The notes beneath the pieces are model-generated. The model saw nothing but the letters and a program-made list of their open reading frames with translations. It was not told the origin of the DNA and did not search any database. DNA of 64,000 bases, from assembly GCF_014640075.1 (NCBI RefSeq), contig NZ_BMGG01000011.1, forward strand, positions 62,432-126,431. The letters run 5' to 3'. Positions 1 through 64,000 of this stretch are shown one piece after another (position 1 is the first letter of the stretch; each line of letters opens with the position of its first letter). A program made the position numbers and the translations under genes. The stretch is from Chelatococcus reniformis. Lineage in GTDB: Bacteria; Pseudomonadota; Alphaproteobacteria; Rhizobiales; Beijerinckiaceae.

Positions 1-212
1 GCGTCGAGCGCATCAAGCAACGTGCGCAACTCGCGCGTCGAGAAGCCAGCCGCGATCAGGTCACGGACCCAGGCGGCCATCCGCAGGTCGACCTCCGACA
101 GATTGCGGTAGCCGTTCGCCAACCGTGTCGGGCGAATGAGCCCGGCCGTCTCGTAGTGCCGCAACGTGCGTGCGCTGACGCCCAGATGCCGGGCTGCGTC
201 CTGGATGTGCAT
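1..212 (-). CDS. MerR-family transcriptional regulator, N-terminal part (cut by window edge)
   Basis: The translated start reads MHIQDAARHLGVSARTLRHY, the winged helix-turn-helix of MerR regulators, followed by the wing (ETAGLIRPTRLANGYRNLS) and the start of the linking helices. About 70 residues are visible; the effector-binding C-terminus lies off the left edge, so the inducer is unknown. I chose the ATG at 212 because AAGGACGGAG lies just upstream; an in-frame ATG at 233 is possible. A MerR-like promoter with an inverted repeat lies immediately upstream, suggesting autoregulation. Confidence 0.85.
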   Translation of the reverse strand, partial: MHIQDAARHLGVSARTLRHYETAGLIRPTRLANGYRNLSEVDLRMAAWVRDLIAAGFSTRELRTLLDALD

Positions 213-234
213 CGGCTCCGTCCTTGCGGCCATG

Positions 235-267
235 GTGCTAGCGCCTTCACGCTAGCGGCAAGGTCAA
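235..267 (-). promoter_or_regulatory. MerR-type promoter/operator with 7-bp inverted repeat
   Basis: On the minus strand a TTGACC -35 box (262-267) is followed, after an overlong spacer of about 19-21 bases, by a TAGCAC-like -10 box (235-240). The spacer holds a perfect inverted repeat, GCTAGCG-N6-CGCTAGC (237-256). A long spacer containing a dyad is the hallmark of MerR-controlled promoters. Its position right before the MerR gene supports autoregulation. Confidence 0.5.
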
Positions 268-334
268 GGCCGTGTCGCACTTTATTGGGGCGCAGCCGAC
301 CGAAGGAAGATGCCGTCGGGCCGAGTGCAGCCGT

Positions 335-1282
335 TCAGGCTGCGGCCTCGACGGAAGGCGTCGCATCCGCGCCGATATGCGCAACCTCGAACGGCGTGGT
401 CTGATAGATCTCGTTGATCCAGTTGCCGAACAGCAGATGGGCGTGGCCGCGCCAGGTATTGGAGGGCTGCCGGGCCGGATCGTCTCCCGGGAAATAGTTG
501 AGAGGAAGTCGTGCGCTTCCCGGCCCCTCGATATCCCGGGAATACTCGTCGGCGAGTGACCTCGTATCGTACTCGAGATGATTGAACATGTAGAGCGACC
601 GACATGACGGGTCGTCGAGCAGGCAAAGACCGGTCTCGTCGCTGTCGGCCAGCACGGTCAGACACCCTTCGCGCGGCAGGTCCTTGCGGCGGACCTCGGT
701 CCAGCGCGAGACCGGAACAGCCACATCGTCGGCGAAGCCCCGCAGATAAGGCGACGACGGCGAACGGTTACGGTGCTGGAAGACGCCGAAGGCCTTCTCG
801 GCGAGATCGTGCTTTGGCACGCCGTGGAAGTGCTGGACCGCCGCCTGCGCCGCCCAGCAGATCATGAAGCTCTTGTGGACGTGGGTCTGCGTCCAGTCGA
901 AGACGCGGCGCAACTCGTCCCAATAGGTGACCTCCTCGAAGGGCAGCCGCTCCACCGGCGCGCCGGTCACGATGAAGCCGTCGAAGCGCTCGGCCCGCAC
1001 CGCCTCCCAGGGCCGGTAGAAGGCCGCCATGTGGTCGGCGGCCGTATTGCGGGGCACATGGCCGGTCATCCTCACCAGCGTCAGTTCGACCTGGAGCGGG
1101 GTGGCGCCGATCAGCCGGGCGAGCTGAGTTTCGGTGCTGATCTTGTTGGGCATGAGATTGAGCAGCCCGATCCGCAGAGGTCGGATATCCTGCCGCCCGG
1201 CATCGGTCTCCCGCATGACGATGACGCCCTCGCCCTCGAGCGTGCGCCGGGCGGGAAGGTCATCGGAAATCTTGATCGGCAT
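335..1282 (-). CDS. metAA: homoserine O-acetyltransferase (MetA family)
   Basis: Methionine biosynthesis: acylates L-homoserine in the cytosol. It is full length for MetA (315 aa). The catalytic residues are visible at family positions: Cys142 in ICWAAQAA, His235 in YMFNH and Glu237. The acyl-CoA selector position 111 is Glu ([11 protein letters not shown]). In characterised MetA enzymes Glu111 goes with acetyl-CoA and Gly111 with succinyl-CoA, so I call it an acetyltransferase despite the usual 'succinyltransferase' label. The ATG at 1282 has AAGGG eleven bases upstream, inside a hairpin. A SAM-I-like riboswitch occupies the leader, so repression by S-adenosylmethionine is expected. Confidence 0.93.
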
Positions 1283-1286
1283 GGTC

Positions 1287-1429
1287 GCGTCGGCCCTTCA
1301 ACTCTCGGGCGGACGCGTGCGGCCTGATCCGTTTTGTTGCCGGGTCGGCCGCATCCTCCCTTGGCAGGGAGCGCCACCTTGCTCGGACAGCAGGTTGGCG
1401 TCGGGGCGTCGCCCGCAACTCTTGATGCT
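1287..1429 (-). ncRNA. SAM-I (S-box)-like riboswitch and expression platform in the metA leader
   Basis: Read on the minus strand, the aptamer (1351-1429) shows S-box features in order. P1 is GCATC (1424-1428) paired with GATGC (1351-1355). It is followed by ATCAAGAG, a short GGGC-GAC-GCCC hairpin, then the CCAACCTGCT...AGCAAGGTGG arm (P3) and a CTCCCT-GCCA-AGGGAG hairpin (P4). A TGCGGCC-N22-GGCCGCA hairpin (1318-1353) competes for the 3' strand of P1. A GCGTC...GACGC hairpin (1287-1316) encloses the metA ribosome binding site. The region between the ATCAAGAG and P3 elements is shorter than in classical S-boxes, so a SAM-I/IV variant is possible. Called by eye. Confidence 0.65.
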
Positions 1430-1511
1430 GGCTAATGGTAATGCTCCGTCGCCGCCTCCGCAAGGCGCGGGCCCCTGGGCCCGGCCGCCGCCACGGCGGC
1501 CGCCGTGTCCC

Positions 1512-2732
1512 TCAGCCGCCAAGGCCGCTCCGCGTCCGCTGATAGCGGGCGGCGCCCCAGAACGAGAGCTGTGCGACGATGCCGGCGCCCGCCAGCACCA
1601 CGGCTGCGGACAGCGCCGGGTCCGTGCCGAGGCCGACGAGTGCCGTGCACAGCCCCCCCACGGCCATCTGAATGAAGCCGTAGAGGCCCGACGCAGAGCC
1701 TATGATCCGTGGATCGACGCTCACCGCCTCCGTCAGCGCCGCCGGCGAGGCCGTGCCACCGCCGAGCGTGAAGACGAACATCGAGGCGATCGTCAGGCCG
1801 ACCGACAGGTGCCCTGACACCACGGAGGCGAGCAGCACCAGCGCCGCGATCGCACTCAGGGCATTGGCACCGATCATCAGGCGTCGTGGCGGCACACGGC
1901 CCACAAGTCGGGTCGCCAGGATGCTGCCGACCCAGACGCCGAGGACGAGGATGGCGACGTAGACCCCCACCCGCTCGATCGGCTGGTGCAGGTCCTGCGT
2001 GAAGACGAAGGGCGCCGCCGCGATGAAGGCGTACATGGAGGTGGTGGCACAGCCGCCGCCGATGGCGAAGCCGAGAAACGCCGGTGAGCGCAGCAGGCGT
2101 CCATAGCTCCGCAACAGTCCGGCGCCGGCCGCCGCGGACGGGGCCGTCGTCTCCGGCAGCAGCCGCCAGGTCAGGACCAGGCCCGTGACGCCGAGGGCCG
2201 TGAGCCCGACGAAGATCGACCGCCATCCGGCCGAGCCGGCGAGCGCGCCGCCGAGCAGCGGCGCCAGGCCGGGCCCGACCGTCACCATCAGGTTGAGCAG
2301 CGCGAGCCGCCGCACGGCCTCGGTCGGCGCCGCCAGATCCCGCACGATCGCCCGGGCCAGCACCAGCCCGGCGCAGCCGCCGAGCGCCTGCAGCAGCCGC
2401 ATCCCGATGAGCACGCGCACGTCGTCGGCCGCCGCCGCTCCCAGGCTGGCCACGATATAGATCGCCAGGCCCGCCATCAGCGTCGGCCGCCGCCCGAAGC
2501 GGTCGGAGACCGGGCCATAGATGAGCTGGCCCACCGCCAGCCCCAGGATGTAAAGGCTGATGGTCAGCTGCATCGACGGCGCACCGACGCCGAGGTCGCG
2601 CGCCGCCACCGGCAGCGCCGGGACGAAGACGTGCATGGCGAGCGTGCCGGTGAACGTCACCAGCGCCAGGAGCCACAGCGGCGCGCCTGCGCCGGCAACG
2701 GCAGCGGTGGGCGCCTTGCCGGGGTCCCTCAC
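1512..2732 (-). CDS. MFS drug-efflux transporter, Bcr/CflA type
   Basis: This inner-membrane proton antiporter has about 12 hydrophobic segments over 406 aa. The MFS signature GPVSDRFGRRPTL lies between the second and third helices, and the RAIVRDL segment typical of Bcr/CflA exporters is present. It overlaps the end of the upstream MarR gene by four bases, so the two form a MarR-MFS operon, the usual arrangement for a self-regulated drug or aromatic-acid exporter. The substrate cannot be told from sequence. Confidence 0.9.
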   Translation of the reverse strand: MRDPGKAPTAAVAGAGAPLWLLALVTFTGTLAMHVFVPALPVAARDLGVGAPSMQLTISLYILGLAVGQLIYGPVSDRFGRRPTLMAGLAIYIVASLGAAAADDVRVLIGMRLLQALGGCAGLVLARAIVRDLAAPTEAVRRLALLNLMVTVGPGLAPLLGGALAGSAGWRSIFVGLTALGVTGLVLTWRLLPETTAPSAAAGAGLLRSYGRLLRSPAFLGFAIGGGCATTSMYAFIAAAPFVFTQDLHQPIERVGVYVAILVLGVWVGSILATRLVGRVPPRRLMIGANALSAIAALVLLASVVSGHLSVGLTIASMFVFTLGGGTASPAALTEAVSVDPRIIGSASGLYGFIQMAVGGLCTALVGLGTDPALSAAVVLAGAGIVAQLSFWGAARYQRTRSGLGG

Positions 2733-3181
2733 GCGGCGGCCTCCTCGGCGGCAAGGGTGCGGCAGATGTGCTGGAGCACGCGCGATGTGGTCGCCAGATC
2801 CTCATCGGACACGCCGACGAGCGCATCGTCCCGCACGCGGTGCGAGCTGTCCTCGACATGCTCGACCATGGCCTGCCCGGCCGGCGTCAGCACGATCGCC
2901 TTGGTGCGCCGATCGATGCCCTCCCGGCGCTCGACCAGGCCGGCCTCCTGCAACGCATCCAGCAGCCGCACCACGGCGGAGCTGTCGAGCGACAGGGAGT
3001 CCGCCAACTCCTTCTGATGCATGGCGCCAGGCGCCCGGGCCAGGCGGATGAGCGGCAGCCAGGTGGCCTCCGTGAGGCCGAACGGCTCAAGGCCGCGGTC
3101 GACGGCGCGCCGCCACAAGCGCGCCGTCAGCGCTAGCAGCGGCCCCAGGCCGCGCCGGACGGTCTCGTCGGAGGATGTCAT
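2729..3181 (-). CDS. MarR-family transcriptional regulator
   Basis: A 150-aa winged helix-turn-helix repressor. The DNA-binding region reads MHQKELADSLSLDSSAVVRLLDAL with the wing ERREGIDRRTKAIVL (typical D-R-R-x-K). The start at 3181 (MTSSDETV) gives a normal MarR length. A longer upstream reading would run through the operator and is unlikely. It is cotranscribed with the downstream MFS exporter. The palindromic half-sites at 3202-3234, just upstream of its start, are the likely binding site for repression of both genes, relieved by an exporter substrate. Confidence 0.9.
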   Translation of the reverse strand: MTSSDETVRRGLGPLLALTARLWRRAVDRGLEPFGLTEATWLPLIRLARAPGAMHQKELADSLSLDSSAVVRLLDALQEAGLVERREGIDRRTKAIVLTPAGQAMVEHVEDSSHRVRDDALVGVSDEDLATTSRVLQHICRTLAAEEAAA

Positions 3182-3201
3182 GGGCACGCAGACACACACA
3201 T

Positions 3202-3234
3202 TAGATGATACCTCAATAGATGACATATCATCTA
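3202..3234 (-). promoter_or_regulatory. MarR operator candidate: three TAGATGAta half-sites
   Basis: Three copies of one 9-bp half-site lie within 33 bases: TAGATGATA (3202-3210), TAGATGACA (3217-3225) and the inverted TATCATCTA (3226-3234). The last two make a near-perfect 18-bp palindrome. The patch is AT-rich in a GC-rich setting and lies 20 bases upstream of the marR start, where a repressor would block transcription. Size and symmetry fit MarR operators. Confidence 0.6.
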
Positions 3235-3364
3235 AATCTGCGCAACATCTGCCATCCTTACCTCGCCCCTGCCCGGCCACCTGTTCGCGCCGTTCCGCCG
3301 TCGCGGCCGGCGCACGCTGTACCGCTCGTGCCATGCGCGCGACCAGGCGCCATGAGCACGGTCG

Positions 3365-4042
3365 TCACGGCGTCCTTGGCGCCGGCCGACAGCCCCGCAG
3401 AAACAGCCTGATCGAGCGCTCCGCCCGCTCGCGCTTGGCCTCGGTGAAATCGGCGGCCTCCAGGCCGTGGACGGCGAGATAGAAGGCGGGCCCGGTGGCC
3501 GCCTGCATCAGCTGCTGCGCGGCAAAGGCGATGTCCTCGATCTCGGCCTCGCCCCTGCCCACCGCATCCTTCAGGACGTCCTCGACGAGACGCACGGAGC
3601 GGGCCACGGGTCCCTCGAAGACCGTCCGCGCCAGCTCTGGAAAGCGCTCGACCTCCGACGTGGTGATGCGGTCGAGTGCGATGATCTCGGGCGTGAGAAT
3701 CCACTCGAGCAGGTGGCAAACGAGCTGGCTCAGGCGCTCCTCCAACAGTCCCTCCAGAGCCGGGGCCCCCTCCAGCGGCCCGAGGTTGCGCTCCACCACC
3801 CGGTGGATCACCGCATCGAAGACCTGCGCCTTGGTGGCGAAGCGGCTGTAGACGGTGCGCTTCGCCACCCCCGCCGCGGCCGCGATGGCCTCCATGCTCG
3901 TGGCGTCGAAGCCCGAGCGCAGGAACAGGGCGGTGGCCGCGTCGAGCACGCGATGGGTCAGGTCGCCCGCCGCCTTGCGCGACGGCCGGCCGCTCCTTCG
4001 GGCCGGAAGACTCAAGCTCTTCGCAAGCGCGTTCGTCGTCAC
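3365..4042 (-). CDS. TetR/AcrR-family transcriptional regulator
   Basis: A 225-aa TetR regulator. The N-terminal helix-turn-helix is recognisable (RVLDAATALFLRSGFDATSM, then AAAAGVAKRTVYSRFATK). The C-terminal part resembles the TetR_C domain found beside AcrR-type repressors. I start at the GTG at 4042, with AGAGG upstream; the reading frame is open further upstream but that stretch looks non-coding. It is divergent from the cytochrome P450 gene, with an inverted repeat between them, so it probably represses that gene and itself. Confidence 0.85.
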   Translation of the reverse strand: MTTNALAKSLSLPARRSGRPSRKAAGDLTHRVLDAATALFLRSGFDATSMEAIAAAAGVAKRTVYSRFATKAQVFDAVIHRVVERNLGPLEGAPALEGLLEERLSQLVCHLLEWILTPEIIALDRITTSEVERFPELARTVFEGPVARSVRLVEDVLKDAVGRGEAEIEDIAFAAQQLMQAATGPAFYLAVHGLEAADFTEAKRERAERSIRLFLRGCRPAPRTP

Positions 4043-4106
4043 GGCGTACCTCTGCTCGGGCGCGGCGCCGGGGTCGCGGCCGTTCCGGGCACTATCCGCG
4101 CGCCCA

Positions 4107-4130
4107 CGGCAGTTTTCCATAAGACTGCCG
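4107..4130. promoter_or_regulatory. TetR operator candidate between tetR and the P450 gene
   Basis: A perfect 7-bp inverted repeat, CGGCAGT-N10-ACTGCCG, lies in the 274-bp gap between the divergent TetR gene (start 4042) and P450 gene (start 4317). The 24-bp span suits a TetR dimer or pair of dimers. It is nearer the TetR start. No convincing -35/-10 pair could be fixed, so the link is by position and symmetry only. Confidence 0.4.
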
Positions 4131-4316
4131 GCATCCGCCGGGTGAGAAAGCGCTCCCGAATGACACGGCCTCGTGCTATTAATCGCTCTATCGCAGGCTA
4201 CACCTGACCTGCGGACAAACAAGGGACCGGCGCACAATGCCGGCCCGCATTCGAGCGATCGCAGCGCGACGGCCTTCCCCGCGAGCCGCCACGGCGCGAC
4301 GCGGGAGGAAGCCATC

Positions 4317-5618
4317 GTGACGACAAGCGACATTCTGATTCACCAGGATCTGCTAATTCCCCAAGACACGGCCGCAGCTCTCGTCGACCCCACGGCCTAT
4401 GCCACGCCGCGCCTCCACGAGACCTACGCCTGGCTGCGCGCCAACAATCCGCTCGGCGTCGCGGAGCCCGAGGGCTTCGACCGCTTCTGGGTGGTCACCA
4501 AGCACGCCGACATCCTGGAGATCAGCCGCCAGAACGCTCTGTTCCGCAGCGGCGAGCGGCCAACGACGATCACGGACCAGGCGTCCGATGCCCGCGTGCG
4601 CGCCATGACCGGCGGCAGCCCGCACCTCGTACGCTCGCTCGTGCAGATGGATGCGCCCGATCACTTGAAATACCGCGCCCTGACCCAGGCGTGGTTCATG
4701 CCTGCGAACCTGCGCAAACTCGAGGAGCGCATCCGCGACATCGCCCGCACCGCGGTGGATCGCCTGGCGGCATTCGACGGGCGCTGCGACTTCGTGACCG
4801 ATCTGGCGCTCGGCTATCCCCTGCACGTGATCATGGAGATCCTCGGCGTGCCGGAAGAGGACGAGCCGCGCATGCTGAAGCTGACCCAGGAACTGTTCGG
4901 CGTCCGCGATCCGGACAAGGCGCGCAAGGCAGCCGAGCTCAGCCCCTCGCAACTGGCCGAGCTGATCCAGCTGTCGATCGCCGATTTCGGCGCCTATTTC
5001 GGTGCCATGAGCGCCGACCGCCGGGCCCATCCCCGTGACGACCTGGCGAGCATCATCGCCAACGCCAGTATCGACGGCAAGCCGATCTCGGACTTCGAGG
5101 CGATGAGCTATTACATCATCGTGGCGACGGCCGGCCACGACACCACGTCGGCGACCACCTCCACCATTCTCTGGGCTCTGGCGCAGAACCCGGCAGAGCT
5201 CGCCAAGGTCAAGGCCGATCCCTCGCTCATCCCGAGCCTGGTCGAGGAAGGCATCCGCTGGGCGACGCCCGTGAAGACGTTCATGCGCTCGGCGACGGCG
5301 GACTACGAGCTCAGGGGCCGCACCATCGCCAAGGACGACTGGCTGATGCTCTGCTACGCCTCCGGCAACCGCGACGAGGAGGTGTTCGACGATCCCTTCG
5401 TCTTCCGGGCCGACCGCAAGCCGAACAAGCAGCTCGCCTTCGGCTACGGCGCCCACCTCTGCCTCGGCCAGCACCTGGCCAAGATGGAGATGCGCATCCT
5501 GTTCGAGGAACTGCTGCCGCGCCTCAAGTCGGTCGAGCTCGCGGGCGAGCCGAAGCTGACCGAGGCGGTGTTCGTGTCCGGCCTCAAGTCGCTGCCGATC
5601 CGCTTCCAGATGGCGTGA
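4317..5618 (+). CDS. cytochrome P450, CYP108-like
   Basis: A soluble class I bacterial P450 of 433 aa that hydroxylates a hydrophobic substrate with electrons from ferredoxin and a reductase; neither redox partner is encoded nearby. All signatures are present: I-helix AGHDTT (272-277), ExxR as EGIR (311-314), and heme-ligand Cys382 in FGYGAHLCLGQH. Stretches such as GVPEEDEPRMLKLTQELFGV resemble CYP108 (P450terp, alpha-terpineol hydroxylase), so a terpenoid-like substrate is plausible, by resemblance only. The GTG at 4317 has GGGAGGAA eight bases upstream. A TetR regulator is divergent and two binding proteins follow. Confidence 0.93.
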   Translation: MTTSDILIHQDLLIPQDTAAALVDPTAYATPRLHETYAWLRANNPLGVAEPEGFDRFWVVTKHADILEISRQNALFRSGERPTTITDQASDARVRAMTGGSPHLVRSLVQMDAPDHLKYRALTQAWFMPANLRKLEERIRDIARTAVDRLAAFDGRCDFVTDLALGYPLHVIMEILGVPEEDEPRMLKLTQELFGVRDPDKARKAAELSPSQLAELIQLSIADFGAYFGAMSADRRAHPRDDLASIIANASIDGKPISDFEAMSYYIIVATAGHDTTSATTSTILWALAQNPAELAKVKADPSLIPSLVEEGIRWATPVKTFMRSATADYELRGRTIAKDDWLMLCYASGNRDEEVFDDPFVFRADRKPNKQLAFGYGAHLCLGQHLAKMEMRILFEELLPRLKSVELAGEPKLTEAVFVSGLKSLPIRFQMA

Positions 5619-5788
5619 TGTCGCCGGGCGGCGCAGGGCGTGGCCTCGGCATTGCCGGCACCACCGCGCGCCTTGATGAAAGGGCGGCCGCACGATTGAA
5701 TGATCCCACGGCGGCGTCGGGGCTGATGCCCGACGACCGACCGACGGGCGAGCGGACAAGGCCGCCTGAACAAAAGTGGGAGGAATGC

Positions 5789-7015
5789 GTGAAGAGGCTC
5801 TATCGTGCGGCTGGCGCCTGCGCCGCCGCAACCATCGTGCTGTCCGCCGTCGCAAGTCCGGCAAGCGCGGAGAAGGCCGCCGGGCCGGGCGTCAGCGACA
5901 GCGAAATCAAGATCGGCAACACCATGCCTTACAGCGGGCCGGCCTCGTCGCTCGGCGCCGTCGGCCGGGTCGCCGGCGCCTATTTCAGGATGATCAACGA
6001 GCAGGGCGGCATCAACGGGCGCAAGCTCACCCTGCTCAGCCTCGACGACGGGTTCGCCCCGCCCAAGACCGTCGAGCAGACGCGCAAGCTCGTCGAGAGC
6101 GACGGCGTCGCCTTCATGTTCGCCACCATGGGAACGGCGCCGAGCTCGGCCATCGCCAAGTATCTCAACGGTGCCAAGGTGCCGCAGATCTTTCTGATCA
6201 GCTCCGCCTCGAAGTGGAACGATCCGAAGAACCAGCCCTGGTCGATCGCCTTCCCCTGGCAGCCGCCCTATGCGAATGAGGCAGCGATCTACCTGAGCTA
6301 TATCCGCAAGCAGAAGCCCGACGCCCGCATCGCCCTGCTCTACCAGAACGACGACGCCGGCAAGGAGTATCTCAAGGGCACGCGGGACGCGCTCGGCGCC
6401 GATGCCGACAAAGTCATCGCCGCCGCCTTGCCGTTCGAGGTGGCCGACCCCACGGTCGATTCGCAGATCCTGGCGCTCGCCGCCACCAAAGCCGACGCAC
6501 TGATGATCTACGGGGTCACGCCGCGCGCCTGCTCCCAGGCGATCCGAAAGACCGCCGAGATCGGCTGGACGGCGGTGCGCTTCCTCGCCGGCGGCTGCGC
6601 CAATCCCGAAACGGTGCTCAAGCCCGCGGGACTGGAGAATGCAGCAGGCCTGATCAGCGTCATCGCCTTCAAGCCGATCACGGCCGGGCCGCAGACGGAC
6701 CCGGCGATCATCGCCTATCTCGATTTTATGAAGAAGTATTCGCCGGAGCTCGATCCCCTGAACTCCAACGGATCCTACGCCTATACGATTGCCGGCGCCC
6801 TGACGAAAGTACTCCAGCAGGCGGGCAGCGACCTGACGCGCGAGAATATCATGCGGCAGGCGGCCAACCTGAAGGACGTCGAGCTGCCGCTGCTGCTGCC
6901 CGGCATCCGATTGAACACCAGCCCGGACGATTTCCGTCCCTTGCGCGACGGCTATCTCGCCCAGTTCAAGGGTGGGGAGTGGGTCGCCTTCGGCGATCTG
7001 ATCAAGGGCCAGTGA
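5789..7015 (+). CDS. ABC transporter substrate-binding protein, Leu/Ile/Val (type I) family, paralogue A1
   Basis: A periplasmic ligand-binding protein of 408 aa. The signal peptide runs from the GTG start (VKRLYRAAG) to a likely cut after PASA. GGGAGGA precedes the GTG by five bases; the ATG at 5785 is in another frame. The mature part carries the Peripla_BP_6 pattern VSDSEIKIGNTMPYSGP, INGRKL and VEQTRKLVE. It is one of five close paralogues here (5789, 7162, 35864, 37335, 38784) lacking adjacent permease or ATPase genes. Lying 170 bases downstream of the P450 gene on the same strand, it may deliver the P450 substrate, which is inference. Confidence 0.92.
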   Translation: MKRLYRAAGACAAATIVLSAVASPASAEKAAGPGVSDSEIKIGNTMPYSGPASSLGAVGRVAGAYFRMINEQGGINGRKLTLLSLDDGFAPPKTVEQTRKLVESDGVAFMFATMGTAPSSAIAKYLNGAKVPQIFLISSASKWNDPKNQPWSIAFPWQPPYANEAAIYLSYIRKQKPDARIALLYQNDDAGKEYLKGTRDALGADADKVIAAALPFEVADPTVDSQILALAATKADALMIYGVTPRACSQAIRKTAEIGWTAVRFLAGGCANPETVLKPAGLENAAGLISVIAFKPITAGPQTDPAIIAYLDFMKKYSPELDPLNSNGSYAYTIAGALTKVLQQAGSDLTRENIMRQAANLKDVELPLLLPGIRLNTSPDDFRPLRDGYLAQFKGGEWVAFGDLIKGQ

Positions 7016-7161
7016 CGGCGGCCGGCTCGTCGATCCGATGCAATCGGACGATGTCTTCCGGTTGGCAGAGCTCGAGCCGGACCGTTGACGAAGCTCGGCA
7101 CAGGCTCGATGCTGTCGCAATGAACGACAAGCCGTCCGAAGGCGGCAATGGGAGGAACGGC

Positions 7162-8385
7162 ATGGAACAGCCCCGCACGGCGGCGTTGCGACTATTGGCG
7201 CTCGCGGCCACGGCGCTCGCCGCGTCGGCGAGTTCGGCCCTGGCGCAGAAAACCTACGATCCCGGCGCGAGCGACACCGAGATCAAGGTCGGCAACACCA
7301 CCCCCTACAGCGGTCCCGTCTCCCCCTACAGCCTCATCGCTAAGACGGAGGCTGCCTACTTTCGCATGATCAACGAGAAGGGCGGTGTCAACGGGCGCAA
7401 GATCAAGTATATTTCCTATGACGACGCCTACAGTCCGCCCAAGACGGTCGAGCAGACGCGCAAGCTGGTGGAGAGCGACGAAGTCCTGCTGATGTTCAGC
7501 GCGCTCGGCACCCCCACCAACACGGCCGTTCAGAAATACCTGAACGGCAAGGGCGTGCCGCAATTGTTCATCTCGACCGGTGGCAGCCAGTGGGGTAATC
7601 CAAAACAGTTCCCCTGGACCATGGGCTATACGCCGACCTATCGGGGTGAAGGCCGCATCTACGCCCGCTACATCCTTCAGAACCACCCGGGCGCCAAGGT
7701 CGCGATCCTCTATCAGAACGACGACTACGGTAAGGACTACCTGGCCGGCTTCAAGGACGTGGTCGGCGAGAAGTACGGCAAGCTGGTCGTGGCCGAGGCG
7801 ACCTACGAGGGCAACGACCCCACCATCGACAGCCAGATCCTGCGGCTCCAGGCATCGGGTGCCGACGTCTTCTTCAACGTGACGACGGCGAAGTTCGCCG
7901 CCCAGTCGATCAAGAAGATGGCCGAGATCAACTGGAAGCCGGTGCACCTCCTCAACAGCGTATCGAGCTCGGTGGGCTCGGTGCTGAAGCCCGCCGGCTT
8001 CGAGAATGCCAAGGGCATCATCTCCGTCGCCTACCTCAAGGATGCCACCGATCCGCAGTGGAAGGACGACCCGGGCTACAAGGAATGGTCCGCCTTCATG
8101 GACAAGTACTTTCCCGAGGGCGACCGCGCCAACTCCTTCACCGTGCTCGGCTTTTGCACGGCGCGCACGCTGGTGCGCGTGCTCGAGCAGGCCGGCGACA
8201 CCCTCACGCGTGCCAACGTGATGAAGCAGGCGGCCGATCTGAAGGACGTGGAGGTCGGCATGCTGCTGCCGGGCGTCACGGTCAACACCAGCCCGACAGA
8301 CTATTTCCCCGTCGAGAAGGAGCAGTTGCAGCGCTTCAACGGCGAGCGGTGGGAGTTGTTCGGGCCCATCGTCACCGGCGAGTGA
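7162..8385 (+). CDS. ABC transporter substrate-binding protein, Leu/Ile/Val family, paralogue A2
   Basis: A periplasmic type I binding protein of 407 aa. The ATG at 7162 follows GGGAGGA and starts a clear signal peptide (MEQPRTAALRLLALAATAL, cut after ALAQ or near it). The mature part opens KTYDPGASDTEIKVGNTTPYSGP, closely matching the neighbour at 5789 (MINEKGG, NGRKI, SPPKTVEQTRKLVE). The two look like a tandem duplication that has diverged in the ligand-contact stretch. No permease is adjacent. Confidence 0.92.
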   Translation: MEQPRTAALRLLALAATALAASASSALAQKTYDPGASDTEIKVGNTTPYSGPVSPYSLIAKTEAAYFRMINEKGGVNGRKIKYISYDDAYSPPKTVEQTRKLVESDEVLLMFSALGTPTNTAVQKYLNGKGVPQLFISTGGSQWGNPKQFPWTMGYTPTYRGEGRIYARYILQNHPGAKVAILYQNDDYGKDYLAGFKDVVGEKYGKLVVAEATYEGNDPTIDSQILRLQASGADVFFNVTTAKFAAQSIKKMAEINWKPVHLLNSVSSSVGSVLKPAGFENAKGIISVAYLKDATDPQWKDDPGYKEWSAFMDKYFPEGDRANSFTVLGFCTARTLVRVLEQAGDTLTRANVMKQAADLKDVEVGMLLPGVTVNTSPTDYFPVEKEQLQRFNGERWELFGPIVTGE

Positions 8386-8412
8386 CGTCGACGCGGGCCG
8401 CCGGCGCACGTG

Positions 8413-10089
8413 CTATGCTGCCGGCCCGCGGCGCTCGAAGGCCAGGACGACATCCTCCAGATCGTCGAACAGCATCGCCGGACCGATCTTGTCGAGGACG
8501 CCGGCACGGCGCAGGAGCTGCATCGGCTCGTTGTGGAGCTCGGCGACGCCGAGCGTCAGCCCGCGCCGGGCGAACGCGGCGTGCACCTCTTCCAGCATGG
8601 CCGCGGCCGTCGAATCGAGCTGAACGACCGCGCTGGCGTCGAGGACGAACCAGCGGGTATCGGCGGGCTGCGCGTCGGCGAGGCTCTCGAGCCGGGCTCG
8701 GACATAGTCGACGTTGAAGAACAGGATGCTGCCCTCGATCAGGCAGACAGCCAGGCCGGGAACCGGACGCGCCGCCTGCGAGCGATGCAGCTTGTAGAAG
8801 CCGAACTGCCCCGGGATTCGGCCGAGCAGGGCATCGCGCGGCCGCATCTCCTTGAGCAGCACGTAGCAAAGCGTCGCGGCAACGGCGATGACCACCCCGC
8901 TCAGCACCCCGAGGCTGACGGCGCCCCACATGCCGATCAGGGCGAAGACGAACTCCATGCGACTGGCGCGCCAGACTGCCCGCAAGCCATCGATGTCGAT
9001 GAGGCTCAGGGCCGCTGCCGCGAGGACGGCGCCGAGCGCCGGGACGGGCAGCAGCCGCAGGGCGCCGTTCAGGTAGAGCAGCATGATCGTGAGCGCGAGG
9101 GCCGCGACCAGGCCCACCATCTGCGAGCGGCCGCCCGCCGACAAGTTGATGGCGGTGCGCGAGTCCGACACGGTGACGGGAAAGCCGCTGAACAGGCCCG
9201 ACGCGATGTTGGCCGCCCCCAGTCCGGCGAGCTCCCTATCGGTATCGACGCGGAAATTGCCGCGCGCGCCGAAGCTGCGGGCCGCCACGAGGCCCGAGCT
9301 GAAGCTCACCAGCCAGACCGCTCCGGCGCCGAGCAGCAGCTCGCTGAGCGGCAGCTTGATGTCGAGGGGGAAGGACAGCGCCGGGAGCGCCTCCGGCAGG
9401 CTTCCCACCACCTTGATGCCTTTGCCTTCGAAGTCGAACAGCGCCGATGCGATGCCGGCCACGATGACGACCACCAACGGTCCGGGAACCGGTGAACGCA
9501 CGCGCGTCAGCAGCATCAGGAGCGCGAACATGGCGGCCCCGAGCGCGACGGATGGCCAGTGAACCAAGTCGGCCTTGCGGAAGAGCTCGAGGAAGGGCGG
9601 AAACAGGCCGTCGGACTCGATCTTCAGGCCCGTGAAACGGCCGATCTGGCCCACGAAAATGGAGATCGATATGCCGCTGATGAAGCCGATCAGGATGGGC
9701 CGTGACAGAAAGGCCGCGATCGCGCCAAGGCCGATCTTGCTGGCGGCCAGGCAGAGCGCCCCGACCGCCAGCGCCAGCGCCGCAGCGGCGGCGACCCGAT
9801 CAGCCGGAGTTGCGGCGCTCATGCCGGCGAGAACCGCCGCCAGCACCGTCATGGTCGCCGCGTCCGGCCCGACCATGAGCTGGCGCGAGGGGCCGAACAG
9901 CGCATAGCCGACCAACGGCAGAATGCTGGAATAGATGCCCACCTCGACCGGCAGGCCGGCGATGGCCGGATAGGCGATGGCGCTCGGTATGGCGACGGCC
10001 GCGACCGCGAGCCCGGCGGTGATATCCGAGCGCAGCCAGTTCGCCTCGTAGCCCGCAAGCCCTCGGATTATCGAAAGTCGGGTCCACAT
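8413..10089 (-). CDS. SulP-family anion transporter with STAS domain
   Basis: An inner-membrane SLC26/SulP transporter, 558 aa from the ATG at 10089. It has the N-terminal Sulfate_transp domain of 10-12 hydrophobic segments (ITAGLAVAAVAIPSAIAYPAIAGLPVEVGIYSS) and a C-terminal cytosolic STAS domain with WFVLDASAVVQLDSTAA. The family moves sulfate, bicarbonate or dicarboxylates, and the substrate is not resolvable. An in-frame ATG at 10200 would add 37 residues of Arg/Ala-rich sequence that SulP proteins do not normally carry, so I prefer the shorter form. It converges on the binding-protein gene ending at 8385. Confidence 0.9.
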   Translation of the reverse strand: MWTRLSIIRGLAGYEANWLRSDITAGLAVAAVAIPSAIAYPAIAGLPVEVGIYSSILPLVGYALFGPSRQLMVGPDAATMTVLAAVLAGMSAATPADRVAAAAALALAVGALCLAASKIGLGAIAAFLSRPILIGFISGISISIFVGQIGRFTGLKIESDGLFPPFLELFRKADLVHWPSVALGAAMFALLMLLTRVRSPVPGPLVVVIVAGIASALFDFEGKGIKVVGSLPEALPALSFPLDIKLPLSELLLGAGAVWLVSFSSGLVAARSFGARGNFRVDTDRELAGLGAANIASGLFSGFPVTVSDSRTAINLSAGGRSQMVGLVAALALTIMLLYLNGALRLLPVPALGAVLAAAALSLIDIDGLRAVWRASRMEFVFALIGMWGAVSLGVLSGVVIAVAATLCYVLLKEMRPRDALLGRIPGQFGFYKLHRSQAARPVPGLAVCLIEGSILFFNVDYVRARLESLADAQPADTRWFVLDASAVVQLDSTAAAMLEEVHAAFARRGLTLGVAELHNEPMQLLRRAGVLDKIGPAMLFDDLEDVVLAFERRGPAA

Positions 10090-10321
10090 GACTTCGCCCC
10101 ACCACCACACGGCGCGACGCGCAAGGGCAACGCCCCGCCGGGCTGCCCGGCCGTTCGACCGGCGCGGCCCTACCGGCCGCGCCGACGCCGTCACGGACAA
10201 TAGCCGAATGCAGGCTCATATCGTGTTCGCGAATCGAGCGGTCCGAAGATCTTGCCGCCCCTACTTTGGGATGACCTGCGGAGGGGCGACGGCCGCGTCG
10301 CGCGCGGACGTGCCTCCTCCC

Positions 10322-11599
10322 CTACGCCGGGAGGTGCTTCTCGCAAGCGGCGAGCAGCGTGCACAGCGCGATGACCTCGGCCGCCTGCTCGACCTCGGCA
10401 AGGCTCGGATAAGTCGGAGCGATGCGCAGGGTCCTGTCGTCCGGGTCGTGGCCATAGGGGTGCGTCGAGCCGGCCGGCGTCAGCGCCAGGCCAGCGGCCT
10501 TGGCGAGCGCGACGATGCGCGCCGCCGTCCCCGCCGCCCCGTCGAGCACGATGAAGTAGCCGCCGAGCGGCTTGCTCCAGCGCGCGACGCCGTAGGGACC
10601 GAGGCGGCGCCCAAGGACTTCGTCAACCGCCGCGAATTTCGGGGCGATCAGCGCCCGGTGCTTCTCCATATGGGCGCCGATGCCGGCCGTATCGCGCAGG
10701 AAGCGGACGTGGCGGAGCTGATTGAGCTTGTCCGGGCCGATGCTGCGCTTGCCGGCGCAACCCAGATACCAGCCGACGTTGGCCGGCGAAGCGGCGAGGA
10801 AGGCGAGCCCGGCCCCGGCCAGCGTCACCTTCGAGGTGGAGGCGAAGACCACCGGCCGGTCCCCATGGCCGGCCTCGGCACAGGCGTCCAGGACGTTGCG
10901 CAGCTGCGGCCTCGCATCGGTGAGGTGATGCAGCACGTAGGCGTTGTCCCACAGGATGCGGAAGTCACTCGCCCCGGTCCACATCTGTGCCAGGCGGGCC
11001 ACGACCGCGTCGCTGTAGGTCTCGCCGCTCGGGTTGGCGTATTGCGGCACGCACCAGATGCCCTTGACGGACGGGTCGGCGGCCAGCCGCTCGACCTCGT
11101 CCATGTCCGGCCCCTCGCCGGTCAGCGCCACCGGAATCAGCTTGATGCCGAGGGACTGACTGAGCGCGAAATGTCGGTCGTAGCCCGGCACCGGACTGAT
11201 CAGGCTGATGGCCTCCTCCTTCACCCATGGCCGCTCGCCGCCGGGCACTCCATGGAGCAGTGCGTAGACCAGCACGTCGTGCATCAGGGCCAGGCTCGAG
11301 TTGTTGCCGGCGACGATCTGCTGCGGCGGAGCGCCGAGCACCGGCGCGAACAGGGCGCGCACCTCGGGCAGTCCCTGGTTGCCGCCGTAGTTGCGGGCGT
11401 CCTCGCCCGCCTCGGTGAAGTGGTCGCCGTTGCCCGGCAGGGCCAGCATGCCGGCTGCCAGATCGAGCTGCTCGGGCGACGGCTTGCCGCGCGTCATGTC
11501 GAGCGCAAGGCCACGGCTTTTGAGCGCCTCATGCTCGCGCACGAGGTCCGCGTGGAGGGCGCGCAGCGCGTCTGCGCTCATCTCGGCCAGGGCCGTCAT
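10322..11599 (-). CDS. aminotransferase, type Ic aspartate aminotransferase family
   Basis: A cytosolic PLP-dependent class I fold enzyme of 425 aa. It resembles the actinobacterial-type 'Ic' aspartate aminotransferases (Asp_aminotransf family), with LDMTRGKPSPEQLDLA near the N-terminus, the substrate-side GNNSSLALMHD, and the presumed PLP Schiff-base lysine in FASTSKVTLAGAG. It is likely to convert aspartate and 2-oxoglutarate to oxaloacetate and glutamate. The start at 11599 (MTALAEMSADAL) gives the family length; its ribosome binding site is weak. It is a stand-alone gene, divergent from the flavin monooxygenase. Confidence 0.85.
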   Translation of the reverse strand: MTALAEMSADALRALHADLVREHEALKSRGLALDMTRGKPSPEQLDLAAGMLALPGNGDHFTEAGEDARNYGGNQGLPEVRALFAPVLGAPPQQIVAGNNSSLALMHDVLVYALLHGVPGGERPWVKEEAISLISPVPGYDRHFALSQSLGIKLIPVALTGEGPDMDEVERLAADPSVKGIWCVPQYANPSGETYSDAVVARLAQMWTGASDFRILWDNAYVLHHLTDARPQLRNVLDACAEAGHGDRPVVFASTSKVTLAGAGLAFLAASPANVGWYLGCAGKRSIGPDKLNQLRHVRFLRDTAGIGAHMEKHRALIAPKFAAVDEVLGRRLGPYGVARWSKPLGGYFIVLDGAAGTAARIVALAKAAGLALTPAGSTHPYGHDPDDRTLRIAPTYPSLAEVEQAAEVIALCTLLAACEKHLPA

Positions 11600-11939
11600 C
11601 GGGCATGTCCGTTGTTCAGGGGATTGGACCGCTCCTGAATACTGCCGAGGAGCGCGTTGCGCCATATGCGGCTGCGGGCAGATCACCGGTTCTCGACGGG
11701 ACACAACGACGCCGTTCGTACCCGAGCGGCGCGGTTCGCGCTCCTCCAGGCTGCCACGCCGCCTGGACGAGCGCCGCGCCGTGTCCGGGACCGCTCACAC
11801 GCATACCTACCGATTGACATAAAAATCTACCACCTAGTATATGAAGTCTCCTTGACGCCGAGGCTCGCGCCCGGAACTCGCAAGAGAGATCCGGGCGCGG
11901 CCATGGGGCGCGACGCACCAACACCGGAGATTTGGCACC
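11600..11939. other. divergent intergenic region, aminotransferase/monooxygenase
   Basis: This 340-bp gap separates the divergent aminotransferase and flavin monooxygenase genes. No convincing coding sequence was seen. Its only clear content is the AT-rich promoter and operator patch at 11814-11843, facing the monooxygenase. Confidence 0.6.
11814..11843 (+). promoter_or_regulatory. promoter of the flavin monooxygenase with embedded TetR-like operator
   Basis: TTGACA (11814-11819) and TATATG (11838-11843) are separated by 18 bases. Within the spacer and overlapping the -10 lies CTACCACCTAGTAT, containing the dyad TAC-CACCTA-GTA (11828-11839). The same TAC-N6-GTA arrangement recurs at 14216-14227 between the nearby TetR gene and its divergent neighbour. 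Repressor binding here would occlude RNA polymerase. Confidence 0.5.
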
Positions 11940-13397
11940 GTGAAGCACACAAGGCGTTTGCGCGTCGCCGTCATCGGCGCCGGCGCTTCAGGCGTGATGG
12001 CCTACGTCAAGCTGAAGCAGCATGGCCACGACGACGTCCAGCTCTTCGACAAGGGCGACGACTTCGGCGGCACCTGGCGGGACAACACCTATCCCGGCCT
12101 CGCTTGCGATGTTCCCTCGCACCTCTATCGCTATTCCTTCGAGCCCTATGCCGAGTGGTCGCGCGTCTGCTCGTCGGGGCCTGAGATCCTGAGCTATTTC
12201 AAAGCGGTGGCGGGCAAGCATGAGGTCGGCCGGGCGACCGAGTTCGGGGTCGAGGTGCTCGGGGCGGAGTTCCTGGAGGGCTGCTGGTACCTGGAGACGT
12301 CCAAGGGACCGCGCGGCCCTTTCGATGCGGTCGTCTCGGCCATGGGCATCCTGCGGTTCCCGCTCTATCCGGACATCGCGGGCCGCGATGCGTTCGCGGG
12401 CGCCAGCTTCCACGCCTCGCGCTGGGACCATTCCGTGGCCCTGGCGGGCAAGAGGGTGGGCGTGATCGGCACCGGCTCGACAGCGATCCAGATCGTATCG
12501 GCGACCGTCGATACGGTCGGCGAGCTCAAGATGTTCCAGCGCACCGCGCAATGGATCATGCCGCTGCCCAACAAGGCGATTCCGGAGGAGACGAAGCAAC
12601 GTTACCGCAGCGATCGCGCCGCTCTCGAGATGGAGTATGCCCGCCTCGCCGACGCTTTCAACGGTCGCTTCGCGGCAGCCGTGGTCGGCGATAATCCCGA
12701 AGCCTACGACCGCATCGCCCGCCAGTGCCGGGAGCATCTCGCCACCGTTCGCGATCCCGACCTGCGCGCCAGGCTCACCCCTGACTACGAGGTGGGCTGC
12801 AAGCGCCTGATCATGTCGGACAGCTTCTACGAGGCGATCCAAAGGCGCAACGCAACGCTGGTGACCGAGCGCATCGAGCGGATCATGCCCGAAGGCGTGC
12901 TGACCAGCGAGGGCCGCCTGCACGCGCTCGACGTGATCGTGTTCGCCACCGGCTACGACGCCCACACATTCGTGGCACCGATGGAGGTGCGCGGGCGAGA
13001 CGGGCTCTCGCTCGCGGAAGCCTGGGCGGACGCGGCCGAGGCGTATCTCGGCGTCACCGTTCCGGGGTTCCCGAACTGGTTCATGATCGGCGGCCCGAAC
13101 AGCCCGATCGGCAACTTCTCGTTCATCATGACAGCCGAGCGCCAGTTCGGCTACGCGCTCGCGCTGATCGACCGTCTGGCCGACGATCTCAGGGAGGTTT
13201 CGCCGACCCCCGAGGCGACGAAGCGCTTCAACGAGGCCATCAAGGCCAAGATGCCGGACACGATCTGGGTCAGCGGCTGCCGCAGCTGGTACATGGACCG
13301 CAACGGCAATATCGCGTCCTGGCCGTGGAACTACGAGCGCTTCGAGGCCGAGATGCGCGAACCGGATCTCGACCACTTCGAAATCGTCCGCCAATAG
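11940..13397 (+). CDS. FAD/NADPH-dependent flavin monooxygenase, Baeyer-Villiger type
   Basis: Inserts oxygen next to a ketone or otherwise oxygenates a substrate, using FAD and NADPH; 485 aa and soluble. The FAD Rossmann motif is GAGASG (13-18). The type I BVMO fingerprint FxGxxxHxxxW is present as FAGASFHASRW (152-162). The second Rossmann motif is GTGSTA (177-182). FGGTWRDNTYPGLACDVPSH follows the first motif, as in BVMOs. The GTG at 11940 is preceded by CGGAGA. It faces, convergently, a TetR gene likely to control it. A ketone from terpenoid or steroid breakdown is a plausible but unproven substrate. Confidence 0.88.
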   Translation: MKHTRRLRVAVIGAGASGVMAYVKLKQHGHDDVQLFDKGDDFGGTWRDNTYPGLACDVPSHLYRYSFEPYAEWSRVCSSGPEILSYFKAVAGKHEVGRATEFGVEVLGAEFLEGCWYLETSKGPRGPFDAVVSAMGILRFPLYPDIAGRDAFAGASFHASRWDHSVALAGKRVGVIGTGSTAIQIVSATVDTVGELKMFQRTAQWIMPLPNKAIPEETKQRYRSDRAALEMEYARLADAFNGRFAAAVVGDNPEAYDRIARQCREHLATVRDPDLRARLTPDYEVGCKRLIMSDSFYEAIQRRNATLVTERIERIMPEGVLTSEGRLHALDVIVFATGYDAHTFVAPMEVRGRDGLSLAEAWADAAEAYLGVTVPGFPNWFMIGGPNSPIGNFSFIMTAERQFGYALALIDRLADDLREVSPTPEATKRFNEAIKAKMPDTIWVSGCRSWYMDRNGNIASWPWNYERFEAEMREPDLDHFEIVRQ

Positions 13398-13415
13398 GCT
13401 TGCATTGCTTGGTGC

Positions 13416-14111
13416 CTATTTGGCCGCCGCCCTCCGGCGGCGCGGCGCGGCCCGGCCTGTCGCGGTGCCACCCTTGCCGGGCGCCGCGGAGGCCACCCCG
13501 GACTGGCACTTGGCGCCCGCAAGCTTGAGCGCGAGGTCAGCCATCTCGTCACACAGTTGCTCAGGCGAGAGCCGCCCCGCGGGGGAGTACCACCGGTGCG
13601 CCCAGCGCACCATGCCGCTGATCGCCAGGGACGCGACCGCCGTATCCCGGACTTCGAACTCGCCACGCCGCACGCCGTCGCGGAGCAGAGCCGCGAGCTT
13701 GTTGTCGAATTCTTTCTGCGTCTTGCGGATGGCCTCGATCTTCTCGGGGCTGAGGTTCTTCTCCTCCTCGAGGAGAATCGCCGTGAAGCTTCGCTGCTCG
13801 ATGTTCTTGAGCAGGTAGACCTTGGTGAATGCGACGAGGCGCTCGGACGGACTGCCCTCTTCGGCCTCGAGGAGGCCGACGACCCCCTGGTAGAGATCGC
13901 TATAGACGACATCGAAAAGCTCTTCGAGAAGCGAGTACTTGCTATTGAAATAGGTATACACGAACGGCTTGGTCACACCGAGAGACGAAGCGATGTCATC
14001 CAGCGTCGTTTTCTGAAACCCCTTCTCATAAAAGAGCTTGGCTGCGGCCTCGATGATAAGCTTCTTCTTGTATTCGCGAACAGTCTTCTTCGCGTCCAGC
14101 GCAGCTTTCAT
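13416..14111 (-). CDS. TetR/AcrR-family transcriptional regulator
   Basis: A 231-aa TetR protein with an N-terminal helix-turn-helix (KLIIEAAAKLFYEKGFQKTT, SSLGVTKPFVYTYFNSK). Its C-terminal tail is rich in Ala/Arg (RAAPRRRRAAAK). The lysine-rich N-terminus has fewer GC-rich codons than its neighbours. It is convergent with the monooxygenase gene and divergent from the binding protein at 14480. Similar TAC-N6-GTA dyads occur before both of those genes, so it likely represses the catabolic block 11940-19920, with a ligand (perhaps an acyl-CoA) as inducer; the regulon is inference. Confidence 0.88.
   Translation of the reverse strand: MKAALDAKKTVREYKKKLIIEAAAKLFYEKGFQKTTLDDIASSLGVTKPFVYTYFNSKYSLLEELFDVVYSDLYQGVVGLLEAEEGSPSERLVAFTKVYLLKNIEQRSFTAILLEEEKNLSPEKIEAIRKTQKEFDNKLAALLRDGVRRGEFEVRDTAVASLAISGMVRWAHRWYSPAGRLSPEQLCDEMADLALKLAGAKCQSGVASAAPGKGGTATGRAAPRRRRAAAK
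13423..13441. terminator. possible bidirectional stem-loop between convergent genes
   Basis: GCCGCCG-CCCTC-CGGCGGC forms a 7-bp GC stem, within the last codons of the TetR gene and just after the monooxygenase stop. No T-run follows in either direction, so intrinsic termination is uncertain; position between convergent genes is the main argument. Confidence 0.3.
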
Positions 14112-14479
14112 TACGGCTCCATGCAGGCGCAGTCCAAGTGAGGCCCGGCTCCCATACCACGGAAGGCGCGGGCGAGCCAGGCCGGAACTTAATTATACCG
14201 TGTTGACGAAAAACATACCATATAGTAGCCATTCCTCCACGACGGTCGCGCAAAATGGCAGTGCGCCCGTGAAGCGACGACGAAGGCTCCGCAAGCCGAT
14301 CTTCGGCCGGGGGTGTGCAAGAGGCCTGCAAGCATCAGTCCCGGACCGGGATCGGAGAGGGCGGACCCGGCCGCCCTAAAGGGCCCGGACGGGACCGGTG
14401 CCGCGCCCACCGAACCGCAGCAATAGGCGTCAGCAAGGCTGGCGAACGAGACCACTCGACAATAACGACGGGGGAAACG
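14112..14479. other. divergent regulatory region, TetR / binding protein
   Basis: This 368-bp gap lies between the TetR gene (minus) and the binding-protein gene at 14480. It holds a minus-strand TATAAT (14192-14197), a plus-strand TTGACG (14203-14208) and the operator candidate at 14216-14227. The remaining 250 bases show no believable gene. Confidence 0.5.
14216..14227. promoter_or_regulatory. TetR-like operator candidate, second copy
   Basis: TAC-CATATA-GTA, in the context ACATACCATATAGTAGCC, matches the dyad in the monooxygenase promoter (TAC-CACCTA-GTA at 11828). On the minus strand it reads CTACTATATGGTAT, giving the shared pattern CTACnAnnTnGTAT. It lies close to the TATAAT of the TetR gene and to a TTGACG on the plus strand, so it could control both directions. 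Confidence 0.45.
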
Positions 14480-15682
14480 ATGAAGAGGCAGCTTGTCGCA
14501 TCTGTTTTCGTAGCGCTTCTCGGCTGGACGCCGACGCAGGCCGCGGAGGCGCCGGTCAAGATCGGACTTCTGGAAGACATGTCCGGCATCTTCGCCGACA
14601 TATCCGGCAAGGGCTCGGCGCAAGCCGCCCGCATGGCGATCGAGGACTTCGGCGGCACCGTGCTCGGCCGGCCGATCGAGCTCTTGGTGGCCGACCACCA
14701 GAACAAGCCCGACATCGCCTCCGCGACAGCGGCGGAGTGGATCAAGGACAAGCGCATCGACATGATCACCGGCGTCGCGCACTCGGCGGCGTCTCTGGCT
14801 GTGCGCGAGCTGACGCGCGGGGCCGGGGTCGTCGACATCATGTCGAGCGGCGGATCGACCGATCTGACCAACAAGGCGTGCTCGCCGACCGGCTTCCACT
14901 GGTCGTGGGACAGCTACATGCTGGTCAAGTCAACCGGCGAGGCGGTGGTCAAGGACGGCGGCAAATCCTGGTTCTTCCTGTCGACGGACAGCGCTTTCGG
15001 CGTCGCCTCCCAGCGCGAGGCGACGGCCGTCATCGACCAGAATGGCGGCACCGTGAAGGGGTCCGTCAAGGTCCGCCACGGCCTCCCCGACATGACGTCG
15101 TTCCTGCTGCAGGCGCAGAACTCGGGCTCACAGGTGGTGGGGCTGGCGATCGCCGGCTCGGACTTCATCAACTCGGTCCGCCAGGCGTCCGAATTCGGCA
15201 TCACCGCGTCCGGCCAGTCGCTGGCAGCGCTGGTGGCCTTCATCACGGACGTGCACAGCATCGGCCTCCAGAACGCCCAGGGGATGTATATCTCCGAGCC
15301 GTTCTATTGGGATCTGACCGACGAGACGCGGGCGTTCTCCGAGCGCTTCTCAAAGGCCGTGGGCGCCATGCCCACGACGATCCAGGCGGGCATCTACAGC
15401 GCCGTCTTCCATTACCTCAAATCCGTCAAGGCGGCTGGATCGACTGAAGCAAAGGCCGTGGCCGCCAAGATCCGCGAGCTGCCGGTGAACGATTTCTGGA
15501 CGGTCGACGCGCGGGTGCGCGAGGACGGCCGCGTGCTGCGGCCCGTCCATCTCTTCCGGGTGAAGACGCCGGCCGAGTCGAAGCGGCCGTGGGACTACTA
15601 CCGCCTCGTCTCGACGCTCGACGGCGCCGCCGCCGCCCGCCCGTTGGCGGACAGCACCTGCGGCTTCATCAAGCAAGACTGA
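14480..15682 (+). CDS. ABC transporter substrate-binding protein, Leu/Ile/Val family, group B
   Basis: A 400-aa periplasmic type I binding protein with a signal peptide (MKRQLVASVFVALLGWTPTQA, cut near AEA). The ATG at 14480 follows a GGGGGAAA site. The mature part (IGLLEDMSGIFADISGKG, RMAIEDFGGTVLGRPIELL, ADHQNK) is clearly the same subgroup as the truncated protein at 63133 and differs from group A. It heads an apparent operon with the SDR and two CoA ligases, so it probably brings in the acid they process. No cognate permease is in this cluster. Confidence 0.92.
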   Translation: MKRQLVASVFVALLGWTPTQAAEAPVKIGLLEDMSGIFADISGKGSAQAARMAIEDFGGTVLGRPIELLVADHQNKPDIASATAAEWIKDKRIDMITGVAHSAASLAVRELTRGAGVVDIMSSGGSTDLTNKACSPTGFHWSWDSYMLVKSTGEAVVKDGGKSWFFLSTDSAFGVASQREATAVIDQNGGTVKGSVKVRHGLPDMTSFLLQAQNSGSQVVGLAIAGSDFINSVRQASEFGITASGQSLAALVAFITDVHSIGLQNAQGMYISEPFYWDLTDETRAFSERFSKAVGAMPTTIQAGIYSAVFHYLKSVKAAGSTEAKAVAAKIRELPVNDFWTVDARVREDGRVLRPVHLFRVKTPAESKRPWDYYRLVSTLDGAAAARPLADSTCGFIKQD

Positions 15683-15730
15683 GCCGCGCCCGCGGCCTTC
15701 GAAACCCCCGACTTCGCCAGGACATCACCC

Positions 15731-16474
15731 ATGGACAACGTTTGCATCGTCACCGGCTCGTCCCAGGGCGTCGGACAAGGGATCGCCAAAGTGTTCCTGG
15801 ACCGCGGCCACGCGGTGCTCGGCACCGACATCAAGGCGGCGGCGGACGAGTTGAGCTGCCACGCGCGCTACGTTCACCACCGGGCCGACCTGCGAACGCC
15901 CGAGGGGTGCGAGCAGGTGGTAGCGGCTTGCCTCGCCCGCTTCGGGCGGATCGACGCGCTCGTCAACAACGCGGGTCTCGGCAACGCCCGCCCCTTCGAC
16001 GAGACCACCGAGGCGGACTATGCCCGCTACTACGACATCAACGTCGGATCGGTACTGACGCTGACCCGGCTCGTCCTGCCGCATCTGAAGACGAGCGGCG
16101 GCGCGGTGGTGAACATCGCCTCGGCGTTCGGCCTGGTCGGCGCGGCCGGCAGCGCCGCCTACGTGCCGACGAAGTATGCCGTCGTCGGCATCACCCGGAT
16201 GCTCGCGACAGAATTCGGCCGCGACGGCATCCGCGTCAACGCGGTGGCACCGGGGCTGGTGTGGAGCCCGGGCACCGACGAGCGCATCCGCACCGACGCG
16301 TGGTGGCAGCGCATGATGATCGAGGGCTGTCCGCTCGGCCGGGTGGGACAGCCGGAGGAGATCGGCGAGGCCTGCTTCTTCCTGGCCTCTCCCTCGGCCC
16401 GTTTCATCACCGGCGTGGTGCTGCCGGTCGACGGCGGCTGGTCGATCGCCAAGTTCCTGCCCAGGCCGCGCTAG
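15731..16474 (+). CDS. short-chain dehydrogenase/reductase (SDR)
   Basis: A classical SDR of 247 aa. It has the NAD(P) motif TGSSQGVG (8-15), NNAG (79-82), the catalytic Ser in NIASAFG (near 131), and Tyr144/Lys148 in YVPTK. The acidic residue after the second strand (GTDIK) favours NAD(H). It would interconvert an alcohol and ketone, possibly feeding or following the Baeyer-Villiger enzyme upstream. Its TAG stop is also the first three bases of a 105-bp repeat, so the gene ends exactly where the repeat begins. Confidence 0.9.
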   Translation: MDNVCIVTGSSQGVGQGIAKVFLDRGHAVLGTDIKAAADELSCHARYVHHRADLRTPEGCEQVVAACLARFGRIDALVNNAGLGNARPFDETTEADYARYYDINVGSVLTLTRLVLPHLKTSGGAVVNIASAFGLVGAAGSAAYVPTKYAVVGITRMLATEFGRDGIRVNAVAPGLVWSPGTDERIRTDAWWQRMMIEGCPLGRVGQPEEIGEACFFLASPSARFITGVVLPVDGGWSIAKFLPRPR

Positions 16475-16576
16475 AGCGCCTTCGAGCGAAGCGGACGCCG
16501 GTTCGCGTGAAGAAAACGCGACAAGTCAAACAGATAGAGTATTTCGGCGATTCGAAGAAACGCGGAAATGCACTAG
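16472..16576. repeat. 105-bp intergenic repeat, copy 1
   Basis: Runs from TAGAGCGCC to ATGCACTAG, with imperfect inverted ends. A second copy at 41798-41901 matches it at all but about eleven positions and one gap; both include CCGGTTCGCGT, AAGAAAACGCG and TTCGGCGATTCGAAG. Elements of this kind are scattered through Hyphomicrobiales genomes. The copy overlaps the SDR stop codon and lies between the SDR and the first CoA ligase. Confidence 0.85.
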
Positions 16577-16643
16577 AATTGTCCACCGGTCGAGGCCGGC
16601 CCATCCACTCCCTATTCGCAGGCGACATGTTCAAGGAGCACCC

Positions 16644-18260
16644 GTGGCCTCCCACGACCCCCGCGTTCCCGAGCGCCGCCGTGCCGTTCTCCGCTACCTG
16701 CTCGAGCAGGCTGCGGCCGACTTCGCCGATCGTCCGTTCATCCGCTTCGGCGACGGCAGCGCCGTCAGCTATGGGGCGTTCAAGCGCCAGGTCGAGCAGG
16801 CCGCCGCCGGCCTCGCCGCCCTCGGCGTGAAGCAGGGCGACACCGTCACCGTATGGCTCCCCAACGGCACCGAGTTGATCCGCCTCTGGTTCGCGATCAA
16901 CTGGCTCGGTGCCACCTACGTGCCGATCAACGTGGCCTACAGGGGCGGCTTGCTCGCCCACGTGATCGCCAACGCGGGCTCGCGGGTGATCGTTGTCAGC
17001 GTCGACCTGGTGGGGCGCCTGGCCGATATCGACACCGCCGAGCTTGCGACATGCGTGGTGGTCGGCGGCGGGGCGGCGCCGGTGGCCGGCCTGCGCATGC
17101 TCGCAGCCGAGACCGCGCTCGCCGGCGACCCCCTCGCCATCCCCCCGCTCGAGCGACCCATCGAGCCGTGGGACCTGCAGAGCATCGTCTACACATCGGG
17201 GACGACCGGACGCTCCAAGGGAGTCGCCAGCTCCTACGCGCACCTTGCCCACATGAGCGGTCCGCAGAGCTTCTACATGCTCGACCGCGGCGACTGCGTG
17301 CTGCTCTACCTGCCGCTGTTCCATATCGGCGGCACCCTGCCGGTCTACGCCATGCTCATGCGCGGTGGCACGATCGGCCTTGCCGGCGAGTTCACCACCG
17401 AAGGCTTCTGGCCGGCGGTCCGGTCCACGGGGGCCACCTTCGTCATCCTGCTCGGGGTGATGACCGGGTTCATCGCCAAGCGACCGCCCTCCCCGGGCGA
17501 CCGCGACCATCCCCTGAGGAAGGTGATGATGATCCCGCTCGACGACGGCTGGCGCGACTTCGGCGACCGCTTCGGCGTCGACGTCTGGACGCTCTTCAAC
17601 ATGACGGAGCTCAACGTGCCCATCGTCTCGCGGGCGAACCCGCCCAAGGCCGGCACCTGCGGACGGCTGCGGCCCGGCGTCGACGCACGGATCGTCGACG
17701 AGCACGACTGCGAGGTGCCGGACGGCACGGTCGGCGAGCTGATCGTGCGGGCCGACGCTCCCTGGGCCCTCAACTCCGGCTACCACAAGGACCCGGAGGC
17801 GACCGCGCGGGCCTGGCGCAACGGCTGGTTCCACACGGGCGACGCCTTCAGCCGGGACGCGGAGGGCGACTATTTCTTCGTAGACCGCATCAAGGACGCC
17901 ATCCGGCGGCGCGGCGAGAACATCTCGTCCTTCGAGGTCGAGGCGGAGATCCTGGCTCACCCCGCCGTCAGGGAATGTGCCGTGGTCGCCGTTCCGAGCG
18001 AAAGCTCGGAGGATGAGGTGCTGGCGGTGGTCTCGCCGGTTCCGGGGCAGCCCATCGATCCGGCCGAGCTGCTCACGTTCCTGAGGCCCCGCCTCGCCCA
18101 TTTCATGCTGCCCCGCTACATTCGGGTGCTGCCGGATCTGCCGAAGACGCCAACCCAGAAGGTCGAGAAATATGTGCTGCGCCGCGCGGGGCTCGCAGGC
18201 GACGCCTGGGATCGCGAGCAGGCCGGCGTGAGAATCGCCCGCGAGAAGATCCGCGGCTGA
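16644..18260 (+). CDS. AMP-dependent acyl-CoA ligase (CaiC/FadD-like)
   Basis: An ANL-family enzyme (538 aa) that forms an acyl-CoA from a carboxylic acid, ATP and CoA. The P-loop is YTSGTTGRSKG; the adenylate site lies around FNMTELN; the hinge and C-terminal domain show WFHTGDAF and DRIKDAIRRRGENIS. The A10 lysine is present in TPTQKVEKYVLR. The GTG start at 16644 follows a weak AAGGAGC. It is separated by 25 bases from a second ligase. The gene order (binding protein, SDR, two ligases) suggests activation of an imported acid. Confidence 0.9.
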   Translation: MASHDPRVPERRRAVLRYLLEQAAADFADRPFIRFGDGSAVSYGAFKRQVEQAAAGLAALGVKQGDTVTVWLPNGTELIRLWFAINWLGATYVPINVAYRGGLLAHVIANAGSRVIVVSVDLVGRLADIDTAELATCVVVGGGAAPVAGLRMLAAETALAGDPLAIPPLERPIEPWDLQSIVYTSGTTGRSKGVASSYAHLAHMSGPQSFYMLDRGDCVLLYLPLFHIGGTLPVYAMLMRGGTIGLAGEFTTEGFWPAVRSTGATFVILLGVMTGFIAKRPPSPGDRDHPLRKVMMIPLDDGWRDFGDRFGVDVWTLFNMTELNVPIVSRANPPKAGTCGRLRPGVDARIVDEHDCEVPDGTVGELIVRADAPWALNSGYHKDPEATARAWRNGWFHTGDAFSRDAEGDYFFVDRIKDAIRRRGENISSFEVEAEILAHPAVRECAVVAVPSESSEDEVLAVVSPVPGQPIDPAELLTFLRPRLAHFMLPRYIRVLPDLPKTPTQKVEKYVLRRAGLAGDAWDREQAGVRIAREKIRG

Positions 18261-18285
18261 TGCGATGGGAGACAAGGAGAGCTGG

Positions 18286-19920
18286 ATGTCGTCACCTCTG
18301 TTCGGCGCGCTTCCCGCGCTGGCGGCCGACCAGTGGCCGGAAAGAGTCGCCCTCACGTTCCGTGGCGCGACCCTCACCTTCGGCGAGTTGGAGGAGCGCG
18401 TCGACCTGGCGGCGCGCGGCCTCCTCGCCCTCGGCCTTCGCCCGGGCGACAAGGTGGGGCTGCTGATCACCAACCGGCCAGAGTTCGTCATCGCGATCTT
18501 CGCCGCGCTGCGCGTCGGCTGCGTCGCCGTGCCCCTGAACACCCGCTACCGGGAAAACGATCTCGCCTACGTCCTGGCGCGGGCCGACTGCCGGGCGCTG
18601 ATCACGGTCGACCAGTCTGGGCCGGTCGACTACCTCGCCATCGTCGCGGCCATCCTGCCCGAGCTCTCGTCCCAGCCGCCCCTCCTGTCGGGCGGGTTTC
18701 CGCATCTCCAGCAGGTGATCGTCATCGGCGCACGCAGCCTTCCGGGAACGCTCGCCTGGCCGCAGCTGATGGCACTCGGCGATGGTGTCGACAGGGCGAC
18801 CATGCGCCGGCGCCAGGACGCCGTATCGCCCGGCGACCTCGCTCTGGTCATCTTCACCTCCGGGACCACGGGACATCCCAAAGGCGTCATGCACGACCAC
18901 AGCAATCTCAGGTGCATCGCCGAACGCAACGCGCTCTGGCGGCTGGCGCCGGGCGAGGTCACGGTCAACTACCTGCCCATGTTCCATCTCTACTCGCTCA
19001 GCGAGATCGTCGTCTCGAGCCTGCTGGGAGGGGTCACGCAGATCGTGCTGGAGACCTTCGACGCCGAGGCGGTGCTCGATCTCGTCGAGAGCGAGCGCGT
19101 GAACATCGTGCACGGCTTCGACACCCACTATGCCGACCTGCTGCGGGCGCAGGCCCGCCGGCCGCGCGACCTCGCCAGCCTTCGCTTCGGCACCTTTCCG
19201 TCCGGCATGGACAGCACGATCCCCGTCTGCCTGGAAACCCAGAGCCGGCTCTGTCCGACCGTGACCGGGATCGGGTCATCGGAAACCTGGAGCTGGATCG
19301 CCACTTGCCCGATCGAAGCCCCCGAGGATGAGCGCTGCCGCTTGTCCGGGCGCCCGCTGCCGGGCGTCGAGATCAGGATGGTCGACCCGGCGACCGGCAC
19401 GGACGTGCCGGAGGGGACGCCGGGGGAGATGCTGTTCCGCGGCTACACCGTCATGAAGGGCTACTTCGCCGACCCCGAGGCGACGGCGGCGGCACTCGAC
19501 GCCGACGGCTGGTACCACAGCGGCGACCAGGGGATCATGTATGCCAACGGCTGCTTCCGCTTCACCGGCCGCTACAAGGAGATGCTCAAGGTCGGCGGCG
19601 AGAACGTTTCGGCCCAAGGTGTCGAGTTCGAGCTGAAGCAGCTCGTGCCGGCCATCGAGCAGGTCGCCGTCGTACCCCTGCGTGATGAGCGGCTGTCCGA
19701 GGTGCCCGTCGCCTATGTCGTGATGCCCGAGCCGCGAGCGCTGGGCGAGGACGAGATCATCGCTGCCTGCCGCGGCAAGATCGCGAGCTTCAAGATTCCG
19801 CGGCACGTTTTCTTCGTCGACGAGCTGCCGCAGACCCCCTCGGGCAAGGTGCAGCGCTACATCCTCAAGGCCAGGGCCGAAGACGACGTCGGACGCAAGC
19901 TCAACCGCGGCACCTGTTAG
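18286..19920 (+). CDS. AMP-dependent acyl-CoA ligase
   Basis: The second ANL ligase in the cluster (544 aa). It has P-loop FTSGTTGHPKG, ATP/adenylate motif GIGSSETWSW, core GDQGIMYANGCFRFTGRYKEMLKVGGENVS, and A10 lysine in TPSGKVQRYILK. The ATG at 18286 is well served by AAGGAG six bases upstream; an earlier ATG at 18265 lacks a site. It differs strongly from the ligase at 16644 in the acyl-pocket region, so the two likely take different acids. Confidence 0.9.
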   Translation: MSSPLFGALPALAADQWPERVALTFRGATLTFGELEERVDLAARGLLALGLRPGDKVGLLITNRPEFVIAIFAALRVGCVAVPLNTRYRENDLAYVLARADCRALITVDQSGPVDYLAIVAAILPELSSQPPLLSGGFPHLQQVIVIGARSLPGTLAWPQLMALGDGVDRATMRRRQDAVSPGDLALVIFTSGTTGHPKGVMHDHSNLRCIAERNALWRLAPGEVTVNYLPMFHLYSLSEIVVSSLLGGVTQIVLETFDAEAVLDLVESERVNIVHGFDTHYADLLRAQARRPRDLASLRFGTFPSGMDSTIPVCLETQSRLCPTVTGIGSSETWSWIATCPIEAPEDERCRLSGRPLPGVEIRMVDPATGTDVPEGTPGEMLFRGYTVMKGYFADPEATAAALDADGWYHSGDQGIMYANGCFRFTGRYKEMLKVGGENVSAQGVEFELKQLVPAIEQVAVVPLRDERLSEVPVAYVVMPEPRALGEDEIIAACRGKIASFKIPRHVFFVDELPQTPSGKVQRYILKARAEDDVGRKLNRGTC

Positions 19921-19976
19921 GCTGCTGACGGCGCCGTTCGCGGGCGACCCGGCCCGGGTCGACGACCTATCGTGCT

Positions 19977-20091
19977 TAGAGCATTTCCCGATCAGATGGA
20001 ATCATCTGATCGGTTAGAAATGCTCTAGGTCTTTGAATCTGATGTGCTTCTCTCTGATCGGGTGATTCCACCCGATCAAGAAGCGCTCTAG
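19977..20091. repeat. double-hairpin intergenic repeat element
   Basis: Two long hairpins in tandem, framed by TAGAGC and GCTCTAG. The first (19977-20028) pairs CCGATCAGATG with CATCTGATCGG around GAAT. The second pairs TGATCGGGTG with CACCCGATCA around ATTC. The motif is related in style to the 105-bp repeat (same TAGAGC...GCTCTA ends) and is of a type widespread in Rhizobiales. It follows the ligase gene and could also act as a transcript-end structure. Confidence 0.75.
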
Positions 20092-20193
20092 CGAGAGCGC
20101 GGCCGAGGGTGGAGGGATGGTACTCGAACAGGCGGGTCGGCCTCGGACGCGTTCGCTGACATTGGTCACTCTTCCCATTTGTCTTCGTATTGC

Positions 20194-20231
20194 GCTCAGC
20201 TGAGTTCTTGTTGTGCTCAGCTGAGTTCTTG
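20194..20231. repeat. 21-bp tandem duplication at the 3' end of the VOC gene
   Basis: GCTCAGCTGAGTTCTTG occurs at 20194-20210 and again at 20215-20231. The inner copy encodes the last residues and TGA stop of the VOC gene on the minus strand; the outer copy repeats the same end beyond the stop. It is probably a small slippage duplication without effect on the protein. Confidence 0.7.
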
Positions 20232-20654
20232 GGCAATTCCGATGAGAAGCCCTTCTGGCCCACGGATGTAGCAGAGCCGATACGCGTCCTTGTACTGGAC
20301 GACTTCGCCCACGAGCTGCGCGCCACGCATGCGGAGCCTCTCAAGCGTCTCGTCGACGTCGTCCACGGCGAACATGACGCGGAGGTAGCCTAGAGCGTTG
20401 ACCGGGGCGTTCCGGTGATCGGCGACGGCAGGCGGCGCGAGGAAGCGCGAGAGCTCGAGCCGGCTGTGGCCGTCCGGTGTGCGCAGCATGGCAATCTCGA
20501 CACGCTGATCGCCCAGTCCAGTGACACGTCCGGCCCATTCTCCTTCGATCGTGGCCCGCCCTTCGAGCTCCAGGCCGAGTTCGCGAAAGAAATCAATCGC
20601 CCCTGCAAGGTCTTCGACGACGATTCCTACGTTGTCCATCCGCTTGAGCGCCAT
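20217..20654 (-). CDS. VOC-family protein (glyoxalase/bleomycin resistance/dioxygenase fold)
   Basis: A 145-aa single-domain vicinal-oxygen-chelate protein with paired beta-alpha-beta-beta-beta modules: MDNVGIVVEDLAGAIDFFRELGL in the first half and YLRVMFAVDDVDETLERLRMRGAQL in the second. Potential metal ligands include the Glu in SRLELSRF, but the usual first-strand His is Asn here, so catalytic activity is open. The last gene on this minus-strand block; no strong ribosome binding site was seen. Confidence 0.85.
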   Translation of the reverse strand: MALKRMDNVGIVVEDLAGAIDFFRELGLELEGRATIEGEWAGRVTGLGDQRVEIAMLRTPDGHSRLELSRFLAPPAVADHRNAPVNALGYLRVMFAVDDVDETLERLRMRGAQLVGEVVQYKDAYRLCYIRGPEGLLIGIAQELS

Positions 20655-20861
20655 TCTTCAATCTCTAAGCTGTCGTTTCGATCTACAAGCTGTCGCCTGG
20701 CGTGCCGACGGGCGCTTGAGGTGCCCCCATCACCGGCAGCCATCCGGGCCCGATTGGCTGTCCACATCAGAAGCTTGAATCATGGACCGCCTCAAACCTC
20801 CGCCCCGCTTTTCAAACGGTCTTTGAGAACGTCGCCGCCCCGTCGGGCTTGCGCCGGCCCG

Positions 20862-23192
20862 TCAGTCCACCCCCTCGGGCGCCGCGAACACGCGGATCTC
20901 CGGCGCGTTGCCGCGGAAGCGCTCCACCTCGACGAGGGTCGTCATCGCCGTCGGCCCCTGGGCGAGGCGCGAAGTGCCCTTGTCCATGGTCAGCATGTTG
21001 GGGTTGCCGTGCACGTCCCGCGGCGCGCCCTCGCTCCCCGCCTGTGGGTCGTACCAGGCACCGGTCGCGAGTTGGACGACGCCGGGCCGCAAAGCCTCGC
21101 TCACAACCGCGCCGGCGAGGCATTCGCCCCGCCCGTTGAAGACGCGGACGATGTCGCCGGCCTCGATGCAGCGGGCGGCGGCATCCGCCGGATGCAGCGT
21201 GATGGGCTCGCGCCCGGCGATCTTGGCCGCCCGGCTCAGTGAGGCATGATCGTGCTGCGAGTGCAGGCGCACCGCGGGCTGGCTCGAGATCAAGTGGAGC
21301 GGATATGACCCTGTCGATGGGCCGCCGAGCCGTTCGGCCGGCTCGATCCAGGCGGGATGATGGGGGCAATCGTCGTAGCCGAAGGCCCCGATGGTCGCGG
21401 AGCTGATCTCGATTCGCCCGGAGGGCGTGGGCAGCGGATGGGCTTCCGGTTCACCCCGGAACGCCTCGAACAGCAGCGGGCCGGCCGCCCCCTCGGGCAG
21501 CTCGACCACGCCCTGTTCCCAGAAGGCGTCGAACGCGGGCAAGGCGATGCCCATGCGCTGGGCCGCCGCCCGCGACTGTTCGTAGAGGTGGCGGACCCAC
21601 GCCATCTCGTCACGGCCCTCCGCGAAGGCCTCGAGCACGCCCAGCCGCGCCGCAAGGCCGCGGAAGATGTCGAAATCGTTGCGGGCTTCGCCGACCGGCT
21701 GCATCGCCTGCCGCATTGCCACCGCCGCCCCCTCCCCGGCCGCCGCCCCGAAGTCGTTGCGCTCCAGCGGGCTCGTCACCGGCAGCACGATGTCGGCATG
21801 GCGCGCGCAGGCGTTCCACCAGACCTCGTTGACGATGATCGTCTGCGGCCGCCGCCAGCCGGCGAGTAGCCGGTTGATGTCCTGCTGGTGATGGAACGGG
21901 TTGCCGCCGGCCCAATAGACCAGCTTGACGTCGGGATAGCTGAGGCGCTTGCCGTCGTAGTCGAACGACGCGCCGGGCGTCAGCAGCATGTCGGTGAAGC
22001 GGGCGACGGGGACGAAGGCGTCCACCGCATTGCGCCCCTGCGGCAGGGCCGCCCAGGGCACCCGCGCCGCCGGATTGCCGATGTAGTTGCAGCAACCGTG
22101 GCCGATGCCGAAGCCGCCGCCGGGGAGGCCGATCTGGCCCAGAACGGCGGCCAGCGCGATGCCGGCCCAGATCGGCTGCTCGCCGTGGTCGCCGCGCTGG
22201 ATCGACCAGCTCAGCGCAATGAAGGTGCGCGCGCGCGCCATGCGCCGGGCGAGATCGCGGAGGGCCGCGGCGGGAACGTCGGCGATGCCGGCGGCCCACT
22301 CCGGAGTCTTGGCAACGCCGTCCGTCTCACCGCCGACATAGCGGCGGAAGACGTCGAAGCCGACCGTGCAGCGAGCCAGGAAATCGTGGTCGCAGAGCCC
22401 CTCCTCGATCAGCACAAAGGCCAGCGCCAGCATCACCGCCACATCGGTGTTGGGCCGCAGCGGCAACCATTCCGGCGCCACGAGCGCGGGCATGTCGTCC
22501 CGGATCGGGCTGACGTTGACGAAGCGCACGCCCCGTTCGGCGCAGCGCGCCAGGGAGCGGCGCACGATGTGGCTGCCGACGCCGCCCGGGCTGACCTGGG
22601 CGTTCTTGGCGTTCATGCCGCCGAAGGCGACGACGAGCTCGGCATGCTCCGCCAGCACCGGCCACGGCATCTGCGTGCCGTGGAAGGGCCGCAACCCGTG
22701 CCCGATCACATAGGGGAGGATGACCTCGGCCGCGGCGTGGCTGTAGGCGTTGACCGAGCGCGTATAACCGCCGATCAGGTTGAGGAAGCGGTGCAGCTGG
22801 CCCTGCGGATGGTGGAAGCGGCCGGCGCTGCCCCAGCCGTAGGAGCCGCCGAAGATCGCCGCGTTGCCGTGGTCGGCGCGCACCCGCGCCAGCTCGGCCG
22901 CCACCAGGTCGAGGGCCACCTCCCAGCTCACCGGCACGAACGGCTCGCGGCCGCGCCCGGCTCCGCCGAACGCCCCCGCGGCGTGCCCATCGAGCCAGCC
23001 GGCGCGGACGTGCGGGCGCCCGACGCGGCAAGGCGCGGCGAGGCTCGCCGCCAGGTCGAGGCCGATGGGCGACGGCGAGGGATCGCCGTCGAACGGCTCG
23101 AGCCCGATCGCACCGTCGGCGTCCAGCCGGGTGCGGTAGGTGCCCCAGTGGAAGGCGGTGTAGCGTGCGCCCGCGGCGCCCTGTCCGTCCAT
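20862..23192 (-). CDS. molybdopterin oxidoreductase, BisC/TorA (DMSO reductase) type
   Basis: A bis-MGD molybdoenzyme of 776 aa that probably reduces an S- or N-oxide (biotin sulfoxide-like). There is no N-terminal Cys cluster, so no 4Fe-4S centre, as in BisC, TorA and DMSO reductase. The Mo-ligand serine fits Ser122 in GGSYGWGSAGRFHH. No Tat signal is present, so it should be cytosolic like BisC. The C-terminal molydopterin-dinucleotide domain is seen (RLHSQHDHASLSRAAK, NGRGECLAGAVV). The ATG at 23192 has GGGAGG upstream. It sits downstream of two acyl-CoA dehydrogenase genes on the same strand, with a 154-bp gap. Confidence 0.88.
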   Translation of the reverse strand: MDGQGAAGARYTAFHWGTYRTRLDADGAIGLEPFDGDPSPSPIGLDLAASLAAPCRVGRPHVRAGWLDGHAAGAFGGAGRGREPFVPVSWEVALDLVAAELARVRADHGNAAIFGGSYGWGSAGRFHHPQGQLHRFLNLIGGYTRSVNAYSHAAAEVILPYVIGHGLRPFHGTQMPWPVLAEHAELVVAFGGMNAKNAQVSPGGVGSHIVRRSLARCAERGVRFVNVSPIRDDMPALVAPEWLPLRPNTDVAVMLALAFVLIEEGLCDHDFLARCTVGFDVFRRYVGGETDGVAKTPEWAAGIADVPAAALRDLARRMARARTFIALSWSIQRGDHGEQPIWAGIALAAVLGQIGLPGGGFGIGHGCCNYIGNPAARVPWAALPQGRNAVDAFVPVARFTDMLLTPGASFDYDGKRLSYPDVKLVYWAGGNPFHHQQDINRLLAGWRRPQTIIVNEVWWNACARHADIVLPVTSPLERNDFGAAAGEGAAVAMRQAMQPVGEARNDFDIFRGLAARLGVLEAFAEGRDEMAWVRHLYEQSRAAAQRMGIALPAFDAFWEQGVVELPEGAAGPLLFEAFRGEPEAHPLPTPSGRIEISSATIGAFGYDDCPHHPAWIEPAERLGGPSTGSYPLHLISSQPAVRLHSQHDHASLSRAAKIAGREPITLHPADAAARCIEAGDIVRVFNGRGECLAGAVVSEALRPGVVQLATGAWYDPQAGSEGAPRDVHGNPNMLTMDKGTSRLAQGPTAMTTLVEVERFRGNAPEIRVFAAPEGVD

Positions 23193-23346
23193 CGCCCGCC
23201 TCCCGATGCGGCTGCTCATGGATGACTGTTGTAGGCCATAGGCCGGGGACGTGGCGAGCCCGGCGGCTTCGGCCGCCTCGCGGCGAACGAGGCTGCCCGT
23301 TGGCCACCCAGCCCGGGACGAAGCCTCGCTCCCGCGCCGCTCCGTC

Positions 23347-24468
23347 TCAGGCCGCCTTGCCGACCAGGCGGAAGTGGTAGTCCGGCGCGCCGAACAGGAC
23401 CTCGAACGCCAGCAGACGCTTCATGTAATGGCCCACCGAGAGCTCGTCGGTCATGCCGACGCCGCCATGGGTCTGCACGGCCGCCTCGGCGATGGTGCGC
23501 CCCAGCTTGCCGACCTGTCCCTTCAGCACCGAGACATCGCGCGCCGTGAGGCGGCCGGCCTCGGCGAGCGCCGTCGAATACATCAGCGAGGCGTAAGCCT
23601 TGGCGTGGGCGATCTTCATGTCGGCGAGGCGATGGGCCACGGCCTGGAAGGTGCCGATGGCGACGCCGAACTGCTTGCGGGTGGTGGCGTAGGTGCCGGT
23701 GATGCGCAGCAGCGCGCCCATGGCGCCCACGGCTTCGGCCGCGAGGACGAGAATGGCATCCGAGATCAGCTTCGCGATCACGCCGTGCGCATCCCTCATC
23801 AGCACGTCCGCGCCTGCGACCGCGACGTCATCGAAACGCACATGAGCGGCGCTGCGCCCGTCCTGGGTGCGAAACGGGGTCAGGGCGACGCCCGGTGCGT
23901 GCGGATCGACGAGCAGCAGCACGAGACCCTCGACGTCACCGGCCCTGCCGGCAGCCCGGGCCGCCACGACCAGGAAGCCGGCCTCCGCCGCGCCGAACAC
24001 CAGCCGCTTCTCGCCGTCCAGAACGAAGCCGCCACCGGAGGGCGCCGCCGTCATGGCGATCTGCGCGGGAGCTGCGAGCCCCCTGCCCTCGTCGTAAGCG
24101 AAGGCGCCGGTGCTCGCGCCGCTGGCGAGATCGGCCAGGTGGCGGCGGGCGGCGGCGTTGTCGCCTGCCGCGACCAGCGCGCCGCCGGCGAGCGTCAGCG
24201 CAAAGGCCCACGGCTCCACTGTCAGATGCTCGCCGAAGGTCTCGGCGACGGGCACGAGATCGGCAGCCGAACCACCCAGACCGCCGACTTCCTCGGGAAG
24301 CGGCAGGGCCAGCACGCCCAGATCCGCGAACTGGCGCCACGCCTCCTTCGACCAGGGCGCACCGGAGCGCAGCAGCGCCTGGCGAGCGTCGAAGTCATAG
24401 GCCTTGCCGAGGTAGCGCGCCACGCTGTCGCGCAGCATCACCTGCTCTTCGGTGAATGAGAAATCCAT
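23347..24468 (-). CDS. acyl-CoA dehydrogenase, smaller subunit of a probable heteromeric pair
   Basis: An FAD-dependent acyl-CoA dehydrogenase family protein of 373 aa. The N-terminal helical domain (MDFSFTEEQVMLRDSVARYL) and QTHGGVGMTDEL region are recognisable, but the C-terminus ends FGAPDYHFRLVGKAA instead of the usual IYxGTxxxQR. The middle domain is also divergent. These are traits of one half of the alpha2beta2 dehydrogenases known from steroid side-chain breakdown (FadE/ChsE types). Its partner lies ten bases upstream at 24479-25690. Confidence 0.88.
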   Translation of the reverse strand: MDFSFTEEQVMLRDSVARYLGKAYDFDARQALLRSGAPWSKEAWRQFADLGVLALPLPEEVGGLGGSAADLVPVAETFGEHLTVEPWAFALTLAGGALVAAGDNAAARRHLADLASGASTGAFAYDEGRGLAAPAQIAMTAAPSGGGFVLDGEKRLVFGAAEAGFLVVAARAAGRAGDVEGLVLLLVDPHAPGVALTPFRTQDGRSAAHVRFDDVAVAGADVLMRDAHGVIAKLISDAILVLAAEAVGAMGALLRITGTYATTRKQFGVAIGTFQAVAHRLADMKIAHAKAYASLMYSTALAEAGRLTARDVSVLKGQVGKLGRTIAEAAVQTHGGVGMTDELSVGHYMKRLLAFEVLFGAPDYHFRLVGKAA

Positions 24469-24478
24469 GGTCCAGTCC

Positions 24479-25690
24479 TCACCGATGGGCGGCCAGCACC
24501 GTGCGGGCGATCAGATCGCGCTGCACTTCGTTGGTGCCGGCGTAGATCGTCGTGGCGCGGGTGTTGAGGTAATAGGGCATCGCGGTCAGATCGAAGTCGT
24601 CGCCGAGCGGCGCGACATTCGCTCCGACCGTCAGCGCCTCGAGCTGCAGCGGCACCGTCTCGATCCCGGAAACGCGGGTCATCATGATCGACACGCGCTG
24701 CGACAGCTCCGAGCTCATCGTCTTGTTCATCGACGGATAGGCCGCGTCGCGCACCATGGGATGGCCGCTGATCGCAAGCTGCTCGAAATGGCGATACGAG
24801 AGCACGTCCGCTTCCAGTTCCCCGAGATCGCGCTCGAACACCGGATCATCCGCCAGCACGCCGCCGAAGGGCGACGGCGTCGTCTTCGCCGCCTCGCGGA
24901 GCCGGGCAATGCTGTGCAGCATCGCAGGGCTCGCGGCCGAGCCGCCGCGCTCGTGCTTCAACAGGTGCTTGGCGACCGACCAGCCGTCGTTCTCCGCGCC
25001 GACACGGCCGGACTTGGGCACCCGTACATTGTCGAAGAACACCTCGCATTGCTCGGGGAAGCCGTCGAGACCGACGATTGGGCGGATGTCCATGCCCGGA
25101 TAATCGGTCCTCTCCAGCAGGAGGAAGGTGATGCCTTCCTGCTTCTTGCCTGTCTTGGCGGTCCGCACCAGCATGAACATGCGGTTGGAATGGTGCGCCA
25201 GGGTCGTCCAGATCTTGGAGCCATTGATGATGTAGTCGTCCCCGTCGGAGACCGCCGCGCACTGCAGCGAGGCGAGGTCGGAGCCGGCGTTGGGCTCGGA
25301 GTATCCTTGCGTCCAGTAGGCCTCGCCGGAGAGGATCTGGGGCAGGTGCTTGCGCTTCTGCTCGTCCGTGCCCAGCTCGATCAGCATCGGGCCGACCATC
25401 ACGAGACCGTTCGGCAGGAGCGGCGGCAATTCGCGCTTGCGGCACTCTTCCGCGAAGATGTAGCGCTGCGCCACCGACCAGCCGGTCCCGCCGTATTCCC
25501 TCGGCCACGCCGGGGCAGCCCATCCCTTCGCGTGCAGGATCTTCTGCCAGGCCATCGCCTGCTCGAAGGGGGCGAAGACGCTGGTGGTCTTCCCGCCGGC
25601 TTCGCGAATGGCCGGGGTCGGCGCGGTGTCGAGAAACGACCCCACCTCCTGCCGGAAGCTCTCGAGCTCCGGTCCAAACTCAATGTTCAT
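24479..25690 (-). CDS. acyl-CoA dehydrogenase, larger subunit of a probable heteromeric pair
   Basis: A 403-aa FAD acyl-CoA dehydrogenase with the flavin-contact motif YWTQGYSEPNAGSDLASLQ, INGSKIWTT, and C-terminal IYAGTNEVQRDLIART. The position that carries the catalytic Glu in medium-chain enzymes (IYEGT) is Ala here, so the base must come from another site, as in FadE-type enzymes. It is the first gene of the minus-strand block, ahead of the 373-aa partner, the molybdoenzyme and the VOC gene. Substrate likely bulky rather than straight-chain (inference). Confidence 0.9.
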   Translation of the reverse strand: MNIEFGPELESFRQEVGSFLDTAPTPAIREAGGKTTSVFAPFEQAMAWQKILHAKGWAAPAWPREYGGTGWSVAQRYIFAEECRKRELPPLLPNGLVMVGPMLIELGTDEQKRKHLPQILSGEAYWTQGYSEPNAGSDLASLQCAAVSDGDDYIINGSKIWTTLAHHSNRMFMLVRTAKTGKKQEGITFLLLERTDYPGMDIRPIVGLDGFPEQCEVFFDNVRVPKSGRVGAENDGWSVAKHLLKHERGGSAASPAMLHSIARLREAAKTTPSPFGGVLADDPVFERDLGELEADVLSYRHFEQLAISGHPMVRDAAYPSMNKTMSSELSQRVSIMMTRVSGIETVPLQLEALTVGANVAPLGDDFDLTAMPYYLNTRATTIYAGTNEVQRDLIARTVLAAHR

Positions 25691-26126
25691 GTGCGATCCT
25701 TCTGCACCGGAGCTGAATCACGTCTGGGCGGCGACGGCACTGTGGCACGAAACCCGGACCGACCGGAGTTCACCCTTTCCCTCCGCCGCGCGAATGGCGC
25801 GCCTCGCAATCGCTGCGCAGGCAACTTCGCCGAGACAGCCCGCGACGGGCGGATTTGTCACTACTGAGCGGTAGAATTCGGCAGCGTTAAGATCGGCGCC
25901 CCCGCAGACCTATACGCGGCCCCGCTTCGGCGGCTGATCGACCGACATGGCGCGCCGCGCCGGCGCTCTCTTTGCGGATCGGCCCATCGGCGCGGCGCCG
26001 GGCCGCCCTCTGGCGGGGGCAGCCTCCCAGGTGGGTCTCGACCGCGAACGTTATACCAGATGTACTTGCTGGCATAATGTAGCGGTGCTATAGCTCACGC
26101 AAGGCGATAAATCGGGAGGAGATCGA
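25691..26126. other. divergent promoter region, dehydrogenase pair / CoA-transferase operon
   Basis: A 436-bp gap between divergent operons. No credible gene was seen in it. The last 80 bases are AT-rich and hold the inverted repeat at 26051-26077, placed to control the plus-strand operon. No clear promoter could be assigned to the minus-strand dehydrogenase block. Confidence 0.6.
26051..26077 (+). promoter_or_regulatory. operator candidate upstream of the CoA-transferase/Liv operon
   Basis: TTATACCAG-N9-CTGGCATAA is a 27-bp inverted repeat with 8 of 9 bases matching in the arms. It lies 50 bases upstream of the first ribosome binding site of the operon. The nearest regulator, GntR at 33719, sits just past the operon end on the opposite strand and is a candidate binder; this is inference. 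Confidence 0.45.
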
Positions 26127-26171
26127 ATGGGCGTATCCGTCTCGGGTTCCCGCAAGGGCCTGCGGTCTTGA
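26127..26171 (+). CDS. 14-codon upstream ORF, possible leader or coupling peptide
   Basis: ATG at 26127 has an excellent GGGAGGAG site six bases upstream. It reads MGVSVSGSRKGLRS and stops with a TGA that overlaps the TTG start of the CoA-transferase (TTGA, 26168-26171). The downstream gene has no ribosome binding site of its own, so translation of this short frame would couple to it. It has no Leu/Ile/Val run, so classical attenuation by those codons is not suggested. Confidence 0.4.
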   Translation: MGVSVSGSRKGLRS

Positions 26172-27358
26172 GCTTCGGCGTCGGGCCACGCCCGGGGCCG
26201 CTCGGCCGCTTCACCGTGGTCGACCTGACGCGCGTGAGGGCTGGCCCGACCGCAGTGCGCCAACTGGCCGACTGGGGCGCCGACGTCATTCAGATCGAGA
26301 CGCCCGAGCCCGGCGACGGCTACGGCGGCCCCCGCCACGGCTCCGACTTTCAGAACCTGCATCGCGGCAAGCGCAGCCTCTGCCTGAACCTCAAGACGTC
26401 GCGCGGCATCGAGATCCTGAAGCAGCTCGTGGCCCGGGCGGACGTGCTGGTCGAGAACTACCGCCCCGACGTCAAGCAGCGGCTCGGCATCGGCTATGAA
26501 GCGCTCAAGGTCGTCAACCCGCGCCTCGTCTATGCCAGCATCTCCGGCTTCGGCCAGACCGGCCCTTACGCCCTGCGCCCCGGCTTCGACCAGGTGGCAC
26601 AAGGCATGGGCGGCATCATGTCGGTGACAGGGCTTCCGGGCCAGGGCCCGGTGCGCGCCGGCATTCCGGTTGCCGATCTCAGCGCCGGGCTGTTCTGCGC
26701 CTACGGCATTCTGCTCGCGCTCATCGAGCGCGAGACCTCGGGCGAGGGACAGTGGGTGTCCGCCTCCCTGCTCGAGGCGCAGATCGCCATGATGGATTTT
26801 CAGGCGGCACGCTGGCTGATCGACGGAGTGGTGCCCGGCCAGGCCGGCAACGACCATCCCTCGATCGCGCCCATGGGCACATTTCGCACCGGCGACGGTC
26901 ACATCAACATCGCCTCGGCCGGCGACGTCATGTGGCGCAAGCTCTGCGCCGCCGTCGGCCTCGACGCGCTCGCCGACGATCCCGAATTTGCCGATGATGC
27001 ACAGCGCACGCGCAACCGCGGCCGGTTGAACGCACTGTTGAACGAGGCGCTCTCCGCCCACGCCTCGGCCCACTGGATCGAACGGCTGAACGAGGCCGGC
27101 GTGCCGTGCGGACCAATCTATCGCATGGACGAGGTCTTCACCGACCCGCAGGTTGAGCACCAGCAGATGGCGCGCAGCCTGTTCCATCCCATCCTCGGCG
27201 ACATCCAGGTCGTCGGCCAGCCCGTCAGCCTGAGCCGCACCCCGAGCCGCATCGCCGCCGCAGCGCCCGAGAAAGGCCAGCACTCGACCGACATACTCGA
27301 GAGTCTGGGTTACGCCCCCGACCAGATCGATGATCTCAAACGAAGCGGAGTTGTCTGA
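26168..27358 (+). CDS. class III CoA-transferase (CaiB/BaiF family)
   Basis: Moves CoA from a donor thioester to a carboxylic acid; 396 aa from a TTG start. It shows the family N-terminus FTVVDLTRVRAGPTAVRQLADWGADVIQIE, VENYRPDVKQRLGIGYE, and the loop after GFGQTGPYALRPGFDQVAQ where the catalytic Asp is usually found at the following D (PGFDQ). First main gene of an eight-gene operon with a crotonase, a PEP-mutase-family lyase and a Liv importer, so it likely activates the imported acid. The stop overlaps the next ATG. No alternative in-frame start lies near a ribosome binding site. Confidence 0.9.
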   Translation: MSFGVGPRPGPLGRFTVVDLTRVRAGPTAVRQLADWGADVIQIETPEPGDGYGGPRHGSDFQNLHRGKRSLCLNLKTSRGIEILKQLVARADVLVENYRPDVKQRLGIGYEALKVVNPRLVYASISGFGQTGPYALRPGFDQVAQGMGGIMSVTGLPGQGPVRAGIPVADLSAGLFCAYGILLALIERETSGEGQWVSASLLEAQIAMMDFQAARWLIDGVVPGQAGNDHPSIAPMGTFRTGDGHINIASAGDVMWRKLCAAVGLDALADDPEFADDAQRTRNRGRLNALLNEALSAHASAHWIERLNEAGVPCGPIYRMDEVFTDPQVEHQQMARSLFHPILGDIQVVGQPVSLSRTPSRIAAAAPEKGQHSTDILESLGYAPDQIDDLKRSGVV

Positions 27359-28179
27359 TGGACGTTCAACCGTCCGAGGCCGCAGCGCCACCGGTCGTGG
27401 GCCGCATCGAGCACCGTCGCGCAGGCCCGGTCGGCCAGGCGCTGGTCAGCAATCCGAGCAAGCTGAATGCGCTGTCACTCGGCATGTGGGAGGACCTCGA
27501 ACGGGCGCTGAGCGACTTCGAGGGCGATCGTGAGGTTCGCTGCGTCGTCATCGCCGGCCAGGGCGGCAAAGCCTTCGCCTCAGGCGCCGATATCTCGGAA
27601 TTCGAGAAGCGCCGATCGAGCGCGGCCGACGTGGCGCGCTACGACGAGATCTCCAAGAGTGCGCTGGTGCGCCTCACGGACTTTTCGAAGCCGACGATCG
27701 CCCAGATCGAAGGCTATTGCATCGGCGGCGGCATGGCGCTGGCGCTCAGTTGCGATCTCAGGATCGCGGCCGACGACGCCCGCTTCGCCATCCCGGCGGC
27801 CAAGCTCGGGCTTGGCTACGACTATCGCGGCATCCAGCGCCTCGTCGATCTAGTCGGCCCCTCCGCCGCCAAGCACATCTTCTTCACCGCCCGGCAGTTC
27901 GGCACGGACGAGGCGCTGCGGCTCGGCATCGTCAACGAGGTCGTGCCCAAGGCCGAATTGGCCGAGCGAACGGCGGATCTCGCCGCCGCGATCGCGCGGA
28001 ACGCGCCGATGACGATCGCCGCCGCCAAGCTCTGCGTCGCCAACGCGGTGGCGCATCCGGAGAAGCGGGACCTTAAGGCCTGTGCGCAGGCGGTCGGCGC
28101 CTGCTTTGCCAGCGAGGACTATGCCGAGGGCCGGCGCGCGTTCGCCGAGAAACGCCGCCCGGTCTTCAAGGGCAGGTGA
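27358..28179 (+). CDS. crotonase-family protein (enoyl-CoA hydratase/isomerase), atypical active site
   Basis: A 273-aa crotonase fold protein. The oxyanion-hole stretches ASGADISEF (74-82) and GYCIGGGMALAL (119-130) are present. Both glutamates used by classic hydratases appear replaced: the first (GGGcELA) is Ala127 and the second (PE) is Ala147; Asp155 in GLGYDYRG may act instead. A plain hydratase role is therefore unlikely; an isomerase, hydrolase or C-C lyase is possible. It overlaps the CoA-transferase stop by one base and precedes a lyase gene. Confidence 0.88.
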   Translation: MDVQPSEAAAPPVVGRIEHRRAGPVGQALVSNPSKLNALSLGMWEDLERALSDFEGDREVRCVVIAGQGGKAFASGADISEFEKRRSSAADVARYDEISKSALVRLTDFSKPTIAQIEGYCIGGGMALALSCDLRIAADDARFAIPAAKLGLGYDYRGIQRLVDLVGPSAAKHIFFTARQFGTDEALRLGIVNEVVPKAELAERTADLAAAIARNAPMTIAAAKLCVANAVAHPEKRDLKACAQAVGACFASEDYAEGRRAFAEKRRPVFKGR

Positions 28180-28224
28180 CGACGGCGGGCGTCCGACAGA
28201 GCCGCCGATGGGGGAGGATATGCC

Positions 28225-29097
28225 GTGAGCCGCTTGCGTGAGCTTCTTGGGAGCGACAAGCTCCTCGTCGCACCGTTGGTCTTCAATGCGCTGACCGCGC
28301 GGCTGGCGGACGAAGCCGGCTTTCAGGCGCTTTACCTGGGCGGTGGCTCGATGGGCTACGTCAAGGCGGTCACCGAGGCCAATCTCACGTTGACGGAGAT
28401 GGTGGAGGCCGGGCTCGAGATCCGCAGCGTCTGCCGCGTCCCGCTGATCCTCGACGGCGCCTGCGGCTGGGGCGACGCCATGCACCTGCGCCGCACCATT
28501 GCGCTCAGCGAAGCGGCCGGATTTGCCGCCATCGAGATCGAAGATCAGCTCGCGCCCAAGCGCGCCCACCATCACGTCGGCATCGAGCACGCCATCCCGG
28601 CCGAGATGATGGTGGCCAAGATCCGGGAAGCCGTTGCCGCCCGCTCGGATCCGGATTTCGTCATCATCGCCCGCACCAACACGGCGCGCGAAACGGGTCT
28701 CGACGAGGCGCTGCGGCGGGGCGAGGCCTATCGGCGCGCCGGCGCCGACATGCTCTTCGTTCTTCCCAAACGGTCTGAGGACGCCCGGACCATCGGCGAG
28801 CGTCTCGGTGGCCCGCTCATGTACATGACCATGGGCGGCGGCCTCGCCAGCGTCGGCATGAGCGTCGAGGAGTTGCACGGGCTTGGCTACCGGCTGCTCG
28901 TCGATCCGGCGACGCCGCTCCTGGCCGCCTATGCCGCCATGCGCGCCTCCTATCGCGCCCTGGCGGCCGGCGACGCCGATCCGACGGCGGCCACGCCGCA
29001 GGCGGCGGCCGAGATCCAGAAGCTCATTCATCACACAATCGGGCTCGAAACCCTGCTGGACATCGAGCGACGAACGGTCGAAGCCGGACAATCCTAA
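28225..29097 (+). CDS. isocitrate lyase/PEP mutase-family protein
   Basis: A 290-aa TIM-barrel protein of the ICL/PEPM superfamily. Mg-site elements are visible: ILDGACGWGD (Asp77, Asp84) and EIEDQLAPKR (106-113). The KRCGH motif of isocitrate and methylisocitrate lyases reads KRAHHH (112-117), so the catalytic Cys is missing and a lyase of that exact type is excluded. The family also includes decarboxylases, C-C or P-C mutases and oxaloacetases. The GTG at 28225 follows GGGGGAGGA. The operon context points to a branched or hydroxy dicarboxylate, unproven. Confidence 0.87.
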   Translation: MSRLRELLGSDKLLVAPLVFNALTARLADEAGFQALYLGGGSMGYVKAVTEANLTLTEMVEAGLEIRSVCRVPLILDGACGWGDAMHLRRTIALSEAAGFAAIEIEDQLAPKRAHHHVGIEHAIPAEMMVAKIREAVAARSDPDFVIIARTNTARETGLDEALRRGEAYRRAGADMLFVLPKRSEDARTIGERLGGPLMYMTMGGGLASVGMSVEELHGLGYRLLVDPATPLLAAYAAMRASYRALAAGDADPTAATPQAAAEIQKLIHHTIGLETLLDIERRTVEAGQS

Positions 29098-29136
29098 GTA
29101 GAGCCGGACTAAATCAAAGCAAAATGGGAGGTGGAC

Positions 29137-30279
29137 GTGATCCGAGGAGTGTTGACCGCCTTAGGCGTCGCGATCGTCGGCCTGTCGACGGCGGCCGCGC
29201 AGGAGCCGCCGATCCGCGTCGGCACGATCTTTCCCATGAGCGGCCCGGCGGGAACGAGCGGCATCGACGCCGCCGCGGGCGCGCGGGTGCAGGTCGAGTT
29301 GATCAACAAGCGCGGCGGTCTCCTCGGCCGCAAGCTGGTAATCTCGCAGAAGGACGACGAAAGCACGCCCGCCGTTGGCATCAGCCGTGCCAACGAATTG
29401 ATCGGCGAAAAGGCCGATGTCATCTTCGAGGGCCGCAACTCGCCGGTCGCACTCGCCATGCAGCCGGTGATCGCGGCCGCGAACATCCTCGACATCACCT
29501 GCTCGGCCAAGGCCGAGGCGGTGCTCTCGGGCAAGGGCAATCCCTACGGCATCCGGATCATCAGCTCCAACGAGATCGATGCCGACGCCATCGCCCGCTA
29601 CGTCATCGAGACCAAGGGCGCCAAACGCATCGTCTTCATGATCCAGAACGATGCCTACGGGAATGACTTTCGCCAGCTCATCGAAACCAAGATGAAGGCG
29701 CTGGGCAAGCCGTTCGAGATCGTCCTCACCGAGAAATTCCCATTCAAGCAGGCGGACTTTCGCGTCTCGCTGACGGCGGTGAAATCGGCCAAGGCCGACA
29801 TCGTCGTCGTCATCAACGCCGCGACCTCGGGCATGTCGGCTCTGGTTCAGCAGTACCGCCAGGCCGGCATCGAGACGCCGTTCCTGGCCGGCATCGCCCT
29901 GCTCACGCCGGAAGTCTTCAACGTCGCCAAAGACCAGCTGAACGGCGTCATCAGCGGCTCTGCCTACCTGCCCGAACTGCCGCCGCTCGACGGCATCGCG
30001 CGCGCCCAGGAATTCTATGCGGCCTATCGGCAGGCCGTCGGCCGCCCGCCCGGCGAGGAGGCTGGCGTCGCCGCGCAGGCCGTCAGTGTCTGGGCCAGCG
30101 CGGTCGCGCAAACCGGAACGCTCGATCGCGTCAAGGTTGCCGAGGCCATTCGCGGCCATACGGTCAAGGACACCGACTTCGGCGACGTCGCCTTTGCCGC
30201 CAACGGCCAGATGCTCACCAAGCCGCGAATGTTCGAGGTGGTGGACGGGGCCACCGGCAAGCTCAAGCTGGTCGAATGA
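29137..30279 (+). CDS. ABC transporter substrate-binding protein, Leu/Ile/Val family (operon with livGFHM)
   Basis: A 380-aa periplasmic binding protein with signal peptide (VIRGVLTALGVAIVGLSTAAA, cut near AQE). The mature region begins PIRVGTIFPMSGPAGTSG and contains ELINKRGGLLGRKL. The GTG at 29137 follows GGGAGG; an earlier GTG at 29131 overlaps that site. Its stop overlaps the livG start (ATGA), so it is the dedicated binding subunit of the importer that follows. It is distinct in sequence from the group A and B binding proteins. Confidence 0.92.
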   Translation: MIRGVLTALGVAIVGLSTAAAQEPPIRVGTIFPMSGPAGTSGIDAAAGARVQVELINKRGGLLGRKLVISQKDDESTPAVGISRANELIGEKADVIFEGRNSPVALAMQPVIAAANILDITCSAKAEAVLSGKGNPYGIRIISSNEIDADAIARYVIETKGAKRIVFMIQNDAYGNDFRQLIETKMKALGKPFEIVLTEKFPFKQADFRVSLTAVKSAKADIVVVINAATSGMSALVQQYRQAGIETPFLAGIALLTPEVFNVAKDQLNGVISGSAYLPELPPLDGIARAQEFYAAYRQAVGRPPGEEAGVAAQAVSVWASAVAQTGTLDRVKVAEAIRGHTVKDTDFGDVAFAANGQMLTKPRMFEVVDGATGKLKLVE

Positions 30280-31058
30280 GCGTGGCAGAACATCGATCCG
30301 CGGCCCTTGCGGTCGACGGGCTCTCGGTACGCTACGGCGCGCTGAAGGCGCTCGACGACGTGAGCTGGTCTGTCGCGACGGGCGAAATCCTCGGCATCAT
30401 AGGGCCGAACGGCGCCGGCAAGAGCTCGTGCTTCGCCGCCGTGACGAACAGCGTCGTCCACGGCGGCGAGACCTACCTGCTGGGGCAGCCCGTCGCGGGC
30501 GTGCCGACGCAGGAGCTCGCAGTGAAGGGGTTGCGCCGGACCTTCCAGCAGAACAGCTTCTTCGGCGAGCTGACGGTGATGGAGAACGCCGTGAGCGTGC
30601 TGGCGCGCGATCATTCGACGGCGTTCTCCGCCAGCCTCCTGCTGCCGTGGCGGGAAGCGGCGACGCGGCGGGCCGCGACCGCGGCCGCCCGCCGCCTCCT
30701 CGATCGCTTCGGCATTGCGGCGCTGCACTACGACAAGCGCCCGGGCGAGATCCCCTACGGCATCCAGCGGCTGCTCTCGGTTGCGCTGGCCTACGGCAAC
30801 GGCCCGCGGGTGCTCCTCCTCGACGAGCCGGCCGCCGGCATCGGCGGCAACGACATGCGCCATCTGGCGCGCATCCTGCTCGACCTCAGGACGGCGGGCT
30901 TGGCGCTCGTCGTCATCGAACATCACATGGACCTGATCATGACGGTGGCCGACCGGATCGTCGTCATCGAGCAGGGCCGGCATCTGGCCGAAGGTCCTCC
31001 GGCGGCCATCCAGGCCGATCCCACGGTGCTCGAGGCGTATCTGGGGCGTACGCAATGA
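30276..31058 (+). CDS. livG: branched-chain amino acid-type ABC transporter ATPase LivG
   Basis: A 260-aa cytosolic nucleotide-binding subunit of a HAAT-family importer. Walker A is GPNGAGKSS, the Q-loop is FQQN, the signature is degenerate (PYGIQRLLSVALA) as usual in LivG, Walker B is VLLLDEPAAG, and the switch His is in VVIEHHMD. It overlaps its neighbours by ATGA on both sides, indicating translational coupling. Confidence 0.93.
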   Translation: MSVAEHRSAALAVDGLSVRYGALKALDDVSWSVATGEILGIIGPNGAGKSSCFAAVTNSVVHGGETYLLGQPVAGVPTQELAVKGLRRTFQQNSFFGELTVMENAVSVLARDHSTAFSASLLLPWREAATRRAATAAARRLLDRFGIAALHYDKRPGEIPYGIQRLLSVALAYGNGPRVLLLDEPAAGIGGNDMRHLARILLDLRTAGLALVVIEHHMDLIMTVADRIVVIEQGRHLAEGPPAAIQADPTVLEAYLGRTQ

Positions 31059-31792
31059 ATGTCCTGGATGCAGCCGACCTCACGGTCCGGTATGGCGGCA
31101 GCGTCGCCCTGCGCGATGCGACCCTGGCGGTCGGCGCCGGCCGGCTCGTCGCCGTGGCCGGGGCCAATGGCGCCGGCAAGAGCACGCTGGTCAACGCCTG
31201 CGCCGGCTGGTCGCGGGGGCATGCCTCGATCGCCGGCGATGTCCGTCTCGACGGCCGCAGCGTCGCCCGGCTGGCGGCCTACCGGCGCGCGCGTCTCGGC
31301 ATCCAGTGCGTCCCCGAAGGCAAGAACGTCTTCGGGGAGTTGACGGTGGAGGAGAACTTCGCGCTGGTGCCGGCCGTGCCGCGGGAGGCCGGCCGCCACG
31401 TGTTCAGCCGCGAGGACGTGCTTGGCCTGTTTCCGCGCCTGCACGAGCGGCGAACGCACAAGGGCTCGGCACTCAGCGGCGGCGAACGGCAGATGCTCGC
31501 CATCGGCCGGGCGCTGCTCGCCGGGCCACGGATCCTGCTTCTCGACGAGCCGTCCGTGGGGCTCGCGCCGCGCCTCATCTTCGACGTGCTCACCGTGGTG
31601 CGCCGGCTGGTGGACGACGGCCTGGCGGTGCTGCTGGTCGAGCAGAACGTGAGCGCCGCGCTGGACGTGGCCGACGAGCTCTACCTCATCGAGCGTGGCC
31701 GCATCGTCGGGCATGGCGATGCTGCCGCCATGCGCCAGGACGAGCGCATCGCGCAAGCCTATCTCGGCGGCCTGGCGGAGGTGGAGCCATGA
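31055..31792 (+). CDS. livF: branched-chain amino acid-type ABC transporter ATPase LivF
   Basis: A 245-aa second ATPase of the same importer. It has Walker A GANGAGKST, the LivF-typical VPEGKNVFGELTVEEN, signature LSGGERQMLAIGRAL, Walker B ILLLDEPSVGLAP, and switch region LLVEQNV. ATGA overlaps at both ends place it between livG and livH in one transcript. Confidence 0.93.
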   Translation: MNVLDAADLTVRYGGSVALRDATLAVGAGRLVAVAGANGAGKSTLVNACAGWSRGHASIAGDVRLDGRSVARLAAYRRARLGIQCVPEGKNVFGELTVEENFALVPAVPREAGRHVFSREDVLGLFPRLHERRTHKGSALSGGERQMLAIGRALLAGPRILLLDEPSVGLAPRLIFDVLTVVRRLVDDGLAVLLVEQNVSAALDVADELYLIERGRIVGHGDAAAMRQDERIAQAYLGGLAEVEP

Positions 31793-32643
31793 ACGTCGCC
31801 CAGCAGTTGGTCAACGGACTGGTCATCGGCTCCGGCTTCGCCTGCGTGGCGCTCGGCTGGACCATCCTGCTCGGTGCCGCGCGCCTGGTGAACTTCGCGC
31901 ACGGCCAGATGTACATGCTCGCGGCATTCATCTGCTGGTTCGCGCTGACCCGGTGGGGGCTGGATTTCACGGCGGCTGCGGTCGTCGCCGTGCTGGCGAT
32001 GGGGGTCCTCGGCATCCTCATGCAGTCCGCGATGAGCCAGCTCGTCGTGTCGCAGAACCTGACGAGCCTGATGATCGTCACCCTCGGCTTCGGCTACATG
32101 ATCCAGGGAGCGGCCGGCCTCGGCTTCGGCGGCTCGCCGCACGCGCTCGCAAGCCCCGCCGACAAGGTTCAATACCAGATCGGCGGCATCTGGTTCACCG
32201 GCCAGGACCTCATCATCGTCACCGTCACCCTGGCGCTCTATGCGGGCGTCTGGCTGCTCCTCAACCGCACCCGGCAGGGGGCGATGGTGCGCGCCATCGC
32301 CGAAGACCCCAAGCTGGCGCAGATCTTCGGCATCAATACGTGGCTCGTCTACGTGGCGGTGTTCATGCTCGAGGCGGTGCTCGTGGCGATAGCCGCAGTG
32401 CTCGTGGCGCCGAAGACGCCGATCCTCACCAGCATGGGCTTCGAGGAGGTCATCATGACCTTCGTCGTCGTGGTGCTGGGCGGCGTGGGCAACGTGGGCG
32501 GCGCCCTGGTCGCCGGCCTCGCCCTCGGCATCTTCACCGCGTTCTTCGGAGCGCTGGTCTCGCCCGCCTACACGACGGCCGCCTCGTTCGCCGTGCTGCT
32601 CGCATTTCTGACCTTGCGTCCAGAGGGCTTCTCGTTCCGATGA
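31789..32643 (+). CDS. livH: branched-chain amino acid-type ABC transporter permease LivH
   Basis: A 284-aa inner-membrane permease of about eight hydrophobic segments. It opens NVAQQLVNGLVIGSGFACVALGWT and has the family pattern NFAHGQMYML near residue 38, plus the conserved GGVGNVGGALVAG cytoplasmic loop that contacts the ATPase. Coupled by ATGA overlap to livF and livM. Confidence 0.93.
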   Translation: MNVAQQLVNGLVIGSGFACVALGWTILLGAARLVNFAHGQMYMLAAFICWFALTRWGLDFTAAAVVAVLAMGVLGILMQSAMSQLVVSQNLTSLMIVTLGFGYMIQGAAGLGFGGSPHALASPADKVQYQIGGIWFTGQDLIIVTVTLALYAGVWLLLNRTRQGAMVRAIAEDPKLAQIFGINTWLVYVAVFMLEAVLVAIAAVLVAPKTPILTSMGFEEVIMTFVVVVLGGVGNVGGALVAGLALGIFTAFFGALVSPAYTTAASFAVLLAFLTLRPEGFSFR

Positions 32644-33653
32644 CCGAACATTCCATGGCGCTCGACGCGCCGGCGGCCCGGCGCAGCCCCCGTCATCCGG
32701 CCATCAGGGCCCTCGCCGTGGCGGCTGCCGTCGCCCTCGCCTATTGGCTGCCGTCGTGGCTGGGCGGCTCGCCGTTGACCTACGGCTTCTTCGTGACGCT
32801 GGCGATCTTCTCGGTCATGGCCGTGGGCGTCGACATCGTGCTCTCCTATCTGGGCGAAGTCAGCCTCGGCCACACGATCTTCTGGGCGATCGGCGGCTAT
32901 TCGGCCGCGATCCTGTCGACCAGCTGGGACGCCAACGGCTGGATCACCGCGGCGACCGCAGTCGGGCTCGCGGTGCTCGCCGCCGCCTTTCTGGGCTGGG
33001 CCACGCTCAAGACGCGCGAGTTCGTGTTTTCCCTCGCCACTTACGCCGCCGCGGTGGTGGCCGGCGAGATCGCCTTCAACACCGACGCTCTCGGCGGATC
33101 CGACGGCATCGTCGGCATTCCGGCGCTGCGCCTGCCCCTCGGTTTCGCCGAGTTCTCAGGCCGGTCGAACCAGGAGTTGTGGCCGCTCGCCCTGCTGCTG
33201 CTGGTGCTGTCGATCTACTTCGTCGACCGGTTCCGCCGCTCGCGTCTGGGCACCGAGGCGCTGATGGTGCAGATGAATCCGCCGCTCGCCATCGCTTCGG
33301 GCCTGGATATCCGCAAGGTCCGCTTCCGGGTGTTCGTCGTGTCGGCGCCGATCACCGCGCTCGCCGGATGGCTCTATGGCTATCAGCGGGCCTATGTGGG
33401 CCCGGACATGTTCGACATGTACTTTCTCACGCTGATGCTGACGGCGGTCATCGTCGTCGGACGGCGCGTCCTGCTCGGGCCGCTCATCGGCGTCGCGCTC
33501 ATTCTGCTGCAGCAGAACTACTTCTCGATCGGCGGCGACGGTAACAAGGTCGTGCTGGGCGCGGTCCTGGCCTTCGTCCTGATCGTCTGGCCGCAAGGCC
33601 TGGCGGGCTTGGCGCGCCGGATCTGGCGGGCGCGGGCGCAACCGAGATCGTAG
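32640..33653 (+). CDS. livM: branched-chain amino acid-type ABC transporter permease LivM
   Basis: A 337-aa inner-membrane permease, the heterodimer partner of livH, with about nine hydrophobic segments. The LivM signature SYLGEVSLGHTIFWAIGGY is clear, and the C-terminal LTAVIVVGRRVLLGPLIGVALI region replaces the usual GG.GS..G motif with a more divergent version. Last gene of the 26127-33653 operon; a stem-loop follows. Confidence 0.92.
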   Translation: MTEHSMALDAPAARRSPRHPAIRALAVAAAVALAYWLPSWLGGSPLTYGFFVTLAIFSVMAVGVDIVLSYLGEVSLGHTIFWAIGGYSAAILSTSWDANGWITAATAVGLAVLAAAFLGWATLKTREFVFSLATYAAAVVAGEIAFNTDALGGSDGIVGIPALRLPLGFAEFSGRSNQELWPLALLLLVLSIYFVDRFRRSRLGTEALMVQMNPPLAIASGLDIRKVRFRVFVVSAPITALAGWLYGYQRAYVGPDMFDMYFLTLMLTAVIVVGRRVLLGPLIGVALILLQQNYFSIGGDGNKVVLGAVLAFVLIVWPQGLAGLARRIWRARAQPRS

Positions 33654-33676
33654 TCGGCGGCTTCGTTCGATGGGAA

Positions 33677-33695
33677 GGCCGGGTCAAGCCCGGCC
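33677..33695. terminator. stem-loop between the livM end and the convergent GntR gene
   Basis: GGCCGGG-TCAAG-CCCGGCC forms a 7-bp GC stem in the 65-bp gap between the convergent livM and GntR stops. There is no T-run, so it may be a weak bidirectional terminator. Confidence 0.5.
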
Positions 33696-33718
33696 ATCCA
33701 TCCGCTTGAAGGAGACGA

Positions 33719-34435
33719 TCACTGATCGTCGGCGGGAAACAACGCCTGCGAGACCGCCATCAGGTAGTCCGCGGTTTCCGGCCGCCCGATCTCCAGATGC
33801 CAGCGCATCAGGCGATGAGCCTCCTCCGCGTCGGCGCGAAGAATGACCTCCATGACCGCCTCGTGCTCGGCCGCCGACGCCTTGAGGCGGCCTGGCAGCC
33901 GGAACGAGTAGCTCCGGTAGTGAGCCATGCGCCGGCGCAGCTCCATGATCGTGCGTTCGAGGAAGCGATTGCGCGCCCCCATGTAGATGGTCTGATGGAA
34001 ATCCAGGTTGACCTGGACGTAGGCCTCGATGTCGCCGGCCTCCGCCGCCCGCCGGCCCGCTTCCGCCAGTTGGTGCAGGCGGTCGCGCTGGGGGCCGTCC
34101 ATGCGCCGCGCTGCGAGCTTGGCGCAGAGCGCCTCGAGGTCCGCCATGAACTCGTACTGCTGCAGGAAATCCTGGAACGACAGCGAAGCGACGAAGCAGC
34201 CCTGCTTCGGACGCGCCTCGACGAGGCCGGCGGACACGAGGCGATTGAGCGCCTCGCGCACCGGCGTGCGCGACACGTTCAGGCGGGCGCCGATCTCGCG
34301 CTCGTCGAGGCGCTGGCCGGCCTTGTAGAAGCCGCTGGCGATATCGTCCTCGATGGCGCGCTGCACCCGCTCGCGCTGGCCCGGAGGCACGGGCGGCCGG
34401 TCCTTCCTGACGTTGCTGGCGGGCACTGCATCCAC
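33719..34435 (-). CDS. GntR-family transcriptional regulator, FadR/FCD type
   Basis: A 238-aa regulator. The N-terminal GntR winged helix reads IGARLNVSRTPVREALNRLVSAGLVEARPKQGCFV, and the all-helical FCD effector domain follows with probable metal ligands in LDFHQTIY, AEHEAVMEVI and RWHLEIG. FCD regulators usually sense carboxylic acids. It converges on the CoA-transferase/Liv operon and is its most likely regulator. The GTG at 34435 is used; its ribosome binding site is weak. A small dyad, ATAGACTAT (34481-34489), lies upstream. Confidence 0.88.
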   Translation of the reverse strand: MDAVPASNVRKDRPPVPPGQRERVQRAIEDDIASGFYKAGQRLDEREIGARLNVSRTPVREALNRLVSAGLVEARPKQGCFVASLSFQDFLQQYEFMADLEALCAKLAARRMDGPQRDRLHQLAEAGRRAAEAGDIEAYVQVNLDFHQTIYMGARNRFLERTIMELRRRMAHYRSYSFRLPGRLKASAAEHEAVMEVILRADAEEAHRLMRWHLEIGRPETADYLMAVSQALFPADDQ

Positions 34436-34692
34436 TTTCGATCCGGCCTCCCGGTTGAACGATCTGGATATGAGCAGACGATAGACTATGCAAGCGTTGC
34501 GGCATCGCCCGCCAGCAGTTCGTGTGTCGAGCGACCTATTGGGCGCCAGGCGGCCAATGTAGGCATGACGACCGGCGCGCCACAGCGGAGGCGATTTCTT
34601 CCGCCGCCTCGCTCACACCAGCAGATGACCCTATCGCCGAATCCGCGGCCTGTCCCGGCCGCGGTCCGCCGTCGCTGCGCGGAGCGCGCCGC

Positions 34693-35703
34693 CTACGTCC
34701 CGCTCCGCTCCTGCGGGGTGATGTCCAGCACCTGCGCCTTCCCCTGCCGCAGCAGGTCGAAGGGCACGGGGCGGCCGATCCTGTCCTCGGTCAGGACACG
34801 GATCAGCTCGTCGGCGCCGGTGACGCGAATGCCGTCGACGGCGACGATGAGATCGCCCGCCCGCAGCCCCGCCGCGGCCGCCGGGCTCGCGCTCTCGACG
34901 GTATCGACCATCACGCCGGTCGCCTGATCGAGGCCCGCGATCACCTGGATGCGCCGGGCGATCGGCGCCGGGTGGGCGGCGATGCCGATCGACGCGCGCC
35001 GCACGCGCCCATGGCGGATCAGCCCGCCCATGACGAAGCTCGCCGTATTGGAGGCGACGGCGAAGCTGATGCCCTGCGCGCCCATGATCATGGCCGTGTT
35101 GATGCCGATGACCTCGCCGCGTGCGGACACGAGCGCGCCGCCGGAGTTGCCGGGGTTGAGGGCCGCGTCGGTCTGGATCACGTCGTCGATGAGCCGGCCG
35201 TTCTTGGCGCGCAGGGAGCGGCCGAGGGCGGACACCACGCCGGCCGTCACCGTGGCCTCGAAGCCGAGCGGGTTGCCGATGGCGACGGCGATCTGGCCGC
35301 GGCGCAGCAGGCCGCTGTTGCCGAGCCGCGCCGCCGGCAGGCTCACCGCCTGCTCCACGTGCACGAGCGCCAGGTCGGTGTCGGGATCGTCGCCGATCAG
35401 ACGCGCATCGAAATGCCGGCCGTCCGCCATCTGCACGCCGAGGCGCGCGGCACCCTGGGCCACGTGGCTGTTGGTGAGGATGAGGCCGTCCGGCGACAGG
35501 ATCACGCCCGAGCCGGAGCCGGCCGGGCGGCCGTTCTGGCGGACGTCGAGCTTGACCACCGCCGGACCAACCTGGTCGACGACGTCAGCGACCGCCGTCG
35601 AATAGGCGTCCAGCAGCGGGGCGTCGACAGTCTGGCTTTGAGGCGCCGCTCGGTCGGCAGCGTCGCCGTCGTTGAGGAGAAAGCGGGGAGTGAAGTCGAG
35701 CAT
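34693..35703 (-). CDS. trypsin-like serine protease with PDZ domain (Deg/HtrA family)
   Basis: A 336-aa protease. The catalytic triad fits His80 (LTNSHVAQG), Asp110 (DPDTDLALV) and Ser187 (LNPGNSGGAL). A single PDZ domain follows (VESASPAAAAGLRAGDLIVAVDG). No signal peptide or N-terminal membrane segment is seen from either the ATG at 35703 or the one at 35715, so it may be cytosolic, unlike typical periplasmic DegP. It stands alone between a GntR gene and a binding-protein gene. Confidence 0.88.
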   Translation of the reverse strand: MLDFTPRFLLNDGDAADRAAPQSQTVDAPLLDAYSTAVADVVDQVGPAVVKLDVRQNGRPAGSGSGVILSPDGLILTNSHVAQGAARLGVQMADGRHFDARLIGDDPDTDLALVHVEQAVSLPAARLGNSGLLRRGQIAVAIGNPLGFEATVTAGVVSALGRSLRAKNGRLIDDVIQTDAALNPGNSGGALVSARGEVIGINTAMIMGAQGISFAVASNTASFVMGGLIRHGRVRRASIGIAAHPAPIARRIQVIAGLDQATGVMVDTVESASPAAAAGLRAGDLIVAVDGIRVTGADELIRVLTEDRIGRPVPFDLLRQGKAQVLDITPQERSGT

Positions 35704-35863
35704 GGCAGCAACCATTATTCGGTGTCTGCCGGAATATGGCGGCGGAAGCTCGGCGCTTAAAGAGGGCCGGCGATGCGCGCTCGCGAGGCGGCCGCCCTGG
35801 AGCATCTGCCGGCACGCCGGGCGGATCGACCGCCCGGCGTGCGTGTGCGTGACGCGTCCCCGC

Positions 35864-37069
35864 TCAGTCGCTGATCGGCTTGTCGCCGAGCTTCCAGTCC
35901 TTGCCGTCGTAGGTGGCAAGATAGAGCGTCGTCAACGGCGCGTAGTCGGTCGGCGAGGTGCTGTAGGCGAGCCCCTTGATCAATGCCGGTGCCGTGACGT
36001 TCTTCAGGGTGGTCGCCTGCTTCAGCACGTTGGCGCGGGTCAGTTCGTCGCCGCAGGCCTCGAGGATCTTGCCCATCAGCACTGCCTGGGAGTAGCCGGC
36101 GAAGGCGAGGTCGTTGTTGGGGTCCACGTTGGGCAGGTACTTGGCCCGGAAGGCCTCGTAAGCCTTCAGATCCGGATCGTCGGCCCACTGCGGATGGCCC
36201 ACGTTCTTGCGGTACTTGACCGTGGTCAGGCCGATGGCCTTGTCGGCGCCGGCGGCCGTGATCAGCTCGGACGCCGTCGAGCCGCTCATGATCAGGTGCA
36301 GCGGCTTCCAGCCCAGCTCGGCCACCTTGCGGATCGACTGCGACGTCGCCTTGCCGGTGGTGATGTTGTAGAAGACGTTGGCGCCTGAGTTGGCGAGCGC
36401 GATGATCTGGCTGTCGACCGTGGGATCGGCCAGCTCATAGCTCTGCTCGGCCACGATCATCTTGTCGGCCTTGTCGCCCAGCGCCTCCTTCAGCGCCTTG
36501 ACGTATTCCTTACCGAGGTCGTCGTGCTGGGCCAGGATGCCGATCTTGGCGTCCGGCACGCTCGCCAGGATGTGCTTGCCGAGGATGTGGGCCTCGGTGG
36601 TGTACATGGGCAGGCCCGGCGTGGTCCACGGAAACTTCTCCGGCTCGTTCCAGCGGCCGGCGCCGGTGTTCAGCAGCAGCTGCGGCACCTTCTTGGCGTT
36701 GAGGTACTTCTGCACCGCCGACTGCGTGGCGGTACCGAGCGAGCTGAACAGCGCCAGGACCTCATCCTGCTCGACCAGCCGCCGTGTCGCCTCAACGGTC
36801 TTGGGCGGGCTGTAGGCATCGTCCATGGACAGCAGCGTCACCTTGCGTCCGTTGATGCCGCCCTTCTCGTTGAGCATTTCGAAATAGGCGACCTGTGCGC
36901 GGCCGAGGACCCCGTAGGGCGAGCCGGGTCCGCTGTGCGGCACGGTCTGGCCCAACTTGATGTCGGTGTCGGAAGCGCCCGGATCGTAGGACTTCTGCGC
37001 CAACGCCGGTGCGGCGCATGCAGCGGCGAGCAGGCCTGAGAGCACAATTCGAGCGACGAACGGATACAC
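35864..37069 (-). CDS. ABC transporter substrate-binding protein, Leu/Ile/Val family, paralogue A3
   Basis: A 401-aa periplasmic binding protein. The GTG at 37069 follows GGAGGTGGGAAC and begins the signal peptide (VYPFVARIVLSGLLAAACA, cut after PALAQ or near it). The mature part, KSYDPGASDTDIKLGQTVPHSGP with INGRKV and SPPKTVEATRRLVE, groups with the paralogues at 5789, 7162, 37335 and 38784. It is divergent from the paralogue at 37335 across a 265-bp gap; the two share a VEATRRLVE variant, which suggests a local inverted duplication. No permease adjacent. Confidence 0.92.
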   Translation of the reverse strand: MYPFVARIVLSGLLAAACAAPALAQKSYDPGASDTDIKLGQTVPHSGPGSPYGVLGRAQVAYFEMLNEKGGINGRKVTLLSMDDAYSPPKTVEATRRLVEQDEVLALFSSLGTATQSAVQKYLNAKKVPQLLLNTGAGRWNEPEKFPWTTPGLPMYTTEAHILGKHILASVPDAKIGILAQHDDLGKEYVKALKEALGDKADKMIVAEQSYELADPTVDSQIIALANSGANVFYNITTGKATSQSIRKVAELGWKPLHLIMSGSTASELITAAGADKAIGLTTVKYRKNVGHPQWADDPDLKAYEAFRAKYLPNVDPNNDLAFAGYSQAVLMGKILEACGDELTRANVLKQATTLKNVTAPALIKGLAYSTSPTDYAPLTTLYLATYDGKDWKLGDKPISD

Positions 37070-37334
37070 GTTCCCACCTCCTGGATTATTTTGGAATGCG
37101 TTTGCGCATATCACAGGAGCCGCGAAACGCCACCTGTGGCGATCCGGCACGCCGTGCCCTGCCCGGCTGCGGCATGGTCACCGCGTCGCAGGAACGCGCC
37201 GACGGCTTCTAACCGCCGCTGGCGACGCTATGGTGGCGGCGCGGCCGATCGTGGCCGCGGCTGATAATATACAGCACCGGGCCCCGGCCGACCCGCGCGG
37301 TCGACCGGCCACGGATCCTGCTGGGAGGTAACGC

Positions 37335-38534
37335 ATGAAGCCCGTCCTGACGGCGGTTCTCGCTCTGTCCCTGGTGGCGCCAGGAGCGGCCATCGCCGCC
37401 GAGAAGAAGTATGACCATGGAGCCTCCGACACCGAGATCCGCATCGGCCAGACCGTGCCCTACAGCGGTCCCGCCTCCTATGGCGGCGTGATCGGCCGGG
37501 TGCAGACGGCCTTCTTCGAGCAGCTCAACGCCAACGGCGGCATCAACGGACGCAAGGTCAACCTGATTTCGCTGGACGACGGCTACAGCCCGCCCAAGAC
37601 CGTGGAGGCGACGCGCCGCCTGGTCGAGAGCGAAGGCGTGCTCGCCACCTACTACTCGATGGGGACGGGGCCCCAGGCGGCCGTGCAGAAGTACCTCAAC
37701 AGCAAGAAGGTGCCGCAGCTCATGGTCGCCACCGGCTCGGCGAAGTGGGACGAACCGGAGAAGTTCCCCTGGTCCACGTCGGCCCTGGCGCTCTATTCCA
37801 CCGAGGCCAAGCTCTTCGCCAAATGGGTGCTGCAGAACAGGCCCGGCGCCAAGATCGCCATCCTCTATCAGAACGACGACCTCGGCCGCGACTACGTCAG
37901 GGACTTCAAGGCGGGCCTCGGCGACAAGGCGGCGACGCTGGTGGTGGCGGAATCGACGTACGACATCACCGACCCGACCATCGACAGCCAGATGGTGAAG
38001 CTCGCCGCCTCCGGCGCCGACCTGTTCTACAACGTCACCGTCGGCAAGTTCGTCTCCCAGTCGATCCGCAAGGCCGCCGAGCTGGGCTGGAAGCCCTTGC
38101 AATATCTGGTCGGCTCGTCGGCCAGCAACATGCTGATCAACGCCGGCGGCCCCGAGAACGCCAAGGGCCTTCGCTCGCTGATCTACGCCAAGCAGCCCGA
38201 CGCCGCGGAATGGGCCAACGACCCGGACATCAAGGCCTACCAGGAGTTCCGTGCCAAATACACGCCGACCATCGATCCCGCCGACGGCGTCGGCCTGCTC
38301 GCCTATTCCGGCGCCAAGGTGCTGGCGGAGCTGCTCAAGCGCTGCGGCGACGATCTCACCCACGCCAACCTGCTGAAGGTGGCCACCAACCTCAAGGACT
38401 TCGGCGCCATCCACCTGCTGCCGGGCATCGCCTACAACATGTCGCCGACCGACTACGAGCCGATCCGCGCACTCTATCTCGGCGAATACGACGGCAAGGA
38501 GTTCAAGCGGCCGGAGGCGCTGATCAGCCGCTGA
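37335..38534 (+). CDS. ABC transporter substrate-binding protein, Leu/Ile/Val family, paralogue A4
   Basis: A 399-aa periplasmic binding protein with signal peptide (MKPVLTAVLALSLVAPGAA, cut near IAAE) and mature start KKYDHGASDTEIRIGQTVPYSGP. GGGAGGT precedes the ATG. Close to the divergent paralogue at 35864 (both SPPKTVEATRRLVE). A strong intrinsic terminator follows at 38572, so it is a single-gene transcript separate from the next paralogue. Confidence 0.93.
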   Translation: MKPVLTAVLALSLVAPGAAIAAEKKYDHGASDTEIRIGQTVPYSGPASYGGVIGRVQTAFFEQLNANGGINGRKVNLISLDDGYSPPKTVEATRRLVESEGVLATYYSMGTGPQAAVQKYLNSKKVPQLMVATGSAKWDEPEKFPWSTSALALYSTEAKLFAKWVLQNRPGAKIAILYQNDDLGRDYVRDFKAGLGDKAATLVVAESTYDITDPTIDSQMVKLAASGADLFYNVTVGKFVSQSIRKAAELGWKPLQYLVGSSASNMLINAGGPENAKGLRSLIYAKQPDAAEWANDPDIKAYQEFRAKYTPTIDPADGVGLLAYSGAKVLAELLKRCGDDLTHANLLKVATNLKDFGAIHLLPGIAYNMSPTDYEPIRALYLGEYDGKEFKRPEALISR

Positions 38535-38571
38535 CGCCTGCGCGCCGGACACAGCGCTTTGCAACTGCGGA

Positions 38572-38597
38572 TGGCCGGGGCTCGCCCCGGCCATTTT
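38572..38597 (+). terminator. intrinsic terminator of the binding-protein gene at 37335
   Basis: TGGCCGGGG-CTCG-CCCCGGCCA is a perfect 9-bp GC-rich stem with a four-base loop, followed at once by TTTTCTTT. This is the clearest rho-independent terminator in the window. Confidence 0.85.
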
Positions 38598-38783
38598 CTT
38601 TGGTCGCGCCTCCTCGTGTCCGCGTTGACAGGCTCCTGGTCGCCGGATATTTTACTGACCGTTAAGTACAAAAATGACCGGAGGGCCGTGCATCATTCGC
38701 TCGGTCGATCCGATAAGCGGGCCGCCCCGTTCGCGGGCGAGCCCGCGACAGGCCGAGACAGGCCCCATTGGGGAGGACACACC

Positions 38784-39974
38784 ATGAAGCTTCGCGTTGG
38801 AGCCGCCGTCGTCGTGGCGGTGGCATGCGCAGCCGCCGGCGCGTTCGCGGCGGAGAAGAAATACAGCACCGGCGCCTCGGATACGGAGGTCCGGATCGGC
38901 CACACGACGGCCTACAGCGGGCCGGTGTCGGCCTTCGGCGCCGCCGGCCGCACGCTGGTCGGCTATTACAACATGATCAATGCCGCCGGCGGCATCAATG
39001 GCCGGCAGATCAAGATCATCTCGCTCGACGACGCCTACAGCCCGCCCAAGGCGGTGGAACAGACGCGCAAGCTGGTCGAGCAGGACGAGGTGCTGGCGAT
39101 CTACGGCGTATCGGGGTCGCCGACCAACGCCGCCACCCAGAAATACCTGAACGGCAAGGGCGTCCCGCAGCTCTTGATCGCCACCGGCGCAGCCAAGTTC
39201 AACAACCCCAAGGCGTTCCCCTGGACGATGCCGTTCTGGCCGACCTATGCGGTCGAGCAGAAGACCTATGTCGACTATATCCGCAAAGCCAAGCCGGGCG
39301 CCAAGATCGCCGTGCTCTATGCCAATGACGACTATGGCAAGGATCACCTGGCCGGCGTCGTCGCCGCGCTCCAGGGCGTCAAAGACGCGACGCTGGTCGC
39401 CCAGGCCAGCTACGAGAGCTCCGACGCGACCATCGACAGCCAGATCCTGGCGCTCAAGTCCTCCGGTGCCGACGTCTTCATCAGCGCGACGACGCCGAAG
39501 TTCGCCGCCCAAGCGATCCGCAAGATCAAGGAACTGGGCTGGAACCCGCTCCAGTTCGTCGCCAACGCGTCGAGCTCGGTCAGCGCCGTGTTGGAACCGG
39601 CCGGCCTCGACAACTCCAAGGGCGTCATCACCGGCGCCTTCCTCAAGCTGCCGAGCGACCCGCGCTGGTCCACCGACAAGGAGGTCCAGGACTATCTGGC
39701 GTTCATGAAGAAGTGGAACCCGCAGGACAACCCCTTCGACTTCTACGCCACGGTCGCCTACGCAAATGCCGGCATGCTTCACCACGTGCTGAAGACCGCC
39801 GGCGACGATCTGACCCGCGAGAACCTCATGCGCGTGGTCGGCAACATCGATGACGTGCACGTACCGCTGCACCTGTCGAGCATCGTCCTCAAGACAACGC
39901 CGGAGGACTTCAGCGCTTTTAGGACGCTGCAGCTCCAGCGCTTCGACGGCAAGCATTGGGTCGATATCGACTGA
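38784..39974 (+). CDS. ABC transporter substrate-binding protein, Leu/Ile/Val family, paralogue A5
   Basis: A 396-aa periplasmic binding protein. The ATG at 38784 follows GGGGAGGA; the signal peptide is MKLRVGAAVVVAVACAAAG, cut near AFAAE. The mature start KKYSTGASDTEVRIGHTTAYSGP and SPPKAVEQTRKLVEQDEVL place it in group A. The short AT-rich stretch before it (38645-38675, TTTTACTGACCGTTAAGTA) may contain its promoter. A stem-loop follows the stop. Confidence 0.92.
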   Translation: MKLRVGAAVVVAVACAAAGAFAAEKKYSTGASDTEVRIGHTTAYSGPVSAFGAAGRTLVGYYNMINAAGGINGRQIKIISLDDAYSPPKAVEQTRKLVEQDEVLAIYGVSGSPTNAATQKYLNGKGVPQLLIATGAAKFNNPKAFPWTMPFWPTYAVEQKTYVDYIRKAKPGAKIAVLYANDDYGKDHLAGVVAALQGVKDATLVAQASYESSDATIDSQILALKSSGADVFISATTPKFAAQAIRKIKELGWNPLQFVANASSSVSAVLEPAGLDNSKGVITGAFLKLPSDPRWSTDKEVQDYLAFMKKWNPQDNPFDFYATVAYANAGMLHHVLKTAGDDLTRENLMRVVGNIDDVHVPLHLSSIVLKTTPEDFSAFRTLQLQRFDGKHWVDID

Positions 39975-39985
39975 CCGACGTGAGC

Positions 39986-40013
39986 CCCGTGGACGGCGAC
40001 GGCTGTCCACGGG
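39986..40013 (+). terminator. stem-loop after the binding-protein gene at 38784
   Basis: CCCGTGGAC-N10-GTCCACGGG gives a perfect 9-bp stem twelve bases after the stop codon. No T-run follows directly; an A-run at 40044 is too far. Likely a 3'-end structure, with termination less certain than at 38572. Confidence 0.55.
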
Positions 40014-40101
40014 CCTGTGAAGCGGCCGTGCGCGGCCCGCCCCAAAAAAACCGGCGGTTCAGGCTGAAACGACGCGGCACCGATCGCGTGAGGAGATGCC
40101 C

Positions 40102-41763
40102 GTGAAATCGCTGTTCGCCGCCGCCCTTGCCAGTGTACCGACACTTGCTCTCGTCCCTGCGGCCCTGGCTGCCGATCTGCCGCTGACCACGACGATCGAT
40201 GCCGTCACCGTGTTCCCGGACGGCGCGCTGGTAACGCGCTCGGGGGACATCGCCCTGCCCGCAGGCTCCCACCAAGTCATCGTCGCCGGATTGCCGCCGG
40301 GCCTCGATCCGGCGTCGATCCGCGTCGAGGGCAGCGGCGATCAGCCGATCGTGATCGGCTCGGCCGAGATCAGGAACCTCCCGGCGGCGCTGGACCCGGA
40401 TACGGAGGCGCAGCGGCGGCTGCGCGACCTGAGGGCCGAACTCGCCGGCCTCAACGGCCGCATCGACGCGGCCGAGATGCAGCGGCGCGCGATCGAGCGT
40501 TTCGCCACCGCCACGCCGGAGGCCGCCGCCAAGGAGGGCAAGCCGATCGACGTCGCGCAGTGGCGCACCGCCTGGACGGCCATCGGCGAGGGCGCAGCCG
40601 ACATCAACGCCCGGCTCGTAGGGCTCCGCGCCCGCGGCAGCGACCTCGACCGCGAGATCAAGGCGCTCGAGGCAACCCTCGAGCGTACGCGCCACGGGCT
40701 TGCCCCGCGGCGCGACGTCACCGTCGCAGTCGATGCCGCAGCCGACGCCAAGGCCAGGCTGAAGATCGTCTATCGTGTCGGCAACGCCCGCTGGACACCA
40801 ATCTACGATGCGCGCCTGAGCACCGGCACCGACGGGGTCCCGCCGAAGATCGACTTCGTGCGCCGCGCCAGCATCAGACAAACCTCGGGCGAGGACTGGC
40901 GCGAGGCATCGCTCGTGCTGTCGACGACGCGCGTCGCCGGCGGCGTCGCGGCGCCCGACCTCGGCACGCTGGTCGCCACCATCGACGAGCCGGCGATGCT
41001 CCGCCGCTCCAGCCGCGATGCGGCGCCGCCGTCGCCCGCTGCCCGGCCGCGGCTGGCGGAGCCGGCGGCGCCGAAGGAGCTCGCGCAGCCGGCGGAGGAG
41101 CAGGAGGCCGCAGCGACGGCCGGCGCCTTCTCGGCCGAATACCACATCCCCGGGCGCGTCTCGGTCGGCAAGGACGGCACGGCCAAGAGCGTGCGCCTGG
41201 CCTCGCGCGAGATCGAGCCCGACCTCGCCGTGAAGGCAGCGCCCGCCCTCGACCCTACGGCCTACCTGACGGCGCGCATCACCAACGCCGACGAAGCGGC
41301 GCTGCTGCCGGGCGAGGTGCTGCTGTTCCGCGACGGCGCTTTCGTCGGCAAGACCCGCATCGGGCTCACCGCGGCCGGCGATCGGCTCGACCTGGGGTTC
41401 GGCGCCGACGACCGCGTCAAGATCGAGCGCGCGCCGGTGCGCCGGCGCGAGAACGATCCGAGCTGGTTCACATCCTCGAAATACCAGATCAGCGACGTCA
41501 GGACCGTCGTCACCAACCTGCATCCGCAGCCCATGCGCGTCACCCTCGTCGATCGCATTCCCGTCTCGGAAAACACCGCCATCGTCATCGAGCCGCTGCG
41601 CGAGACGACGCCGCCGACCGAGAAGCAGGTCGGCGACAAGCGCGGCGTCATGGCCTGGTCCTGGGAGATGCGGCCGAACGAGAAGAAGGAGGTGCGCGTC
41701 GCCTACCGCATGAAGTGGCCGGCCGACCGCGACATCCGCCTCACCATGCAGGACGGGCAATGA
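40102..41763 (+). CDS. MuiA-family (DUF4139) exported protein
   Basis: A 553-aa protein with a signal peptide (VKSLFAAALASVPTLALVP, cut near ALAA), so probably periplasmic. The N-terminal DUF4140 part reads ITLPLTTTIDAVTVFPDGALVTR-like, followed by a helical, coiled-coil-prone region (about 105-215) and a C-terminal DUF4139 domain (YRVGNARWTPIYDARL, GEDWREASLVLSTTR, SENTAIVIEPL, RVAYRMKWPADR). Homologues are called mucoidy inhibitor A; the biochemical role is unknown. I prefer the GTG at 40102, since AGGAG abuts the ATG at 40096. Confidence 0.87.
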   Translation: MKSLFAAALASVPTLALVPAALAADLPLTTTIDAVTVFPDGALVTRSGDIALPAGSHQVIVAGLPPGLDPASIRVEGSGDQPIVIGSAEIRNLPAALDPDTEAQRRLRDLRAELAGLNGRIDAAEMQRRAIERFATATPEAAAKEGKPIDVAQWRTAWTAIGEGAADINARLVGLRARGSDLDREIKALEATLERTRHGLAPRRDVTVAVDAAADAKARLKIVYRVGNARWTPIYDARLSTGTDGVPPKIDFVRRASIRQTSGEDWREASLVLSTTRVAGGVAAPDLGTLVATIDEPAMLRRSSRDAAPPSPAARPRLAEPAAPKELAQPAEEQEAAATAGAFSAEYHIPGRVSVGKDGTAKSVRLASREIEPDLAVKAAPALDPTAYLTARITNADEAALLPGEVLLFRDGAFVGKTRIGLTAAGDRLDLGFGADDRVKIERAPVRRRENDPSWFTSSKYQISDVRTVVTNLHPQPMRVTLVDRIPVSENTAIVIEPLRETTPPTEKQVGDKRGVMAWSWEMRPNEKKEVRVAYRMKWPADRDIRLTMQDGQ

Positions 41764-41797
41764 CGGCAGGCCGGTGGGCGAGCGCGCGCCGCGGCAT

Positions 41798-41901
41798 TAG
41801 AGCGTTTTCGAGCGAAGTGGATGCCGGTTCGCGTTAAGAAAACGCGATAAGTCAAACAGTAGAGCACTTCGGCGATTCGAAGAAACGCGGAAATGCTCTA
41901 G
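41798..41901. repeat. 105-bp intergenic repeat, copy 2
   Basis: The second copy of the element at 16472-16576, same orientation, running TAGAGCGTTTTCGAGCG to ATGCTCTAG. It sits in the gap between the MuiA-like gene and a crotonase gene and interrupts no frame. Its ends (TAGAGC and GCTCTA) are perfectly inverted here, where copy 1 has drifted. Confidence 0.85.
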
Positions 41902-41954
41902 CGCAAGCGGCGTTCGCCGCATGGCCGGCCGATGAGATCACGCACAAGGAGCAA

Positions 41955-42734
41955 ATGATGTCCATGATCCTCTTGGAGCGGCGGGGGCCGATCCTGATTC
42001 TGACGCTGAACAATCCGGAGCGCTACAACGCGCTCGGCGGCACCCTCCTCCCCGATCTCGTCGACGCCCTCGAAGCCGCGGCAGCGGACGGCGAGGTGCG
42101 CGCCATCGTCCTGACCGGCGCCGGCAAGGGCTTCTGCGCCGGGGCCCAGTTCGGCGGTGACACCTTCGACAGCGGCGGCGGCATCGGCGAGAAGATGCGC
42201 CGGTCGATCAATCCGCTCATCGCCAAGCTGCGCAGCTGCCCCAAGCCGATCGTGGTCGCCATGAACGGCGCCGCGGCCGGAGCCGGGGTCGGCGTTGCGC
42301 TCGCCGGCGATATTGTCATCGCTGCGCGCTCGGCGCGCTTCATCCTGAGCTTCGTGCGCCTGGGCGCCGCCCTCGACGCCGGCACCTCGCTGCTGCTTCA
42401 GCGCGCCATCGGCGCCCCGCGGGCCCGCGCGCTGTCGCTCCTCGGCGAGCCGCTCGACGCGGAGCGGGCGGCGGACTGGGGCCTCATCTGGAAGTGCGTC
42501 GACGACAATGTGTTGCTCGACGAAGCGCTGGCCGCCGCTCAGCGCCTCGCCGACGGGCCGCCCGTCAGCCTCGGCCTCATCAAAGGCCAGCTCGAGGCGG
42601 CGTGGAGCGCCGATCTCGGGGCGGCGCTGGATGGCGAAGCGGATGCCCAGGCGCGCGCCTTCGTCACCGACGACCTGCGGGAGGGCGCAGCTGCCTTCGT
42701 GGAGAAGCGGGCGCCGCGCTTCGTCGGCCGCTGA
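41955..42734 (+). CDS. crotonase-family protein, PaaG-like enoyl-CoA isomerase
   Basis: A 259-aa crotonase. Oxyanion-hole elements are FCAGAQFGG (60-68) and GAAAGAGVGVAL (105-116). The hydratase glutamates are absent; Asp141 in RLGAALDAGTSLLLQR aligns with the Asp of PaaG-type ring-opening isomerases (pattern PDSGxxxxL). An isomerase or epoxyacyl-CoA role is more likely than hydration. AAGGAG lies before two ATGs (41955 and 41958). It stands alone on the plus strand, convergent with the amidohydrolase operon. Confidence 0.87.
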   Translation: MMSMILLERRGPILILTLNNPERYNALGGTLLPDLVDALEAAAADGEVRAIVLTGAGKGFCAGAQFGGDTFDSGGGIGEKMRRSINPLIAKLRSCPKPIVVAMNGAAAGAGVGVALAGDIVIAARSARFILSFVRLGAALDAGTSLLLQRAIGAPRARALSLLGEPLDAERAADWGLIWKCVDDNVLLDEALAAAQRLADGPPVSLGLIKGQLEAAWSADLGAALDGEADAQARAFVTDDLREGAAAFVEKRAPRFVGR

Positions 42735-42878
42735 GCCGACCCAGCGCGCCAACGCCGGACCTCGAGCGCCCCTCGCCGCTTGCGGAGAGGGGTACGCGCG
42801 GCGCGATCCGCGTGAGGTCGGCGCGACGCCATGCTGCGAGAAAGACCGCCGGGCAAGCCCGCGGCGGCCCTTAACGGG

Positions 42879-44078
42879 CTACGACCGGAGCACCCTCCCC
42901 TCCTTGGCGACCAGGTTGCCGTCCTTGTAGACTGAGCGTTTCTTCGGAATCGCGACCACCGCTTCGGGCACATGCGCCGCGTCCAGCGTGACGAAATCGG
43001 CCTTGCATCCCACCTGCAATCCGTATCCCTCCAGGCGGAGCGCCCTGGCCCCCGCGGCGGTCACCACGTCGAAGGCCAGCAGGAGCTCCTCGTCGGTGTA
43101 GAATCCTGACCGGTAACCGATCGTGGTGGCCCGGCTGAGCATGTCGCCGTCGCCGTAGGGCCACCAGGAGTCCCTGATATTGTCGCTGCCGCTGAATACG
43201 GTGACGCCCGCCGCTCGGAGCGTGGCGACCGGCGGAAACGGCCTGCTGCCGGGCGCATTCGTCATGATCGACACGCCCGAGCGAGCCAGGTCATCGGCGG
43301 TCTTCTTCAGCGCGTCGGCGGCAATGTCGCCGAGGGCATAGGCATGGCTGACGGCCACATGTCCTTCCATGCCGAGCGCCCGGGTGCGCGCGGCGATCTG
43401 CTCGATCTCGAAGACGCCGAGGCTGCCTGCATCGTGCAGATGGATGTCGACGTCGACGCCGCGCCTCTGCGCGACACCGAAGACGACGTCGAGGTGCTTT
43501 TCGATGTCGCGATCGAACGACGCCGGATCAAGGCCGCCCACGAGGTCGGCGCCCATGCCAATCGCCTCATCGAGCAGGTGCGCCGTGCCCGGGCTGCTCA
43601 GGATGCCGCTTTGCGGAAAGGCGACGAGTTGGATGTCGATCATGCCCTTGTAGGCGTCGCGCACCTGCAAGATGGTTTCCAGCGATCCGAGGCCGACCGT
43701 GCCGTCGACCATGACGTGGCTGCGCATCTGCGTCGAGCCATTGGCCAGGCAAAGCTCGAGCTGGTTCCGCGCCCTCTCCTCCATCGGCGCGGCTTCAGCC
43801 AAGTTCTGCGCCTGGAAGGCGACCCGCTCGTGCACGTTGAACCCATCGGTGCAAGGTTTGTGCGGACGCCACACCTCGCCATAGAAGCTGGTGTCGAGGT
43901 GAATGTGCCCCTCCACGAAGCCCGGGACGACGAGAGCGCCGCCCAGATCGGTGATATCGGAAGTCGCCGCGGCCTCATCCGACGCCTGAATGGCGGCGAT
44001 GCGACCGCCCGTGACGACGATGCTTCCCTGCGTGCCGTCGCCGAAACGCGCGTTGGTGAATGTCTTGCGGTTGCTCAC
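42879..44078 (-). CDS. cytosine deaminase-like metal-dependent amidohydrolase
   Basis: A 399-aa TIM-barrel amidohydrolase. Metal ligands fit His58 and His60 (EGHIHLD), His213 (DIHLHDAG), His245 (SHAYALG) and Asp299 (GSDNIRDSWWPYG), the pattern of cytosine/isoguanine-type deaminases. The general-base Glu of CodA (HCDE) is Asp216 here (HLHD), so the substrate may differ from cytosine. The GTG at 44078 follows GGGAGATG. It is the last gene of a minus-strand operon with a nucleoside-type importer, implying the imported compound is a nucleobase or N-heterocycle. Confidence 0.88.
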   Translation of the reverse strand: MSNRKTFTNARFGDGTQGSIVVTGGRIAAIQASDEAAATSDITDLGGALVVPGFVEGHIHLDTSFYGEVWRPHKPCTDGFNVHERVAFQAQNLAEAAPMEERARNQLELCLANGSTQMRSHVMVDGTVGLGSLETILQVRDAYKGMIDIQLVAFPQSGILSSPGTAHLLDEAIGMGADLVGGLDPASFDRDIEKHLDVVFGVAQRRGVDVDIHLHDAGSLGVFEIEQIAARTRALGMEGHVAVSHAYALGDIAADALKKTADDLARSGVSIMTNAPGSRPFPPVATLRAAGVTVFSGSDNIRDSWWPYGDGDMLSRATTIGYRSGFYTDEELLLAFDVVTAAGARALRLEGYGLQVGCKADFVTLDAAHVPEAVVAIPKKRSVYKDGNLVAKEGRVLRS

Positions 44079-44134
44079 CGTTGCATCTCCCGTTGTGCAT
44101 GCGTGGGAAGGTGCGGGACACCCGAGCCAACGGC

Positions 44135-45235
44135 TCAGGTCCTGGGCAGCGTACCCTGCACACCCTCGACCAGCCACGTCATCGTCCGGATCTCCTGGTC
44201 CGGCAGCGCCGCTCCGGCCGCCACCTTCGGCGCCCCGGACTGATCCTTGAGCGGTCCGGCAAAAGGCTTCAACGTGCCAGAGACAATGGCCGCCTCCGCC
44301 GCCTTCATCTCCGCGGCGACCGAGGCCGGCAGGTCCGGGCTGCTGGTCGTCATCTTGAGGAAGCCCCCCGCGCCCAGGCCGAGCCACCTGCTCTCAGGCT
44401 TCCAGTTGCCCTCGATGACCGCCTTGGCCGCGCCGAGATGCGCCGAACTCCAGTCCAGCTCGAATGATGTGAGCTGCTTCTTCCTGACGTAGGCCGAGAA
44501 GTCTCCGGTGCTCCCGATCGACCAGACGCCCTTCTCCTCGGCGGCGAGCCCCTGCACCGGCGTGTTCGGGCTGCCGGAGAGCACGTCCGCCCCTTGCGCG
44601 ACGAGGGCCGCGACCGCGTCCTTCTCCTTGGCCGGATCGACCCACGCGTTGGCCCAGACGACCTTCAAGGTCGCCGCCGGATTGACGCTGCGCGCGCCGA
44701 GCAGGAACGCATTGAGGCTGTAGATGACCTGTGGCACCGGGAAGGCGCCGACCCAACCCAGAATATTGCTCTTGGTCATCCGCCCGGCGGCAATGCCGGT
44801 GAGGTAGGTGCCCTCGTATTGCCGCGCCTCGAAGACCCCCAGATTGCGGCCTGCTTCGATGCCGGCGCAGCATTCGAAGTGCGAACCGGTGAGCGTCGGG
44901 GCCAGTTTCTTGAGCGAAGCGTATTGCGAGAAGGTGGTGCCGAAGATGAGCTTGTTGCCTTGCGTCGACAGCTGCCTGAAGAGGCGCTCGCAGTCCTGGA
45001 TCTGGGCAATATTCTCCAGCACCGTCACCTTCACCTTGCCCGGATAGGCAGTCTCGAGCGCGCGCCAGGCCTGGGCCTGATAGTGTTCCCAACCTGTGTC
45101 GGAAATCGCGCCCATGTGGATGACCCCGACCTTGAGCACCTCTTCGGCAGCCCACGCCGGCCGGTAGCCGGCCCCCGTCGCCAGCGCGGCCGCCGCGGTC
45201 GTCTTGAGAAAGTGTCGTCTCGTCGAGCCGGTCAT
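44135..45235 (-). CDS. BMP-family ABC transporter substrate-binding protein (PnrA-like)
   Basis: A 366-aa periplasmic binding protein of the Bmp/PnrA purine-nucleoside family. It starts with a probable Tat signal (STRRHFLKTTAAAALATGA, cut near AWAAE). The mature part begins VLKVGVIHMGAISDTGWEHYQAQ; TTFSQYASLKKLAP, GRMTKSNILGWVGAFPVPQV and GADVLSGSPNTP are typical. The ATG at 45235 follows AGGAGGGG. It is encoded between the permeases and the amidohydrolase. Confidence 0.92.
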   Translation of the reverse strand: MTGSTRRHFLKTTAAAALATGAGYRPAWAAEEVLKVGVIHMGAISDTGWEHYQAQAWRALETAYPGKVKVTVLENIAQIQDCERLFRQLSTQGNKLIFGTTFSQYASLKKLAPTLTGSHFECCAGIEAGRNLGVFEARQYEGTYLTGIAAGRMTKSNILGWVGAFPVPQVIYSLNAFLLGARSVNPAATLKVVWANAWVDPAKEKDAVAALVAQGADVLSGSPNTPVQGLAAEEKGVWSIGSTGDFSAYVRKKQLTSFELDWSSAHLGAAKAVIEGNWKPESRWLGLGAGGFLKMTTSSPDLPASVAAEMKAAEAAIVSGTLKPFAGPLKDQSGAPKVAAGAALPDQEIRTMTWLVEGVQGTLPRT

Positions 45236-45270
45236 GGTGCCCCTCCTGTCTGTCGCCGCTGGGCGATACC

Positions 45271-46176
45271 TCAGATGCTGAACGGCTTGCCGAGCGAGGC
45301 CGGCACGTTGAGGCGCATCATCGTCTCGTCGCGCGAAATGAGCGCGAGCACGACGATCGTCGCCAGGTAGGGAAGCGCCGACATGAGTTCCGACGGCAGG
45401 CCGACGCCGGCGCTCTGCGCGAACAGCTGCGCCATGGTGGCGCCCCCGAACAGGTAGGCGCCCGCCAGGCAGCGGCCGGGCCGCCATGTGGCAAAGACCA
45501 CGAGCGCGACGGCGATCCACCCGCGGCCGGCGATCAGCCCCTCGGTCCACAGCGCGGTGTAGACGAGCGAGACATATGCGCCGGCGATGCCCGCCAGGGC
45601 GCCGCCAAAGAGTGTCGCGAGGTAGCGGATGCGGATGACCGGATAGCCGATGGCGTGCGCGGACGCAGGGGACTCGCCCACCGCTCGCAGGGCCAGCCCG
45701 TATTTCGTCCGGTATAGAAAGAACCATGTTGCCGTGAACAATACCCAGGACAACCAGACGAGCGGGTGAAGCTGTCCGAGGATCGGGATGTCCGCCGCAG
45801 CGGCCCCGAGCCCGGAAGGAGGAACGACGAGCGCCATGCCGACGTAAGACTTGCCGAGATACGAGCCAAGACTTGTCCCGAAGATGGTCAATGCAAGACC
45901 AACCGCCACCTGGTTGGCGTTGAAGCTGACGGCCAGGACAGCGAACAGGAGCGACAGCAGCATTCCGGCTGCCATCGCGACGAGAACGCCGAGCCCGAGG
46001 CTGCCCGTCGCCATCGCGACGGCAAAAGCGGCGACGGCGCCGACGACCATCATGCCCTCGACGCCCATATTGACCACGCCGGCGCGCTCGACGACCAGTT
46101 CCCCGAGCGCGGCATAAACGAGCGGCGTGCCGGCCACCAAGGTCGCCACGATGAGCTGCGCGACGAGGCTGCTCAC
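45271..46176 (-). CDS. nucleoside-type ABC transporter permease (BmpD/YufQ-like)
   Basis: A 301-aa inner-membrane permease of BPD_transp_2 type with 8-9 hydrophobic segments. It has the family pattern GELVVERAGVVNMGVEGMMVVGA near residue 25 and GLALRAVGESPASAHAIGYPV in the ATPase-contact loop. The GTG at 46176 overlaps the upstream permease's stop (GTGA). Confidence 0.92.
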   Translation of the reverse strand: MSSLVAQLIVATLVAGTPLVYAALGELVVERAGVVNMGVEGMMVVGAVAAFAVAMATGSLGLGVLVAMAAGMLLSLLFAVLAVSFNANQVAVGLALTIFGTSLGSYLGKSYVGMALVVPPSGLGAAAADIPILGQLHPLVWLSWVLFTATWFFLYRTKYGLALRAVGESPASAHAIGYPVIRIRYLATLFGGALAGIAGAYVSLVYTALWTEGLIAGRGWIAVALVVFATWRPGRCLAGAYLFGGATMAQLFAQSAGVGLPSELMSALPYLATIVVLALISRDETMMRLNVPASLGKPFSI

Positions 46177-47261
46177 GCGGCGGCCCCCAACGCAGATCGC
46201 CCGCGAGGTGCATACCTGATGCGATATTGTACGAGCACATCGGCCGCCAACAGGAAGAACAGCAGCAGGCTTTGCAGTAATCCGGAGATCGCGGACGGCA
46301 GGCCGAGCGACATCTGGGCGCTGTCTCCGCCAAGATAGATCAACGCCATCAGGAGGCCGGACAGGAGGACGCCGACCGGGTGCAATCGGCCGAGAAAGGC
46401 GACGATGATGGCCGCATACCCGTATCCGGATGACACGGTGGGAAAGATCTGGCCGAGGGGGCCGGCGATCTCGCCGACACCGGCGAGGCCTGCCGCGGCT
46501 CCGCCGGCGAACATGCCGATCCAGACCGCGCGGTGCGGGCTGAACCCGGCATAGCGCGCAACCCCGCTCGAGAGGCCCGTCACACGCAGCTGGAAGCCGA
46601 CGAAGCTCCGGCCGACCAAGATCCATCCAAGGGCAACGGCGACGAGGGCGAAGACGACGCTGATGTTGGCCCGTGTGCCCTCGATGATGACGGGGAGGAG
46701 GGCCGCGGGAGCCAGCGGCTCCGACTGGGGGAAGTTGAAGCCTGCCGGATCGCGCCAGGCACCGAACACCAGCCAGGACAGCCAGAGTTGCGCAACGTAG
46801 TTGAGCATGAGGCTGACGAGGATCTCACTGGCGTTGAACATGGTGCGCAGCAAAGCCGGGATCGCAGCCCACAACATGCCGCCCGCCACGGCTGCGACGA
46901 TCATCGACGGCAGCACCCAGATGCCATCGCCCGGTCCGAAGCGCAGCGCCAGGTAACCGGCAAAGATCGCGCCGATGGTGAGCTGTCCTTCCGCCCCGAT
47001 GTTCCAGACGCCTGCGCGAAAGCCGATGGACAGGCCGACACCGATCAGGATCATAGGTGTGGCCTTGATGAGCAGTTCACCCACGCCATACCAATCCGAG
47101 AGCGGCGACAGGACGAAGGTGGCCAACGCCTGAACCGGGTCGAGGCCCGCGGAGGCAAAGACGATCATCGCGGCGGCAGCCGTCAGCGCCAAGGCCGTTG
47201 CCGGAGCGAGCCACACCATCTTCGCCGAAGGCTTCGTGCGTGCCTCAAAGTGCAACGGCAT
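46173..47261 (-). CDS. nucleoside-type ABC transporter permease (BmpC/YufP-like)
   Basis: A 362-aa inner-membrane permease, partner of the one at 45271. It shows FRAGVWNIGAEGQLTIGAIFAG and SGVARYAGFSPHRAVWIGMFAGGAAAGLAG, typical of the longer permease of nucleoside importers. The ATG at 47261 follows AGGAGG, inside the 3' end of the ATPase gene (17-base overlap). Confidence 0.92.
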   Translation of the reverse strand: MPLHFEARTKPSAKMVWLAPATALALTAAAAMIVFASAGLDPVQALATFVLSPLSDWYGVGELLIKATPMILIGVGLSIGFRAGVWNIGAEGQLTIGAIFAGYLALRFGPGDGIWVLPSMIVAAVAGGMLWAAIPALLRTMFNASEILVSLMLNYVAQLWLSWLVFGAWRDPAGFNFPQSEPLAPAALLPVIIEGTRANISVVFALVAVALGWILVGRSFVGFQLRVTGLSSGVARYAGFSPHRAVWIGMFAGGAAAGLAGVGEIAGPLGQIFPTVSSGYGYAAIIVAFLGRLHPVGVLLSGLLMALIYLGGDSAQMSLGLPSAISGLLQSLLLFFLLAADVLVQYRIRYAPRGRSALGAAA

Positions 47262-48816
47262 CGTCGGCCTCCTTGACGTGCAACGAGGGCGCACCATGGC
47301 CGCCGGTCATGGCCAGTCCGACGCGATCACGGCTCGTGCAGGCGCGCTCGACCCCCTCGCTCAGGCGGCCGCCGGCCATGACCGCGATGCGGTCCGCAAT
47401 GTCGAACAGTTCGTCGAGCTCTTCCGAGATGACGAGGATGGCGGCGCCTCTGTCGCGCAGGTCGAGCAGCGCCTGGCGGATCACCACGGCCGCGCCCACG
47501 TCGACACCCCACGTCGGCTGCGACACGATGAGAACGCCCGGCTCCTGCAGGATCTCCCGCCCGATGATATATTTCTGGAGGTTGCCGCCCGACAGGCTGC
47601 CGGCATGGGCGGCGGGGCCGCCGCACCGCACGCCGAACGTTTCAATGCACGTCTTGGCGTAGGCCTCGATCCAGCTGAACCGGATCAGTCCGCAGCGAGT
47701 TGCCCGGCCACGGTTGACGGTCACGAGGACGTTGTCCGCCAGCGACATCGCGGGAACGGCGCCCTGGTCGAGCCGATCCTCCGGGACGGAGCGAAGGCCG
47801 AGCGCGCGCCGCTCGGCGGGTCCGAGATGGCCGATCGCCTCACCGTCGAGCCTGACTGCGCCGTGCTCCACCAGCCGCTGCTCGCCGGATAGCACCGACA
47901 TCAACTCGGCCTGACCATTGCCGGACACGCCGGCAATGCCGAGGATCTCGCCGCTCCTGATCCCGAGACTGACGTCGGCCAGGGCCGTCCCGAATGGATC
48001 GCGCGTCGGCAACGACACATTGGCCAGTTCGAGCCGTGTTCGGCCGGCAGCCGCCTGGGTCGCCTCGCGATAGCGCGGCAGGTCCTCGCCGATCATCATG
48101 CGAGCGATCGACGCGGGCGTCTCCTGCCTGGGCACGCATGTGCCTGTCACCCGGCCTCCCCGCAGGACGGTGGCGCTGTCGCAGAGCGACTGGATCTCGT
48201 TCAGCTTGTGGCTGATGTAGAGAATGCTGCAGCCGTCCGCCGCGATCCGGCGGAGCGCCTCGAACAGTTTCTCGACGGCTTGCGGCGTCAGAACCGAAGT
48301 AGGCTCGTCCAGGATGAGCAGGCCCGGCTTTCGCAGCAGCGCGCGCACGATCTCGACCCGCTGCCGCTCGCCGACCGACAGGGTGTAGATGGGGCGCGCC
48401 GGGTCGACCGGCAGGCCATAGCTGGCTGCGACCGACGAGATCTGGTCGGACAGGGCGTTCAGCGACGGTGTCGTCGGCAACGCAAGGGCAATGTTCTCGG
48501 CCGCCGTCAACGTGTCGAACAGGGCGAAGTGCTGGAAAACCATCCCGATGCCGAGGCGCTGGGCTTGGGCGGGCGACCTGATGACCACTTCCCGGCCGTT
48601 CCACAGCATCTCGCCGCTGTCGGGCTGAACGATGCCGTAGATGATCTTCATCAGGGTGCTCTTGCCGGCCCCGTTCTCACCGACGACGGCGTGGATCTCG
48701 CCCGGCGCCACGCGCAAACTCACGTCATCATTGGCGACCACGGCCGGATAGGCCTTGCGGATGCTGCGAAGCTCGAGGCGGTCTGGCACGTTCGGACGCG
48801 TCAGCGAGGGGTGCAT
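47245..48816 (-). CDS. nucleoside-type ABC transporter ATPase, fused double nucleotide-binding domain
   Basis: A 523-aa protein with two ATPase domains. The first has Walker A GENGAGKST, signature LSVGERQRVEIVRAL and Walker B LLILDEPTSVLTP. The second has a degenerate Walker A (GVSGNGQAEL), signature LSGGNLQKYIIGREI and Walker B with Gln for Glu (VLIVSQPTWGVD), as is usual in this family, so only one site should hydrolyse ATP. First gene of the minus-strand importer operon; order is ATPase, two permeases, binding protein, amidohydrolase. Confidence 0.93.
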   Translation of the reverse strand: MHPSLTRPNVPDRLELRSIRKAYPAVVANDDVSLRVAPGEIHAVVGENGAGKSTLMKIIYGIVQPDSGEMLWNGREVVIRSPAQAQRLGIGMVFQHFALFDTLTAAENIALALPTTPSLNALSDQISSVAASYGLPVDPARPIYTLSVGERQRVEIVRALLRKPGLLILDEPTSVLTPQAVEKLFEALRRIAADGCSILYISHKLNEIQSLCDSATVLRGGRVTGTCVPRQETPASIARMMIGEDLPRYREATQAAAGRTRLELANVSLPTRDPFGTALADVSLGIRSGEILGIAGVSGNGQAELMSVLSGEQRLVEHGAVRLDGEAIGHLGPAERRALGLRSVPEDRLDQGAVPAMSLADNVLVTVNRGRATRCGLIRFSWIEAYAKTCIETFGVRCGGPAAHAGSLSGGNLQKYIIGREILQEPGVLIVSQPTWGVDVGAAVVIRQALLDLRDRGAAILVISEELDELFDIADRIAVMAGGRLSEGVERACTSRDRVGLAMTGGHGAPSLHVKEADDAVAL

Positions 48817-49461
48817 GATGGACCCTGACCCGTTCCGGCGGCCGGATACTCGACTGCCACGCCGCCGTTCATGGCTGGGGCGGGCGCTGCACCGACGCCA
48901 TCCCCGGCGTCAGCGCCGGCGCGATGACGGCGCGGCTGAGCGTCTGGCCGGCCTCGTCGATCCGGCTCGGGCCCCTCATCATTGGATGCTCCATCGCCAT
49001 CAACCTGCATACAGTATCTGATTTTACCGCATACAGGATGGGCGTATTTTGTTCGCCACGATGGAATTGACGGCATCGCCGCGCTCAATTTCTAAGCGCG
49101 GTGCGCCGGAGTTCTCTGGCGATCGGATGTCGTCGTCTCGCCGCGACGGCCGGGGCGAGGCTGGTCTCTCCCACCTGGCACGGTATCGGGCTATGGGGCA
49201 GCCGAACGCGGCCGCGCCGCACCGTCACAGCCGTGCGACGGGCGACCCGTAGCCACGCGGCGGCCGACGAAAAGGGCGAAGCCCGGGAGGGTGTGCCCGG
49301 CAGGCGGCTCGGGGGATAAAAGCGATGATGCCGACGATATAGAGAATGAAACCTCTAATCTCTATTTTCGTCTAGTTACCCATATCGATCGTAGACCAAT
49401 ATTCGGTCATGCATCGTCCGCTCCCGGCGGATTCGCTTCTCCCGCGCAAGCCACAGCCAGG
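48817..49461. other. 645-bp intergenic region upstream of the nucleoside importer operon
   Basis: Between the TetR stop and the ATPase start. It holds the ATACAGTAT-type direct repeats at 49007-49039, likely control sites for the importer operon. An AT-rich patch at 49318-49410 is unlike its surroundings; it includes GACCAATATTCGGTC, a loose dyad, and minus-strand codons that would read RGFILYIVGIIAFIP, possibly the remnant of a membrane protein. No intact gene is supported. Confidence 0.5.
49007..49039 (-). promoter_or_regulatory. paired ATACAGTAT-type sites upstream of the importer operon
   Basis: GCATACAGTAT (49007-49017) and GCATACAGGAT (49029-49039) are direct repeats 22 bp apart, two helical turns. 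The core ATAC-A-GTAT of the first is itself a palindrome, resembling operators of GntR-type regulators. They lie about 190 bases upstream of the ATPase start and in reach of its promoter. No adjacent GntR gene exists, so the regulator is unknown. Confidence 0.4.
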
Positions 49462-50157
49462 TCAAGGCTTGGCACGCGCCGCCCGGGCCGGCCGACCGCC
49501 GCGCCGCGGCGCGGCCTTGGCACCGTTGAGCTGGGCCGCGGGGCTCGCCTGCACGGGTGAGACCCCCTGGAGGAAGATCGCCAGGTACTGCTCGACCACC
49601 TCGGCCAGCGCTTGCGCGCCGTCGCTGTCGAACCAGCGGGCCAAACCGTTGAAGCTGTCGAAGAGCGCCATGGACAACGCGCGCTCGTCGCAGGCGCGCA
49701 ACGACCCGTCCTTGACGCCGTCGCGGATCATCTCGCGAATGGCATGGTTCAACGCCCGCCGGCCCGCGACGGTCTTCGTGCGGGAGTCTGGCGAGAGGTC
49801 GCCGGGCTCGGTCAACGCCAGACACCGCCCGAAATCCTCGCAGATCACCTCAGCATACAGCGCGAAGAACCGGCACAGGCGCTGTCGGGCGGTCAAGTTC
49901 GGGCCGCCCGACTTGTCGAGCACGACAGCGAGCGCATCGAGCGCCCTCTTGCCGCACGCGAAGATCAACTCGTCCTTGCTCTTGGCATAATAGTAGAGCG
50001 CGGGCTTGGTGACACCGAGTTCGGCGGCGACGTCGTCGAGCGTCGCGACGTGAAAGCCGAGCCTGTTGAACGTCCGCGCCGCCGCGCGAAGCACTTCGAG
50101 CCGTCGTTGCTCATACCTGGAACTTGCCTCGCCATTGGCCATGCGACGTGCAGCCAT
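49462..50157 (-). CDS. TetR/AcrR-family transcriptional regulator
   Basis: A 231-aa TetR protein with helix-turn-helix VLRAAARTFNRLGFHVATL and AAELGVTKPALYYYAKSKDEL. The C-terminal tail is rich in Arg, Ala and Pro. It lies upstream of the nucleoside importer operon on the same strand but separated by 645 bp, and downstream of LysR. Its target is unclear. Confidence 0.87.
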   Translation of the reverse strand: MAARRMANGEASSRYEQRRLEVLRAAARTFNRLGFHVATLDDVAAELGVTKPALYYYAKSKDELIFACGKRALDALAVVLDKSGGPNLTARQRLCRFFALYAEVICEDFGRCLALTEPGDLSPDSRTKTVAGRRALNHAIREMIRDGVKDGSLRACDERALSMALFDSFNGLARWFDSDGAQALAEVVEQYLAIFLQGVSPVQASPAAQLNGAKAAPRRGGRPARAARAKP

Positions 50158-50258
50158 CGTGTCTCCGGTGCGGTGTTCAGCCCCTCATAGCGCGCCGCAG
50201 CCGGTGGTCAAAGCGAGCGGCCGCACGGGTTCGGCACGGCTCCAGCGGCCACCACCCG

Positions 50259-51134
50259 CTAGGCCGCCTGCGCCTGCACCGAGCCGCAGAAGGCGGCGAG
50301 ACTGTCCGCCAGCCGTAGCGTGGCCGGACTGGCGTCCGGGGCGGCGACGAGCGCAAGCTCGGTCTCGTCGATCGGAGCGAAGCCGTCCGCCGCGGACAGC
50401 ACCCGGTGACCCTGCTGGATGGCCATCTCCGAGAGGATGCTGAGGCCGAGGCCGGCGGCGACGGCCGCTTGGATGCCCGCCAGGCTGGAGCTGGAATAGG
50501 CCATGTGCCAGGTCTTGCCCGCCGCCTCGATGGCGTGGATGGCGCGCGTGCGGTAGAGGCAACCGGCGGGAAAGCCGATCAGCGGAATGGACGTGCCGGA
50601 GAGGTCCACGGGGTGGACCCTGCTGGTCACCCAATGCACACGCTCCGGCCACACCGCGAGGGCGCCCTTCTCGCCGGCATCGCGCTTGAGCAGGGCCAGA
50701 TCCAGCTCGCCCCGCTCCAGATCGCGCCTGAGATACTTGCTCTGGTCGGCCCGCACGTCGAGCCGCAGGCCCGGCCGTGACCGCGAAAAGCTCGCCAGCA
50801 GCTCGGTCAGACGGTAGGCGGCGAAATCCTCCGGGATGCCGAGGCGCACCGCACCCTCGTGGCCCGGCCGCGTGAGCACGTCCCGCGCCTCCTCGGCCAA
50901 CGCCAGGATCCGCCGCGCATAGGACAGCAGCACCTCACCGTCCTCAGTCGGCGTGACCTGCTTGCCGGCGCGGTGGAACAAGGGCCGCTGCAGGCTGTCC
51001 TCAAGCCGCTTGATCTGCTGGCTGACAGTCGATTGCGACCGGTGCACGCGCTCGCCGGCCCGGGTGAAGCCACCGGCATCGACCACCGACACAAAACTGC
51101 GCAACAGGTCGAGATCGAGCATCACCGCACCCAT
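50259..51134 (-). CDS. LysR-family transcriptional regulator
   Basis: A 291-aa LysR regulator. The N-terminal winged helix reads LDLLRSFVSVVDAGGFTRAGERVHRSQSTVSQQIKRLE; the C-terminal periplasmic-binding-like sensor domain follows. The ATG at 51134 has GAGGAA upstream, better than the later ATG at 51122. It is divergent from the DMT exporter at 51218, the classic arrangement for a LysR activator of an efflux gene responding to its substrate. Confidence 0.9.
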   Translation of the reverse strand: MGAVMLDLDLLRSFVSVVDAGGFTRAGERVHRSQSTVSQQIKRLEDSLQRPLFHRAGKQVTPTEDGEVLLSYARRILALAEEARDVLTRPGHEGAVRLGIPEDFAAYRLTELLASFSRSRPGLRLDVRADQSKYLRRDLERGELDLALLKRDAGEKGALAVWPERVHWVTSRVHPVDLSGTSIPLIGFPAGCLYRTRAIHAIEAAGKTWHMAYSSSSLAGIQAAVAAGLGLSILSEMAIQQGHRVLSAADGFAPIDETELALVAAPDASPATLRLADSLAAFCGSVQAQAA

Positions 51135-51148
51135 TCGATTCCTCACTG

Positions 51149-51177
51149 ATGACGATTTTATCATTTAATTTCTAAAT
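51149..51177. promoter_or_regulatory. LysR box candidates between lysR and the DMT exporter
   Basis: Two adjacent dyads lie in the 83-bp gap: ATGA-CGATTTTA-TCAT (51149-51164) and ATTTA-ATTTC-TAAAT (51163-51177). The second holds the T-N11-A spacing of LysR sites. The patch is AT-rich, in a GC-rich background, and lies where a divergent LysR promoter region should be. Confidence 0.4.
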
Positions 51178-51217
51178 CGAAAGTGCGCCGCGCATATGAG
51201 GGCGAAGGAGATGATCC

Positions 51218-52147
51218 ATGCCCCTGGCGTCCACCCTCCAACTGCCGCGCCTTACCATCAATCTGCTGCCGATCTACATCGCCAGTTTCTGCCTGCTGTG
51301 GAGCTTCGCCTTCGTCGCCGGCAAGATCGGCGTCACCGACTGCCCGCCGCTGATCCTGCTCGCGGCGCGCTTCCTGCTGGCTGGTGCGCTGATCCTCGGC
51401 TTGTCGCTCGCCCGGCAGGGCGCATGGTCGATGTCGTTGCGCGACATGGGCGTGTACGCGCTGCTCGGCGTCGCCAACAACGCGCTCTACCTGGGGCTCG
51501 GCTACGTCGGCCTCCAGACCGTCTCGGCCGGTCTCGGCGGCCTGATCGTCAGCACCAACCCGGTCCTCACCGCCATCCTGGCCGCCCTGTTGCTGGGTGA
51601 GCCGCTCACCTGGCGCAAGGTCGCCGGCCTTGCCCTTGGTGTCGGCGGCGTCGCCTACATCGTCGCCCACCGCATGTCGGTGGGCACAGACGCGCTCGGC
51701 GGCATCCTGTTCACGTTCGCCTCGCTCGCCGCCATCGTCGCGGGGACCGTCCTGTTCAAGCGCCTGGCTCCGAAGGGCAACCTGTGGGTCGGCAACGGCA
51801 TCCAGAACCTGTCGGCGGGCCTTGCCGTGGCTCCCTTCGCCCTGGCGCTGTCGAGCGTCGGTGACATCGTCCCCAGCGCACGCCTGCTCGGCGCCTTCAC
51901 TTTTCTGGTGGTCTGCGGCTCGATCGTGGCGTTCCTGCTGTGGTTTCACCTGCTGACGGTCTGCGGTGCCACGGCGGCGAGCTCCTTCCACTTCCTGATG
52001 CCGCCGCTCGGGATGCTGTTCGCCTGGCTCGTCCTCGACGAACAGCTCGTCGTGGAGGATCTGCTGGGCATCGTGCCGGTGGCGCTCGGCATCTATCTGG
52101 TGACGCGGCCCGCAGGGGTGCGCGGCCTTCAAGGGAGCAAGGCATGA
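51218..52147 (+). CDS. DMT-superfamily transporter (EamA family)
   Basis: A 309-aa inner-membrane protein with ten hydrophobic segments arranged as two EamA repeats. Typical features are SFAFVAGKIGVTDCPPLILLAARFLLAG and TNPVLTAILAALLLGEPLTWRKVAGLALGVGGV, echoed in the second half by LMPPLGMLFAWLVLDEQL. AAGGAG precedes the ATG. Many of this family export amino acids or metabolites. Divergent from LysR, its likely regulator. Confidence 0.9.
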   Translation: MPLASTLQLPRLTINLLPIYIASFCLLWSFAFVAGKIGVTDCPPLILLAARFLLAGALILGLSLARQGAWSMSLRDMGVYALLGVANNALYLGLGYVGLQTVSAGLGGLIVSTNPVLTAILAALLLGEPLTWRKVAGLALGVGGVAYIVAHRMSVGTDALGGILFTFASLAAIVAGTVLFKRLAPKGNLWVGNGIQNLSAGLAVAPFALALSSVGDIVPSARLLGAFTFLVVCGSIVAFLLWFHLLTVCGATAASSFHFLMPPLGMLFAWLVLDEQLVVEDLLGIVPVALGIYLVTRPAGVRGLQGSKA

Positions 52148-52194
52148 CGAGGGGCTCGCGTGCGGTCGGCATCGGCCTCGACGTGTCAGGCGGC

Positions 52195-52281
52195 CTACAG
52201 CCTCGTCCCGTCGGGGAAGACGACGCAGATGTCGAACAGTTCGCGCCGCTCGGCATCGATCGGCACATGAAACGTGCCGCC
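52195..52281 (-). pseudogene. possible coding remnant directly beyond the TetR stop codon
   Basis: Past the TAA of the TetR gene at 52282, the same frame stays open for 28 residues and contains HVPIDAERRELFDICVVF and PDGTRL before a TAG. The composition looks protein-like, not random. It may be the end of a lost gene, or a readthrough tail. A CGGCAC-N7-GTGCCG hairpin at its start could instead be a transcript end. I do not recognise the family. Confidence 0.25.
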
Positions 52282-52992
52282 TTACGTCGACCGCAGCCGT
52301 GTCCTTGCCGCCTTGCGGGCGCGGCTCTTGGGTCGTTGCTTCTCGACCGGACCCGTCTCTGCGCCGACAGCGAACAGCCCGTGCCGCAGCAGCTTCATGT
52401 AGGCGCTGTTGACAGCCGCGGGCACGGCCGCCTTGCTGCCGCCCCGTGCATAGCGGAAGGTCAGGTATGAGCGGGCGGCAAGCAGGATGTAGGCGATCGG
52501 CTCGATCTCGTCGTCGGTGAAATCGCGAAGATCACCGCGCTCCTTGGCCCGGCGCAGCGTGCGCAGGAATCCGTCGCCGAAATTCTCGACGTGCTGGCGG
52601 TAGATTTCGGGAACGAATACTTCGCCCTCGTTGAGGATTCGGTAGAACTCCGGGTGGATCTTGAGGAATTCGAACCAGGCGTTGAGCCGGGCCTCTTCGC
52701 GCGCGACCGGATCCGACACGGCAGCGACACTTTCGGTGACATGCTGAAGCAGAATTTCGCCGAGTGCGGGCAATAATTGCTCAAACAGATCCTGCCGCGA
52801 GTCGAAATAATTATAGAACGTGCCGTGCGCGACCTTGGCCACGCTTGTAATGCGGCTGATCGATGCATCGGCATAGCCGTATTTGCCGACGACGGCCGCC
52901 GCGGCAAGGAAGATCGCCCGCCGGATCCCCTCCGAGGTCTCGGCTCGGGTCTTCTTGATCCGTCTTGCCCGGACCGGCGCCGTCGCTGCCAT
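52282..52992 (-). CDS. TetR/AcrR-family transcriptional regulator
   Basis: A 236-aa TetR protein with helix-turn-helix IFLAAAAVVGKYGYADASI and SVAKVAHGTFYNYFDSRQDL. The C-terminal ligand domain includes FYRILNEGEVFVPEIYRQHVENF, and the tail is very basic (KQRPKSRARKAARTRLRST). I start at 52992 (MAATAPVRAR), with GGAAGGG nine bases upstream; the GTG at 53013 is an alternative. It is divergent from the large operon beginning at 53150 and is its likely regulator. Confidence 0.88.
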   Translation of the reverse strand: MAATAPVRARRIKKTRAETSEGIRRAIFLAAAAVVGKYGYADASISRITSVAKVAHGTFYNYFDSRQDLFEQLLPALGEILLQHVTESVAAVSDPVAREEARLNAWFEFLKIHPEFYRILNEGEVFVPEIYRQHVENFGDGFLRTLRRAKERGDLRDFTDDEIEPIAYILLAARSYLTFRYARGGSKAAVPAAVNSAYMKLLRHGLFAVGAETGPVEKQRPKSRARKAARTRLRST

Positions 52993-53063
52993 CCGCCTGA
53001 ACCCTTCCATCACTCGTGTCCGTGCCGCCCGCGCAGCCGCCTCCAGCGGATAGCACGATCGGC

Positions 53064-53091
53064 TTGACAGCCAAATCCCTGCATGAATAGT
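53064..53091 (+). promoter_or_regulatory. sigma-70-type promoter of the 53150-64000 operon
   Basis: TTGACA (53064-53069) and AATAGT (53086-53091) are 16 bases apart, pointing at the livM gene. Predicted initiation near 53098 leaves about 50 bases of leader to the TTG at 53150. The gap to the divergent TetR gene (start 52992) is short enough for one operator to serve both; ATGACTCGTGGATCAT (53098-53113) is an imperfect dyad at the start site. Confidence 0.45.
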
Positions 53092-53149
53092 GGTTCCATG
53101 ACTCGTGGATCATAAATCACCAAGCGCAACGGGTCGATGGGGAAACGCA

Positions 53150-54163
53150 TTGAGGTCAGTCGTTGAGCCGCTGAGCCCTTCCAAGGCTGGGGCCGCGCCG
53201 CACAAAAGCATCCTCGCCCGGTATCGGCCGTGGCTCGTCGCCCTGGCGGTGCTGGCGGCGCTGTTCGCCGCCGCGCCGCGGCTGCTGTCGGACTACCAGC
53301 TCTACACGCTCAACCTGATCCAGGTGAACATCCTGCTGGCCGTCGGTCTCAACCTGGTGATCGGCGTCACCCGCCAGTTCGCCCTGTTCAGCGGCGCGCT
53401 GCTCGGCATCGGCGCCTATGTCGCCGCGTTGCTGCAGATGCGCCTGGGCGTGCCGTTCCTGCTGTCGCTGCCGGTGGCCGTGCTGGCCACCATGGCCGTC
53501 TCGGCGGCGGTCAGCCTCGTCGCATGGCGCGCCGGCGGCCTCTACCTGGCCATGATCACCTTCGGCTTCGGCGAGGTGTTCCAGTTCATCCTCGTGCATG
53601 CGGACGCGATCACCAACGGCCCCGACGGGCTGGCCGTGCCGCGCCCAGCCTTCGCCGGCGTGTCCTTCGCCGCGCCGGCGCGGCTGTTCGAGCTGTTCCT
53701 GCCGCTCACGGCCATCGCCGTCGCCGGCTACCGCTTGATGGAGACGGGCTCGCTCGGCCGGACCATGACGGCGCTGGGCGATTCCGAGATCGCCCTCGCC
53801 AGCGTCGGCCGCGACCCGCGCATGGCCAAGACGATCGCCTTCGCCATCCAGGGCGCCTATGCCGGTCTCGCCGGCGCCATGTTCGCGGCCGCCGTGGGCT
53901 TCATCGACCCCTATTCCTTCGGGCTCGGCGTCACCCTCCAGCAGCTGACCGCGATCGCCGTCGGCGGCTTCGGCAGCCTCGCCGGTGCCGTTGTCGGCGG
54001 CGCCGTCCTCACCTTGATCGAGCGCGGGGTCATGGATCTGCCCGGCGTCCGCGAGATCGTCTATGGCCTGGCGCTGCTCGTCGTTTTCCTGGGCTTTCCG
54101 GCCGGGCTCGCCGGTCTCTTCTCGCGCCGACGCGCATCCAGGCCAGCGGACGCCGGCCGATGA
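53150..54163 (+). CDS. livM: branched-chain amino acid-type ABC transporter permease LivM
   Basis: A 337-aa inner-membrane permease with about nine hydrophobic segments. It has the LivM pattern IGVTRQFALFSGALLGIGAYVAAL and the loop GGFGSLAGAVVGGAVL. I choose the TTG at 53150, with GGGGA six bases upstream; a GTG at 53105 is in frame but would fall almost on the predicted transcription start. It opens an eleven-gene same-strand operon. Its partner permease livH is encoded nearly 7 kb downstream at 60105, an unusual separation. Confidence 0.9.
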   Translation: MRSVVEPLSPSKAGAAPHKSILARYRPWLVALAVLAALFAAAPRLLSDYQLYTLNLIQVNILLAVGLNLVIGVTRQFALFSGALLGIGAYVAALLQMRLGVPFLLSLPVAVLATMAVSAAVSLVAWRAGGLYLAMITFGFGEVFQFILVHADAITNGPDGLAVPRPAFAGVSFAAPARLFELFLPLTAIAVAGYRLMETGSLGRTMTALGDSEIALASVGRDPRMAKTIAFAIQGAYAGLAGAMFAAAVGFIDPYSFGLGVTLQQLTAIAVGGFGSLAGAVVGGAVLTLIERGVMDLPGVREIVYGLALLVVFLGFPAGLAGLFSRRRASRPADAGR

Positions 54164-54894
54164 GCCCACTCTTGGACATCCGCGGCGTCAGCGTCCGCTT
54201 CGGCGGGCTCGCAGCCGTGAGCGACCTGGCTCTGGCTCTGGGCCAGGGCGAGATCCACGCCCTGATCGGACCCAATGGCGCAGGCAAGAGCACCGTGATC
54301 AACTGCATCTCAGGCTTTCAGCCGCTGAGCGCGGGCGAGATGCGGCTGGGTGACGAACGGCTCGGGCAGCTGACGCCGGTCACGGCCGCCCGCAAGGGTA
54401 TCGCGCGCACCTTTCAGACACCGCAGCTGTTCGGCCGGCTCAGCGTTGCCGACAACGTGCGCGTCGCCTCGCGAAGCGGACGCACGGGCCTGTTCGACGG
54501 CGGCGAGCTGATCGAGCTCGTCGGACTGGCAGGCCTCCAGGCACGGGCCGCCGAGAGTCTTGCCTATGGTCAGCAGCGCCTGCTCGAAGTGGCCCGAGCG
54601 CTGGCCTGCGCCCCCCGCCTGCTGCTCCTCGACGAGCCCGCCGCAGGACTTGCAGCCGACGACATCGCCCGGCTGGCCCGGTTGCTGCGCCGCATCGCCG
54701 GCGAGCTCGGCCTCGGCATCTTGCTGGTCGAGCACAACGTCGGCCTGGTAAAGCGGCTGTGCGACCAGGCAACGGTGATGCACCACGGCCTCGTCATCGC
54801 CAGCGGCTCTCCCGCTGCGGTGCTGTCCGACCCGGCCGTGGTTACGGCCTATCTGGGCGCGCAGGCATCACCTTCGCAGGCCCGGCCATGCTGA
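54160..54894 (+). CDS. livG: branched-chain amino acid-type ABC transporter ATPase LivG
   Basis: A 244-aa ATPase. Walker A is GPNGAGKST, Q-loop region IARTFQTPQLF, signature LAYGQQRLLEVARAL, Walker B LLLLDEPAAGL and switch LLVEHNVGLV. It overlaps the livM stop by ATGA and the livF start by seven bases. Confidence 0.93.
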   Translation: MSPLLDIRGVSVRFGGLAAVSDLALALGQGEIHALIGPNGAGKSTVINCISGFQPLSAGEMRLGDERLGQLTPVTAARKGIARTFQTPQLFGRLSVADNVRVASRSGRTGLFDGGELIELVGLAGLQARAAESLAYGQQRLLEVARALACAPRLLLLDEPAAGLAADDIARLARLLRRIAGELGLGILLVEHNVGLVKRLCDQATVMHHGLVIASGSPAAVLSDPAVVTAYLGAQASPSQARPC

Positions 54895-55622
54895 GCGTGT
54901 CCGGCCTCACGCTCTCCCATGGCGCAGCCGTCGCCGTCAGGGACGTCTCGTTCGAGGTGCGTGAGCACGAGGTCACGGTGCTGCTCGGCGCCAACGGCGC
55001 CGGCAAGACCACGATCATGATGGCGCTGTCGGGCCTGCTACCGGTTCGCGCCGGCGATATCCGTCTCGACGGGCACCGCATCACCGGCGCCGGCAACGAT
55101 CGACTCGTCGGCCTCGGCATCGTGCAGGTGCCGCAAGGCCGGCAGGTGTTTCCCGGCATGACCGTGCGCGAAAACCTCGAGCTCGGTGCCTTCCTGCGCC
55201 GGGACCGCAACGTCGGCACCGATCTCGATCGCATCTTCGCGCATTTCCCCAAGCTCGCCGAGCGAACAGGCCAGACCGCCGGAACGCTCTCGGGCGGCGA
55301 GCAGCAGATGCTCGCGATCGGCCGCGCGCTGATGGGCAAGCCGCGCCTGCTGCTGCTCGACGAGCCCTCGCTGGGCCTCGCACCCGTGATCGTCGACGCG
55401 GTCTACGACATCGTCGCCGAGTTGGTGCGCGACGGCCTCACCATCCTGCTTGCGGAGCAGAACGTCGCCAAGGCGCTGTCGGTGGCGGCCCGCGGCTTTG
55501 TCCTCGAGAACGGAACGGTCATCGCATCGGGATCCGGGGCCGAGCTCGCGGCGACCGATTTCGTCCACAGGGCCTACCTCGGATCGTCCGACGACGACCT
55601 CCCTCATGACGCGGAGAGATAA
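54888..55622 (+). CDS. livF: branched-chain amino acid-type ABC transporter ATPase LivF
   Basis: A 244-aa ATPase. Walker A is GANGAGKTT, VPQGRQVFPGMTVRENLELG follows, then signature LSGGEQQMLAIGRAL, Walker B LLLLDEPSLGLAP and LLAEQNVAKAL. Followed after three bases by the thiolase-fold gene, linking uptake with catabolism in one transcript. Confidence 0.93.
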   Translation: MLSVSGLTLSHGAAVAVRDVSFEVREHEVTVLLGANGAGKTTIMMALSGLLPVRAGDIRLDGHRITGAGNDRLVGLGIVQVPQGRQVFPGMTVRENLELGAFLRRDRNVGTDLDRIFAHFPKLAERTGQTAGTLSGGEQQMLAIGRALMGKPRLLLLDEPSLGLAPVIVDAVYDIVAELVRDGLTILLAEQNVAKALSVAARGFVLENGTVIASGSGAELAATDFVHRAYLGSSDDDLPHDAER

Positions 55623-55625
55623 TTG

Positions 55626-56840
55626 ATGAGCTTGAGATCGGATTCGGCCGTCGCCATCGCCGGCGTGGGCGAAACAGCGGTCGGGAACCTGCCGGGAACC
55701 CATTCGACGGAACTCTACATCGAGGCCGCCCGTCGCGCGATCGAGGACTCAGGTCTTGCCAAGAGCGAGATCGACGGCCTGCTCACGACGGCATCCGTCG
55801 TGGACGACAACGTCCGCCACCACATGGTCATCGCCGAGCACCTCGGCCTGTTCTGCAAGACTTTGTGCGATACCCTGCGCACGGGCGGTGCCGCATTCGG
55901 CTACGCCGTGCAGCTGGCGCAGTGGGCCGTGCAGTCGGGTCGCTGCCGGGCCGTGCTCGTGGTCTCGGCCGACAACCTCCTGAGCGGGCCGGGTGCCGGC
56001 CATGGCGTCACCGCCTACACCGAGCTCGGCGCTCATTCGCTCGAGTTCGAAGTGCCGTTCGGCGGCCATATCCCCTCCTTCTACGCGCTCGTCGCTGCCC
56101 GGCACATGCACGAGTACGGCACCACCGAAGAGCAATTGGCGGCCATCGCGGTGGCGTGCCGCAAGCACGCGGCGCTGAATCCGGCAGCCCAGAAGCGGAC
56201 GCCGATCACCATCGACGACGTGATCAACTCGCGCCGGATTTCCTCGCCGCTGAAGCTGCTCGACTGCAGCCTGATCTCGGATGGCGGCGGCGCCGTCATC
56301 GTCACCACGCTGGAGCGGGCCCGGGATTTGAAGCAGCGGCCCATCCGCGTGCTCGGCACGGGGCAGGCGCAGTCCTACTATCACATGGGGCATCTGGCCG
56401 GCGGCGTCGGCCTGCCCCGCGAGCGCAAGGGCGAGTTCAATCTCACCTCGACCGTGCAGAAGGTCGCCGGCCGGGACGCCTTCGGCGAAGCAGGCATCAC
56501 GCCGGCCGACATCGACGTGGCGGAGATCTACGACAGCTTCACGATCACCGCCCTGATGCAGTTCGAAGACCTCGGCTTCTGCAAGAAGGGCGAGGGCGGT
56601 GCCTTCGTCGAGGGCGGCCGCATCGAGCTCGGCGGCGCGCTGCCCACCAACACCCACGGCGGCCTGCTGTCCTACGCCCATCCGGGCATGCCGGGCGGCA
56701 TCTTCCACCTCATCGAAGGCGTGCGCCAGTTGCGGCACCAATGCGGGCCGCGCCAGGTCGAGGGCGCCCAGACCGCGTTGGTGACCGCGGTCAGCGCCGT
56801 CGCCTCCAACCACTCCGTCTGCATCCTCGGGAGGGACTGA
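55626..56840 (+). CDS. thiolase-fold protein, SCP2-thiolase/Ltp2-like, probable acyl-CoA aldolase
   Basis: A 404-aa thiolase-superfamily protein of the lipid-transfer (SCP-x, Ltp) branch. C-terminal motifs are intact: EIYDSFTITALMQFEDLGF, NTHGGLLSYAHPGMPGG and SVASNHSVCILGRD-type ending. At the N-terminal active-site turn, the usual Cys-x-Ser-Gly reads LRTGG (84-88), so the nucleophilic Cys seems lost; nearby Cys77 and Cys81 are out of register. This matches retro-aldolases such as Ltp2 of steroid side-chain breakdown, which work with a DUF35 partner. The next gene, three bases on, is a DUF35 protein. Confidence 0.85.
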   Translation: MSLRSDSAVAIAGVGETAVGNLPGTHSTELYIEAARRAIEDSGLAKSEIDGLLTTASVVDDNVRHHMVIAEHLGLFCKTLCDTLRTGGAAFGYAVQLAQWAVQSGRCRAVLVVSADNLLSGPGAGHGVTAYTELGAHSLEFEVPFGGHIPSFYALVAARHMHEYGTTEEQLAAIAVACRKHAALNPAAQKRTPITIDDVINSRRISSPLKLLDCSLISDGGGAVIVTTLERARDLKQRPIRVLGTGQAQSYYHMGHLAGGVGLPRERKGEFNLTSTVQKVAGRDAFGEAGITPADIDVAEIYDSFTITALMQFEDLGFCKKGEGGAFVEGGRIELGGALPTNTHGGLLSYAHPGMPGGIFHLIEGVRQLRHQCGPRQVEGAQTALVTAVSAVASNHSVCILGRD

Positions 56841-56842
56841 CC

Positions 56843-57256
56843 ATGACCAGCGCGATGCCGACCATACCGCCCGAGCCGACGCCGCTGTCGCGGCCGTTCT
56901 GGGACGCCTGCCGGGAGCACCGGCTGATCATGCAGGCCTGCCAGGATTGCGGCGAGCTGACCTTCTACCCTGCCCACATGTGCCCCACCTGCGGCGGCGG
57001 CCACCTCAAGTGGCAGGAGCTCAGCGGCCGCGGCCGGATCCATTCGGTGACGACGGTCTATCGCCCGGCAGCCCCGGTCTTCGCCGGGTCTGTGCCCTAC
57101 GTCATCGCCCTCGTCGAAGTGGCCGAGGGGCCGATCATGATGAGCAACATCGTGGGGCCTGGTGCGCTCGAAGCGAAGATCGGCGATACCGTCGACGTCG
57201 TCTTCGAAGACCTCGCCGAGGTGACGCTGCCGCGCTTCAAGCTGCCCGGGGGCTGA
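56843..57256 (+). CDS. Zn-ribbon/OB-fold DUF35 protein, partner of the thiolase-fold protein
   Basis: A 137-aa protein with a rubredoxin-like zinc ribbon (Cys33, Cys36, Cys47, Cys50 in CQDCGELT and CPTCGGG) followed by the OB-fold (GRGRIHSVTTVYRP, IGDTVDVVFEDL). DUF35 proteins bind acyl-CoA and pair with thiolase-fold enzymes, for example ChsH2 with Ltp2. The immediate adjacency to the thiolase-fold gene implies a complex. Confidence 0.9.
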   Translation: MTSAMPTIPPEPTPLSRPFWDACREHRLIMQACQDCGELTFYPAHMCPTCGGGHLKWQELSGRGRIHSVTTVYRPAAPVFAGSVPYVIALVEVAEGPIMMSNIVGPGALEAKIGDTVDVVFEDLAEVTLPRFKLPGG

Positions 57257-57258
57257 CG

Positions 57259-58842
57259 GTGCAGACCTTCGTCGATCTGGCGGCCCGGCTGGAGGCGCGC
57301 GGCAGTAGCCCGGCCCTGGTTTGCCAGGGCCGGGCCCATACGGCCGGCGCACTCGCCGACGAGGCGGGGCGGATCGCCCGTGCGCTCATGGCGGCCGGCG
57401 TCGGCCGTGGCGAGCGCGTCTGCGTCTGGTTGCCGAACGGGCCCGAGTTCGTCCTCATCGAGCTCGCGACAGCGATGATCGGCGCCGTGTTCGTGCCGAT
57501 CCATACCCGTTACGGATCGAGCGAACTCGCCAACATCCTGGGTCAGGCGGAGCCGGCGATGCTGGTCTACCAGCGCGCCTTCCTGCAAGCCGATCTGGAC
57601 GCGACGCTGCTGAAAGCCGCGCCGCAGGTCGCAGCCGGCGCGCCGCAAGCCGCCGCGGTCAGATTCGTCTCCCTGGACGGCAGCCGTCATGCCGGCGTCA
57701 CCACCTGGTCGGACTTGCTGGCCGGGGCCGATGCGGTCCCCGAGAGCGCCCTCGAAGCCGCACGTGCCGCCGTGCGCCCGGACGACCCGGCCGTCTGCAT
57801 CTTCACCAGCGGCACGACCGGCGTGCCCAAGGGCGCCATGCTCAGCCATCGGGCGATCCTGACGACCGAGCAGCGCGTCGGCGACGCCATGGGCATCGCC
57901 GACGGCGACCGGGTGCTCTACGCCGCACCGCTGCCGTCGGTGTTCGGCTGCTGCAATGCGCTGGTCGCCACGTGGAGCCATGACGCCTGCCTCGTGCTGA
58001 TGCCCACCTTCGAAGCCGGCGAGGCGCTGGCGACGATCGAGGCCGAGCGGTGCACGATGATCTACGGCGTGCCCACCATGTTCGTGATGCTGCTCGGCCA
58101 TCCCGCCTTCGCAGCGGAGCGGACGCGCTCGCTGCGCGGCGGCATCGTCGGGGGCGCCCCGTGCGCGCCGGCGCTGGCCGAGGCGATCATGCACGATCTC
58201 GGCGTCAAGGATCTCGTCAGCGGCTACGGCATGTCGGAGACCTGCGCGGTGATTTCGATCACCCGCATCGGCGATCCGCCACCCGTGGTCGCCCAAACCG
58301 TGGGGCGCCCGCTGCCCGGCGTCGAGATCCGTATCGTCGATCCGGCCGCGGACGTGCTGGTCGCCGCCGAGGAGGGCGAAATCTGCATCCGCGGCATCAA
58401 CCTGATGCTCGGCTATTTTGGCGGCAGCAGCGGCCTGAAGCGGCCGTTTCCCGATGGCTGGTTCCGCACCGGCGACCTCGGCACCATCGATGCCGACGGC
58501 AATCTGCGCATCACCGGCCGCTGCTCCGACATGATCCTGGTGGGCGGCTTCAACGTCTATCCGGTCGAGATCGAAGCGTTGCTCGCGCGCCATCCCGCCG
58601 TCAGCCAGGCCCACGTCGTCGGCATCCCCGACGAACGCATGGGCGAGCGGCCGGTCGCCTTCGTCCAGCTCGACGCCCATGTCCGCGTCGGCGCCGAGGA
58701 GCTGGCGCAGTACTGCACAGAAAACATCGCCAAATACAAGGTTCCGGCGCGGTTCATCTTCGTCGACGACTTTCCGATGACGCCGCTCGGCAAAATCCAG
58801 AAGTTTGAGCTCAAGAAGATGGCGACCCAAGTAGGCGCCTGA
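57259..58842 (+). CDS. AMP-dependent acyl-CoA ligase
   Basis: A 527-aa ANL ligase. P-loop FTSGTTGVPKG; adenylate motif GYGMSETCAV; hinge region WFRTGDLGTIDADGNLRITGRCSDMILVGGFNVYP; A10 lysine in TPLGKIQKFELKK. The GTG at 57259 lies two bases after the DUF35 stop, so translation is coupled. It would activate an imported acid for the cleavage enzymes encoded before it. Confidence 0.91.
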   Translation: MQTFVDLAARLEARGSSPALVCQGRAHTAGALADEAGRIARALMAAGVGRGERVCVWLPNGPEFVLIELATAMIGAVFVPIHTRYGSSELANILGQAEPAMLVYQRAFLQADLDATLLKAAPQVAAGAPQAAAVRFVSLDGSRHAGVTTWSDLLAGADAVPESALEAARAAVRPDDPAVCIFTSGTTGVPKGAMLSHRAILTTEQRVGDAMGIADGDRVLYAAPLPSVFGCCNALVATWSHDACLVLMPTFEAGEALATIEAERCTMIYGVPTMFVMLLGHPAFAAERTRSLRGGIVGGAPCAPALAEAIMHDLGVKDLVSGYGMSETCAVISITRIGDPPPVVAQTVGRPLPGVEIRIVDPAADVLVAAEEGEICIRGINLMLGYFGGSSGLKRPFPDGWFRTGDLGTIDADGNLRITGRCSDMILVGGFNVYPVEIEALLARHPAVSQAHVVGIPDERMGERPVAFVQLDAHVRVGAEELAQYCTENIAKYKVPARFIFVDDFPMTPLGKIQKFELKKMATQVGA

Positions 58843-58865
58843 TCAAGCCCAAGGGAGGTTCAGAC

Positions 58866-60098
58866 ATGATTGATCTACCGAGAGGGGTGCTCCTGGGCCT
58901 CGCGGCCGTCGCCGTCGGCAGCATCTCCACTCCGGCTCGGGCGCAGAACGCGCCGGGCGTCACCGATACGACGATCCGCATCGCCGTCGCCGATGCCCTG
59001 AGCGGCGCCTATTCCCAATACGGCGTGCCCAGCCTCAACGGCGTGAAGTACGTGTTCGACAAGGTCAATCAGGCCGGCGGCCTGTTCGGCCGCAAGCTCG
59101 AAGTGGTGTCGGAGGACGATGGCTGCTCGCCCAAGCAGGCCGTAGGCGTCGCCACCAAGCTCGCGTCGGAGAAATCGGTGCTCGCCGTGCTCGGCCTCAC
59201 CTGCTCGTCGGCGGCCGTGGCCGTGCGAGACACCATCGCGCCGACGACGCCAATTCCGTTCATCTCCTTCTCGAGCGGCGGCCATACCTCTTCGTCTGCG
59301 GCCCTGGGCGGCCTGAAGCCTAACTTCTACTTCATCGCGACCTCGGTGCATGCCCAGGGCGGCGCCCTGGTGAATTTCGCCGTGAACCAGCTCAAGCCGA
59401 CCCGCGTCGCCTTCATCGGCCAGACCGACGTCTATGGTAAAGAGGGCCGCCAGGGCGTCGAGGCCATGCTCGCGTCCTACGGCCTCAAGTTGGTCGCCGA
59501 CGAGACCATGGAGCCGCGCGGCACCGACGCCAGTGCCCAGGTGCTCAAGCTGAAGGCGGCCAATCCCGACGTGGTGATCGCCTTCCTATACCAGGTGCCA
59601 GCCCAGACACTGCTGCGCCAGGCCGACGAACTCGGCTTCCGGGCCAAGATCATCACCTCTGCCTCAGTCACGGACTCGAGCATCTACACCTCGCTACAAC
59701 CGAGTGCACTGGAGAACTACTACGGTGGCATGCTCGCCAGGGACGTGCTCACCGGCCCGCTGATGAAGCCGTTGATGACCAGCCTTCAGACGCAGTTTCC
59801 GGGTGTGACGTTCAACCCCCTGGTGGCGTCCGGCATCGGCGCAGGCGAGGTCATCGTTGCGGCGCTGCGGCGCGTCGGAAAGGACGTAACGGCCGAGAAG
59901 CTGGTCGCGGAGCTCGACCGCACCCGTGACATGGCGACGAGCGCGCTGAGCTATCCCGTGACCTTCACGCCCGACAACCACATGGGCGGGCGCGGCCTCC
60001 ACATCTACGAGATCAGGAACGGCGTGGAGATGTCGGCCATGCCGGGGTATTGGCCCGGAACGGAGAAAGCCGCCGGTCCGGCCATCGTGAAGGACTAA
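58866..60098 (+). CDS. ABC transporter substrate-binding protein, Leu/Ile/Val family (operon with livMGF/livH)
   Basis: A 410-aa periplasmic binding protein with signal peptide (MIDLPRGVLLGLAAVAVG, cut near ARAQ) and mature start APGVTDTTIRIAVADALSGAYSQYG. GGGAGG precedes the ATG. It is unlike the group A and B proteins. Lying directly before livH, it is probably the specific binding subunit of the importer formed with livM, livG and livF upstream. Confidence 0.92.
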   Translation: MIDLPRGVLLGLAAVAVGSISTPARAQNAPGVTDTTIRIAVADALSGAYSQYGVPSLNGVKYVFDKVNQAGGLFGRKLEVVSEDDGCSPKQAVGVATKLASEKSVLAVLGLTCSSAAVAVRDTIAPTTPIPFISFSSGGHTSSSAALGGLKPNFYFIATSVHAQGGALVNFAVNQLKPTRVAFIGQTDVYGKEGRQGVEAMLASYGLKLVADETMEPRGTDASAQVLKLKAANPDVVIAFLYQVPAQTLLRQADELGFRAKIITSASVTDSSIYTSLQPSALENYYGGMLARDVLTGPLMKPLMTSLQTQFPGVTFNPLVASGIGAGEVIVAALRRVGKDVTAEKLVAELDRTRDMATSALSYPVTFTPDNHMGGRGLHIYEIRNGVEMSAMPGYWPGTEKAAGPAIVKD

Positions 60099-60104
60099 CC
60101 ACTG

Positions 60105-60977
60105 ATGTCGATGCTGCCTCAATTGCTTAGCGCGGGCGTCGTCAGCGGCTGCATCTATGCGCTCGTCGCGCTCGGCCTGGTCGTCGTCTTCAAGGCGACC
60201 GGGGTCATCAACTTCGCCCACGGCAGCACCATCCTGATCGGCGCCTATATCGGCGTCACCGCAGTGCGATCGGTCGGCCTGCCCTACCCGGTGGCGTTCG
60301 CCGCAGCCGTCGTGGTCGCGGCGGCCATCGGCTGGATCAGCTATGCCGCCGTTTACAAGCGCCTCCTCGGGGCCCCGCACATGATCCAGGTGTTGGCGAC
60401 CCTCGCGGTCGCCAACATTCTGAGCGGCGCCGCGACGCTCACCTGGGGTTCCGAGAGCTACGGCTTTCCGCCCAGCGCGCGAATGCGGCCGATCATGACC
60501 GAGCCTGTCGTCGTCACCGGGCAGCAGGCGCTCATCGTCGTCGGGGCGCTGATCGTGATGATCGCCCTGACCGCCTATTTCCGCTACGGGCGATCGGGCA
60601 AGGCCATGCGGGCGCTCGCCGAGAACCAGGTCGGCGCCGGTCTGTGCGGCATCCGCACCGATCGGGTGTTCGCCATCTCCATCACGCTCAGCGGGGCGCT
60701 GGGCGCGATCGCGGGCGTGCTCTACGCGCCGCTCACTCTGGTGGATCCCAGCTTCGGCTGGCTGCTGATCAAGGGCTTCGCCGCAGCGGCCGTCGGTGGG
60801 CTGACCAGCCTGCCGGGAGCGGTGGTCGGCGGCATCGTGCTGGGCCTATGCGAAAGCCTCTGGGTGGCGGCTCTGCCGGCGCTGTGGGCCCCCAGCCTCA
60901 GCTATGTGCTGATCATCATCGTGCTGCTCATCAAGCCCACCGGGCTGTTCGGCACATCGGCCGTGCAGAAGCTGTGA
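60105..60977 (+). CDS. livH: branched-chain amino acid-type ABC transporter permease LivH
   Basis: A 290-aa inner-membrane permease with eight hydrophobic segments, opening LPQLLSAGVVSGCIYALVAL and holding VINFAHGSTILIGAYIG and GGLTSLPGAVVGGIVLG. It completes the importer whose livM, livG and livF lie at 53150-55622; four catabolic or binding genes lie between. Six bases separate it from the binding-protein gene. Confidence 0.92.
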   Translation: MSMLPQLLSAGVVSGCIYALVALGLVVVFKATGVINFAHGSTILIGAYIGVTAVRSVGLPYPVAFAAAVVVAAAIGWISYAAVYKRLLGAPHMIQVLATLAVANILSGAATLTWGSESYGFPPSARMRPIMTEPVVVTGQQALIVVGALIVMIALTAYFRYGRSGKAMRALAENQVGAGLCGIRTDRVFAISITLSGALGAIAGVLYAPLTLVDPSFGWLLIKGFAAAAVGGLTSLPGAVVGGIVLGLCESLWVAALPALWAPSLSYVLIIIVLLIKPTGLFGTSAVQKL

Positions 60978-61000
60978 CGCGGCCAACGCAAGGAGGACCC

Positions 61001-62608
61001 ATGCGCATCGCCGGCGACGAGGTACCCTGGGGATCCATGCACGCGCTGCTGCAGGCACGGGCGCGCCGGCACGGCGACGCGCCACGCGTCGACGTGGCCG
61101 GAACGGTCACCTCCTGGGGCGAGATCGACCGCCTGTCCGATCGCGTCGGGGCCGCGCTGGCCCAGCGCGGCGTCGGTCCCGGCGACCGAGTCTGCACGTT
61201 GATGGACGGCCGGATCGAGCAACTGCTGGTGTGGTTCGCGGCGAGCAAGCTCGGCGCCGTCTGGGCTCCGCTCAACTCGGCGCTCGTCGGCGACGACCTG
61301 GCCTACACGATCAGGGACGCGGCGCCCGCGGCGCTCGTCGCCGAGGGCGAGACGGCAGGACGGTTCCGCGACTGGCCCGACGATGTCCCGCTGCCCGCGG
61401 CGCGGTTCAGCGCCGATGTCGCATCCGACGCGTCCGACGCCGGCTTCGGCCCGTTCGCCGAGCTCCTGTCGGATGGCGGCCAGTTGCCCGCGATCGAGGT
61501 GTCGCCGAGCGATCCGGGCGTCATCATCTACACCGGCGGAACGACGGGCCGCCCGAAAGGCGTGGTGCTGCCGCACTTCGCCTTCCTCGCCGCCGGCTAC
61601 CGCTTTCGCGACGCCTTCGACGTGCGGCCCGACGATCGGCAATACTCGGTCCTGCCTCTGTTCCATGTGGGCGGCACCATGCTCGGCATCATGGGGCCGC
61701 TGGTCACCGACATCCCCACGGCGCTCGACCGGCGCTTCAGCGGCACCCGGTTCTGGCAGCGGGCCCGGCAGACCGGCGCCACGCTCATCGACCCGGTCGG
61801 CACCATGGTGTCGCTGCTGTGCGAGTTGCCCGCGACGGCGAGCGACCGCGACCACCAGGTCCGGGCCGGCGTTGGCGTGACCGGTCAGGTGCCGGCGCAC
61901 GTGCCGTCGACGTTCGCGCGCCGCTTCGGCGTGTCGCTCGTCAACCTCTATTCGCTCTCCGAGGCCGGCGGCGTCCTGATCACCTACACCAAGCCTGGCA
62001 GCGTGCGTCCGCAGGCGCACGGCGAGCCCGGCCGGTGGGCCGACTTCCGGGTGGTCGACCGCTTCGATCAGGACTGTGCGGCCGACGCCGTCGGCGAGAT
62101 CGTGCTGCGGCCGCGGGTGCCTTACACCTTCATGCTCCGCTACCACAACGACGCGGAGCGCACGCTCGAATGCTGGTCCAATCTGTGGCTGCACACGGGC
62201 GATCTGGGCAAGCTCGACGCGGATGGGTTCCTCCATTTCATTGGCCGCGCCGCACACTGGCTGCGCTGCCGCGGCGAGAACGTCTCGGCCTACGAGGTCG
62301 AAGCGACCGTGCTGGGTTGCGCCGGCGTTGCCGAGGCCGCGGTGGTCGGCGTGCCGGCGCCGCTCGGCGAAGACGACGTCAAGGTCTTCGTCGTCCGCCG
62401 GCCCGACGCGACGGTGAGCGAGCAGGACATCGTCGATCACTGCGCACGGCGGCTCGCCCGCTTCAAGGTCCCCCGCTACGTCGAATTCGTGGCGTCGTTT
62501 CCGCGCTCGGCCGCCAAGCAGGAGATCGAGCGCCATAAGCTGCGCGCGCTGGGTAACGAGCGGGCCTGGGATGCAAAGGCGTCCGGCTTGGAACCGGGAA
62601 AGATCTGA
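61001..62608 (+). CDS. AMP-dependent acyl-CoA ligase-like protein with altered C-terminal motif
   Basis: A 535-aa ANL protein. The P-loop is YTGGTTGRPKG (Gly for the common Ser); adenylate region LYSLSEAGGV; core LHTGDLGKLDADGFLHFIGRAAHWLRCRGENVS. The C-terminal A10 motif reads RSAAKQEIERHKLR: aligned on HKLR, the catalytic Lys position is Glu and a Lys lies two residues earlier, with one residue inserted. Adenylation may therefore be slow or different. The ATG at 61001 follows AAGGAGGA. Confidence 0.88.
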   Translation: MRIAGDEVPWGSMHALLQARARRHGDAPRVDVAGTVTSWGEIDRLSDRVGAALAQRGVGPGDRVCTLMDGRIEQLLVWFAASKLGAVWAPLNSALVGDDLAYTIRDAAPAALVAEGETAGRFRDWPDDVPLPAARFSADVASDASDAGFGPFAELLSDGGQLPAIEVSPSDPGVIIYTGGTTGRPKGVVLPHFAFLAAGYRFRDAFDVRPDDRQYSVLPLFHVGGTMLGIMGPLVTDIPTALDRRFSGTRFWQRARQTGATLIDPVGTMVSLLCELPATASDRDHQVRAGVGVTGQVPAHVPSTFARRFGVSLVNLYSLSEAGGVLITYTKPGSVRPQAHGEPGRWADFRVVDRFDQDCAADAVGEIVLRPRVPYTFMLRYHNDAERTLECWSNLWLHTGDLGKLDADGFLHFIGRAAHWLRCRGENVSAYEVEATVLGCAGVAEAAVVGVPAPLGEDDVKVFVVRRPDATVSEQDIVDHCARRLARFKVPRYVEFVASFPRSAAKQEIERHKLRALGNERAWDAKASGLEPGKI

Positions 62609-62611
62609 GCC

Positions 62612-63061
62612 ATGCACACGCTTTTCTTCGACGACTTCGAGATCGGACAAGAATTCGTCAGTCCGGGCCGGACAGTCACCGACACCGATCTGTCGCTGTT
62701 CTGCATGCTGTCGGGCGATTGGCATCCGATCCATTCCGACGAGGAGTTCGCCAGGACGACGCCGTTCGGGCGCCGCATCGTCGGCGGCGTCTTCGGCATC
62801 GCGCTCGTCACCGGCATGATGGGGCGCTGGGGCATTTTCGAACGCTCGGTCGAAGCGATGCTGTCGATCGATGATTGGCGCTTCCTGGCGCCGATCTTCG
62901 TGGGCGACACGCTGACCGTGCGCATGACCATCATGGGCAAGAAACCCACCAGCGACGGACGGCGCGGCGTCCTCGATCGCGGCTTCACGATCGTCAACCA
63001 GGCCGGCTCGCCCGTGCAGGAAGGCCGCTCGGCCGCGCTGATCAAGCGCCGCGACGAATAG
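62612..63061 (+). CDS. MaoC-like hot-dog fold hydratase
   Basis: A 149-aa single hot-dog-domain protein. The hydratase-2 motif is SGDWHPIHSD with the catalytic pair Asp36 and His41; His38 stands where Asn is usual. FLAPIFVGDTLTVRM is typical of the core strand. It probably hydrates an enoyl-CoA to the 3-hydroxyacyl-CoA that the thiolase-fold/DUF35 pair would cleave. Three bases follow the ligase stop. Confidence 0.9.
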   Translation: MHTLFFDDFEIGQEFVSPGRTVTDTDLSLFCMLSGDWHPIHSDEEFARTTPFGRRIVGGVFGIALVTGMMGRWGIFERSVEAMLSIDDWRFLAPIFVGDTLTVRMTIMGKKPTSDGRRGVLDRGFTIVNQAGSPVQEGRSAALIKRRDE

Positions 63062-63132
63062 GCCACGCTCGGCCGCAGGCATCGCCCGGCGACTTGCCGG
63101 AATACGCAATCAAGACAGACGGGGAGGATGGG

Positions 63133-64000
63133 ATGAGAACGAACAGGTTGCTTTGCGCTGCCCTCATGAGCCTGGGGCTGGCCACGGCCGGACGGGCCGA
63201 GGACGGCCCCATCAAGCTCGGCGTCCTGAACGACCATTCCGGAGCCTATGCCACGATCGACGGACCAAGCTCGGTCGACGCGGCCCGCATGGCGGTCGAG
63301 GATTTCGGCGGCACCGTCCTCGGCCGCAAGGTCGAGATCATCGGCGCCGACCATCAGAACAAGGCCGACGTCGGCGCCGCCATCGCCCGCAAATGGCTGG
63401 ATGTGGACGGCGTCACCGCCATCGTCGACGTGGCCGTGTCGTCGGTCGCCTTTGCCGTGCAGGAACTGGCGCGCGAGCGCAACAAGATCGTCATCTTCTC
63501 CGGCGCCGGCAGCTCCGACCTCACCGGCAAGGCCTGCTCGCCCACCAGCGTGCACTGGACCTACGATACCTACGCGCTGACGGCGGGAACCGCCGGCGCG
63601 CTGGCCCGGCAGGGCGGCAATTCGTGGTACTTCATCACCTCGGACAACGCTTTCGGGGCCGCGCTTCAGCGCGATGCCACCGCCGCCCTCAAGGCGGCCG
63701 GCGGCAGCGTCGTCGGCACATCGCTGCACCCGGCGCCCACCGCCGACTTCTCCAGCTTCGTGCTGCAGGCGCAGGCTTCGAAGGCCAAGATCATCGCGCT
63801 CGCCAACGCCGGCGACGATACTAAGAATGCGGTCAAGGCCGGTCGCGAATTCGGGCTCAGCGGCCAGCAGCAGATGGTCGGCCTGCTCACCCTGCTACCC
63901 GACGTGCACGGTCTGGGGCTGGAGGCGGCGCAGGGCCTGCTGCTGACCGAGTCGTTCTACTGGAACGCGAACGATGAGGCGCGCGCCTTCTCGAAACGGT
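63133..64000 (+). CDS. ABC transporter substrate-binding protein, Leu/Ile/Val family, group B (cut by window edge)
   Basis: The first 289 residues of a periplasmic binding protein. The ATG at 63133 follows GGGGAGG; signal peptide MRTNRLLCAALMSLGLATAG, cut near RAED. The mature part (IKLGVLNDHSGAYATIDGPS, RMAVEDFGGTVLGRKVEII, ADHQNKAD, SSDLTGKACSPTSVHW) closely parallels the protein at 14480, including the SDLTxKACSPT stretch. The C-terminal lobe lies beyond the window. It is the eleventh gene of the operon and the operon's second binding protein. Confidence 0.92.
   Translation, partial: MRTNRLLCAALMSLGLATAGRAEDGPIKLGVLNDHSGAYATIDGPSSVDAARMAVEDFGGTVLGRKVEIIGADHQNKADVGAAIARKWLDVDGVTAIVDVAVSSVAFAVQELARERNKIVIFSGAGSSDLTGKACSPTSVHWTYDTYALTAGTAGALARQGGNSWYFITSDNAFGAALQRDATAALKAAGGSVVGTSLHPAPTADFSSFVLQAQASKAKIIALANAGDDTKNAVKAGREFGLSGQQQMVGLLTLLPDVHGLGLEAAQGLLLTESFYWNANDEARAFSKR

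Follow-up and report, generated by a model that had tools for sequence, protein, structure and literature searches.

A gene row combining a LIV-type importer with acyl-CoA ligases, a MaoC hydratase and a thiolase-fold/DUF35 pair: a candidate unit for uptake and retro-aldol cleavage of a carboxylic acid

What is the role of an importer of the branched-chain amino acid (LIV) family whose genes are interspersed with those of acyl-CoA enzymes? This question is raised by the end of the window (the whole stretch of Chelatococcus reniformis DNA that was analysed, 64,000 nucleotides), where eleven genes are found on the + strand from 53105 to 64335 in the order livM-livG-livF-THL (thiolase fold)-DUF35-LIG1-SBP1-livH-LIG2-MaoC-SBP2 (Table 1). 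With moderate confidence, we read the row as a system for uptake of an organic (carboxylic) acid, its activation with CoA, its hydration and its retro-aldol cleavage.

Gene order, conservation and regulation

The eleven reading frames contain no internal stops and the named families were matched above Pfam cut-offs; SBP2 ends 335 bases beyond the window. The livM and livG genes overlap by 4 bases and livG and livF by 7, and the following junctions are gaps of 3 (livF-THL), 2 (THL-DUF35), 2 (DUF35-LIG1), 23 (LIG1-SBP1), 6 (SBP1-livH), 23 (livH-LIG2), 3 (LIG2-MaoC) and 71 bases (MaoC-SBP2). The frames, Pfam matches and gap measurements thus bear out the tightly packed, one-strand row of eleven genes outlined in a preliminary description of the locus, which had also pointed to the separation of livM from livH by enzyme genes. 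This separation is indeed unusual for the genome. Its 114 PF02653 matches, among which permeases for sugars and nucleosides are also counted, fall into 100 whose nearest same-strand partner is no more than 700 bp away, 10 with a partner at 1.4-1.6 kb, two without any in 30 kb, and the two permeases of the unit, which lie 6,044 bp apart.

Table 1. Features of the unit and its upstream region (positions in the window)
Feature	Position	Strand	Evidence and remarks
TetR-family regulator gene, divergent	52282..53013	-	Pfam TetR_N 38.6 bits, cut-off 24
Promoter-like TTGACA-16-AATAGT	53064..53091	+	Pattern match
Operator-like palindrome ATGAC-N6-ATCAT, 16 bases	53098..53113	.	Before livM; 15/16 identical to G252 site
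livM-type permease	53105..54163	+	PF02653 112 bits; start uncertain, could be TTG 53150 or further downstream
livG-type ATPase	54160..54894	+	ABC_tran and BCA_ABC_TP_C
livF-type ATPase	54888..55622	+	ABC_tran; LivF is the top NCBIfam match but scores under the cut-off
THL, thiolase-fold enzyme (Gly88, Tyr302, Ser304, His352)	55626..56840	+	Thiolase_C_1 187.6 bits
DUF35, zinc ribbon + OB fold, four ribbon cysteines	56843..57256	+	OB_ChsH2_C, zf-ChsH2, CxxC...CxxC; PDB 9myr_B, 6ok1_B
LIG1, AMP-forming acyl-CoA ligase	57259..58842	+	AMP-binding 284.6 bits; C-terminal lysine motif GKIQKF
SBP1, LIV-type periplasmic binding protein	58866..60098	+	Peripla_BP_6
livH-type permease	60105..60977	+	PF02653 125 bits
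LIG2, AMP-forming ligase	61001..62608	+	AMP-binding 188 bits; C-terminal lysine displaced (SAAKQE); nearest to PRK06155 (NF004808 408 bits, below cut-off 722)
MaoC-type hydratase	62612..63061	+	MaoC_dehydratas 83 bits; Asp36, His41 present
SBP2, second LIV-type binding protein	63133..64000, on to 64335	+	PDB 3i09, E 1.5e-115

The same twelve genes, including the divergent TetR gene, are present in identical order and with 63-87% identity in the genome G252, which comes from a different family within the order. As the genes flanking the unit differ between the two genomes, the arrangement appears to go beyond chance. A search for the gene order within the order, which had been suggested as a check, recovered the row in a second family but did not reveal wide conservation (C. 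reniformis and G252, of 397 genomes sampled); as these searches scored a small number of top-ranking candidates per genome, closer copies may exist elsewhere. The row looks like a real, co-inherited but patchy unit that was probably carried horizontally. In a plasmid collection, a near-DNA search returned 46 records, none covering 80% of the query, and the 20 best of the 46 were short pieces, nearly all of livF and one of THL; the THL protein matched 147 plasmid records at E <= 1e-60, all with less than 60% identity. No published description of the unit was found in the open-licence literature.

The TetR gene has a relative at the same place in G252 (70% identity over 178 aa) and its product is likely a repressor of the unit. 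The operator-like palindrome has exactly one mismatch-free match in the C. reniformis genome and likewise one in G252. Because the GTG at 53105 falls inside it, the start of livM is uncertain. Two promoter-like sites were found in the region against 0.9 expected in shuffles, which is weak by itself. Terminator-like matches numbered 9, whereas shuffled sequence gave 4.4 (sd 2.1), and one of the 9 is close to the livM end; the stems are short and the matches were not taken as real terminators, yet the excess counts against a single transcript. With the synteny and the conserved palindrome, the earlier proposal of one operon survives in the form of a co-inherited, probably co-regulated and probably TetR-regulated unit.

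The active site of the thiolase-fold protein

The nearest solved sequences to THL are 4u4e, Ltp2 and Sal. Folding of the single sequence was unusable (pLDDT 33.1) and was replaced by a model from a 34-row alignment (pLDDT 89.6), whose nearest structures are TbSLP, an archaeal thiolase, Sal, Ltp2 and other DUF35-type relatives. The gene adjoins one for a zinc-ribbon OB-fold protein, as do the DUF35-partnered members of the fold, and by its sequence THL belongs to the SCP2-thiolase-like/DUF35 class. Two residues of SCP2-type thiolases are not found in it: Gly88 takes the place of the nucleophilic Cys and Tyr302 that of the HDxF His. Both are invariant in the 34-row alignment and occur together in 90 of 93 family rows, own sequence included in each case (3 of the 96 cluster members, of <=300 aa, were left out). 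In 79 of the 93 THL relatives gathered, Gly and Tyr are accompanied by Ser, Ala or Cys, then His. According to extracts of the Sal paper, replacement of Cys by Gly excludes thiolysis, and that Tyr serves in the retro-aldol reaction of both Sal and Ltp2 (PMC12329534).

These residues bear on three other readings of the enzymes. In the first, THL-DUF35 forms C-C bonds or transfers acyl groups, and the unit modifies the acid, in the manner of PhlABC or of the archaeal thiolase/HMG-CoA-synthase complex. The fold is common to PhlC/CsATase and the archaeal complex (Z 52-56); these enzymes, however, use a Cys that THL does not have (a C88S variant of CsATase is among the structure matches), and the combination of importer, ligases and hydratase looks catabolic, so that we regard this reading as unlikely. 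In the second, the imported acid undergoes ordinary beta-oxidation with THL as the last-step thiolase. The NCBIfam relatives are named acetyl-CoA acetyltransferase or thiolase, all matching below cut-off, and THL retains His352 of the HPxG motif, a residue also present in both thiolases used for comparison. Given Gly88 and Tyr302, and the absence by Pfam family matches of 3-hydroxyacyl-CoA and acyl-CoA dehydrogenases among the eleven genes, this is quite improbable.

The third reading takes THL for an orthologue of Ltp2 or Sal, and the unit for a genuine side-chain system for steroids or bile acids to which an importer has been added; it requires comparison with both aldolases. Ltp2-ChsH2(DUF35) (PDB 6ok1) and Sal-Shy(DUF35) (PDB 9myr) share with THL the thiolase fold, the DUF35 partner, the Gly in place of the nucleophilic Cys and the Tyr base, Tyr302 in Sal and Tyr294 (YDHF) in Ltp2, matched by Tyr302 (YDSF) in THL. 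In contrast, His296 and the general acid Tyr344 of Ltp2 are replaced by Ser304 and His352, and the essential Cys304, the dyad partner, and Gln352 of Sal are likewise Ser304 and His352 in THL, which thus has the second catalytic residue of neither. Moreover, THL pairs with neither Ltp2 nor Sal in the tree, although its deep splits are weak and long branches come together there; the genes for MaoC and DUF35 are distinct, with four others between them, whereas Shy is a MaoC + DUF35 fusion; and no steroid-ring genes were recognised among the reading frames read. Although MaoC, DUF35 and a thiolase-fold aldolase co-occur in steroid side-chain removal, as far as extracts of the reports describe it (PMC12329534; PMC11321319), and 6ok1 and 9myr are matched, we consider a steroid system very unlikely. 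By these residues THL is neither an Ltp2 nor a Sal in the strict sense. The earlier label of an Ltp2-type aldolase holds for the Tyr base but not for the second catalytic Tyr, which is His, nor for the His of YDHF, which is Ser.

The activity of a CtSal Cys304Ser variant is given as undetectable in an extract of the same paper (PMC12329534). As THL carries Ser304, another proton donor must be assumed for retro-aldol cleavage, and we propose His352 as a candidate in place of Tyr344 (Ltp2) or Cys304 (Sal). Against this role, His352 is not kept even among close THL relatives: in the four proteins counted from the sister clade (L032, L033, L112, L113), the position is occupied by Ser.

Importer, partner enzymes and proposed pathway

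Two PF02653 permeases, two ATPases and Peripla_BP_6 assign the importer to the LIV type, with two binding proteins (16% identical) instead of one. In the leucine-binding protein, Glu226 holds the amino group of the ligand; its place is taken by Ala in SBP1 and by Leu in SBP2, where the alignment is less sure. Glu226 is likewise missing from each of the 7 further binding proteins of the window included in the comparison, so this residue does not single out the importer of the unit. Thr102 of the leucine-binding protein corresponds to Gly in the multiple alignment and to Thr in the pairwise one. That an amino-acid importer merely shares the operon with unrelated enzymes, as its family membership might suggest, is hardly credible given the replaced Glu226 and the importer and enzyme genes having stayed together in two families.

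AMP-forming acyl-CoA ligases use a catalytic C-terminal Lys. It is ordinary in LIG1 and one place early in LIG2, likewise in G252; Lys occupies the column in 26 of 37 aligned ligase rows, in which the window ligases are counted twice. Feruloyl-, coumarate- and fatty-acyl-CoA ligases are among the closest solved relatives of LIG1, though with distant scores, and FadD13 is that of LIG2; neither comparison is decisive for the substrate. A literature search on a DitF/abietane idea gave no lead. The catalytic Asp/His pair of (R)-specific MaoC hydratases is present as Asp36 and His41, although both residues are seen in only 5 of 13 MaoC cluster rows.

In the proposed pathway, SBP1 or SBP2 would capture the carboxylic acid in the periplasm and, as expected of the family, LivH-LivM/LivG-LivF would carry it inward. 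LIG1, perhaps with LIG2, would form the CoA thioester, MaoC would hydrate the 2,3-double bond to give a 3-hydroxyacyl-CoA, and THL with DUF35 would perform retro-aldol cleavage at C2-C3, releasing acetyl- or propionyl-CoA and an aldehyde or ketone. We infer this last step from the lost nucleophilic Cys and the kept Tyr302, and on these grounds the sequence of events put forward in the preliminary description (import, CoA ester formation, hydration, retro-aldol cleavage) still seems the best reading. Since the unit contains no acyl-CoA dehydrogenase, the acid probably carries its alpha,beta-unsaturation or its 3-hydroxyl group before uptake; only then could the system be called self-contained, as had been claimed. 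The further suggestion in that description of a branched or cyclic acid found no support in the analysis. Dehydrogenases outside the unit may otherwise supply the missing step. Two acyl-CoA dehydrogenase-like genes were recognised by eye elsewhere in the window (23347-25690).

Related loci and known systems

Of 65 THL loci, which include those of C. reniformis and G252, 50 have DUF35 in the same gene run and 27 an acyl-CoA dehydrogenase, the latter being absent from these two. LIV genes are in the same run in 3 of 65 long THL loci (own, G252 and L119). At a further locus of the C. reniformis genome (L118), LIV genes begin ~330 bp after DUF35; at L117 a long sensor-like gene separates the nearby LIV genes from THL, and this locus was left out of the count. 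The pairing of a LIV importer with THL thus recurs but is not general.

In the tree, the THLs of C. reniformis and G252 adjoin a clade from Tct clusters. After G252, the closest THLs among the matches listed (63-64%) are in clusters of the order TctC-THL-DUF35-FAA hydrolase-CoA transferase III-TctB-TctA (Devosia, Jannaschia, G055, G111). Like the unit, these combine an importer and CoA activation with THL-DUF35, but with a tripartite tricarboxylate importer and a class III CoA-transferase instead of a LIV importer and ligases, and with Ser at the place of His352 in the four counted. No MaoC was seen at the sister-clade loci examined, and the chemistry there may differ. The closest solved sequence, the putative thiolase 4u4e of Sphaerobacter thermophilus (E 2.8e-83), has the same Gly/Tyr/Ser/His set. 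Benzoylsuccinyl-CoA thiolase BbsAB (PDB 7pxp) shares the thiolase fold and a DUF35-type partner, but BbsB keeps Cys and His where THL has Gly and Tyr.

Importers clustered with a CoA ligase and a hydratase/aldolase are already known (CouPSTU, CouA, CouB). CouPSTU is of the LIV type, and CouA, of the enoyl-CoA hydratase family, performs both hydration and cleavage. For p-coumarate in Rhodopseudomonas palustris, an extract describes the CouPSTU importer, the CouB ligase, the CouA enoyl-CoA hydratase and one regulator gene (PMC3610893), the same set of functions as in the unit, with gene nearness judged from locus numbers. The Cou regulator is of the MarR type and CouA a single protein, whereas the unit has a TetR regulator and MaoC plus thiolase-fold/DUF35. 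Tentatively, THL-DUF35 might represent a third class of thiolase-fold retro-aldolase, with a Tyr/His pair compared to Tyr/Tyr in Ltp2 and Tyr/Cys in Sal, and the unit might be the full equivalent, with two enzymes, of the coumarate CouA/Ech route, by which an alpha,beta-unsaturated acid would be imported, activated, hydrated and split without a redox step. If THL-like proteins are aldolases, the unit, being compact and having an importer and a regulator gene of its own, would be a convenient place for finding a substrate of the class, and many annotations implying thiolysis would be wrong; public records label THL-like genes thiolase or acetyl-CoA acetyltransferase.

A gene row kept in a second genome

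The eleven reading frames of the preliminary description, livM to SBP2, are all without internal stops and carry the domains listed below. From livM to MaoC, adjacent genes overlap or are separated by 2-23 bases, the MaoC-SBP2 gap is 71 bases, and SBP2 ends beyond the window. A divergent TetR gene lies upstream of livM; downstream of SBP2 are a GAF/Fis-type regulator gene and then an aldehyde dehydrogenase gene, neither in the conserved set. The proposed search for the same gene order elsewhere in the order recovered all 12 genes, in order and orientation, in G252, which belongs to another family and in which the flanks of the block differ on both sides. The single-strand row was thus confirmed by frames and domains and strengthened by the gene order and palindrome kept in G252.

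Features of the unit and of related regions, with Pfam domains (all above cut-off) and identity to G252
Feature	Position	Strand	Pfam domain	Identity (%)
TetR		-		70
16-mer	53098-53113			
livM	53105 (GTG)	+	BPD_transp_2	75
livG		+	ABC_tran	65
livF		+	ABC_tran	66
THL (thiolase-fold enzyme)	55626-56840	+	Thiolase_C_1	87
DUF35		+	OB_ChsH2_C + zf-ChsH2	68
LIG1 (ligase)		+	AMP-binding	63
SBP1 (binding protein)		+	Peripla_BP_6	76
livH		+	BPD_transp_2	70
LIG2 (ligase)	61001-62608	+	AMP-binding	70
MaoC		+	MaoC_dehydratas	73
SBP2 (binding protein)	end 64335	+	Peripla_BP_6	74
Second palindrome	51149-51164			
Dehydrogenase look-alikes	23347-25690			
Binding-protein genes	5789-8385, 35864-39974			
SBP2-like group	14480-19920			
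Second LIV locus (L118)	C7:257309-267405			

The separation of livM and livH by enzyme genes, previously noted as unusual, was also upheld. Of the 114 PF02653 hits in the C. reniformis genome, 100 lie no more than 700 bp from a partner on the same strand; of the remaining hits, 10 have theirs at 1.4-1.6 kb and two have none within 30 kb. Because livM and livH are the only pair 6 kb apart, the split around enzymes is unique in this genome by PF02653 spacing; it is also present in G252.

In a sample of 397 genomes from the order, THL matches of at least 87% identity were found in C. reniformis and G252, the same two genomes (2/397) being recovered with SBP1; a third THL match (51%, G435) lies in another gene setting. 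A THL match at E <= 1e-60 is present in 44 of the 199 genomes sampled from the family, the best besides the own gene reaching 64%. With E <= 1e-120 as threshold, the own genome was the sole hit in overlapping samples of 385 genomes from the class and 398 from the phylum, and the unit's THL was absent at this level from three other sampled genomes of the family of G252. Within the genus, one of two other genomes searched has a THL match at 39% and the other none at E <= 1e-60. The best 80 matches listed in a wider scan, from which the own genome's records were possibly left out, are headed by one at 64%. This patchy occurrence points to probable horizontal transfer of the unit. No published description of the 12-gene unit was found in the open-licence papers searched.

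The tetR-livM control region

The tetR-livM gap contains ATGACTCGTGGATCAT, and its G252 counterpart on the opposite strand, ATGACTCGTGGGTCAT, lies within a palindrome with perfect 11-base arms. The 16-mer has exactly one zero-mismatch match in each of the two genomes; allowing two mismatches added three matches in the own genome and four in G252, and a search of both with the reversed pattern gave none. Outside the palindrome the two gaps align poorly by eye. A sigma-70-like TTGACA-16-AATAGT ends 6 bases 5' of the palindrome and is probably the reason for the start previously set at 53064. Since the livM GTG lies inside the palindrome, the true start may be further in. Terminator-like matches number 9, compared with 4.4 (sd 2.1) in shuffles, one being close to the livM end, and this excess counts against a single transcript. 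A LysR-like gene facing an EamA-like gene has another ATGAY-N6-RTCAT palindrome at its start; the pattern, itself derived from the 53098 site, occurs twice in the window versus 0.13 expected.

THL: active site and gene settings

The solved sequences nearest THL were, in order, 4u4e, the steroid aldolase Ltp2 (6ok1), the bile-acid aldolase Sal (9myr), 7yvy and the DUF35-partnered thiolase BbsB (7pxp). For a model built from 34 rows (pLDDT 89.6, pTM 0.92), the nearest folds were TbSLP, the archaeal thiolase of the thiolase/HMG-CoA-synthase complex, Sal, 7yvy, Ltp2, PhlC-type acylases, 4u4e and BbsB (whole group Z ~51-57); SCP2 thiolases (Z 45-49) and classical thiolases (Z ~40) were more distant, and Foldseek ranked 4u4e and Sal at the top. 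The active-site set of THL is Gly88/Tyr302/Ser304/His352. Both BbsB and 7yvy have Cys for Gly88 and His for Tyr302, whereas Ltp2 (Gly/Tyr/His/Tyr) and Sal (Gly/Tyr/Cys/Gln) differ from THL at 304 and 352. According to the Sal report (PMC12329534), Gly occupies the thiolase-nucleophile position in Sal, Tyr302 and Cys304 are catalytic, activity of Cys304Ser is undetectable, and the catalytic residues of Ltp2 are Tyr294/Tyr344. Judged by these residues, THL should lack thiolysis activity and would probably carry out retro-aldol cleavage, with a predicted general acid that must differ from those of both Ltp2 and Sal. A candidate acid is His352, which corresponds to the histidine of the thiolase HPxG motif; the Ser found at its position in the four sister-clade THLs counted speaks against it.

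Gly and Tyr are both kept in 90 of 93 family rows, own THL included (the cluster has 96 members, three of which, no longer than 300 aa, were excluded), with Gly-Tyr-Ser-His in 36, Gly-Tyr-Ala-His in 27 and Gly-Tyr-Cys-His in 16. Gly88, Tyr302 and Asp303 are invariant in the 34-row alignment, its rows chosen from loci in hand. In the tree, THL and its G252 counterpart form a pair; four Tct-cluster rows are nearest to it, followed by two Microbacteriaceae rows, all with good support; the positions of Sal and Ltp2 are weakly supported.

After G252, the closest THLs among the matches listed (63-64%) are from Devosia (L032), Jannaschia (L033), G055, G111 and G087. L032, L033 and L113 share the run TctC-THL-DUF35-FAA hydrolase-CoA transferase III-TctB-TctA, encoding a tripartite tricarboxylate importer, and L112 has these genes with one gap wider. 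In L032, L033 and L112 (G055) the cluster continues with deacetylase-like and isopropylmalate-dehydrogenase-like genes. The gene calls for G087 (L114) put no other gene in the THL run and a TctA gene at some distance, and the locus was excluded from the Tct-cluster count. By eye and similarity, FAA hydrolase and deacetylase-like genes precede THL in two Microbacteriaceae loci, and in L035 they are joined farther upstream by LIV importer genes. The THL run was surveyed at 65 loci no shorter than 14 kb, the own locus and that of G252 among them; 22 loci below that length and 3 lacking a clustered THL were set aside. Acyl-CoA dehydrogenase lies in this run at 27 loci, AMP ligase at 12, MaoC and TctC at 11 each and LIV genes at 3. 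The labels are similarity clusters; Pfam checks covered dehydrogenase, CoA-transferase, FAA-hydrolase, TctA, TctB and TctC representatives plus a few more, the rest being assigned by eye. As various importers and CoA-activating enzymes lie beside it, THL-DUF35 behaves as a module. In the C. reniformis genome a second LIV importer (livH-livM-livG-livF) follows MaoC-THL-DUF35 (L118), and after it come a ligase gene, an SDR-like gene and one for a binding protein. In G252, about 1.4 kb past the unit and after one opposite-strand gene, MaoC-like, THL (40%) and DUF35 genes lie in a row (L125).

Proposed function and binding proteins

The preliminary interpretation as a whole held in part. A reading in which an acid would be taken up by the importer, ligated to CoA, hydrated and then cleaved by retro-aldol covers every gene kind present; the acid may or may not be 'branched or cyclic'. 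The unit has no acyl-CoA dehydrogenase, which suggests that the imported acid is already unsaturated or hydroxylated; this argument would fall if the dehydrogenase were encoded elsewhere, for example by two look-alikes seen by eye in the window. The nearest precedent known to us is the R. palustris p-coumarate route, CouPSTU with CouB and CouA (PMC3610893).

MaoC has Asp36 and His41, a combination found in only 5 of 13 MaoC-cluster rows, own and G252 among them. DUF35 has four ribbon cysteines, whereas the Shy ribbon is reported to be Cys3His1 (PMC12329534). LIG1 has the ordinary C-terminal lysine motif; in LIG2 (SAAKQEIERHKL) the Lys is one place early with Gln in the usual column, a shift identical in G252. 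Ligase pairs near THL in L066 and L068 comprise one ordinary and one lysine-less member.

Compared with the leucine-binding protein, SBP1 keeps Ser79 and Tyr202 and has Ala for Glu226; at Thr102 it has Gly in the multiple alignment versus Thr in the pairwise one. SBP2 has Leu at the Glu226 position, and the Glu is likewise missing from the seven further binding proteins compared from the window. Its absence speaks against plain amino acids as ligand and identifies no substrate. The window holds nine LIV-type binding proteins, and for five of their genes, in two groups, any permease hit is more than 2 kb away. The SBP2-like group has a binding protein of 47% identity to SBP2, also recognised by Pfam; by eye, a TetR-like gene precedes it, an SDR-like gene and then two AMP-ligase-like genes come after it, and no permeases adjoin it.
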